From NCBI GenBank assembly GCA_903864575.1, contig CAIPGK010000410.1:1-34353 (forward strand): DNA of 34,353 bases, written 5' to 3'. The DNA is from an uncultured Chloroflexota bacterium. GTDB taxonomy: Bacteria > Chloroflexota > Chloroflexia > Thermomicrobiales > UBA6265. The notes beneath the pieces were generated by a model. That model worked only from the letters and a program-made list of their open reading frames with translations, made no database searches and was not told the DNA's origin. Shown in pieces: positions 1-34,353 of this stretch. The translations under genes and the position numbers were made by a program. The stretch's first letter is position 1. Each line of letters starts with the position of its first letter.

Positions 1-320
1 CCGTCCGCGCTGTCGTCGTCGGCGGCGTCCCCGTCGTCGTCCTCGTCGCCGCGCTCGGCCTTGAGGAACTCGGTCTCGCCGAGCGGCGCGACGTCGGTGA
101 TCGCGACGTTGCTGATGACCGAGCGCGGGGACCCGCGCTGCGCCCAATCGATGAACTGGGCGATCTCCTCCGGGCGGCCCTCGACTTCGAAGACGAAGGA
201 GCCATCCTTCTGCTTGTCCATGAAGCCGCCGAGCATCAGGGCGTGAGCCTTGCGCCAGCCGCCGCTGCCGAACCCGGCCCCGCGAAGTTCGCCGGTGACG
301 TGAATTCGCTTGCGTTCCAT
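1..320 (-). CDS. Acylphosphatase-fold protein, partial (runs off left edge), acidic C-terminal tail
   Basis: The frame is open from an ATG at 320 to the window edge, giving about 106 residues with no stop. The N-terminal 85 residues resemble the small acylphosphatase alpha/beta sandwich: a first strand IHVTGELRGAGF, a helix, a DGSFVFEVEG strand, the helix PEEIAQFIDWAQRGSP and a final VAITDV strand. In true acylphosphatases the G-x-V-Q-G-V-x-[FY]-R loop supplies a catalytic Arg, and an Asn precedes the DGS turn. Here the loop reads GAGFGSGG and the Asn position appears to be Lys (MDKQKDGS). Both catalytic residues therefore look lost and hydrolase activity is doubtful. After residue 86 the chain becomes very acidic (EDDDGDAADDDSAD), a tail not usual for the family. 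The gene is divergent from the ABC transporter operon. The real C-terminus is outside the window. Confidence 0.6.
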   Translation of the reverse strand, partial: MERKRIHVTGELRGAGFGSGGWRKAHALMLGGFMDKQKDGSFVFEVEGRPEEIAQFIDWAQRGSPRSVISNVAITDVAPLGETEFLKAERGDEDDDGDAADDDSAD

Positions 321-737
321 GGTGGTTCCCTGCTCCCTGATGCCTGAGCCCGGCGGCGCCCATTCCCGCACAGCCGGGAACCCGTTTTCGCCGCGCACGG
401 AGCGCGGAAGCGCCGCGAGGGTGAACGATACCGCCAACCGGCGCGTCGACGCCATTGCAAAAGCGGGAAACGGGCCGTTCTGCCCGTTGGGCTCCGCAGT
501 TGACAGACGGTGGGGGCGTTCATAGAATCCGGCGCATTCCGCGTCCACGGTGATGCGTAGAGACACGCCGGCAACGGCTTGTCGCAACCCACAGGCAATC
601 CGGCCGCGGGCGATGGATGCCCGCGAAGGTTCCAGTCGGACACGGTTCGCGCCGGCGCAGGCGGCGAGATCGACACTACGACACCGCGGGGGCGGGGTGC
701 TGACCGCGGGGGAGGGTACCGGGATTTGTCGCCGTTG
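321..737. other. Divergent intergenic region and long 5' leader of the ABC operon
   Basis: This 417-nt spacer lies between the acylphosphatase-like gene (-) and the ABC ATPase (+). No convincing gene is present: overlapping frames have poor codon use and no homology I recognise. It holds a 7-bp hairpin (469-475 with 482-488, arms aacgggc/gcccgtt) just upstream of the promoter at 500-528. A second 7-bp hairpin (605-611 with 619-625, arms cgcgggc/gcccgcg, loop gatggat) lies inside the predicted leader. I looked for cobalamin, TPP, SAM, glycine and guanidine riboswitch cores in the leader and did not see any. Confidence 0.5.
500..528 (+). promoter_or_regulatory. Sigma70-type promoter for the ABC transporter operon
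   Basis: A perfect -35 hexamer TTGACA (500-505) is followed by a 17-nt spacer and the -10 hexamer TAGAAT (523-528, 5 of 6 matches). Transcription would start near 535, leaving a leader of about 200 nt before the ATPase gene. This is the clearest promoter in the window. Confidence 0.6.
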
Positions 738-1508
738 ATGACGGTGGAACGCGCCACCAAGCACTACAAGACCCAGACCGGGTCGGTTCACGCGCTGGAA
801 AACCTCAATCTCGAGATCGAGAAGGGCGAGTTCATCTGCATCCTCGGGCCATCCGGCTGCGGCAAGAGCACCCTCCTTTGGGCGATGAGCGGCTTGCATG
901 AGTTGACGTCGGGACAGGTCGTCCTCAACGGGACCCCGGTGACTTCGCCGCGCCCGGAGATCGGGATGATCTTCCAGGAGGCCAACCTGCTCCCCTGGAG
1001 GAATCTCGAGCAGAACATCCTCTTCCCGTTCGAGATCAAGAAGATCGACCCCGCGCCGGCCCAGCCCCGGATCAAGCGGCTGCTGGAGGAAGTCGGTCTG
1101 GCCGGATTCGAGAACAAGTTCCCGCGCGAACTCTCCGGCGGCATGCAGCAGCGCGCCAGCATCGTGCGCTGTCTCTCCTATGATCCCGAAGTCATCCTGA
1201 TGGACGAGCCGTTCGGCGCGCTCGACGCCTTCACCCGCGACGAGATGAACCTGCTGATTCAGCGGCTCTGGATGGAAACCGGCAAGACGATCATCTTCGT
1301 CACGCACAACGTGTCGGAGGCGATCTTTCTGGCGGACCGGGTGGTCGTACTGACGCCGCGCCCCGGCAGGCTGGCGCACATCTTCCCGGTCGATCTGCCA
1401 CGCCCGCGCACGATCGAGATGACCTTCGAGCCGGACTTCATCCGCTCGGTGATCGAAATCAAGCGCACCATCGAAACCGGCGTCTATACCCCGCAGGCGG
1501 CGGACTGA
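738..1508 (+). CDS. ABC transporter ATP-binding protein, NitT/TauT/SsuB type
   Basis: This is the 256-residue ATPase subunit of an importer of the nitrate/taurine/aliphatic-sulfonate class. It hydrolyses ATP at the inner face of the membrane to drive uptake through the permease encoded next. Walker A is GPSGCGKS (residues 37-44), the Q-loop is IFQEANLLPW, the signature is LSGGMQQR, Walker B with the D-loop is VILMDEPFGALD, and the switch His is in FVTHNVSEA. The family-typical start with VHALENLNLEI puts the N-terminus near ATG 738. An in-frame TTG at 726 lies 10 nt after a ggaggg (711-716) and is a serious alternative, adding four residues. The long upstream extension of the open frame is leader DNA. 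The substrate cannot be read from the ATPase. Confidence 0.9.
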   Translation: MTVERATKHYKTQTGSVHALENLNLEIEKGEFICILGPSGCGKSTLLWAMSGLHELTSGQVVLNGTPVTSPRPEIGMIFQEANLLPWRNLEQNILFPFEIKKIDPAPAQPRIKRLLEEVGLAGFENKFPRELSGGMQQRASIVRCLSYDPEVILMDEPFGALDAFTRDEMNLLIQRLWMETGKTIIFVTHNVSEAIFLADRVVVLTPRPGRLAHIFPVDLPRPRTIEMTFEPDFIRSVIEIKRTIETGVYTPQAAD

Positions 1509-1513
1509 ACCGT

Positions 1514-1606
1514 GAGCGTCGGGCGTCGGGAGCGGACAGAACCGGGCTCCTGAAACCCGAAGCGGTCGGCCCACCCGACATCCAATACCCGATACCTGAC
1601 ATCCCA
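1514..1606. repeat. Short direct and inverted repeats between ATPase and permease genes
   Basis: The spacer holds two tandem copies of a cgtcggg unit (1517-1530). About 45 nt on come three variants of the complementary sense: cccgacatcc at 1575-1584, cccgata at 1589-1595 and ctgacatccc at 1597-1606. The two halves could pair imperfectly in the transcript just before the ribosome binding site of the permease gene. A similar but sequence-unrelated arrangement occurs at 5061-5178. Confidence 0.45.
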
Positions 1607-1619
1607 CGAAGGAGCGGCA

Positions 1620-2474
1620 ATGGCCAGCGAGCTTCGAGACACGATTCCCACATTCGGGGAGAGCGGCGAGGGTGGCGATGAAGTCGACCTGACGAACTGG
1701 TCGGCGTTGACGAGCAGCAACCTCGCCAGCAGCTGGCGGGACATCGGGCTGATCGCGCTGGTCGCGGTGATCGTCATCGGACTGGCCGAGTTCGCGGTCA
1801 AGGCCTTCAACATCAAGCCCTACATCCTGCCCGCGCCGAGCGCCATCGGGCGGACGCTCGTCACCCGCTTCCCGGACCTGTTCTGGCCGCACATGAAGAT
1901 TACGCTGATGGAGCTCGGGATCGGGTTCGTCATCGGCGCGGCGATCGGGCTGGTGTTGGCGGCGGTGGTGACGCAGTTCCCGCTGGTCGAGAAGATCATC
2001 ACCCCGTACATCCTGCTGCTGGTGACGACGCCGATGATCGCCCTCGTGCCGCTGCTGATCCTGCGGTTCGGGTTCAACTCCATTCCGCGCATCATTGCGG
2101 TGGCGCTGGCGGTCGGTCCGATGGTGATGATCAACTCCTCCACCGGCTTCCGGCGGACGGACCTCGCGAAGATCGCGCTGGCGAAATCCTATGGAGCGTC
2201 GACGTTGCAGATTTTCACCAAGATCCGGTTCCCGCTGGCGCTGCCGATGATCATCGTCGGCCTCATGGTGGGCGCGATCTTCGGCATGCTGACGGCGGTT
2301 GGCGCGGAAATGGTCGGCGGCAAGAACGGGCTGGGCAACCAGTTGATGTACTGGTCGTCGATGGTCAAGATGGAAAACTTCTACGCCATCATCCTGCTGC
2401 TCGCGCTGATGGGCGTTTCCATCTACATTTTCTTCTACTGGTTCGGCAAGAAGTACGCGAGCTGGCAGGCCTAG
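1620..2474 (+). CDS. ABC transporter permease, NitT/TauT/SsuC type (BPD_transp_1 fold)
   Basis: This is the 284-residue membrane subunit of the importer. A cytoplasmic N-terminus of about 40 residues is followed by roughly six to seven hydrophobic segments, beginning with IGLIALVAVIVIGLAEFAV and a PYILPAPSAI re-entrant region typical of SsuC/TauC. The coupling loop (EAA motif) is seen at AKSYGASTLQIFTKIRFPLALP, where the ATPase docks. The start is supported by ggag five bases before ATG 1620. The gene lies 111 nt after the ATPase, with repeat sequence in the gap. It is expected to work as a homodimer with two ATPase subunits and the Tat-exported binding protein downstream. Confidence 0.9.
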   Translation: MASELRDTIPTFGESGEGGDEVDLTNWSALTSSNLASSWRDIGLIALVAVIVIGLAEFAVKAFNIKPYILPAPSAIGRTLVTRFPDLFWPHMKITLMELGIGFVIGAAIGLVLAAVVTQFPLVEKIITPYILLLVTTPMIALVPLLILRFGFNSIPRIIAVALAVGPMVMINSSTGFRRTDLAKIALAKSYGASTLQIFTKIRFPLALPMIIVGLMVGAIFGMLTAVGAEMVGGKNGLGNQLMYWSSMVKMENFYAIILLLALMGVSIYIFFYWFGKKYASWQA

Positions 2475-2600
2475 CCGCAGGAACGGCCTGCCCCTGACAA
2501 TGGACTCCCGCCCGAGGTCGGGCGAAGTCAGCGACAACGCCGGACGAACGGGTCCGGCCGGTCGGCCTCCACGGGTGAGGCCAGTCGGAGGAGAAACGGG

Positions 2601-3767
2601 ATGAATCGCGTGGATTCACTGATCGACGCCTTCGTGAACCGCAGCATCAGCCGTCGCCGGATGGTGCAGGGCGCCGCGGCGCTCGGCCTTGCCGCGCCGG
2701 CGCTGACGGTGCTGGAGCGCTCGCACGTGCTGGCCTTCCAGCCGGCCGAGAACAAGGTCCGCTGGGTGTCGCCCCGCGGCACGATCGACGTGCTGGACGA
2801 CTACCCCTACTGGGTCGCGGCGAAGATGGGCTACTTCGGTGACCTCGAAACCAGCCTGGAGCCGGGCCCGATGGAGGCGACTGCCGGCACCAAGTCGGTC
2901 GACGCCGGTCAGGCCGACATGGGCTACCCGTCGCCGGGCGTCTTTTCGCTGACGGTCGAGCAGGGCATTCCGCTGATGTCCGTCTTCCAGATGGGCGCCT
3001 ATGACGTCTTCGACTTCGCGTTCCGCAAGGGCGAGATGCCGGAGTCGCTCAAGGGCCTCGAGGGCAAGACGATCTCCCTCGGGAGCGCTGGCTGGCAGGG
3101 CATCACCGACCCCGAGCTGGCGCAGGCCGGGCTCGATCCGAAGACCGTCTCCTACGTCGACGCCGGCCAGACCTGGGGTCAGGCGCTGGCGCAGGGGCAG
3201 GTGGATTCCGCCCTTTCCTGGGCCGGTCTGCGCGCCCAGTGGCTCGCTTCCGGGCTCGATTTCGACTACATCCTCGGCTCTTCGTGGTCGAAGTTCCCGG
3301 CCAACTCCTTCGTCATCCGCTCCGCGGATTTCGAGGATGCCAACCTCGACGCGGTGTACACCAACTACCTGAAGGGCTGGGCGCAGGGCCTCGAGTTCGG
3401 CTACCACAACCCGCTTGCCGCCACCCAGATCACGATGGAGGCGCTGCCTGCCCTGCAGGAGGTCTTCACCGACAAGCAGGTCGCGGTCGAGTCCATGTGG
3501 CAACTGGCGCAGGTCTTCCGCGGCGACTGGGCGACCCGGCCCGAGGGCTGGGGCGAGGCCTCGATGGAGTCCTGGAACACCTTCCTCAAGACGGCGTTCG
3601 ACATCGGCCAGCTCACCAAGGAGATCAAGGCCGAGGACATCATCAGCAACAAGTACGTGAAGGGCGCGAACGACTTCGACCACGAGAAGGTCAAGGCCGA
3701 CGCCGCCGGCTTCGCGCTGAGCGATGACTTCAAGAGCCTGGTCGTGCCGGAAGGCGCGGGCGCGTAG
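2601..3767 (+). CDS. Tat-exported ABC solute-binding protein, SsuA/NMT1-THI5-like
   Basis: This 388-residue extracytoplasmic receptor belongs to the same importer. A twin-arginine signal, SRRRMVQGAAALGLAAPA (RRR at residues 18-20), indicates export of the folded protein, a common arrangement in Chloroflexota. The mature part shows the NMT1/SsuA pattern: a PYWVAAKMGYF segment early in lobe 1, a GQADMGYPSPG ligand-loop region, EGKTISLGSAGW at the lobe crossover, and an AQGQVDSALSW segment in lobe 2. A strong ggaggag lies before ATG 2601. Family members bind sulfonates, taurine, nitrate, thiamine or flavin precursors and other small organics. Nothing in the sequence decides which, although the sugar-type catabolic genes downstream favour a carbon-source or polyol ligand. 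Confidence 0.85.
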   Translation: MNRVDSLIDAFVNRSISRRRMVQGAAALGLAAPALTVLERSHVLAFQPAENKVRWVSPRGTIDVLDDYPYWVAAKMGYFGDLETSLEPGPMEATAGTKSVDAGQADMGYPSPGVFSLTVEQGIPLMSVFQMGAYDVFDFAFRKGEMPESLKGLEGKTISLGSAGWQGITDPELAQAGLDPKTVSYVDAGQTWGQALAQGQVDSALSWAGLRAQWLASGLDFDYILGSSWSKFPANSFVIRSADFEDANLDAVYTNYLKGWAQGLEFGYHNPLAATQITMEALPALQEVFTDKQVAVESMWQLAQVFRGDWATRPEGWGEASMESWNTFLKTAFDIGQLTKEIKAEDIISNKYVKGANDFDHEKVKADAAGFALSDDFKSLVVPEGAGA

Positions 3768-3775
3768 GGCTGAAC

Positions 3776-3828
3776 TCCCACCCCTGACCTCCCTCCCCAT
3801 GCGGAGAGCGGGGGTCAGGGGGTGAGGG
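3776..3828 (+). repeat. REP-like extragenic palindrome / possible attenuator
   Basis: The arm cccctgacc (3781-3789) pairs with ggtcagggg (3813-3821) as a 9-bp stem with a 23-nt loop, and weaker pairing continues outward (ccca with the following ggtgaggg). It sits between the binding-protein gene and the VOC gene. This could be a transcript-stabilising or attenuating stem-loop at the 3' end of the highly expressed binding-protein message, or a REP-like element. There is no U-run for a full terminator. Confidence 0.45.
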
Positions 3829-3843
3829 CCCAGGAGCAGCGTC

Positions 3844-4200
3844 ATGGCGAATCTCTCGAAGCGCTTCCATCACGTCGGTCTGCGGGCGATCGACCCCCAG
3901 CCTGACGAGAGCTGGATTCCGTCGAGCAAGTGCTGGGTCACCAGCCCCTACGAACATCCGAACAGCATCGAGTTCCTGCGCTACGCCGAAGACAGCGCCA
4001 TCGACCCCGCGTTCCAGAACGCCCCCCACATCGCGTGGGCGGTGGAGGATCTGGATGCGCACCTCGAGGGCAAGGACCTCTACCTCGCCCCCTTCGAGGT
4101 CGGAGAGCCGCCATTCGCGCGGGTCGCCTTCGTCGTCGAGGATGGCCTGTTCGTCGAGTACATGCAGTTCAAGCCGGGCCGCCGCTGGTTCAACGAATAG
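3844..4200 (+). CDS. VOC (glyoxalase/bleomycin-resistance fold) family protein
   Basis: This is a 118-residue single-domain protein. It opens with RFHHVGLRAIDPQP, the usual first strand of the vicinal-oxygen-chelate fold with a candidate metal-binding His. It has an internal APHIAWAVEDLDAHL strand-helix and ends with FVVEDGLFVEYMQF, where the Glu fits the last VOC metal ligand. The fold supports isomerases, lyases, dioxygenases and binding proteins, so the reaction is open. It lies between the importer and the TIM-barrel isomerase on the same strand, only 43 nt before the latter, so a step in the same catabolic route is likely. ATG 3844 follows an aggagcagcgtc ribosome binding site. Confidence 0.65.
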   Translation: MANLSKRFHHVGLRAIDPQPDESWIPSSKCWVTSPYEHPNSIEFLRYAEDSAIDPAFQNAPHIAWAVEDLDAHLEGKDLYLAPFEVGEPPFARVAFVVEDGLFVEYMQFKPGRRWFNE

Positions 4201-4243
4201 CGGCCCCGTTCGTCCCGATCCATCCTGAAGGAAAGGACCTCCC

Positions 4244-5059
4244 GTGGCCGACCGCCTCGCAGCATCCACCAACTCCTACCATGGTTACTCGCTCGAGGAG
4301 GCGCTGGCCGGGATTTCGGCGGCAGGCTTCCGCTCCGTCGAGCTCGCCAGCGTGCCGGGATGGACCGAGCACGTGACGCGCGACGCCGACGCCGCCGAAC
4401 TCGATCACCTGCGTGCCCTGCTGAAGCAGCATGCCCTGACGCCGGTCTCCCTGAGCGGCCACTCCGATCTCGTCACCGACGAGGGGATGGATCAGTTCCG
4501 CAAGGCCCTGCGCCTCTGCCGCGAACTTGGCATCACGATGATCACCACCAGCACCGGCGGGCACGATGCCTCCTCCGCCGGGTCGCTCGACCACCAGCGC
4601 GAGGAGTTCCTCAAGCGCATCGGCGTGCTCGCCGACGAGGCGGCGCAGGATGGCATCACGATCTGCCTGGAGACCCATGGCGGGCTGCTCGCCACCGGCG
4701 TCATGTCGAAAGCGCTGATCCAGCGGATCGGCAGGGGCAACGTCGGCATCAACTACGACGCCGGCAACGTGATTTTCTACGGCGACACCGACCCGCTGGG
4801 AGATCTTCCGGGCGCGGTGGACACCGTGGCTCACGTGCACGTCAAGGACAAGGTGGGCGGCGCGGGCGTCTGGAACTTCCCCGAGGTGGGCACCGGCGAG
4901 ATCGACTACGCCGCGATCTTCAGGACGCTCGACGCGGCCGGCTTCGACGGCCCCTGCTCGATCGAGGTCGAGTTCGATGGGACGATCCCGCCGCTCGCCG
5001 ATGTCGACCGCGCCATGGCCGGCTCGTACCGGCACGTTCGGCAGTTCGTGCCGGAATAG
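4244..5059 (+). CDS. Sugar phosphate isomerase/epimerase, xylose-isomerase-like TIM barrel (IolE-like)
   Basis: This 271-residue protein belongs to the AP-endonuclease-2 / xylose-isomerase-like superfamily, which includes IolE (inosose dehydratase), IolI, hydroxypyruvate isomerase and tagatose epimerases. Candidate metal ligands fall on successive barrel strands: Glu in ICLETHGG, Asp in GINYDAGN, His in VAHVHVKDK and Glu in SIEVEFDG. It probably isomerises or dehydrates a polyol or keto-sugar in the cytoplasm. The start is GTG 4244, preceded by gaaggaaagg. It is followed by a Gfo/Idh/MocA dehydrogenase, a common pairing in inositol and sugar catabolism. True IolE identity is not proven, since superfamily members are hard to separate by eye. 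Confidence 0.8.
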   Translation: MADRLAASTNSYHGYSLEEALAGISAAGFRSVELASVPGWTEHVTRDADAAELDHLRALLKQHALTPVSLSGHSDLVTDEGMDQFRKALRLCRELGITMITTSTGGHDASSAGSLDHQREEFLKRIGVLADEAAQDGITICLETHGGLLATGVMSKALIQRIGRGNVGINYDAGNVIFYGDTDPLGDLPGAVDTVAHVHVKDKVGGAGVWNFPEVGTGEIDYAAIFRTLDAAGFDGPCSIEVEFDGTIPPLADVDRAMAGSYRHVRQFVPE

Positions 5060-5060
5060 C

Positions 5061-5178
5061 GGGCTTATGGGCTTGTGGGCTTGTGGGCTGATGGGCTTGC
5101 AGACGTTGCTGCCTGCGCCAAGGGGATTCTCGCCCCAGACCAGGCATGTTCGCTCCCGACCACATAAGCCCACAAGCC
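5061..5178 (+). repeat. Five tandem 8-bp units with a distal inverted copy
   Basis: Five head-to-tail octamers (gggcttat, gggcttgt twice, gggctgat, gggcttgc) fill 5061-5100. At 5164-5178 the sequence ataagcccacaagcc is the reverse complement of two such units, one mismatch from the array copy. Folding would place a stem of about 15 bp directly before the aggag ribosome binding site (5184-5188) of the next gene. It could affect translation or message stability, or may be a mobile-repeat scar. Confidence 0.6.
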
Positions 5179-5196
5179 ACGTCAGGAGACGCAACG

Positions 5197-6204
5197 ATGG
5201 TCCGACTTGCCGTGCTCGGCGCGGGATTCATGGGCGGGACGCACGGCAAGGCCTACGCCGCCATGCCGGATGTGGAGATCGCGGCGATCTACGCGCCGCG
5301 GCCGGACCGTGCGGAACCGCTGGCGAAGGAGTTCGGCACGCGCTGGACCGATGATCTGGCGTCCGTGCTGCGCGACCCGTCGATCGACGCGGTGGACATC
5401 TGCCTGCCGACCCTCCAGCACCGCGAGGTGACCGAGGCCGCGCTCGATGCCGGGAAGCATGTCCTCCTCGAAAAGCCGATCGCGATGACGATGGAGGACG
5501 CGGATGCGCTGGTTGCCCGCTCCCATGGCGGCCCGGTGCTGATGATCGCCCACGTGTTGCGATTCTGGGGCGAGTACATGGAGATCGCGCGGCGGGTGCA
5601 TGCCGGAGAAATCGGCGCGCCGCGGGCGGGCCTGGCGACGCGCAGGCAACCATTCCCGGCGTGGTCCGCGCTGTTCAGCCGCGCGGATCTGACTGGCGGC
5701 GCGGTCATCGACATGATGATCCACGATTACGACGCGCTGAACTGGATCTTCGGCGCCCCGGTGGCCGTCACCGCGCACGGAGAGGTGAATCCGCGCTCGG
5801 GCGGGATCGACCGGGTGCAGGCGCTGATCGAGTATCCGAATGGCGCGACTGCGATGGTGGACGGCGGCATGATGATGCCCGAGTCCTACCCGTTCAGCTC
5901 GCGGATCGAGGTGCTGGGCGAGCGGGGCGCGCTGGAGTACGCCTTCCGCGCCGGTGGCCGCAGCGTGGAGATGGGCGCGGGGGTGAACGACCTCGACTGG
6001 TTCCCGGCCGAAGGCGATCCCGAACGGCTCAAGCCCGAAAGCGGCGATCCCTATCACGCCGAATGCGCCTACTTCATCGCGTGCATCCGCAGCGGAGCGC
6101 GCCCGGAGCGCGCCATGCCCTCCGACGCGAGGACGGCGCTTGCCGTCGCGCTGGCGGCCCGGCAGTCCTGCGAGGGCGGCGGGCGGCGGGTGGCGATCGG
6201 CTGA
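5197..6204 (+). CDS. Gfo/Idh/MocA family NAD(P)-dependent oxidoreductase
   Basis: This 335-residue dehydrogenase oxidises a sugar or polyol hydroxyl using NAD(P). The Rossmann glycine motif GAGFMGGTHGKAY is at residues 8-20, the EKPIAMT motif (catalytic Lys) is in the middle, and GGAVIDMMIHDYDALNWIFG carries the Asp/His pair expected in the catalytic DxxIHxxD-like helix. The C-terminal domain is the usual substrate-binding beta sheet. ATG 5197 is preferred over an earlier in-frame start at 5146 because caggag lies at the right distance and the Rossmann strand begins at once. It may act as an inositol-type dehydrogenase (IolG-like) with the isomerase upstream, but the substrate is not determined. 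The gene ends close to a bidirectional terminator-like hairpin. Confidence 0.88.
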   Translation: MVRLAVLGAGFMGGTHGKAYAAMPDVEIAAIYAPRPDRAEPLAKEFGTRWTDDLASVLRDPSIDAVDICLPTLQHREVTEAALDAGKHVLLEKPIAMTMEDADALVARSHGGPVLMIAHVLRFWGEYMEIARRVHAGEIGAPRAGLATRRQPFPAWSALFSRADLTGGAVIDMMIHDYDALNWIFGAPVAVTAHGEVNPRSGGIDRVQALIEYPNGATAMVDGGMMMPESYPFSSRIEVLGERGALEYAFRAGGRSVEMGAGVNDLDWFPAEGDPERLKPESGDPYHAECAYFIACIRSGARPERAMPSDARTALAVALAARQSCEGGGRRVAIG

Positions 6205-6224
6205 GTCCAGGCCGGGGCACGGGG

Positions 6225-6248
6225 GCCGGGAGCAGCGCCGCTCCCGGC
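6225..6248. terminator. Bidirectional hairpin between convergent genes
   Basis: A perfect 9-bp stem (gccgggagc 6225-6233, gctcccggc 6240-6248) with a 6-nt loop lies in the 60-nt gap between the stops of two convergent genes. There is no T-run, as is usual in such GC-rich genomes, so it may act as a barrier to read-through from both sides. Confidence 0.55.
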
Positions 6249-6264
6249 TCCATGCCGGACCCGG

Positions 6265-7110
6265 TCAGACCGGAACGCGGCCGATGGCGACCCCGAACTG
6301 GCTGGACTCGGCGAGCAGCCGCTCGATCGCGCGCAACGGCAGGCGGACCTCCCGCGGGAATGCGGTTCCCCACGAACTGAGCACCCGGACGAACTCCTCG
6401 CCGGAGCCGAGCGCGGCGAGGATCTCCTCGACGGTGAGCGCCCAGCGCCAGGATTTGATGGCGTCGGCGCGGATCGGTTGCGTGATGGACTGGCGCACGG
6501 GCCACGGACCTTCCGCGACGAGAGCCGCGAGCCCGGCCTCGATCGTGGTTCCGTCGTAGTTTTCGCCATTCCACTGGTCGTACCGCTGCGCCGCCTCGTA
6601 CATGCGGACGCCGTCGTAGAGCCGTTGTGTCAGCAGGGAGGCGGCGCGGCTGGCGGCGAAGCCGACGGCGGCGCAACTGGCGCCCTGATCGTAGTGCTCC
6701 CACGCGCCGCGGGGATCGCGGAGGGCTGGCGGCCGCAGGCAGACGGCATGGCCGGCGCGAACGGAACCCCACTCCCGCCCGAGCCCGATCCAGAAGGCCC
6801 CGGTGCGCTCGACAGGGGTGTCGAACCGCTCGTACCACGGGATGCCAGCGAGAACGGGCCGGGGGCTGGTGGCCGCCACCGCGCTGGCGCGGGAGGCTGG
6901 AGCCGGACCCGGGGCAACATCCACCCGGCAGCCGAAGGCGCGCTCCGGATGCGTCTCGGTGGCGGCGGCGCTCGCCATCGCGAGCGCGGGGGCGGCGAGC
7001 AGGCCGCCAACCCCCGCAAGCAGTTTCCTGCGGGTGAGTATCCGTTCGGGGGAGAATGCCGCCGATGCCGCGGCGCCGGGATGGTGGCTGGAAGCGAGAT
7101 CGCTGCACAT
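6265..7110 (-). CDS. Tat-exported papain-like (C1-fold) protein, catalytic residues uncertain
   Basis: The product has 281 residues. The N-terminus has a twin-arginine signal (TRRKLLAGVGGLLAAPALA, RR at residues 27-28) ending in an alanine-rich cleavage region. The mature part contains HYDQGASCAAVGFAASR, matching the papain-family oxyanion Gln plus nucleophile Cys motif (Q142, C146). It is followed by a YEAAQRYDQW...GTTIEAG stretch seen in bacterial and phage C1-like proteins. Near the C-terminus VLSSWGTAFP (SSWG at 245-248) recalls the NSWG motif, with the Asn replaced by Ser. The only GHAV-like His (H121) lies before the Cys rather than after it, so activity is uncertain. The start ATG 7110 has aaagga upstream. 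It probably forms an operon with the small Tat protein 67 nt upstream. Its role is unknown. Confidence 0.6.
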   Translation of the reverse strand: MCSDLASSHHPGAAASAAFSPERILTRRKLLAGVGGLLAAPALAMASAAATETHPERAFGCRVDVAPGPAPASRASAVAATSPRPVLAGIPWYERFDTPVERTGAFWIGLGREWGSVRAGHAVCLRPPALRDPRGAWEHYDQGASCAAVGFAASRAASLLTQRLYDGVRMYEAAQRYDQWNGENYDGTTIEAGLAALVAEGPWPVRQSITQPIRADAIKSWRWALTVEEILAALGSGEEFVRVLSSWGTAFPREVRLPLRAIERLLAESSQFGVAIGRVPV

Positions 7111-7177
7111 GATTGCGGTTCCTTTCAGTGTTTCCGGGTGACGATGCGCGTCGCCGGGCGGGCCGGCTGGCGGTGGG

Positions 7178-7519
7178 TCAGTTCGTATCCGCGGCCTCCG
7201 GAGGGGGAGGCGCCACGGGGGTGTCGGATGCCGCCGGCGCCGATGCCGGGTTGACGGCATCCGGGGCCTGCCGCCGGATGCCGGGGGCTGCGATGGCTCC
7301 AAGGGCCGCCAGCGCGCCAAACAGATCGCGCCTGCTCCGCGGCCGCGGGATGGGTCCCTTGGCGGGAGGCAGGACGTGCTGCGCGACGGCGTGCTGGCGG
7401 GTCTTTGACGGGCGGTGGTAGCGGCCGGGCCGCGCCGCCAGTCGCTCCGCCGCGCCGGGGTCCGCGCCGGGGCGGGCTCCCGCCGCGTGGCGATTGACGA
7501 TGTACCGGTTCTCCAGCAT
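7178..7519 (-). CDS. Small predicted exported protein, Tat-like RR motif, function unknown
   Basis: I do not recognise this 113-residue protein. Its start is well supported: ggagg lies 7 nt before ATG 7519. The first 62 residues are basic and Pro/Ala/Arg-rich. Then comes SRRDLFGALAALGAIAAPG (RR at 63-64), which fits a twin-arginine signal with an unusually long n-region. The remaining tail is Pro/Ala-rich (PASAPAASDTPVAPPPPEAA) and looks disordered. It is encoded just upstream of, and co-directional with, the papain-like Tat protein, suggesting a shared export route or partnership. A frame of this kind in GC-rich DNA could be a chance ORF, and the ribosome binding site is the main argument for it. 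Confidence 0.45.
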   Translation of the reverse strand: MLENRYIVNRHAAGARPGADPGAAERLAARPGRYHRPSKTRQHAVAQHVLPPAKGPIPRPRSRRDLFGALAALGAIAAPGIRRQAPDAVNPASAPAASDTPVAPPPPEAADTN

Positions 7520-7698
7520 CTGCGAGCCTCCGGAGATTGGACCTTCTCGGTCCCGGCCGCCGGACCAATCCGGCGGCATCACCAGAGTAGGCAGGGGAGA
7601 ATGGCGGCGGCACGAGCGATTCCCACACGCTCCGGACATGGCGGTGGAGCGATGGGCACAGGATGGGTTCGGGGGGACTCCGGGGCCGTTGCGATGCG

Positions 7699-8373
7699 CT
7701 ACTTCACCAGCAGGCACCACGCCCGCTCGACATACCGGGTGAGCCCGTGCGCCTCGCTGAACTCGTCGATGGCGAGACGGCACCCGGGGAAACCAGTGGC
7801 GTAGTCGTGGGCCATGAAGACGCCGCCGGGAGCGAGGAGCGGCCAGAACGACCGCAGATCGGTCGCGACCGACTCGTAGGAGTGGTCGGCGTCGAGGTAG
7901 ATGAGTTCGGCCTGAAGCCCGATGGTGCGAAGCACGGAGCCTGCCATATTGGTGGGTGCTGCGAACGGGACGATCAGATCGTGGCATCCGGTGTGGATGA
8001 CGTTGGCGAGGAATTGATCATAGATCCGGGGATACCCGAATCGGCGATTCAGAGCCGTGCGCATGGGTGACGGGATGACCGTGCCGTCCGGTTCCTTGAC
8101 GAGATGAGTGCCGGCGCCGAGCCAGGTGTCGACGCAGACAATTTCCCGGCAGTCCACGTTGTGCTCGCGGCAGGCGCGTGCCATCGTGATGGCCGACCAG
8201 CCTCGCCACGTGCCGGCTTCGATGATGCGGGAGGGACGCACTTCGGCGATGAGGCGGCCGAAGATGGGATCAGTACCACCCCAGGTATGCCTGTCGAGCG
8301 GATACTCCTGCAGCGGGAAGCCTGCGTAGATGTCCTCATCACCGAACAGGGCTTCGCGTACCGTCGAGTACAT
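7699..8373 (-). CDS. Class I SAM-dependent methyltransferase (Methyltransf_24 / CmcI-like)
   Basis: A 224-residue enzyme predicted to move a methyl group from S-adenosylmethionine to a small molecule or glycan. SAM motif I reads IIEAGTWRGWSA. The acidic end of strand 2 is IVCVDTWLG. A later LIYLDADHSY with GGVFMAHDY matches the CmcI/macrocin-O-methyltransferase-type group, where the Asp/His cluster often binds a metal. ATG 8373 is chosen because tgggga lies before it; an upstream GTG at 8394 would add seven residues. It follows the acyltransferase gene by about 50 nt on the same strand, at the end of the carotenoid-modification operon. It may methylate the glycosyl part of a carotenoid, but it could equally serve another product. 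Confidence 0.75.
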   Translation of the reverse strand: MYSTVREALFGDEDIYAGFPLQEYPLDRHTWGGTDPIFGRLIAEVRPSRIIEAGTWRGWSAITMARACREHNVDCREIVCVDTWLGAGTHLVKEPDGTVIPSPMRTALNRRFGYPRIYDQFLANVIHTGCHDLIVPFAAPTNMAGSVLRTIGLQAELIYLDADHSYESVATDLRSFWPLLAPGGVFMAHDYATGFPGCRLAIDEFSEAHGLTRYVERAWCLLVK

Positions 8374-8423
8374 GGTTTTCCCCAGGGTACACACGGCGAT
8401 GCGGGACCGTGCCTCGCGATGGC

Positions 8424-9104
8424 TCAGGATACTCCGGACAGCAGGCGGACTTCCCGTTCGATGTGCGCGATGTGGGCGGGTTCGTCCTGCCAGGGGCGCT
8501 GTGGCTCCCCGAATCGGACGGTAATGCTCCAGTTCGGCCCGCGGCGATACTCGAAGCCGACCGGGACGATGGGCGCGCGGGTGCGCCCGTCGCGCTCCGC
8601 TAGCGCGGCGAACCGGAGGAACCCGGGTTTGAAGGGCAGGATTTCGTCGTCGTGGCGCTTCGGCGTCGGGTTCGGGTCGATGGTTGGGTATCCCTCCGGG
8701 AAGACGAGGACCAGTTCGCCGCCGCGCAAGGCCTCCACGTTCCGGCGGGTGGCCGCCAGCAACTGCGCGGTTTCGCTAACGGGCAGGCGGTTCGTGTGAT
8801 CGAAGCGGGGGGTGATGGTCCACCCCGCGGCATCCGAGGCGAGGGACATGACCCGATGGAGGCGAGGGTGGTCCACCCAGTCGAGGGTGACGGTGGCGCG
8901 CATTGGGCGAGGCAGGGTGGCGAGCAGCACGCAGCCGTCCCAGAAGTGGTGGAAATGGCGGGAGGCGAGGACGACGCCCCCCTCACGCGGGATGTTCTCC
9001 AGTCCCTCGACCGTGAGATCGATCTTCCTGCAACAGGCGCGCGCGGTGGCGCGGAGCGACTGCCAGGCGAACCAGGCGCTTACTTGCCGGGAATCGGTCG
9101 CCAT
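8424..9104 (-). CDS. PlsC-like lysophospholipid/glycolipid acyltransferase, probably for carotenoid glycoside acylation
   Basis: A 226-residue member of the LPLAT/AGPAT fold that transfers a fatty acyl chain to a hydroxyl at the membrane. The second conserved block is clear (LVFPEGYPTID, the FPEG motif). The first block reads SRHFHHFWDG, where the catalytic His and Asp are separated by five residues rather than the canonical four, a variant motif worth noting. ATG 9104 has ggag five bases upstream and overlaps the end of cruF by 25 bp, implying translational coupling. Its position after a carotenoid hydratase and glycosyltransferase suggests it acylates the sugar of a carotenoid glycoside, as known for green-sulfur and staphylococcal carotenoids. 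A role in phospholipid synthesis is the alternative. Confidence 0.75.
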   Translation of the reverse strand: MATDSRQVSAWFAWQSLRATARACCRKIDLTVEGLENIPREGGVVLASRHFHHFWDGCVLLATLPRPMRATVTLDWVDHPRLHRVMSLASDAAGWTITPRFDHTNRLPVSETAQLLAATRRNVEALRGGELVLVFPEGYPTIDPNPTPKRHDDEILPFKPGFLRFAALAERDGRTRAPIVPVGFEYRRGPNWSITVRFGEPQRPWQDEPAHIAHIEREVRLLSGVS

Positions 9105-9952
9105 GCCTGCTGCTCCGGAACTGGAACGGCCGACTGCCCGCGCGGCAAAAGGGCCAGCGCGGCGGGGATGACGCCGGCGACGATGGCGAGAATCACCGGC
9201 GGCCAGAGACCGGCGCTGAGGCTAAGGGCCATCGCGAAGACCATGTTCGCAACGTAGACAGCGTACGGAAACCAGGCGCGGCCCGTCAGCGATGCGGGAG
9301 AAATCTCCTCGCGCCAGAGCAGGCGGCTGATGCCCATGTAGAGCAGGCCAGTGGCGGACCAGCCGAGGAGATTCTGGATCGGCATGCCGTAGTATGGGCC
9401 GGAGACATGCCACTCCCAGAACTTCACGGACATGCCGGGATCGGCCATTGCCGGGTCGAGCACGAGGTCCCACGCGGTGAGCAGCCAGACGCCGATAGCG
9501 AGGGTCCAGAGGGATTCGCGGCCGCCGATCCGGGCCGCGATGAGGCGGCCGAGCAAGTAGGCGGCGAACCCGAGGTAGAACCAGGAGAGGGGGATGGTGA
9601 AGGGGACCCGGTCCATGACCTTCCAGCCGAGAAAATCGGTGTAGGCGTAGTTGCCGAAGGGGAACCCGGTGCCGGTGCCGACCAGTTCGCTGGTGAGCGA
9701 GAGGAAAAAGGAGACGAGGAAGAAGATGATGGTCTTCGCGCGCCCGACCGTGACCCAGCCGAACGCGAACATGGCGAGCGCGCCGAAGATCATGTGCGTC
9801 GCGCCGCCGTTCGACATGCCCAGCGCGTAGACCTTCATCGCGCGGGGGTCGCTCGCGAAGTTCGCGAGGTTGGGGATGACGACCAGCAACCCGAGCAGGC
9901 CGAACAGCAATGCCGCGATGTGGCCGACAAGGAACAGTTTGGCGAGTTTCAC
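9080..9952 (-). CDS. cruF: Carotenoid 1',2'-hydratase, CruF/DUF422 family membrane protein
   Basis: A 290-residue integral membrane protein with about seven hydrophobic helices. CruF-family enzymes add water across the terminal double bond of acyclic psi-ends of carotenoids, giving the hydroxyl needed for later steps. Family hallmarks are LTSELVGTGTGFPFGNYAYTD (residues about 84-104), a central ...AWDLVLDPAMA... stretch, and the SGPYYGMPIQNLLGW segment. The start is GTG 9952, whose GTGA overlaps the TGA of the glycosyltransferase gene by 4 bp. A longer open frame upstream is antisense shadow of that gene. Neighbours cruG, crtI, crtB and fni strongly support carotenoid metabolism. The exact carotenoid substrate is not visible. 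Confidence 0.88.
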   Translation of the reverse strand: MKLAKLFLVGHIAALLFGLLGLLVVIPNLANFASDPRAMKVYALGMSNGGATHMIFGALAMFAFGWVTVGRAKTIIFFLVSFFLSLTSELVGTGTGFPFGNYAYTDFLGWKVMDRVPFTIPLSWFYLGFAAYLLGRLIAARIGGRESLWTLAIGVWLLTAWDLVLDPAMADPGMSVKFWEWHVSGPYYGMPIQNLLGWSATGLLYMGISRLLWREEISPASLTGRAWFPYAVYVANMVFAMALSLSAGLWPPVILAIVAGVIPAALALLPRGQSAVPVPEQQAWRPIPGK

Positions 9953-11109
9953 GGCGTCCTCCCGCGTTTCGGGCTGTGGTCGCGGACGATCGTCCTGCCG
10001 CGCCAGGTGTGATGCCGCCGGGTGGCGCTGCGCCAGAGGGCGAGCGTGGCCGGCACGTCGGCCAGCGGCGAAAGCCAGTAAGTCCATGGGCGGTTCGGGT
10101 AGGCCCGGGCGGTTCCGGCGAGCACGCCCAGCCGAGCCACGAGCAACGCCCGGTTCAGGACCGCCGCCGGGCCGCTGTCGCGCCGGGTGAACAGCGCGAT
10201 CGGCAGCGGCAGCGCCTGCGCCAGCGTCGCTTCCGCCAGCAGCAACAGGGCGGTGCGGTTCACGAAGCTGTCCCGCATCGGCAGGGATCGGGACCAGTTG
10301 TCCCATGCATCCCGCCAGCCGCGATACATCTCCGTCACCGCGATGTCGCCCCCCTCGTGGAAGCCGGCGGTGTGGCCGGCGGCCGCCATCGCGCGGGCGA
10401 TGGTGACATCCTCGCAGAGGGACTCCCTGCCTGCGGTGAATCCTCCCACATCCAGCAGGGCGGCCCTGCGGTACAGGGCACATTGGCCGCTGGCCTGCAC
10501 CAGCGCGAGGTCCGTCGTGTCCTGCCCGGGGATACCGTAACGGTAGACAAGGGTGGTCAACAGGGATGGGTGCAGGATGCCCTCGGCAGGGCCGGAGAGC
10601 CGCTGCCGGGTGGCGACGCTGGTGGTCGCCGCGCCGCTGCGGATGATCTCGGAAAGCAGCGAACGCACGAGATCGGGTTGCGCCCGGACGTCGGCGTCGA
10701 TCGTGAGGACCCACTGCGCGGCGGGATCGGCAGCAAGGAGGGCGGTCTGGAGGCCGTGTGCCTTGCCGTTCCAGTCAGGGGGAATGGGGGCAGCGTCGAT
10801 CAGGCGCACGCGGGGATCGCGCCGGGCGAAGGCGGCGACGATGTCGTGCGTGCCGTCGGTCGATCCGCCGTCGGAGACGAGGATTTCGGCCACCTCGCGC
10901 GGTTGGCGGATCATCCCCTCGAGGCAGGGGGCCAGCCGGTCCTCCTCGTTCAGGACCGGGACGATGACGGAGACGCGCTCACCGGGCAGCCGGGCGTGAG
11001 TGGGGGCGATGGGCGACCCGCCCGCGGTTCTGGCCATGCGGGAGAAGACGCGCGCCGCCGCGATCGCCTGCAGGACCGCGAGGATCAGCAGCAGCCGTTT
11101 CCCGGTCAT
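9949..11109 (-). CDS. cruG: GT2-family glycosyltransferase, CruG-like (carotenoid 2'-O-glycosyltransferase)
   Basis: A 386-residue glycosyltransferase of the GT-A fold. An N-terminal hydrophobic segment (LLLILAVLQAIAAARVF) is followed by VSVIVPVLNEEDRL, LVSDGGSTDGT and LTIDADV, the nucleotide-sugar and DxD (here DAD) motifs. Two or more C-terminal hydrophobic helices anchor it in the membrane. Linked to cruF, it is expected to glycosylate the hydroxyl at the psi-end made by the desaturation/hydration steps. ATG 11109 follows ggaggcgcgca; the 39 extra in-frame residues upstream lie in the crtI promoter region and are not used. It overlaps cruF by 4 bp. It is divergent from crtI, with 110 bp of shared control region. 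Confidence 0.8.
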   Translation of the reverse strand: MTGKRLLLILAVLQAIAAARVFSRMARTAGGSPIAPTHARLPGERVSVIVPVLNEEDRLAPCLEGMIRQPREVAEILVSDGGSTDGTHDIVAAFARRDPRVRLIDAAPIPPDWNGKAHGLQTALLAADPAAQWVLTIDADVRAQPDLVRSLLSEIIRSGAATTSVATRQRLSGPAEGILHPSLLTTLVYRYGIPGQDTTDLALVQASGQCALYRRAALLDVGGFTAGRESLCEDVTIARAMAAAGHTAGFHEGGDIAVTEMYRGWRDAWDNWSRSLPMRDSFVNRTALLLLAEATLAQALPLPIALFTRRDSGPAAVLNRALLVARLGVLAGTARAYPNRPWTYWLSPLADVPATLALWRSATRRHHTWRGRTIVRDHSPKRGRTP

Positions 11110-11151
11110 TGCGCGCCTCCGGCCACGGTAGCGAGGGGGAGCGTGCGCCTC

Positions 11152-11180
11152 TCGACAGCAGGGAGAGGGGTGGCTAGCAT
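11152..11180 (+). promoter_or_regulatory. Probable crtI promoter in the cruG-crtI divergent region
   Basis: TCGACA (11152-11157; one mismatch to TTGACA), a 17-nt spacer and TAGCAT (11175-11180; 4 of 6 matches to TATAAT) lie about 40 nt before the crtI GTG. The opposite-strand promoter for cruG-cruF must overlap this short region, but I could not place it. Confidence 0.4.
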
Positions 11181-11219
11181 GGACGGGAACGGTCCGGGAT
11201 CGAGCGGAAAAGAGGCCTC

Positions 11220-12728
11220 GTGACAACGCAGCGCATCATCGTCATCGGCAGCGGGTTCGGCGGGCTCGCGGCGGCCATTCGATTGGCGTCGCGCGGGCAC
11301 GAGGTGACCATCGTCGAGAAGCGCGACCAGCCGGGCGGGCGGGCCTACGTCTACCGGCAGGATGGGTTCACCTTCGACGGCGGGCCGACCGTGATCACCG
11401 CGCCGTGGCTGATCCGCGATCTGTTCGAGCTTTCGGGCCGCAACGCCGACGACTACGTGACGATGGTCCCGGTCGACCCGTTCTACCGGATTTTCTTCCC
11501 GGACGGATCGCATTTCGACTACACCGGCGAACAGGACCGGATGATCGCCGAGATGCGCCGGATCGGCGCGTCGGAGGCGGACGTCACAGGCTACCGCGAT
11601 TTCGTGGAAATGAGCCGGAAAATCTTCGCCAAGGGCTTCACCGATCTGGCCGACGTGCCCTTCCTGACCTTCAAGGACATGATGGCGATCGCCCCGGATC
11701 TCGTGAAATTGAAGAGTTTTCTCTCCGTCTACGACTTCGTGGCGCAGCGGGTAAAGGAACCCCGGCTGCGGCAGGCGCTCTCGTTCCACCCGTTGCTGGT
11801 TGGGGGGAATCCCTTCCAGACATCGAGCATCTACACCCTGATCCACTACCTTGAGCGGGAGTGGGGCGTCTGGTTCGCGATGGGGGGAACCGGCGCGCTG
11901 GTCGATGCGCTGGTCACGCTGTTTGGCGAACTTGGCGGCAGGATCCGGTTCGACGCCGAGGTCGCGGAAATCACCACCGAGCGCGGCATCGCGACCGGCG
12001 TCCGGCTGACGTCCGGCGAGACGCTCCCGGCGGACGCCGTCGTCTGCAACGCGGATGTGGCCGGCGCCTACCAGAATCTGCTGCCCGCGCGGGTTCGCCG
12101 CAAATACACCGATGAGCGGCTCGCCAGGATGCGCTACTCGATGTCGCTGGTGGTCATCTACTTTGGGACCGACCGCCAGTACCGCGGCACTGATGGCCCG
12201 GTTCTCGCCCACCACGACATCATCCTCGGCCCGCGCTACCGGGGCCTGCTGGACGACATCTTCAACAAGAAAATCCTCGCGGATGACTTCTCGCTCTACC
12301 TGCACATGCCGACCCTGACCGACCCGTCGCTCGCGCCGGAGGGGTGCGATGCCTTCTACGTCCTCTCTCCGGTGCCGCACCTGGGGGGAGATGTCGACTG
12401 GGAGCAGGCCGCGAAGCCCTATCGGGACCGGATCATGCAGTTCCTGGAGGACCGTTACCTGCCGGGGCTGTCGAAGCACATCGTGACCGAGCGGATGATC
12501 GACCCGCGCCACTTCGCGGGGACCCTCAACAGTTACCTCGGTTCGGCCTTCTCGGTGGAGCCGATCCTCACCCAGTCGGCGTGGTTCCGCCCGCACAACC
12601 GGTCGGAGGACGTGCCCAATCTCTATTTCGTCGGAGCGGGAACGCACCCGGGGGCGGGGATGCCGGGCGTGCTGTCGTCGGCGGTCATCGTGGACGACCT
12701 CATCGCGGCGGAGACGGACCGGGGCTAG
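11220..12728 (+). CDS. crtI: Phytoene desaturase, CrtI type
   Basis: A 502-residue FAD-dependent desaturase that introduces double bonds into phytoene to give lycopene or a related acyclic product at the membrane. The dinucleotide motif GSGFGGLAAAIRLASRGHEV is at residues 10-29, followed by EKRDQPGGRA and FTFDGGPTVIT. The C-terminal signature NLYFVGAGTHPGAGMPGVL is the bacterial phytoene-dehydrogenase fingerprint. Length is normal for the family. The start is GTG 11220. It is the only desaturase in view and there is no cyclase gene here, consistent with an acyclic end product modified by cruF and cruG. Its stop lies only 10 bp from the convergent crtB stop. Confidence 0.93.
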   Translation: MTTQRIIVIGSGFGGLAAAIRLASRGHEVTIVEKRDQPGGRAYVYRQDGFTFDGGPTVITAPWLIRDLFELSGRNADDYVTMVPVDPFYRIFFPDGSHFDYTGEQDRMIAEMRRIGASEADVTGYRDFVEMSRKIFAKGFTDLADVPFLTFKDMMAIAPDLVKLKSFLSVYDFVAQRVKEPRLRQALSFHPLLVGGNPFQTSSIYTLIHYLEREWGVWFAMGGTGALVDALVTLFGELGGRIRFDAEVAEITTERGIATGVRLTSGETLPADAVVCNADVAGAYQNLLPARVRRKYTDERLARMRYSMSLVVIYFGTDRQYRGTDGPVLAHHDIILGPRYRGLLDDIFNKKILADDFSLYLHMPTLTDPSLAPEGCDAFYVLSPVPHLGGDVDWEQAAKPYRDRIMQFLEDRYLPGLSKHIVTERMIDPRHFAGTLNSYLGSAFSVEPILTQSAWFRPHNRSEDVPNLYFVGAGTHPGAGMPGVLSSAVIVDDLIAAETDRG

Positions 12729-12738
12729 CGCCATCCCG

Positions 12739-13683
12739 TCATCCCCGCGCGCCGGGAACCGGCAAATCGGCGGCGGCATGGCGGACGAAGGTGGCGGCAA
12801 TGCCCGGAACCGCACGCAACTTGCGGCGTCCGGAGACGCGCGCGCGGCCGGCGAAGACGTCGCAGTTCATTTCCTCGATGCGGGTGAGGATCGCGCCGTA
12901 GAGATTGGCGCCAGCCATCGCGGTCAGGCGACCGCTTGGGGAGAGGGCGGCATAGCCCTCCTCGGCGGAACGGTAGAGGGCGCGGGCGCGGTTGATTTCG
13001 TAGGCGATCAAGTCGGGAAAGCGGCCGGTCGGGATGCCGGCGATGGTGGCCTCCGGGTCGCAGCCGAAGGCGGCGAGGTCCTCGATCGGCAGGTAGAGAC
13101 GGCCATTGCGCCCGTCCTCCGCCACGTCGCGGAGAATGTTCGTGAGTTGCATCGCGCGGCCGAGGTCGACGGCGTGGGGCAGCGCATCCTCGTCGGTGCA
13201 CCCGAGGATCGGGGCGACCATCAGGCCGACGGTGCCCGCAACCCGGTAGCAGTAGAGGGAGAGATCGTCCCAGGCGGCGAAGCGGACGGTAGCAAGGTCG
13301 GTCCTGATGCCGGCAATCAGGTCGCGCGCCGGCTGCACGGGGATGCCGTACCGCGCGCGGGCGACGGCGAATGCGATGGCGACCGGGTGCGTCGGCGCGT
13401 CGATCTCCCGTTCCCATGCGTCGAGTTCGGCGGCGGCGAGGGCGGGGTCCGGCGCGTGGTCGGCGATGTCGTCGGCGATCCGGCACCAGGCGTAGACGGC
13501 GTGGACGGCCTTGCGGCGTTCCGGCGGCAGGCAATGGCTGGCGATAAAGAAGGTGCGCCCGTGGCTGCGGCTGATCTCGCCGCACAGGTCCCAGTCGGCG
13601 TCGCCGGGAGAGGCCGCGTCGCCGCGCGCGAGCCATTCGTTGCGGATGAGCCAGTCGCCGCGGCTGGCGAGATCGCGGATCAT
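12739..13683 (-). CDS. crtB: Phytoene/squalene synthase, CrtB type
   Basis: About 314 residues. The enzyme condenses two geranylgeranyl diphosphates into phytoene, the first committed carotenoid step. The two Asp-rich Mg-diphosphate sites are seen as [13 protein letters not shown] and [20 protein letters not shown]. The N-terminal [16 protein letters not shown] matches the CrtB start of domain. ATG 13683 overlaps the fni stop as ATGA; an ATG two codons earlier (13689) is equally possible. Co-transcription with fni is therefore almost certain. Much longer open frames on this strand reach into the fni gene but encode nothing related. Confidence 0.92.
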
Positions 13684-14729
13684 GGCCATCGCGGGAGTCC
13701 GTCGACGAGCAGTTCGGATTGCCGCAAGGCGGCGAGATCGCCAGCCCCAGCCGCGAACATGCTGACCCGCAACTGGTCGATGGTGGCGGCCAGCAGATCG
13801 TGGGCAGCCGTGTCGGATGCAGCGGCGGCGCGGAGCAGCGGTGCGGCGATGCCGACAAGGTCCGCGCCAAGCGCGATCGCCTTTGCCGCATCGACTCCGG
13901 AGCGCAGGCCGCCGCTGGCGAAGACGGGCAGGTTCGGAGCGGCCGCGCGAACCATCCGCAGGCTCTCGGCGGTGGGGATGCCCCAGTCGGTGAATGCGCC
14001 CGCCACGGCGCGGAGGCGTTCGGTTGGAGCGCGGTGGCGCTCGACCTCGCTCCAGGAGGTGCCGCCCGCGCCGCCGACGTCGATGGCGCTTACCCCGGCG
14101 TCGACGAGACGGCGCGCCACCGCGCCGGAGATGCCCCAACCGACCTCCTTCACGATGACCGGAACCGGGAGGGCGGCACAGACCCGCTCGATCTCGCGCA
14201 GGAGGCCGCTCCAGTTGGTATTGCCATCGGCCTGCACCGCTTCCTGCAACGGGTTGAGATGGAGGGCAAGGGCATCCGCGCCGATCATTTCGACGGCGCG
14301 GCGGCACTCGTCCGGGCCATAGCCGTAGTTCAGCTGGATCGCGCCGAGGTTGGCGAAGAGGAGGATGTCCGGCGCGTGCTGCCGGATCGTGAAACCGGCG
14401 GAGAGCGAGGGGCGCTCGATGGCGATGCGCTGGGAGCCGACGCCCATCGCCACGCCCAGTGATTGCGCGGCGGCCGCGAGGCGGCGGTTGATCTCGGCGG
14501 CGCGCTCCACCCCGCCAGTCATGCCGGAAATGAGGATCGGGGCGCGCAGCGGCTTCCCGAACAGCCGGGTCGTCGTATCGATGCCCGCGAGGTCGAGATC
14601 CGGCAGGGCGCAATGCACCAGACGATAGCGATCGAGCCCGGTTGCCACTCCGGAGGCGACCGGATCGTCGAGCACGATCTGAATGTGTTCCTGTTTGCGC
14701 CCTGCGATGCGGGCCGGATCGTCGCTCAT
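13680..14729 (-). CDS. fni: Type 2 isopentenyl-diphosphate delta-isomerase (FMN-dependent)
   Basis: A 349-residue flavoenzyme that interconverts IPP and DMAPP, feeding isoprenoid synthesis. Expected length and motifs are present: [11 protein letters not shown] near residue 70, [10 protein letters not shown], an [17 protein letters not shown] substrate loop, [21 protein letters not shown] (FMN phosphate region) and FASGGLRSG. The start ATG 14729 is placed by homology to the family N-terminus ([15 protein letters not shown]); the ribosome binding site is weak. It heads a two-gene operon with crtB, a common arrangement in carotenoid-producing bacteria. Confidence 0.92.
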
Positions 14730-15017
14730 GGCCGGAGATCCGTGTCGTGATGGCCGGTCAGGCGGGGCCCGCTTGGAGCGGACTGCCAATCGTCCGCAAG
14801 TACGCTGGTCGACGCGACTGATGCTTCGGCGTTGCGTCGCGCCTTTGCGTCGAAGAGGGTACGCGACCGCATTCCGCGAAACGAAGACGTTCACTACATA
14901 GATTACCAGCCTTGCGCGGTATCGGTGAGGCATCATGCTGACGGCCGCTGACGGGCCGCTGGAATGCGAGCCGCGTACCCTGAAACGGCAACCATGCGCG
15001 GAGGAACATCCCGCCTG
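14730..15017. other. Divergent intergenic region, fni / duplicated glycosyltransferase
   Basis: About 290 nt lie between the fni start (-) and the truncated glycosyltransferase copy (+). It is locally less GC-rich than the genes (for example ttcactacatagattacc near 14890-14907), as expected of a promoter region. I could not assign convincing -35/-10 pairs on either strand. No gene seen. Confidence 0.4.
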
Positions 15018-15557
15018 ATGTCGCAAGACGATGAGCGGTCGCGTCCCTTCCGCCGTGCCGGACGTTTGCGAGAACACTCGAACGTCCGGCTCATTCAGGA
15101 TCGGACGAAGTTGACCGAACCCATCGTCAGCGGTTGTGGTGAGCGCACGCTGAATGGGCACACAGCGGCAGCGACCGTGGCCCTGGCCTCCGTGGTGGGG
15201 TTCGTCGCGCGCGTTGCCTCGACGCGGCTGTCGCTGTTCCACGATGAGGCGGCGACGCTGCTGGCCGCCAAGCGCATCCGGGACATCGGCATCCCGAAAC
15301 TGCCAGGCGGAGTGCTGCACCTGCACGGAGCGGTGATCTCCTCCCTGCTTGCGCCGCGTGACTGGCTGGGTAGGCTCGATAGTGCCAACGTCGAAAACCT
15401 CCGGATCATCAACGCGGTGATCGGTACCGCGGCGATTGTGCTGGCATGTCTTGTCGGCCGGACGGCGAGCGGTTCGCTGGCGGTCGGCGTGGGGGCGGCC
15501 GTGCTGGCTGCGCTCGACCCGGTGAAGGTGCTCTGGGGGAGCTCTCTCCGCAGGTAG
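15018..15557 (+). pseudogene. Truncated duplicate of the downstream GT39-like membrane glycosyltransferase
   Basis: The reading frame ends at WGSSLRR, followed by TAG. From about residue 45 to its end it aligns without gaps to the N-terminal part of the intact gene that follows: [14 protein letters not shown] with [31 protein letters not shown] with [16 protein letters not shown], and VLWGSSLRR with VLWGSYLRM. The stop codon aligns to a Tyr codon (TAT) in the intact copy and similarity fades right after it. This is a decayed tandem duplication holding only the first two membrane helices and the catalytic DE loop. ATG 15018 is 12 nt after a ggagga and is one of several possible starts. Divergence between copies is substantial, so the duplication is not recent. 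Confidence 0.7.
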
Positions 15558-15853
15558 GCAACCATCCCCGGATGGCGCTCCGCTGAGTGATTGCGCGAGG
15601 GCCGTGTGGCGCGGCGCTGCCCGGCCAGTCGCGAGCCCCATGCGCCGACGAGATGCGTGGGGATGGCGAGCGCCGCGCGCCGTGCCCGCGTGATCGCGTA
15701 CCATCTCCGCGTTCAGCGGGGGATGTGGCGGTGCGCCCCAGGCGAGCGCGGGATCAACGCGTGGAAGATGAGTCCACGTCGGCGGTTGGGGAGACGTGCT
15801 TGCTTGCTCGTGGGGGCTTGAACCGGCTTTGGCTCGGGTGGGGAACGGACAAG

Positions 15854-17674
15854 TTGTCGGACGCAGCTGCGACGGTCTCGCGCGCTCGCGCACCGGTCCC
15901 GGATGAATCACGTCGGGGACGGCTCCTGACATGGGTCGCCGTCGGCCTGCTGATGGTCGTCGCGTTCGCGGCGCGTCTGATCGCGTCGCGCCTTCCGTTC
16001 ACCGACGACGAGGCCTCCACGCTGCTGGCTGCCCAGCAGATCGCGCGCACCGGCGCGCCCGTGCTGCCGAGTGGAGTGCTCTACCTCCATGGCGCCGTGA
16101 TCTCCTATCTTCTGGCGCCATTCGCATGGTTCGGCTGGCTGGACATCGGCCATCTCCAGCACTTGCGATTGCTCAATGTGGTCATCGGCACGATGGTGGC
16201 GCCGGTTGCGTGGCTGGTCGGTCGGAAGGCGAGCGGCTCGACGGTTACCGGGTTGTTGGCCGCGCTGTTCGTAGCCATCGAGCCGGCCAGTGTGCTGTGG
16301 GGAAGCTACCTGCGGATGTATGCCCTGCTGGCGGTGGCGGCAGGGGTGTTCGCGCTCTGCTTCCTCGAGGCGGTGCGGGAGCCGCGAGGCGAGGCGTACC
16401 GGCGGGCGCTGATCCTGATGGTCGTCGCGCTGTGGGTGGCGGTCTTTTCGCAGATTGCCGGGGCTTTGCTGTGGCCCGCAGCGGTGCTGGCCGCGTTTGC
16501 GCTGTTTGGCCGCGAGCTTGTCGGCGCGCGGCGAGGGCTGACGATTGCACTTGCCGCCTGCCTGCCCGCGGTGATTGTGTATGTGGCACTCGGGCGAGTC
16601 TTCAGCGCAGGCGGGACAGCGTCGGCGGGATCGCGGACCGAGCCCGCAAGCATCGGATTTCCGGGGGACCATCTGCTGGATCCCTCGCGCATGTTTTCGC
16701 CGAATATGCGCGCGTTCAAGGCCATTTTTCTGGGTAATCCGTTCGGCGAGGTGTTGCCGGTTCTGGTGGTGGCCCTTGCCGCAGTCGTGGCTGGAGTCTG
16801 GGTGATCGCGGGCAGCGCGCAGGGTGAAAGGCGCAATGCCGCCGGGGCGCTCCTGTCGCTTGCATGGGTTCCCGTGCTGCTTGTGACGGCGTTGGTTGAA
16901 TCCGCTGGCGAGCGTTACCACCTGACCAGCATCGTTGCGCTGATGACGCTGGCTGCGTGGGGCATCCGGACGATCTTCCATGCCGGGGTTTCCGCGAGAA
17001 CCTCTGGCGGGTTGGTGCGGGCCGGGCTCGCTGCAGGCATGACGGCCATGCTGCTTGGCCACGATATGGCGATCGTGCGAGACCTCAAGAGCTGGGCGCC
17101 AAGCAACAGCGGGGGCCAGTTGGAGGCGCTGGCGGCGATTGCGCCGCAGGTCGATGACGAGACGTTGGTGATCGCCAGCTTCCCCCCCACCATCAGCTAC
17201 CACGTTCTTGGCGACCGCCCGGGCATCCGGTTTTTCAATGTGACTGGCCAGTACAACCTACCCGCGCCGGATGGCTCTCCTCGGGATTACTGGCTCGGCC
17301 GCCCGATGATCACGACCCGGGGCGAGCTGTGCCGGGCGCTGGTGGACTCGCCGGGCGCGTTCGTGTTGTTCATGCAGTCGACGCTCATGGGCAAGTCCGG
17401 ATCGGGGGGCATCGGCACCAGCGGGACGGACTTGATTGCAGCGGTCCAGGGCGCGTCGGAGCCGTTCCACGCTGACGAGCGGGTACAGGTGTATCGCACC
17501 CTGCCGGTGAACCAGTGGACGGAGGAAGCCCATTCGATCTGCGGGCCGATGGCCGACCGCACTGCTGGCGACAAATCGAACACGGATGGCGGCCGGTCAC
17601 GCCAGAATGAAGGGGCGGCCCCCGGCGCGGGGCGAAACAACCGCCCGCACCGGCAGGCGACCCCGTCTCCTTGA
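15854..17674 (+). CDS. GT39/ArnT-like polytopic membrane glycosyltransferase
   Basis: About 606 residues with roughly ten hydrophobic segments, from [21 protein letters not shown] to the middle of the protein, then a soluble C-terminal domain (from about [17 protein letters not shown]). The first outer loop carries [11 protein letters not shown], matching the acidic catalytic loop of GT-C enzymes of the PMT/ArnT/GT39 class, which use polyprenyl-phosphate sugars on the outer face of the membrane. The start is unclear: an open frame reaches GTG 15587, but the stretch to 15850 has poor codon use. TTG 15854, with gtgggga about 10 nt upstream, gives a sensible short cytoplasmic N-terminus. The C-terminal 50 residues are low complexity. 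Acceptor and sugar are unknown; the exopolysaccharide-type genes at 21638-26133 are possible partners. Confidence 0.75.
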
Positions 17675-18031
17675 GCGCGCGTTACCGGGTACGCCCGGCA
17701 TGCGATCACCCCGGAACGGGCAGGAGGATTACCCGGTGACGATCGCGTGGCCGGGATCGCTCAGCGTGGCCTCCACGGCGGTGGCACGCCGAGGTGCGCT
17801 GACGGTTGCGGGCGAGTCGCACCGGGCAGGTCCGAATGGCGTGGTTGACGATGAGGACGACCGGCAGACGCCTGCCCTGCCCTGAATGAATCGTCGGGCA
17901 GGAGCCGCTGCCTGGCGTGCGGCGGGCTAGGGCAGGGGCAGGGGAGCGAGGCTCAGGGCATCCGGAAACCGCCGGGGAACGGCGCCGGGTAAGGAACGGT
18001 GGCGTCGCGCCCTTTGGCGGGCGAGGTGCGG
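17675..18031. other. Intergenic region without a supportable gene
   Basis: This is 357 nt between the membrane glycosyltransferase and the Tat-signal remnant. A 5-bp hairpin (ccggg 17685-17689, cccgg 17694-17698) right after the glycosyltransferase stop could be a weak terminator. On the minus strand a one-base shift would extend the Tat remnant downstream to a frame reading PYPAPFPGGFRMP and then stop, which hints at a decayed gene rather than neutral spacer. Confidence 0.35.
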
Positions 18032-18217
18032 CTACGAGGTTCCGGCGGCCGGTAAATCCGGGTCTTCCGCCCGGACAAGCCGTCCGCTCAGGCTCGCGGC
18101 GAGTTCATCGAGGTTGGCGGCATGGGCCGAGATCGCCTGAATGTGGAGACCGAGAACGGAGGCGAGCGATGCCGCGCCAACGCCACGGAGGAACGTCCGG
18201 CGGTTGTATCGGGACAT
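18032..18217 (-). pseudogene. Tat-signal remnant of an exported protein (possibly an FAD-linked oxidase)
   Basis: The frame codes 61 residues. A textbook twin-arginine signal, YNRRTFLRGVGAASLASVLG (RR at residues 6-7), and an AHA-type cleavage site are followed by only about 25 residues (LDELAASLSGRLVRAEDPDL) before the stop. The remaining stretch resembles the first lines of Tat-exported FAD/BBE-type oxidoreductases, where a GRL...PGDPxY segment precedes the FAD domain. Start ATG 18217 has a gaggtg ribosome binding site. A signal peptide with almost no mature part argues for truncation or a frameshift near 18045. A genuine micro-protein cannot be excluded. Confidence 0.45.
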
Positions 18218-18598
18218 GGACACACCTCACGAAGCGAAGCAGCCGACACATCCGGATGCGCCCTCCCGCCGCTGCAAGCCGGGTTGTGCGCCGTCCGCCC
18301 CTGCCGGAGTCTGCCACACCCCATTTCTCCGGATGGCGGCGTGTGCCGGTGCGCGCCGCAGTGCGGAGACCCCATGGTGCAGCTGAATTCCGGACTGGCG
18401 CAGCCTGCCCGCGGGCCACCGGTTGGGTTGGGATCGGTCGATCCGCGGTGCGTTGACTGACCGCGTTGCCGGTCACGCTCCGCACCAGGATGGCGACCGG
18501 AGGCGCGGGACCGGACCGGCAACTCTCGGCGCGACGCGATCCTCTCCCTCCGGGCTGGCCGGCGACGCGGGCGCCCTGTGGCCGGGGCGCGGCTGTGA
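18218..18598. other. Intergenic region with small inverted repeats
   Basis: This 381-nt stretch lies between the iolD stop and the Tat remnant, both read leftwards. It includes two operator-like inverted repeats: ggatcg-gt-cgatcc (18431-18444) and tgaccg-cgttgc-cggtca (18458-18475). They lie over 200 nt upstream of the Tat remnant. No coding frame with believable homology was found on either strand. Confidence 0.4.
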
Positions 18599-18609
18599 TC
18601 AGCCGCGCC
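18586..18609 (-). terminator. Hairpin overlapping the iolD stop codon
   Basis: A perfect 9-bp stem (ggcgcggct 18586-18594, agccgcgcc 18601-18609) with a 6-nt loop spans the end of iolD. The TGA stop (complement of 18599-18601) lies at the loop/stem edge. It is likely a termination or 3'-end-protecting structure, without a T-run. Confidence 0.45.
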
Positions 18610-20470
18610 AGAGGCGGGCCGAGGTGCGGGCCTCGTAGCCTTCGCGGGCCTGCTGCACGCCGGGTCGGCCCGAGACCTCCGCGACCGGGACATCCCACCA
18701 GCTCTCGAATCCGGGAACGCCGCGGCCGGGCTCGATCTTGACGTCGATCAACACGGTGCGGTCGGCCTGCTTCGCCTGATCGAGGGCGCGGTGCAGTTCG
18801 GATTCGGTTCGGGCGCGGAAGGCGAGCGCGCCGAGGCTTTCGGCATTTTTCGCGAAGTCGATCGGCATGAATGGGCCGTCGAGCACACCGGTCTCCGGGT
18901 TCCGGGCGCGGAGTTCGTTGCCGAACGCCGGGGACCCGCATCCCATCTGCAGACCCTTGATGCACTGGAAGCCGCCGTTGTCGATGAGGACGATGACGAG
19001 CTTCATGCCCTCCTGCAGGGAAGTCACGATCTCGGTGTGGAGCATCAGGTAGGAGCCATCGCCGACCATGATGAAGACCTCGCGGGAGGGGTCGGCCATC
19101 TTCGCCCCGAGGGCGCCAGCGATCTCGTAGCCCATGCAGGAGAAGCCGTATTCGAGGTGATAGCTCTTGGGATCGACCGGCCGCCACAGCTTGAGCAGAT
19201 CTCCCGGCATGGAGCCCGCTGCGCAGACGACCACATCGCGCGGTCCAGCGGCGTCGTTGACCATGCCGATGGCATTGGCCTGCGTCAGGTTCTCCGGAGT
19301 GGTGACGCGGAGCAGGGAGTCCACGGTGGCGTCCCACTCGGCCTTCCAGGTCTCGGCGGCGTCGCCCCAGGCGGCGTCGGCGCGATAGCCGGCTGATGCT
19401 GCGGCGGCGTGGAGGGCCTTGAGGCCTTCGCGGGCGTCGGCGACGAGCGGCAGGGAGCCGAGTTTATGGGCGTCGCGAGATGCCACGTTGATGCTGATGA
19501 ACGTCACGTCCGGGTTGGCGAAGGCGGTGTGGGAGGCCGTCGTGAAGTCGGAAAGACGGGTGCCGACGGCGATCACGAGATCTGCGTCACGGGCGAGGCG
19601 GTTGGCGGCGAGACCGCCATTGGAGCCAACCGCGCCTGCGTTCCATGGGTGATTCCACGGAAGCGCGCCCTTGCCGCCTTGCGTCTCCAGGACCGGGATG
19701 CCGAAGGCGTCCGCGAAATCGGACAGCTCGGCGGTGGCTTCGGAGTAAATCGTGCCGCCGCCGGTGACGATGACCGGGCGGCGAGCCTGCCGCAGCAGGG
19801 CGACGGCGTCCGCGAGGGCATCCGGGGCGGGGACGCCGCGATAGATGGTGTGCACCTTCGGCGCGAAGAACCCGAGCGGGTAGTCGTAGGCCTCGGTCTG
19901 GACATCCTGCGGCAGGCAGATGGTGACGGCGCCGGTGTCGGCCTGATCGGTGAGCACGCGCATCGCCTCAGGCAGGCTGGCGAGCAGTTGATCCGGGCGA
20001 TTGATGCGGTCCCAGAACCGGGAGACCGGACGGAAGGCGTCGTTGGCCGAAATGTCGAGACTCATGGGGTGCTCGATCTGCTGGAGCACGGGGTCGGGCA
20101 TGCGGTTGGCGAAGATGTCGCCCGGGAGGAGCAGCACCGGCAGGCGGTTGACGGTGGCGGTTCCCGCGCCGGTCACCATGTTGAGCGCGCCAGGGCCGAT
20201 GGAGGAGGTGCAGGCGAAGGTCTGCAGGCGATTTTTCATCTTGGCATAGGCGATCGCGGTGTGGACCATGCCCTGTTCGTTCTGGGGGCGGTAATAGCGC
20301 AGGTCGTCGCGGAACTCCTCGAGCGCCTGACCCATGCCGGAGACGTTGCCGTGGCCGAAAATGCCCCACATGCCGGCGAAAAGGGGGTTCTGCCTGCCGT
20401 CGCGGGCGACATGCTGGTTGGCAAGGTACTTGACGACGGCCTGCGACATCGTCAGGCGAACGGTCTCCAT
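18599..20470 (-). CDS. iolD: 3D-(3,5/4)-trihydroxycyclohexane-1,2-dione hydrolase
   Basis: A 623-residue thiamine-diphosphate enzyme that opens the ring of trihydroxycyclohexane-1,2-dione to 5-deoxy-D-glucuronate in myo-inositol catabolism. The N-terminal TPP-PYR domain contains LTMSQAVVKYLANQ and GMWGIFGHGNVSGMGQAL, diagnostic of IolD rather than acetolactate synthase. The central domain follows (VIVTGGGTIYSEA). The C-terminal TPP-PP domain has GDGSYLMLHTEIVTS and DNGGFQCIKGLQ, the Mg-ThDP motif. ATG 20470 has agggag at 7 nt. A very long open frame on this strand extends through the next genes but is antisense to them. It is divergent from an EamA transporter and separated from the other iol-type genes in the window. 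Its product is the substrate of the IolB encoded at 29326-30228. Confidence 0.93.
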   Translation of the reverse strand: METVRLTMSQAVVKYLANQHVARDGRQNPLFAGMWGIFGHGNVSGMGQALEEFRDDLRYYRPQNEQGMVHTAIAYAKMKNRLQTFACTSSIGPGALNMVTGAGTATVNRLPVLLLPGDIFANRMPDPVLQQIEHPMSLDISANDAFRPVSRFWDRINRPDQLLASLPEAMRVLTDQADTGAVTICLPQDVQTEAYDYPLGFFAPKVHTIYRGVPAPDALADAVALLRQARRPVIVTGGGTIYSEATAELSDFADAFGIPVLETQGGKGALPWNHPWNAGAVGSNGGLAANRLARDADLVIAVGTRLSDFTTASHTAFANPDVTFISINVASRDAHKLGSLPLVADAREGLKALHAAAASAGYRADAAWGDAAETWKAEWDATVDSLLRVTTPENLTQANAIGMVNDAAGPRDVVVCAAGSMPGDLLKLWRPVDPKSYHLEYGFSCMGYEIAGALGAKMADPSREVFIMVGDGSYLMLHTEIVTSLQEGMKLVIVLIDNGGFQCIKGLQMGCGSPAFGNELRARNPETGVLDGPFMPIDFAKNAESLGALAFRARTESELHRALDQAKQADRTVLIDVKIEPGRGVPGFESWWDVPVAEVSGRPGVQQAREGYEARTSARLWRG

Positions 20471-20494
20471 CGCAAACTCCCTTCGGCTTGGCAT

Positions 20495-20604
20495 GCATGG
20501 CGGGAAAGGACGAGGTCGGATGCCACCCGGATTGACCATCCGCCATGCCCGGCCCACACTTCGGACGGCGTGCCCCGGCCATGTGTTCAGCCGGGATGGT
20601 AGCA
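20495..20604 (-). promoter_or_regulatory. iolD control region: extended -10 and 9-bp inverted repeat
   Basis: Reading the minus strand, TGC-TACCAT (20604-20596) is an extended -10 element about 130 nt before iolD; no good -35 accompanies it. Closer to the gene, gcatggcgg (20495-20503) and ccgccatgc (20540-20548) form a 9-bp inverted repeat 36 nt apart. This could be a repressor site for an inositol-responsive regulator not encoded here. A hairpin cggagcc/ggctccg (about 20605-20623) lies just upstream of the -10. Confidence 0.3.
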
Positions 20605-20677
20605 CGGAGCCTGACGGGCTCCGGGTGGGCCCGGGCCGCGGAATGTGCGGTGTGGGGCGAGCGAAAGGAACGGGTCG

Positions 20678-21622
20678 ATGCACCGGTCGGCGAGCGGCCG
20701 CGCTTTCCTGCTGGTGCTGACGACGGGCATCCTGTGGGGGACCATCGGCGTCGGCGCAAAGGGTGTCTACCAGATGACGACGCTGGATGCCGTGTCGGTC
20801 ACATGGCTGCGCGCGCTGGTGGCGGCGTGCGCCTGCATCGCGCTGGCAGGACCGACCCTGTGGCGCGGGGCATCGAGCGCGACCCGGCGTGACCTCGCGC
20901 TGATGGCGGGGCTGGGGGTCGTGCTCATCGTCTACCAGTGGTGCTATCTCGCCTCGATCGATCGCCTTGGCATTGCGCAGGCAACGCTCATCGCCCTCTG
21001 CGTGCCGCCGGTGCTGGTCGCCGCCGTCTCGGCCATCTTCCTGGGAGAGACCATGACGCCGCGGCTGTTGGTCTCCCTGCTCGGGGCGCTCGCGGGGACG
21101 GCGCTGCTGGTCGGCGCGCCAGTCGCCGGCGGTGGTCCGAGGGATGGCGGCGCGCTGCTGGCCGGAGTGCTGCTCGGGCTGGGATCGGCGGCAGGGGTAG
21201 CTGGCCACGCGCTCGGCAGCCGCACGATCGCCGGGTACCATGATGCGCTGCTGCCGCTGGCGATCGGCTTTCCGGCCGGGACCATCGCGTTCGCGCCGGT
21301 GGCGCTCGGGCGCGGGTTTTCGCTGGATCAGCCACTGATCGGCTGGTTGCTCGTGCTCTACCTTGGCGTCGTGCCCTCGGCGATTGCGTACCTGTTGTAC
21401 CAGCGGGGGCTGCGCCATTTGCCAGCCTCCACCGCGACCATCATTACGCTGGTGGAACCATTGACCGCGGCCGTGCTGGCGTGGATGCTCTTCGGGGAGC
21501 GTCTGGGGCCACTGGGGTTGCTGGGCGGCGGGCTGCTGCTCGCGTCGATCGTCGTGCTGTCGCGGCAATCTGCCGCACCCGGCGGGCAATCCGCCGCCGA
21601 GGCCATCGCGCTCGGAGAATAG
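20678..21622 (+). CDS. EamA-family (DMT superfamily) transporter
   Basis: A 314-residue inner-membrane protein with ten predicted helices in two EamA repeats. The first starts with FLLVLTTGILWGTIGVGAKG, and the second contains GVVPSAIAYLLYQRGLRHLPASTATIITLVEPLTA with the characteristic EP near the end of helix 9. Such proteins usually export metabolites or amino acids, or move nucleotide sugars. ATG 20678 follows gaaaggaa; the in-frame extension to 20645 is not needed. It is divergent from iolD and 15 nt ahead of the two-GT4 gene, so it may either serve the inositol gene or export precursors for the glycan made downstream. Confidence 0.85.
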   Translation: MHRSASGRAFLLVLTTGILWGTIGVGAKGVYQMTTLDAVSVTWLRALVAACACIALAGPTLWRGASSATRRDLALMAGLGVVLIVYQWCYLASIDRLGIAQATLIALCVPPVLVAAVSAIFLGETMTPRLLVSLLGALAGTALLVGAPVAGGGPRDGGALLAGVLLGLGSAAGVAGHALGSRTIAGYHDALLPLAIGFPAGTIAFAPVALGRGFSLDQPLIGWLLVLYLGVVPSAIAYLLYQRGLRHLPASTATIITLVEPLTAAVLAWMLFGERLGPLGLLGGGLLLASIVVLSRQSAAPGGQSAAEAIALGE

Positions 21623-21637
21623 AATGAGCTTGACCCA

Positions 21638-24600
21638 GTGACGAACGTCCGCGCCGCCGGGTTTGAGGCCCTGAACCGGGGTGATCCTCTCGCGGCCGCG
21701 CCGTTGCTGCATGCGGCGGTGGCCGCCGAACCGGGAGACGGCGCGGCGTGGCTGGCGCTCTCCCGCGCTCAACTGGAGTGTGCCGACCTCTCGGGCGCCT
21801 GGCTTTCGGCGACCACGGCCTGCGCGAAGGATTCCGCGAGCGCCGAGGCGGCCCTGCACCTCGCGGCGGTCGAGTTGCGGCGGGGCGACCGCGGTGCGGC
21901 GGGGCGCGTGCTGGCAACCTTCGCGGCGCGAGCGGGTGAGGACCCGGTCAGGCTGAGCCCGATCCTCGATCGCCTGCTGGAGTTGCGGGACTGGACGCGC
22001 GCCGGGGAGGTTGGGCTCGCGATGCGCGCCGCGCAGCCGGACGACGAGCGAGCCGTCTTCTCGATTGCAGCGGCCCTGCAGGCGGCGGGTGACCTGGCTG
22101 GCGCGCGGGAAATGGCGGGTTCGCTCGGGGAGGATGCAGCCGTTCGGATCGCGATCCGGCTGCTGCTCGCGGAACATGCTCCGCTCGATGCGTGGGCGTT
22201 GACGCAGGCCACCGCCGACCACCTGCTGACATCGCGGACGATCGAGCAGGTTGCACGGGATCTGCTGGCCGCGGGCCATCTCAGCCCGGCCGCGGCCGCG
22301 GCCGGGCGCGCTCTGCTGCTCGATGACGGCAATCATGCGGCGCGGCGGCTTCTCGATGTCGCGCGGGGCCGGCGCGCCGCCCTGCTGGGAACGTTCCCTC
22401 CGCCTGCCATCGAGGCGCGGGCGTGGGAGCCCATCCCGGGCCGGGCCCTGCTGGTCGCGGCGGCTTCGGCGCCGCGAGTGCTGAACGGCGGAACCGTTCG
22501 CACGCAGGAGATTGCCCGCACCCTCGCCGCGTTCGGGATCGACGAGCATGTCGTCACCAATCCAGGCTTTCCCTGGAGCCAGGGCTGGCTCAGCGATCCG
22601 CCGGAGGAACTGGTCGATGGCGTTCATCACCATCGCCTGCGACCGCCGACCGTGGAGTGGACAGCTGCGCGAGGGATCGATCTACCCGCGCTCCGGGCCG
22701 GCATGCCCGCGCGTGACGACGCGCTTGTCACGCTGATCGCGGAACAGATCGCGACCGTGGCGCATGAGGTGCGCCCGGCCGTGCTTCATGCCACGCGCGC
22801 GCCCCTGTACGCTGAGGCGTCCCTGCTGGCAGGGCGCGCGCTCGGCCTGCCGACGGTTTGTGAGGTGCGTGACTGGAGCGACCGCCTCTGGCTCACGGGC
22901 GATCCCGCGCGGAGCGGGAAGAGCGAACAGATGGGCCTGCTCTTCGATCAGGATACCCGTTGCATGGCTGCCGCCGATCACGTGGTGGTGTTGACCGATG
23001 CCATGCGGGAGGAGGCGATCGCGCGGGGAATCCCGGAGGACAGGATCACGGTCGTGCCAATTGCCATCGATATCGGAGCGATCCGGCCGATGGAGCCCGA
23101 TCCCGACCTGCGGGCAAACCTCCGCATTCCCTCCGGCGATGTGGTGATCGGGCATCTCTCCTCGCTTGCGTCGTATGAAGGGGTGGGCGATCTGATCGAC
23201 GCGTTCGCGCGTCTCGTCGGGGAGGGAGCCGCCGCGACGCTCCTGGTGGTTGGCGACAGCCGGGAGCGGCCAGCGCTCGTGGCGAGAGCGGCGGCCGCCG
23301 GCGTTGCGGATGCCGTTCGATTCGCCGGGCGTGTGCCTCATGAGGAGGTTGTCCGCTGGTATGCGTTGATGGATGTCATCGTCATCCCGCGCCGTGTCAC
23401 CCCGGCGACGATCATGCTGGAGCCAAGCAAGTTGACGGAGGCGATGGCGACCGGCAAGCCGGTGGTCGCGTCCGGTGTTCCCCCGATCCGGGCAGTGCTC
23501 GTGAACGGGGAGACCGGCGTGCTGACGCCTCCGGGAAGTCCTGCGGCCCTCGCTCGCGCCCTCTCCGGGCTGATCGGCGATCCGGCGCGACGGCAGCGGA
23601 TCGGCATGGCCGGGCGGGAGTGGATCGTCGCCAACCGGGAGCTGTCGACGGAGGCAGGGAAACTGGCGGGCGTTCTGGTGGAGGCCGAGTCAACCATCGG
23701 CCCCCGGGCAGGGCGGGATGGCGTCGCGTCCCTGGCGGCGGCGCGCCGGGAGCCGCGTCGGATTCTGCATCTGGTGGAAAACACCGGGCCGTGGGAACTC
23801 TCCGGCAGCACGGTGCGGACGAGCGAAATCCTGCGCTGGCAACGGGAGGCGGGGATCGAACCGCACGTCGCGACCTTGCTCGGCAACCCCTGGAGAGGCG
23901 GCGCGGCGCGCGCGCCGCTGATGGAGACGGTGGATGGCATTCCCCACTACCGGATTGCGCCGGGAATCCGGGGGTGGAACGGGAAGGTGGAACTCGAACG
24001 GGAGGCCGTGATCGCCCGGATGCCGGCGACCGTCGACGAGCGCCGGACCATGCAGGATACCGTGTTGCGCCGGCTTGTCAGGACGATCGAGCCGCAGGCG
24101 ATTCACGGCGCGACCAGCATCGACGCGATGGCGGCAGCCGTCAGGGTCGCCGGCCCCATGGGGTTGCCGGTGATCGTCGAGGTCCGCGGATTCCACGAGT
24201 GGATCTGGCTCTCGGCGGATGCGAGCCGTACTCCGGATGATGCCGGTTTCACGTCCCGGCGGACTCGCGCAACCGAGCAGATGCTTGCGGCGGACCGGGT
24301 CGTCACGCTTTCGGAGGGCATGGCGCGGGAGATCGCGGGGCGCGGGATTCCGATGGAGCGCATCCACGTCGTTCCCAACGCGGTGGACCCCGAGCGATTT
24401 CGGCCCCGGCCGCGGAATGCGGCGCTCGGCGCGCGCGTCGGGATCGGGCCTCATGCGTTTGTGCTGGGCGCGATCACCACGCTCTCTCGCTGGGAAGGAC
24501 TGGAGGCGCTGCTCGATGCGGTCGCCATCCTGCGCCGGGAGGGCGCTCCCGCCGTGGCGTTGCTCGTCGGCGGCGGGGAGATGGCGGACCGGCTCGGGCA

Positions 24601-25021
24601 ACGGGCTGCGGATCTCGGGCTCGGATCCGCCGCGGTGCTGACGGGGCAGGTGCCGTGGGAGGAGGTCCCGCAGTGGTATTCCCTGATCGACGTCTTCGCC
24701 GCGCCCCGCCGGGACCTCCCGTTCACGCGACTGGTCACGCCGCTCAAGCCCTACGAAGCAATGGCGATGGAGCGTGCCGTGATCGTCTCTGACCTGCCCG
24801 CCCTGCGCGAGATGGTGGTGGAGGGCGTGAACGGACTCTTCATGCGGCCGGGTGATGCCGAGGATCTCGCGGACATCGCGCGGGGATTGATGACCGATCC
24901 CGCGCGCCGCCGCGACCTCGGCCGTTCTGCCCGCGAATGGGTCATCGCCAACCGGGCGTGGGTTGACAACGGGCGGCGCTATCTGGAGCTCTATCGCGAG
25001 TTGGGACTGGACATGACATGA
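21638..25021 (+). CDS. Large bifunctional glycosyltransferase: TPR-like head plus two GT4 units
   Basis: A 1,127-residue cytoplasmic protein. Residues 1-250 are alpha-helical, with TPR-like repeats (for example GDPLAAAPLLHAAVAAEPGDGAAWLALSRAQ). Then two homologous GT-B (GT4-like) glycosyltransferase units follow. Each begins with a strand and a GGTVRT/GSTVRT motif (284-289 and 723-728), and each has VVPIAIDIGAIRP / VVPNAVDPERFRP linkers. Their donor-site motifs are EPSKLTEAMATGKPVVAS and TPLKPYEAMAMERAVIVS. Both units end with an R(E)WI/VIANR helix. This indicates an internal duplication giving two active sites that may add two sugars in turn. The start is GTG 21638 with a weak ribosome binding site, 15 nt after the transporter. 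Its last codon overlaps the start of the epimerase gene (ATGA), so the two proteins are made together. Acceptor unknown. Confidence 0.8.
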   Translation: MTNVRAAGFEALNRGDPLAAAPLLHAAVAAEPGDGAAWLALSRAQLECADLSGAWLSATTACAKDSASAEAALHLAAVELRRGDRGAAGRVLATFAARAGEDPVRLSPILDRLLELRDWTRAGEVGLAMRAAQPDDERAVFSIAAALQAAGDLAGAREMAGSLGEDAAVRIAIRLLLAEHAPLDAWALTQATADHLLTSRTIEQVARDLLAAGHLSPAAAAAGRALLLDDGNHAARRLLDVARGRRAALLGTFPPPAIEARAWEPIPGRALLVAAASAPRVLNGGTVRTQEIARTLAAFGIDEHVVTNPGFPWSQGWLSDPPEELVDGVHHHRLRPPTVEWTAARGIDLPALRAGMPARDDALVTLIAEQIATVAHEVRPAVLHATRAPLYAEASLLAGRALGLPTVCEVRDWSDRLWLTGDPARSGKSEQMGLLFDQDTRCMAAADHVVVLTDAMREEAIARGIPEDRITVVPIAIDIGAIRPMEPDPDLRANLRIPSGDVVIGHLSSLASYEGVGDLIDAFARLVGEGAAATLLVVGDSRERPALVARAAAAGVADAVRFAGRVPHEEVVRWYALMDVIVIPRRVTPATIMLEPSKLTEAMATGKPVVASGVPPIRAVLVNGETGVLTPPGSPAALARALSGLIGDPARRQRIGMAGREWIVANRELSTEAGKLAGVLVEAESTIGPRAGRDGVASLAAARREPRRILHLVENTGPWELSGSTVRTSEILRWQREAGIEPHVATLLGNPWRGGAARAPLMETVDGIPHYRIAPGIRGWNGKVELEREAVIARMPATVDERRTMQDTVLRRLVRTIEPQAIHGATSIDAMAAAVRVAGPMGLPVIVEVRGFHEWIWLSADASRTPDDAGFTSRRTRATEQMLAADRVVTLSEGMAREIAGRGIPMERIHVVPNAVDPERFRPRPRNAALGARVGIGPHAFVLGAITTLSRWEGLEALLDAVAILRREGAPAVALLVGGGEMADRLGQRAADLGLGSAAVLTGQVPWEEVPQWYSLIDVFAAPRRDLPFTRLVTPLKPYEAMAMERAVIVSDLPALREMVVEGVNGLFMRPGDAEDLADIARGLMTDPARRRDLGRSAREWVIANRAWVDNGRRYLELYRELGLDMT

Positions 25022-26133
25022 GGGTGCTGCTGGCTGCCGGGGTGCGGCCCAATTTCGTCAAGGCCGCGCCGATCATGACCGCCCTGCGAGGGCGCGGTCA
25101 CGACGTGCGTCTGGTCCACACCGGCCAGCATGCCGACGACGCGATGTCCGGCGCGTTCTTCCGCGATCTCGCTGTGGCGGAGCCGGATGTTCATCTCGCG
25201 GCGGGAGCGGTGGAATCTGCCGCATCGCCAGCCCGCCGGATGGGCCGGATCATGGCCGGGTTCGAGACCATCGTGCTCGGTGAGCGGCCGGACTGGGTCG
25301 TGGTGATGGGCGATGTCGACTCCACCCTCGCCTGCGGGATGGCGACCGCGCGGCTGCGGCGGGTGACCGGCGCGCGGGTGGCCCACGTCGAGGCAGGGCT
25401 CCGCTGCGGCGACATGGATATGCCCGAGGAGTTCAACCGGCGGCTGACCGATCATCTCTCCGACGTGCTGCTGGCGCCGGACGAGGGGGCTGTGCGCAAT
25501 CTGGCTGCCGAGGGCATCGCCGCGGCACAGGTCGAGATGGCCGGAAACGTGATGATCGATACCCTCCTTGACCGGCTCGCCGTCGCGCGCGCGCGGGACC
25601 TTCCCGGGACAATCGGCGCGTCGCCCGGCGGGTATGCCGTCGCCACGCTGCACCGGCAGGCGAACGTGGACGACCCGGCGATGCTCTCGACGATGCTCGA
25701 TGGTCTCGCGGCAGCGGCCCGGCTGCTGCCGATCATCCTGCCGCTCCATCCCCGCACTCGCGAGCGAGCCGCTGCGTTTGGGCTGGAGGATCGGCTGTCC
25801 AGCTTCCGGGTGATCCCGCCGCTCGGCTATCTCGACATGCTTTCGCTGGTCGATGGCGCGGCGCTGGCGCTGACCGACTCCGGGGGGCTGCAGGAGGAAA
25901 CGACCGTTCTCGGCGTCCCCTGCGTGACGCTGCGCCCGAGCACCGAACGGCCCGTCACCGTCACCGAAGGGACGAATCGGCTGATTCCGTGGCCGCCCAC
26001 CGCGGCGGGTATCGCCTCCTGCGCCGACGCAGCGCTGGCTTCGGGAAGGCTGGCCGTCGGCGAGCGCTCGCCCGTTGGCTGGGACGGCGCGGCGGCGGGG
26101 CGCATCGTGACCGCGATGGAGCGCCGGGGGTAG
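25018..26133 (+). CDS. wecB: UDP-N-acetylglucosamine 2-epimerase (non-hydrolysing), WecB type
   Basis: A 371-residue cytoplasmic GT-B-fold epimerase that converts UDP-GlcNAc to UDP-ManNAc for surface glycans. Diagnostic motifs are GVRPNFVKAAPIM at the N-terminus, VHTGQHADDAM, VVMGDVDST (Asp 99/101), VAHVEAGLRCGDMDMPEEFNRRLTD (Glu 125, Glu 138), ATLHRQANVDD (His 212) and LTDSGGLQEE. All the acidic and histidine positions used in catalysis by known WecB proteins appear present. It overlaps the glycosyltransferase stop by 4 bp, so the ManNAc-type donor may be used by the preceding two-domain enzyme. It ends before a convergent terminator-like hairpin. Confidence 0.92.
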   Translation: MRVLLAAGVRPNFVKAAPIMTALRGRGHDVRLVHTGQHADDAMSGAFFRDLAVAEPDVHLAAGAVESAASPARRMGRIMAGFETIVLGERPDWVVVMGDVDSTLACGMATARLRRVTGARVAHVEAGLRCGDMDMPEEFNRRLTDHLSDVLLAPDEGAVRNLAAEGIAAAQVEMAGNVMIDTLLDRLAVARARDLPGTIGASPGGYAVATLHRQANVDDPAMLSTMLDGLAAAARLLPIILPLHPRTRERAAAFGLEDRLSSFRVIPPLGYLDMLSLVDGAALALTDSGGLQEETTVLGVPCVTLRPSTERPVTVTEGTNRLIPWPPTAAGIASCADAALASGRLAVGERSPVGWDGAAAGRIVTAMERRG

Positions 26134-26154
26134 GAGCGCGCTCCATCGCAATCA

Positions 26155-26185
26155 CCGCGCCGGAAGGGCATCCGGCCCGGCGCGG
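26155..26185. terminator. Bidirectional hairpin between wecB and the ANL operon
   Basis: A perfect 9-bp stem (ccgcgccgg 26155-26163, ccggcgcgg 26177-26185) with a 13-nt loop lies between two convergent stops. A 12-bp palindrome ggagcgcgctcc (26133-26144) lies next to it. No T-run on either side. Confidence 0.5.
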
Positions 26186-26205
26186 GGTTGCGGCGTGGAC
26201 GAGGG

Positions 26206-27690
26206 TCAATCGCGGGATTGCGCGGCACGGGCGACCGCTTCGGCCTGAAGGGCGCGGCGGTCGAGCTTGCCCGACGGCAGCAACGGGAGGCGCTCGCGGA
26301 GGTCGAGCTCGCGCGGGACCTTCGTCGGCGCGAGCCGATCCAGCAGCCAGCGGCGGAGGTCTCGCCGGGAGACCTCCTGGCCGGGATGGAGCACGACGAG
26401 CGCGATGATGTCCTCCCCAAGCACCGGGTGAGGTGCGCCGATCGCGGCGGCGTCCGCGACGGCGGGGTGGGCGAGCAGCACGCGTTCGATTTCCAGCGGC
26501 GAGATCATCTCCCCGCCGCGGTTGATGAGGTGCTTGAGCCTGCCGGTGACGCGGAAGCGCCCCTCCGGATCGAGGACGCCGAGGTCGCCGGTGCGATACC
26601 AGCCATCGGGGTCACGTTCGGGGACGGTCGCGCCGATGGAGCCGGGAAAGACAATCGGGCCGCCAATGACGAGTTCTCCCTCCTCGCCGGGCGAACGCGG
26701 AGCGCCATCCGGACCGGCGATCCGGACCGTGTTCGGCAGCAGGGGAAGGTAGCGTGGTTCGGCGCCGGGCTCATCGTGCGGATCGCTGAGGGCGAGGCAG
26801 GGGGCCTCGGAGAGCCCGTAGTCGAAGATCATCGGGGCGTCGAAGCGGCGTGAGAGGGTCTCGGCGAGGGAGGCGGGCATGGGCGCGCTGCCGCTCATGA
26901 GCATGCGGAGGCGGGGCAGGGGGGCGTCGTCCGCGGCCATCAGCGCGGCGTACCAGGAGGGCACGCCGAGGATCCAGGTCGGCGGCGTCTCGCGGATGGA
27001 GGAGAGGACGGTGTGCATATCGGCGGCTGGGTGAATGAGGGCAGCGCTTCCCGCGAGCACGTGCCGAAAGAAGACCGTGCCCATCGCATGGTACGGCGGC
27101 GCGGCGATGAGGCCGAGGTTGTCCCGCGTGAACTCGAGCCGCTCCATCCACGCAGCCGTGGAGACCGCGAGTTGGCCGTGCGTGCGGGGGATGAGACGCG
27201 GTTCTCCGGTCGTGCCAGAGGTGGTGAGGATGATGGCGGGGTCTTCAGGGCTGCGCGGGGCCGGATCGATGGCGGGCGAAGCGCCGGGGATCAGCCAGCC
27301 GGGATCGAGCAGCAGGACCGGGCAGTCGAGCGCGGCGGCGGCTGCCTCGGTTTCCCGCGTGGCGATGGCGATGGCAGGACCCAGCCGATTCCCGAGCAAT
27401 CGCAGCGCGGCGGGCGGCGCGGCGGGGTTGAGTGGAACCGGCGCGGCCATTGCGGAGACGGCCGTGTTGACCACCTCGGCATCGCGGGACTGCGGGATGA
27501 AGAGGGCGATGCGCTCACCCGGAGCGACTCCAGCCTCGGCGAGTACGGCGGCGATCTGCCGGGTGACGCGCCACAGGCTGCCGTAATCGAGCGCCGGCAG
27601 GCCGGGCGAGAGCGCGGCGGGAGCATCGGGGGAGACGGTTGCCCAGTGGAGGATGGCTTCGGGAACGGTACGGAATTCGGGGGTGGTCAA
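26206..27690 (-). CDS. ANL-superfamily adenylate-forming enzyme (acyl-CoA synthetase / stand-alone A domain)
   Basis: A 494-residue enzyme predicted to activate a carboxylic acid as acyl-AMP and pass it to CoA or a carrier phosphopantetheine. All core motifs are intact: P-loop TTSGTTGEPR (156-165), YGLSE (291-295), GWYRTGDLG, GRLKHLINRGGEMISPLEIE and the C-terminal catalytic Lys in LPSGKLDR (K475). The INRGGE(K/M)I form is shared with EntE/DhbE-type and oxalate-CoA-ligase-type enzymes, but the substrate pocket cannot be read by eye. The start is TTG 27690, backed by aggag 7 nt upstream and a 4-bp TTGA overlap with the preceding ANL gene. The two genes are therefore translationally coupled and probably make enzymes for the same pathway. 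Confidence 0.88.
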   Translation of the reverse strand: MTTPEFRTVPEAILHWATVSPDAPAALSPGLPALDYGSLWRVTRQIAAVLAEAGVAPGERIALFIPQSRDAEVVNTAVSAMAAPVPLNPAAPPAALRLLGNRLGPAIAIATRETEAAAAALDCPVLLLDPGWLIPGASPAIDPAPRSPEDPAIILTTSGTTGEPRLIPRTHGQLAVSTAAWMERLEFTRDNLGLIAAPPYHAMGTVFFRHVLAGSAALIHPAADMHTVLSSIRETPPTWILGVPSWYAALMAADDAPLPRLRMLMSGSAPMPASLAETLSRRFDAPMIFDYGLSEAPCLALSDPHDEPGAEPRYLPLLPNTVRIAGPDGAPRSPGEEGELVIGGPIVFPGSIGATVPERDPDGWYRTGDLGVLDPEGRFRVTGRLKHLINRGGEMISPLEIERVLLAHPAVADAAAIGAPHPVLGEDIIALVVLHPGQEVSRRDLRRWLLDRLAPTKVPRELDLRERLPLLPSGKLDRRALQAEAVARAAQSRD

Positions 27691-29177
27691 CGGGTGCTCC
27701 TGACGGTGAGTTCGGCGACGAGCGCCGAGCGGTCGACTTTGCCCGCGGTGGTGAGCGGCAAACTGTCGCGAAACGAGAACGCGCGCGGGACATGGCTGGC
27801 GGGAATTCGGTCAAGCAGCCAGCGGCGAATCACGCGGGGGGGAATCGTCGCGCCGGGACGGACCACGACCACCCCCTCGAGGTCTTCGCCCAGCGTCGGG
27901 TGAGCTACCGGCAGGACGGCGGCCCCAATGATCTCGGGGTGGGAGAGCAATGCCTGCTCGATCGCTGCCGGGGATATCTTCTCGCCGCCGCGATTGATCA
28001 GGTGCTTGAGCCGCCCGGTGATGATGAAGGAGCCGTCGTCGGCCATGACGCCGAGATCTCCGGTGCGGAACCAGCCGCCGGGGAAGAATTCGCTGCCGTC
28101 GCCGCCAATGTAGCCGTGAAAGACGTTGGGCCCGCGAGCGACGATTTCGCCTTCCTCGCCGGGAGGCAGGCGTTCGCCGCCAGGTCCGGCGATGGAGACG
28201 GAACCGGGAACCATCGGACGGTAGCGCGGAACGCCGTGTTCCTCGTCATCCGGCCCGGCAAAGGCGAGGCAGAGCGCTTCGGTGAGGCCATAGTCGCGAT
28301 GCAGCGGCGCGCCGAACAGTGCGGAGACCGCACGGGCGCTATCTGATGGAAATGGAGCGGCGGTACTGATGAGCCGCTCGAAGCGGGGCACGGGTGGGCC
28401 ATCCGCCGCGGCGGCGAGCAGGGCTTCCCACCTCGATGGCGCGATGCTGCCCATGGTAGGCCGCCCGTGTCGGATGGCTGCAACGACCTCTGCTGGAGCG
28501 GTCGATCCCGCGAACACGGTGCAGGCTCCGGCGGCGACCGCCTTGACGAACGCTGCTGCCCCGAGGATGTGATGCGGCTGGGTGGCGCTCAGGAGACGCG
28601 CGCCGGGATGGAGCGCATGATGCCGGGCGACCAGCGGCTGGACATCGAAATACTGGGCGTGATGGCGCGGCACGAACCGGGGCAGTCCGGTACTGCCCGA
28701 GGTTGCGGTGATGGTCCCGACATCGTCCGGGCCCGGCATGCCGACGGGCGGTACTGCCGCGCCACGAGCGAGGCGCAGACCGGGCTGCAGCGCCACCACC
28801 GGGCAGCCGAGCGGCGCGGCGAGCGACTCCTGGCCAGGAGGAACGATGGCAAGGCATGGCCGCAGCCGCTCCCCGATGGCAGCCAGCACGGAGGGTGGCG
28901 CGGCCGGATCGAGCGGCGCGGCGGCGGCGGCGGCCATCGTCAGGGTGATGGCGATCCCGGCATCCCGGCCCATTGGCAGGAGGAGGGCGACGCGATCGGT
29001 CGGGCCGACGCCGTGGGAGCGCAGAGCCGCAGTGAATTCCGACGACCGTTCCGCGATGTCGCGGAAGGTGAGTTCAGGATGGCCGATGGCGATGGCGGCG
29101 ATTTCGTCCGGGCGCGTCCGCCCCTGGAACGAGATGATCTCGTCAAGGGTGCGCATGGTGGGCGATGGTGCGGGCAT
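27687..29177 (-). CDS. ANL-superfamily adenylate-forming enzyme, second copy
   Basis: A 496-residue paralogue of the neighbouring enzyme. Core motifs are intact: P-loop TATSGSTGLPR (region 157-167), YGLTE (296-300), GWFRTGDLG, GRLKHLINRGGEKISPAAIE and the catalytic Lys in TTAGKVDR (K480). The acyl-pocket region differs from its neighbour (SATQPHHILGAAAF against IAAPPYHAMGTVFF), so the two probably activate different acids. ATG 29177 follows tggaga at 6 nt; an in-frame ORF extends further up to 29393 through the terminator region and is not used. It sits after the iolB terminator, so it may start a separate transcript of two ANL genes. Confidence 0.87.
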   Translation of the reverse strand: MPAPSPTMRTLDEIISFQGRTRPDEIAAIAIGHPELTFRDIAERSSEFTAALRSHGVGPTDRVALLLPMGRDAGIAITLTMAAAAAAPLDPAAPPSVLAAIGERLRPCLAIVPPGQESLAAPLGCPVVALQPGLRLARGAAVPPVGMPGPDDVGTITATSGSTGLPRFVPRHHAQYFDVQPLVARHHALHPGARLLSATQPHHILGAAAFVKAVAAGACTVFAGSTAPAEVVAAIRHGRPTMGSIAPSRWEALLAAAADGPPVPRFERLISTAAPFPSDSARAVSALFGAPLHRDYGLTEALCLAFAGPDDEEHGVPRYRPMVPGSVSIAGPGGERLPPGEEGEIVARGPNVFHGYIGGDGSEFFPGGWFRTGDLGVMADDGSFIITGRLKHLINRGGEKISPAAIEQALLSHPEIIGAAVLPVAHPTLGEDLEGVVVVRPGATIPPRVIRRWLLDRIPASHVPRAFSFRDSLPLTTAGKVDRSALVAELTVRSTR

Positions 29178-29263
29178 GGCGGCTCTCCAGGTTGGGTAAA
29201 GTGCTGTGTCGCGCCGGGGCCGCCGCCGGTTGAAGCAGTATCCGAGCATCCGGCCGAAATCAG

Positions 29264-29302
29264 GAAGACCCCGGTCGCCACCGACCGGGCGCCGGGGTCT
29301 TC
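29264..29302 (-). terminator. Terminator hairpin downstream of iolB
   Basis: An 11-bp perfect stem (gaagaccccgg 29264-29274, ccggggtcttc 29292-29302) begins 24 nt after the iolB stop. On the minus strand it is followed by ctgatttcgg, with a short T-run. A smaller inner stem (ggtcg/cgacc) is nested in the loop. It is the best terminator candidate in the window, and it separates iolB from the two downstream ANL genes. Confidence 0.6.
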
Positions 29303-29325
29303 GGGAACGGCCGCGGCGTGGCGTT

Positions 29326-30228
29326 CTACCCGCGCTTGCCCGCCGGGCCGTTCTGCCGCTCGGCGATGTCATGGTAGGAGCCGATTCCGTCATTGAGCGC
29401 GGGCGCCCAGGTGCCGCGGACCCAGCCGTATCGGGGATCGTCGCTCGGCTGCAGGGTGCGCTCGCTTTCGTCGCCGGCGAGGACGTTCAGGTAGTAGGCG
29501 TGGTAGCCGTGGGCGACCGCGAAGGCATGGTAGCCCTCCTGCACGAGGAGGAGATCGCCATCGTGGATGGTCCAGGCGGCGTCGAAGCTGCCGTCATCGG
29601 TATACAGCCGTTGCAGGGCGAATCCGTCGCTCGGCTCGATCCGGTAGTAATAGATCTCCTCCAGATCCGCTTCGGCGGGCAGAGCGGAGATGTCATGCTT
29701 GTGCGGCGGGTAGGAGGACCAGTTGCCGCTGGGCGTGATGACTTCGATGACCAGCAGGCGATCGGCGGGGAAGTCCGGGCCGATGATGGTGTGGATCTGG
29801 CGGGCGGCGTTGCCCGCGCCGCGAATCTCGGTCGGGGTGTCTTCCGGGCGGACCAGTTTCGCCGGAAAGTGACGGTCCGCGCGGGCGCCGGTGACCGCGA
29901 GTTCGAGATCGGTCTCGGCGCGGACGACGAAGCTCGATTCGCGCGGGAGGTAGAGCGCCCACGGCTTGCCGGCGAAGACGTTTTCCCGGCCGCCGATTTC
30001 CCACGTGTGGCCCTCGGCCTCGACGACGCACCGGCCGGACAATGGCACGAGGGCGACCTCATTGACGTCGGTGTAGTGGCTCCAGGAGTGGCCCGCCGGC
30101 ACGCGCCGGACAATCAGGGAGCAGTACTCCCAATCCGCGCTTTCAGGGGTGACGTGGATGACCTCGCCATTCTTGCCGGGGTCGGCGCTGCGGACGAGAA
30201 GATCCTTGGGGGCGCGCGTGATGGCCAT
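29326..30228 (-). CDS. iolB: 5-deoxy-glucuronate isomerase
   Basis: A 300-residue bicupin enzyme that converts 5-deoxy-D-glucuronate (the IolD product) to 2-deoxy-5-keto-D-gluconate in inositol catabolism. Family marks include the conserved WEYCSLIVRRVPAGHSW opening, the central SSYPPHKHD metal-binding His cluster, LEEIYYYRIEPSDGFALQRLYTDD with a metal Glu, and GYHAFAVAHGYHAYYLNVLAG with further His residues. ATG 30228 has aggagg 4 nt upstream. It is flanked on both sides by ANL genes on the same strand rather than by other iol genes. The intergenic gap upstream is 123 nt and a strong hairpin follows, so it may be a one-gene unit that happens to sit inside the cluster. Confidence 0.93.
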   Translation of the reverse strand: MAITRAPKDLLVRSADPGKNGEVIHVTPESADWEYCSLIVRRVPAGHSWSHYTDVNEVALVPLSGRCVVEAEGHTWEIGGRENVFAGKPWALYLPRESSFVVRAETDLELAVTGARADRHFPAKLVRPEDTPTEIRGAGNAARQIHTIIGPDFPADRLLVIEVITPSGNWSSYPPHKHDISALPAEADLEEIYYYRIEPSDGFALQRLYTDDGSFDAAWTIHDGDLLLVQEGYHAFAVAHGYHAYYLNVLAGDESERTLQPSDDPRYGWVRGTWAPALNDGIGSYHDIAERQNGPAGKRG

Positions 30229-30351
30229 GATGCCTCCTGGATGGTCGGGCGGTGATGCGACTGGCGTCATGCTACCGCGACTGGAGTCCCGCAAGCCGCC
30301 GCCGACCCGGTCAGCGCATGCGTCGACGCGAGCCGTTCGGGGCGAATGCGG

Positions 30352-32466
30352 TCAGCGCGGCTCGAACAGGATCGACGCGATGGCGAAGCCAAGCGGCGGA
30401 GCAGACTCCTGCGAGTTCTTTCGCTTGTTCTTTTTCTTGCCCTTGCCGCCCTTTTTCCGGTTTCCTGCCGGGGCGGTGGTGGAAAAGGTGATGGTGGCGG
30501 GCTGGTTGGCGGGAAGATCGACGGGGATCGCCAGTTTGAACGCGCCCACCGGACGGAGCAGGAATGAATCCTCCGTGTCGCCCGCCGAAACGAGGATGAG
30601 GCGGCCGTTGCATTGCGGATCGTCACAGTGGCCGCGCAGAACGATTTCGCGTATCGGCAGTGACGGCGACACGGTGATGGCGAGGCGCTCCGCGAGCGGA
30701 CGGTCATGGCCAAAGGAGGGCATCCCGCCGACGAGGCGGACGGGGCCCTGAACGGGTGCGTCCGGAACCGCGGCAGCGGCAACCGGCGGGTTGGCCGGGG
30801 TCGGGGCCGGAGCTGGAGCCGAGGCCGGGGCTGGAACCGAGGCCGCAACCGGAGCCGGGGCCGCGGCGGCTTGCATCTTCTCGGCGGCTGCGCGCCGCTC
30901 GGCGAGGGCGGCCAATGCGGCCTTGACGGCCTCAGTCTCGGCGGCCTGGGCCTCGACACTAATTCTGGCGGCTGCGGCGGCTTCCGCGGCGGCAATGGTG
31001 GCGGCAAGGGCCGTGCGGTCCACTTGACCGTCGGGTGTGGTCGGGATGTCGTCCAGCATGGTGATCGAGCGAGGCACCTTGGTCACGGTGAGCCGGTCGA
31101 GCATCCAGCGGCGAAGTTCCCGGTTGTTCACCGCCGCGCCGGGGCGCAGGACGACGGCGGCCCGGAGATCCTCGCCCAGCAATTCATCAGGCACGCTGTA
31201 GATTCCGGCCGCGGCGACGCCGGGATGCGAGCGAAGCGCGGCTTCCACCTCGGCGGGGTCGATCAGGGTGCCGCCCCGATTGATCAGTGAGGTGGATCGC
31301 CCCGACAGGTGAAGGGCGCCGGACTCGTCGATAACCCCGCGGTCACCGGTGCGGAACCAGCCATCCGGCGTGAGGGAGGAGGGGTCGATGCCATCGTGGC
31401 CGATGTACCCGGCGAAGCGGTGTGGGCCGGTGGTCACGATGTCGCCCGGCTGACCGGCGGGGACCGGCTGGCCATCTTCGCCGAGAATGGCCACGGCGCC
31501 CGGAATGAGCGGCCAGAGCAAACCGGGTTGAACGTCGTCGACGGAGGCGAACGCCGTGTGGGGCGCTTCCGGCGGTCCATAGTCAATTGCGGCGGGCGCG
31601 CCGAAGACGGATAGAAGATCGGCGGCAAGGGTGGGATCGGGGGCGGCGCCAGAGATGACCAGCACGCGGAACGGATAATCCGGGCGGTCGGCAGTCATGG
31701 TGTCGATCAGGTGCCGATAGCGGTGCGGCGGCGCGGATGTCCAGGTGGGACGGAGGGCGAGAATGGCCGCCCGGGCCGCCGCCGGTTCGGCAGACGCGGG
31801 GGAGACGATCGTGCCTCCGGTCATGAGCGTGGCGACAGCGCCGGTCAGGGCCGGGTCCTGGAGGGTGAATCCGGGCACGAGCCAGCGATCGCGCGGACCA
31901 AGGCCGAGGGCGCGCGCGAAGGGCATCGCCGCGCCGACGAGCTGCCGGTGCTGGCGCGGCACGAGTCGAGGCTCGCCGGTCAGCCCGGCAGTGAGCAGGA
32001 GCATGGCGATCTGTTCCGGGCGGGGGTGCGGGGTCGCGTCGGGCGGATCGTCCGAATCGACGGCGAGGACCGGACCCGGATACACGTCGATCACGGGGCA
32101 ACCGAGGGCAGCGGCGCGCTCCGCGAGACCGGACGCGGCGAGCACGAGGCGTGGGCGGATGAGCGCCGCTGCGGCGGCCAATTCGGCGGCGGGCGCGAGG
32201 TGATCCAATGGCGCGGCGGGAGCAGCGGCGGCGACGGCCAGGGTGAGCACGAGCGCGTCGCGGGAGGGCGGCATCAGCAGCGCGACGGGGTCGCCGGGTC
32301 CGATGCCCGCCGCCCGGAGGGTTGCCGCGACCCGCCTCACGATGCGGTCGAGATCCCCCCAGGTGATGTCTGGCTGGTCGAGGGCGATGGCCGCGGGAGC
32401 GTCCCGCTGGACGGAGGCCCAGTTGGAGATGGCGCGTGGAAGGGTGTGGAAGGAGAGGAGGTTCAT
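30352..32466 (-). CDS. Degenerate ANL-superfamily protein with alanine-rich linker and novel C-terminal domain
   Basis: A 704-residue protein, about 210 residues longer than its paralogues. Residues 1-490 keep the ANL fold but are eroded at active-site motifs. The P-loop reads LLTAGLTGEPR (158-167) instead of TSGTTG, the A5 motif is YGPPE in place of YG[LT][ST]E, A8 is GRSTSLINRGGTLI, and the universally important A10 lysine is Gln (TPDGQVDR, Q481). GWFRTGDRG is kept. An Ala-rich helix (485-536) and a Pro/Ala linker (537-572) lead to a C-terminal domain of about 130 residues. This domain is strand-rich, with HCDDPQCNG (C614, C619) and a very basic loop KKGGKGKKKNKRKN (671-684), and I do not recognise it. 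ATG 32466 is chosen by alignment to the paralogues; the ribosome binding site is weak. It may be a non-catalytic partner or scaffold for the adjacent carrier protein. Confidence 0.78.
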   Translation of the reverse strand: MNLLSFHTLPRAISNWASVQRDAPAAIALDQPDITWGDLDRIVRRVAATLRAAGIGPGDPVALLMPPSRDALVLTLAVAAAAPAAPLDHLAPAAELAAAAALIRPRLVLAASGLAERAAALGCPVIDVYPGPVLAVDSDDPPDATPHPRPEQIAMLLLTAGLTGEPRLVPRQHRQLVGAAMPFARALGLGPRDRWLVPGFTLQDPALTGAVATLMTGGTIVSPASAEPAAARAAILALRPTWTSAPPHRYRHLIDTMTADRPDYPFRVLVISGAAPDPTLAADLLSVFGAPAAIDYGPPEAPHTAFASVDDVQPGLLWPLIPGAVAILGEDGQPVPAGQPGDIVTTGPHRFAGYIGHDGIDPSSLTPDGWFRTGDRGVIDESGALHLSGRSTSLINRGGTLIDPAEVEAALRSHPGVAAAGIYSVPDELLGEDLRAAVVLRPGAAVNNRELRRWMLDRLTVTKVPRSITMLDDIPTTPDGQVDRTALAATIAAAEAAAAARISVEAQAAETEAVKAALAALAERRAAAEKMQAAAAPAPVAASVPAPASAPAPAPTPANPPVAAAAVPDAPVQGPVRLVGGMPSFGHDRPLAERLAITVSPSLPIREIVLRGHCDDPQCNGRLILVSAGDTEDSFLLRPVGAFKLAIPVDLPANQPATITFSTTAPAGNRKKGGKGKKKNKRKNSQESAPPLGFAIASILFEPR

Positions 32467-32521
32467 GCGGAGAGTCCGTCCCAATCGAGCGGATGATTCG
32501 AGCGAATGATGCCTGTCTTTG

Positions 32522-33499
32522 TCACGGTCTGCGAGCTGCGCCAGCATCCGGCATGGCGGGTGGAGCAAGGTCGCGGGCAGCGAGCCAGATCTGGACTTCG
32601 GCGGCGATGGGAGCAATAGTCCTCGCGGCAAGCCCGTGCCCGGTGCTGGATGATGCGAGAAACCGGATGGTGGGAGTCCGGGTGGTAAGTGAGGCGTACG
32701 TTTCGGCTGCCGCGCGGTGATCCCAGTTGGGCGTCAGGAGCAGCGTGAGATCGAGATCGGCGGGCGTGGGCGCCCGGTGACTGAAGACGAAGCGGCGGAT
32801 GCCCTGTTCGCCGATGGCGACCGCTTCTTCTTCGGAAAGCGAGAGATCGGGATTGCCGAAATAGGGGTCGAGGAGAAAGATCGCGACGTCGCCGTCGTGC
32901 GAGAGGATGCGGCTCACCTCCCAGGCATAGGGAGCGCCCATGCAAATGGCCATGATGCGCCACGGTCCTGCGGGAGCGATGGCGCGAATGCCGGCGAGCC
33001 AGGTCTGGCACACATGGGTGAACCAGGCTTCCGGATCGGTGGCTGCCGAGGCTGGCGGCAACTCGGTGACGAGCGAGGTCACGCCGCGTTGCCCGGAAAG
33101 ATGGCGGGCGAGCCAGGCGACGTTGACCGGGTTGGGCCCGACCGCTCCGGGGGCGACGAAGAGGGGCGCGATGCCTTCCGCGCCGCGGGTGACGCTGACG
33201 GTCAGATTGTTCGGCGCCACGATCGGCGCCATGCCGTGCCGATCGATGCACTCCTGGACGAGGTCGGCCATCTCGCTTGGGGTCGGCGCTTCGATGACCG
33301 CGTGGTCGGGCAGGTCGATCCGAAACCAGGCCTCGATGCGGGTTTCCAGATAGAGCACGTCCATCGAATCCGCGCCGTGGGCGAAGAGGTCGGTGTCCGC
33401 GGTCACCGCATGTTGTGGCACGTCGAGAAGTTCCGCCCAAAAACTGCGGAGCACGTCGAGCGTTGTCGGCCGCTTGGGCTGGGTGGGGGAGGACGTCAC
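32522..33499 (-). CDS. Fused carrier protein-thioesterase (ACP/PCP-TE didomain), apparent Cys nucleophile
   Basis: A 325-residue protein with two domains. Residues 12-88 form a phosphopantetheine carrier domain: DLFAHGADSMDVL contains the GxDS attachment site with Ser45. Residues about 100-312 form an alpha/beta-hydrolase of the NRPS/PKS thioesterase type, beginning APLFVAPGAVG and ending near TGHGLAARTIAPIA. The nucleophile elbow reads IMAICMGAPYAWEV where family members have GHSxGG, so Cys186 replaces Ser. Asp211 (FLLDPYF) and His288 (STGHG) complete a plausible triad. Cys thioesterases are rare; the obafluorin synthetase TE is a known example. The start is GTG 33499. The gene lies 55 nt before the degenerate ANL gene and after another ANL gene, consistent with stand-alone adenylating enzymes loading this carrier. 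Confidence 0.8.
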   Translation of the reverse strand: MTSSPTQPKRPTTLDVLRSFWAELLDVPQHAVTADTDLFAHGADSMDVLYLETRIEAWFRIDLPDHAVIEAPTPSEMADLVQECIDRHGMAPIVAPNNLTVSVTRGAEGIAPLFVAPGAVGPNPVNVAWLARHLSGQRGVTSLVTELPPASAATDPEAWFTHVCQTWLAGIRAIAPAGPWRIMAICMGAPYAWEVSRILSHDGDVAIFLLDPYFGNPDLSLSEEEAVAIGEQGIRRFVFSHRAPTPADLDLTLLLTPNWDHRAAAETYASLTTRTPTIRFLASSSTGHGLAARTIAPIAAEVQIWLAARDLAPPAMPDAGAARRP

Positions 33500-33638
33500 G
33501 TTCGGTCGTTCCTTTGCCTCGGGACTTGAGTACAGGAACCTGTCGCAGGGTCTCAGGCCAAACCGGGAATGTCACCGTGGTCATGTCCGGGAGTGTAGCC
33601 CTGCCGCGCGCGGGATGCCGGTGTGGTTGTGCGTCGAT

Positions 33639-34353
33639 TCACGGCGCGCCCCCGGCGTCCGGTGAGACCAGCAGAGAGGCAAGATCGCTCCGACTCAGTT
33701 TACCGGACCGGGTGCGGGGGAGTTGCGTCACGATGACAATCCGGCGCGGGGTTTTTCCCGGCGCGAGGTGGTCCAGCATCCAGCGGCGAAGTTCCCGGGC
33801 GGTCGCCTGCATGTTCGGATGAAGCGCGACCGCGGCGGCGGCCTCCTGCCCCGCGGTTTCGTCCGCGATACCGAAGACAGCGCACTCCGCGACAGCGGGA
33901 TGACCGGACAGCACGGTCTCGACCTCGCGCGGGTCGATCTTCTCGCCGCCCCGGTTGATGACGTCGTCATCGCGGCCGAGGATCGTCAGGAAGCCATCGG
34001 AGGAGAGCGTTCCCCGGTCGCCCATGCGGAACCAGCCGTCGGGCGTGAAGGCGCGCTGGTTGAGCGCCGGGTCGTCGAGGTAGCCGGGAAAGACCTCGTC
34101 TGCCGGGACGAGGACCGACCCGGCCTTGCCCGGGGCCACAGGGTGTCCCTGTTCATCCGCAATCCGCATAGCGACGATGGCGCGACCGACCGACCCGGCA
34201 GGCGCAGGGTGTCCGGGCTGTTCGAGCGCGACGGTCCCTGACTCGTTCGATCCGTAGCAATCCAGCACGGTGATACGGTGCGCCGCGGCGCGTTCCCGGG
34301 GTGCCTGCGGCAGGGAGATGCCGGCGACCAGGATGAACTCAAGCGCGCCGCCC
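33639..34353 (-). CDS. ANL-superfamily adenylate-forming enzyme, partial (runs off right edge)
   Basis: The frame is open to the window edge and about 237 C-terminal residues are seen. They include a DCYGSNESG A5-type motif, GWFRMGDRG, GRDDDVINRGGEKIDPREVE, and the catalytic Lys in LPRTRSGKLSR, so this copy looks active. The adenylation P-loop lies outside the window. It is a paralogue of the two intact ANL enzymes, sharing the RRWMLDHLAPGKTPRRI helix just before A10. It is the most upstream gene seen in the carrier/ANL cluster and leads into the carrier-thioesterase gene after a 139-nt gap. Its start and further upstream genes are not visible. Confidence 0.85.
   Translation of the reverse strand, partial: GGALEFILVAGISLPQAPRERAAAHRITVLDCYGSNESGTVALEQPGHPAPAGSVGRAIVAMRIADEQGHPVAPGKAGSVLVPADEVFPGYLDDPALNQRAFTPDGWFRMGDRGTLSSDGFLTILGRDDDVINRGGEKIDPREVETVLSGHPAVAECAVFGIADETAGQEAAAAVALHPNMQATARELRRWMLDHLAPGKTPRRIVIVTQLPRTRSGKLSRSDLASLLVSPDAGGAP

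Follow-up and report, generated by a model that had tools for sequence, protein, structure and literature searches.

Condensation-free logic that joins adenylation, carrier and thioesterase (TE) functions is known mainly from fused fungal A-T-TE enzymes. The fungal NRPS-like synthetases for polyporic acid, atromentin and allantofuranone lack a condensation domain, and their TE couples two acyl units (PMC12105029, PMC9047271); each is one fused protein with one A domain that uses aromatic keto acids. Among the TEs with a Cys nucleophile, that of AB3403, an NRPS termination module of Acinetobacter baumannii (PDB 4zxh), pairs the Cys with an Asp after strand β6 (PMC11298585). AB3403 is a fused four-domain NRPS that includes a condensation domain. 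The PCP-TE units of sulfazecin SulM and obafluorin ObiF1 have their Asp after β7 and end full NRPS lines forming β-lactams or β-lactones. Aryl-acid AMP ligases of the EntE/DhbE type are free-standing and act in trans on a carrier.

In the window analysed here, one whole contig of 34,353 nucleotides from a Thermomicrobiales MAG (G000; assembly 78% complete), genes for adenylate-forming enzymes (ANLs) and a carrier-TE are located inside a myo-inositol operon, a placement that the preliminary description had not seen. Adenylation, carrier and TE are combined without condensation as in the fungal enzymes, but several free-standing A enzymes take the place of one fused domain, the TE carries Cys as its nucleophile, and the separate, multiplied parts are threaded through a catabolic operon. 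We propose, with a probability of roughly 45%, that the locus encodes a condensation-free, split NRPS-like system in which carboxylic acids other than amino acids would pass via the Cys carrier-TE to an acceptor. A literature search on adenylation enzymes with inositol genes, NRPS in Thermomicrobiales and iol genes in biosynthetic clusters, which took in few subscription papers, did not find this arrangement. As no paper on it was found, this small and possibly inducible system may provide a tractable entry to the natural products of Thermomicrobiales; the inositol pathway suggests both an inducer and candidate substrates, and hence a direct handle.

Gene order at the inositol operon

The window ends in a 12-mer that also begins contig C426 and occurs at no other contig end of the G000 assembly, and joining the two contigs gave a single open ANL4 reading frame of 517 aa without a stop. 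C426 contributes the rest of ANL4 (L001:12-851), a fifth enzyme, ANL5 (L001:848-2389), and iolG (L001:2754-3767). The minus strand carries the four AMP-binding genes and the single carrier-TE gene reported in the preliminary description, with PF00501 and PF13193 on each ANL and PF00550 on the carrier. That picture was nevertheless incomplete, as the contig end truncates the right-most ANL and iolB had been overlooked; the rightward extension that had been suggested completes ANL4 and brings in ANL5 and iolG.

Table 1. Features of the window, in order of position.
Feature	Position	Strand	Evidence and remarks
iolD, third gene of the split inositol operon	18599..20452	-	TIGR04377 933 bits, cut-off 715
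EamA-family transporter, candidate exporter	20645..21622	+	PF00892 119 bits; synteny
Large protein with two GT4 glycosyltransferase units	21638..25021	+	not seen at the corresponding G002 place
wecB-like UDP-GlcNAc 2-epimerase	25018..26133	+	TIGR00236 237 bits, cut-off 210; not seen at the corresponding G002 place
ANL1, stand-alone adenylate-forming enzyme, motifs intact (TSGTTGEPR; SGKLDR)	26206..27690	-	PF00501 175 bits, PF13193 64 bits
ANL2, motifs intact (TSGSTGLPR; AGKVDR)	27687..29177	-	PF00501 157 bits
iolB, 5-deoxy-glucuronate isomerase, within the ANL run between ANL3 and ANL2	29326..30228	-	TIGR04378 316 bits, cut-off 205
ANL3, degenerate (TAGLTGEPR; GRSTSLINRGGT; PDGQVDR)	30352..32466	-	PF00501 147 bits; motif alignment
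Carrier-thioesterase didomain	32522..33499	-	PF00550 49.6 bits; alignments; model pLDDT 82.5
ANL4, C-terminal part within the window	33639..34353	-	PF13193 77 bits; continues on C426
12-base overlap with the left end of C426	34342..34353	.	shared end 12-mer

The joined run consists of iolG, ANL5, ANL4, carrier-TE, ANL3, iolB, ANL2 and ANL1, followed by iolD, with wecB, the double glycosyltransferase gene and EamA lying on the opposite strand between ANL1 and iolD (Table 1). All three equivalogs of the canonical iolG-iolB-iolD operon are present, each above its cut-off (401.6 bits against 355 for iolG), but the operon is broken up by five ANLs, the carrier-TE and other genes. ANL2 and ANL1 overlap by 4 bases, CTGGAGAG is found upstream of the ANL2 start codon, and iolB has an ATG start with AGGAGG upstream.

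Of the genomes used for comparison, G001, G002 and G003 belong to the same genus as G000, and G025 and G031 are further genomes. The interleaving occurs in G000 and in G002, a second species of the genus, whereas iolG-iolB-iolD is contiguous in other relatives and iolB and iolD are adjacent in 15 other genomes. G002 is interleaved at iolG, iolB and iolD, spread over three contigs; as no end overlaps were found between these, their order was taken from gene order and would be iolG, ANL, carrier-TE, degenerate ANL, iolB, ANL, ANL. Since this independent assembly is interleaved at the same three genes, misassembly is unlikely to lie behind the arrangement. The iolD of G000 is 83% identical to that of G002, which adjoins EamA and a carrier-TE gene, and in each species EamA separates the ANL block from iolD, with two copies in G002.

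The iol locus could instead be a mere landing site for the genes of a real split acyl-loading system, without any metabolic or regulatory link to inositol, a possibility that we consider somewhat unlikely. It would account for the accessory genes, which differ at the corresponding place, being wecB and the double glycosyltransferase in G000 and GMC oxidoreductases with a RhaM-like gene in G002, for the plain iol operon retained in G001 and G003, and for the comparable ANL-TE pairs of G025 and G031, which lie away from iol loci. It fits less well with ANL genes inserted at both the iolG/iolB and the iolB/iolD junction, on the same strand and with short gaps in both species, and with the order carrier-TE, degenerate ANL, iolB in G000, which is compatible with the G002 contig ends. 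For the condensation-free system proposed above, the threading of ANL and carrier-TE genes through the inositol operon suggests a small acylated compound produced during growth on inositol.

Stand-alone adenylate-forming enzymes

The P-loop and the A10 Lys are kept in ANL1, ANL2, ANL4 and ANL5. None of these four has the Asp found in the A4 motif of NRPS amino-acid domains, and only the degenerate ANL3 has an Asp in that column. The INRGG(E/T) and RRW(L/M)LD blocks noted previously are present in ANL1-4, but the single local duplication of all four enzymes that had been read from them does not hold: ANL1-3 are kin, ANL4 and ANL5 group with ANLs on other contigs, and a local duplication of the four together is ruled out by the tree and AU test (p about 1e-84). 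INRGG is no evidence for local kinship, because oxalate-CoA ligase carries it too. A single clade of ANL4, ANL5 and the iolG-adjacent ANL of G002 was also disfavoured (AU p 0.014).

The ANLs resemble EntE/DhbE-type ligases, which are among their better solved-structure matches, in being free-standing and in carrying INRGG and LIPRTH-like motifs. However, they score at most 150 bits with the aryl-acid AMP ligase model TIGR02275 (cut-off 723.55), and no siderophore genes lie near the G000 locus.

The top family scores of the ANLs are with CoA ligases, and among solved structures ANL1 is closest to feruloyl- and fatty-acyl-CoA synthetases, as would be expected if each ANL simply made acyl-CoA for catabolism and ignored the carrier, the carrier-TE having an unrelated function. 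This is improbable, as all of these scores are far under the cut-offs (the best being 251 of 476 bits for the known acyl-CoA ligase equivalogs), and a model of the clade gives roughly 500-630 bits for its members against <260 bits for other ANLs of the same genomes. Furthermore, clade relatives are fused to carriers: G001:C73 encodes two such fusions, whose ANLs are close kin of those of G000, and G025:C365 encodes T-TE-A-T-TE, the only fused carrier-TE case. The linkage to the carrier-TE on which the earlier interpretation depended is likewise seen in relatives from several genera, where ANL genes adjoin carrier-TE genes at two places in G002 and also in G025 and G031, and are not scattered. 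We favour the split system, in which the carrier, and not CoA, would receive the acyl groups from the ANLs.

The carrier-thioesterase and its proposed role

The carrier half contains Ser45 (GADSM), and the TE half contains Cys186 at the nucleophile position (AICMGA), Asp211 and His288. The TE half has no Pfam report and was identified through alignment and fold, which bear out the carrier-TE fusion previously described. The predicted fold matches AB3403 (top match, E 2e-11), ObiF1, EntF and the SulM PCP-TE. In the predicted structure, Cys186 lies on the nucleophile elbow between strand 180-185 and helix 186-200, as in TEs with a Cys nucleophile. This Cys is conserved in 6/6 stand-alone T-TEs, and His288 is present in four of the six and missing in two. 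A conserved acid (D/E, Asp211) follows strand 205-210, and none is conserved following the next strand. The pair of Cys and post-β6 Asp is thus shared with AB3403, although the G000 carrier-TE is a free-standing protein and no match to a condensation domain was obtained; SulM and ObiF1 share the Cys but differ in the position of the acid. The carrier-TEs of G000 and G002 form one clade (support 100/98), and one or two genes for such proteins are threaded into the inositol operon of these species.

The condensation domain (PF00668) had no match in the window, the G000 assembly, G002 or G003, and one match in G001. Its absence, noted earlier for the ANL cluster, accordingly extends to the whole G000 assembly, in which the other components of a modular NRPS are present (PF00501, PF00550 and, by fold, the TE) on separate genes rather than as a single A-T-TE chain. 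Within this 78% complete assembly, one ACPS-type enzyme and one carrier domain, that of the carrier-TE, were found against ~14 ANLs of the clade, which fits the suggestion that several ANLs face one carrier. At this level of completeness, the assembly may lack further carriers or condensation domains.

The apparently competent, free-standing ANL1, ANL2, ANL4 and ANL5 would adenylate carboxylic acids other than α-amino acids, and the acyl groups would be loaded in trans onto the phosphopantetheine of the single carrier-TE. The TE would take the acyl group onto Cys186 and transfer it to a soluble alcohol or amine nucleophile, possibly a cyclitol or sugar; alternatively, it may join two acyl units. 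The product would be exported by EamA, and shared iol transcription would couple production to inositol use. ANL3, having lost its adenylation residues, would probably partner the carrier-TE structurally or in docking. At the sequence level, the gene order, domain content, retention or loss of motifs, a Cys in the nucleophile's place and recurrence in a second species are established; from these we infer the substrates, product, trans loading, acceptor, export, co-transcription and the role of ANL3. A version in which the acyl group is placed on inositol or an inositol-derived intermediate, or in which the acid being activated is itself a sugar acid from the iol pathway, with ANL3 as a non-catalytic scaffold and an acyl-cyclitol or related product secreted only during inositol catabolism, appears rather unlikely in full.

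The degenerate enzyme and divergence between species

The degenerate ANL announced in the preliminary description is ANL3, in which the P-loop is altered and the A10 Lys is replaced by Gln (Table 1). At its C-terminus, ~200 extra residues form an Ala/Pro-rich linker and a predicted all-β tail (low-confidence model); this tail has no Pfam match and no significant relative among 61 genomes. The positional counterpart of ANL3 in G002 has likewise lost catalytic residues. In the tree, orthology of the two has an AU p of 0.055, with a long branch. The presence of a degenerate ANL beside the carrier-TE in two species makes the question of a non-catalytic, adenylation-like partner testable.

Between G000 and G002, the ANLs and carrier-TE are 33-41% identical, compared with 71-83% for iolG, iolB and iolD, indicating that substrates may differ between the species or that some genes may be decaying. 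The low identity and the residues lost from both degenerate enzymes could reflect a decaying biosynthetic cluster, with ANL3 a step towards loss and fast divergence resulting from relaxed selection. Decay is nonetheless highly improbable, given that the ORFs are all open, five being full-length in G000, and that four ANLs keep all adenylation motifs. In both species, the degenerate copy directly follows the carrier-TE, which suggests that it has been retained.

Gene order around the inositol catabolism genes

The window is the entire contig C410 of a metagenome-assembled genome (G000; 4.23 Mb, 822 contigs, 78% complete). The four stand-alone adenylate-forming (ANL) enzymes and the carrier-thioesterase (carrier-TE) claimed in the preliminary description are real minus-strand genes, in the order ANL4 (partial), carrier-TE, ANL3, iolB, ANL2 and ANL1, though the iolB gene of myo-inositol catabolism inside the run (TIGR04378, 316 bits, cut-off 205) had been overlooked. 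The window ends in a 12-mer, AGCGCGCCGCCC, with which contig C426 of the same genome begins, and among the 14 occurrences of this 12-mer in G000 only these two lie at contig ends. Joining the contigs gives a single 517-residue open reading frame for ANL4 with complete adenylation motifs, and adds a fifth enzyme (ANL5) and iolG (TIGR04380, 401.6 bits, cut-off 355).

The complete run is iolG, ANL5, ANL4, carrier-TE, ANL3, iolB, ANL2 and ANL1. Neighbouring genes overlap by 4 bases at the closest (ANL5/ANL4 and ANL2/ANL1) and lie ~365 bases apart at the widest (iolG/ANL5), with ribosome-binding-like sequences at iolG, iolB, ANL2 and ANL1. Downstream of ANL1 lie plus-strand wecB, a double glycosyltransferase and an EamA transporter, then minus-strand iolD (TIGR04377, 933 bits, cut-off 715). 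On C426, to the right of iolG and upstream of it, lies a run of N, representing a scaffold gap.

Coordinates of features in the window and at other loci
Feature	Location	Strand
ORF flanking phytoene desaturase gene	9910-11223	
Phytoene desaturase family gene	11220-12728	
ORF flanking phytoene desaturase gene	12778-14322	
Double-GT4 protein	21638-25021	
ANL1	26206-27690	-
ANL2	27687-29177	-
iolB	29326-30228	-
ANL3	30352-32466	-
ANL3 C-terminal tail	30352-30753	-
Carrier-TE	32522-33499	-
ANL4 (partial)	33639-34353	-
G000 C274, three-ANL run	L003:3080-8067	
G000 C699, three-ANL run	L002:2450-6578	
G025 C4, carrier-TE/ANL locus	L031:5044-11686	
G025 C365, T-TE-A-T-TE protein	L033:10396-13929	

In 15 other genomes, of which G001 and G003 belong to the genus of G000, iolB and iolD are at most ~230 bases apart; iolG immediately precedes iolB in 13 of them, and none has an ANL gene between iol genes. 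Interleaving was found in G000 and in same-genus G002, where contig C360 carries iolG, ANL, GMC oxidoreductases, a RhaM-like gene, carrier-TE and ANL, C82 carries iolB followed by three ANLs, and C59 carries ANL, carrier-TE, two EamA genes and iolD. In G002, iolG and iolB each directly adjoin an ANL, and one EamA block separates iolD from carrier-TE. These contigs share no end overlaps, and their order is therefore inferred. As two independent assemblies show the interleaving, a simple assembly error is unlikely. The main finding is that, in two species, the myo-inositol operon is interleaved with an adenylation and carrier-TE system that lacks condensation domains.

A purely positional tie to the iol genes is a rival explanation. 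Between G000 and G002, iolD, iolB and iolG are 83%, 71% and 71% identical, whereas identity is 33-39% for the carrier-TEs and, across the full length, 37-41% for the iol-linked ANLs. Despite this divergence, the carrier-TEs of both genomes form one clade (support 100/98). ANL1-3 cluster with the iol-linked ANLs of C82 and C59 (89/93; clade not firm), and ANL4 and ANL5 fall in a separate clade with ANLs of contigs C324 and C699. The proposed origin of all four ANLs by a single local duplication is rejected (AU p ~1e-84).

The carrier-TE and its partners

The carrier has Ser45 within GADSM. For the TE half, Pfam was silent in the window's protein yet above cut-off in the homologue from G025, a further relative. 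The carrier-TE model (mean pLDDT 82.5) matches the PCP-TE structures AB3403, ObiF1, EntF and SulM, and locates Cys186 between strand 180-185 and helix 186-200, at the nucleophile position where serine is usual. This Cys is invariant in all six stand-alone T-TEs of the family; Asp211, the acid after the strand following Cys186, is D or E in 6/6, and His288 is kept in four. A Cys (GxCxG) nucleophile also occurs in NRPS-fused TEs of Thermomicrobiales (TE regions L046, L116, L117, L118, L124, L135 and L139), and most homologues from other phyla in this sample have Ser. An order-wide preference for Cys TEs is possible. In AB3403, Cys is paired with Asp after beta6, and ObiF and SulM have the Asp after beta7 (PMC11298585).

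The only carrier domain found in the G000 assembly is that of the carrier-TE; a fatty-acid ACP was not found there either, so assembly incompleteness matters for this count. One ACPS-type phosphopantetheinyl transferase was found. Condensation domains were not found in G000, G002 or G003, and G001 has one, beside two ANL-carrier fusions. An ANL adjoins a T-TE in G025 and G031, and one G025 protein, T-TE-A-T-TE, unusually has two carrier-TE units flanking one adenylation domain. This adjacency and fusion support a joint function of ANL and T-TE, short of proving loading. On G025 C4, genes for a cytochrome P450 and for an oxidoreductase of the LLM class lie upstream of a carrier-TE/ANL pair, and the locus has the look of a natural product cluster of its own.

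ANL motifs and proposed function

The P-loop and A10 lysine are retained in ANL1, 2, 4 and 5. The A4 aspartate, present in most NRPS amino-acid domains of the same alignment, is absent from these four; because of this, and given established A-domain chemistry, alpha-amino acids are unlikely substrates. No ANL reached the cut-off of the listed NCBIfam families. A clade model, built partly from these same genes, gave ~500-630 bits for a dozen full-length G000 genes and <260 for other CoA-ligase-like genes. A rival reading is that the ANLs are ordinary CoA ligases, against which stand this score separation and the T-TE fusion in G025.

ANL3 has lost a P-loop serine and the A10 lysine. The C360 ANL directly after the carrier-TE has likewise lost the P-loop and A10 lysine, and would match ANL3 in its place before iolB if contig order follows gene order. 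A decaying cluster is the rival raised by these losses, set against the motifs kept in the other four ANLs. The predicted beta-rich C-terminal tail of ANL3, which contains a lysine-rich insert (KKGGKGKKKNKRK), had no significant relative among 61 Thermomicrobiales genomes.

Most likely, non-amino carboxylic acids are loaded by the ANLs onto the carrier-TE, whose Cys TE domain then either transfers the acyl group to a nucleophile or couples two units. The earlier suggestion of different acids loaded on a common carrier and released by the TE holds in part; it did not include the iol interleaving. Since the ANL/carrier-TE genes sit within the iol operon, production is probably tied to inositol use, and a compound from that pathway may serve as the acceptor or the substrate.

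Other genes

G000 contigs C274 and C699 each carry a tandem three-ANL run with no carrier nearby, and EamA-like transporter genes lie slightly beyond that of C274. The phytoene desaturase family gene of the window (TIGR02734, 629 bits) is flanked by ORFs with no Pfam match. The 1127-aa double-GT4 protein comprises two GT4 glycosyltransferase units, both complete, and exceeds the cut-off of TIGR04063, a PEP-CTERM/XrtA-associated family.
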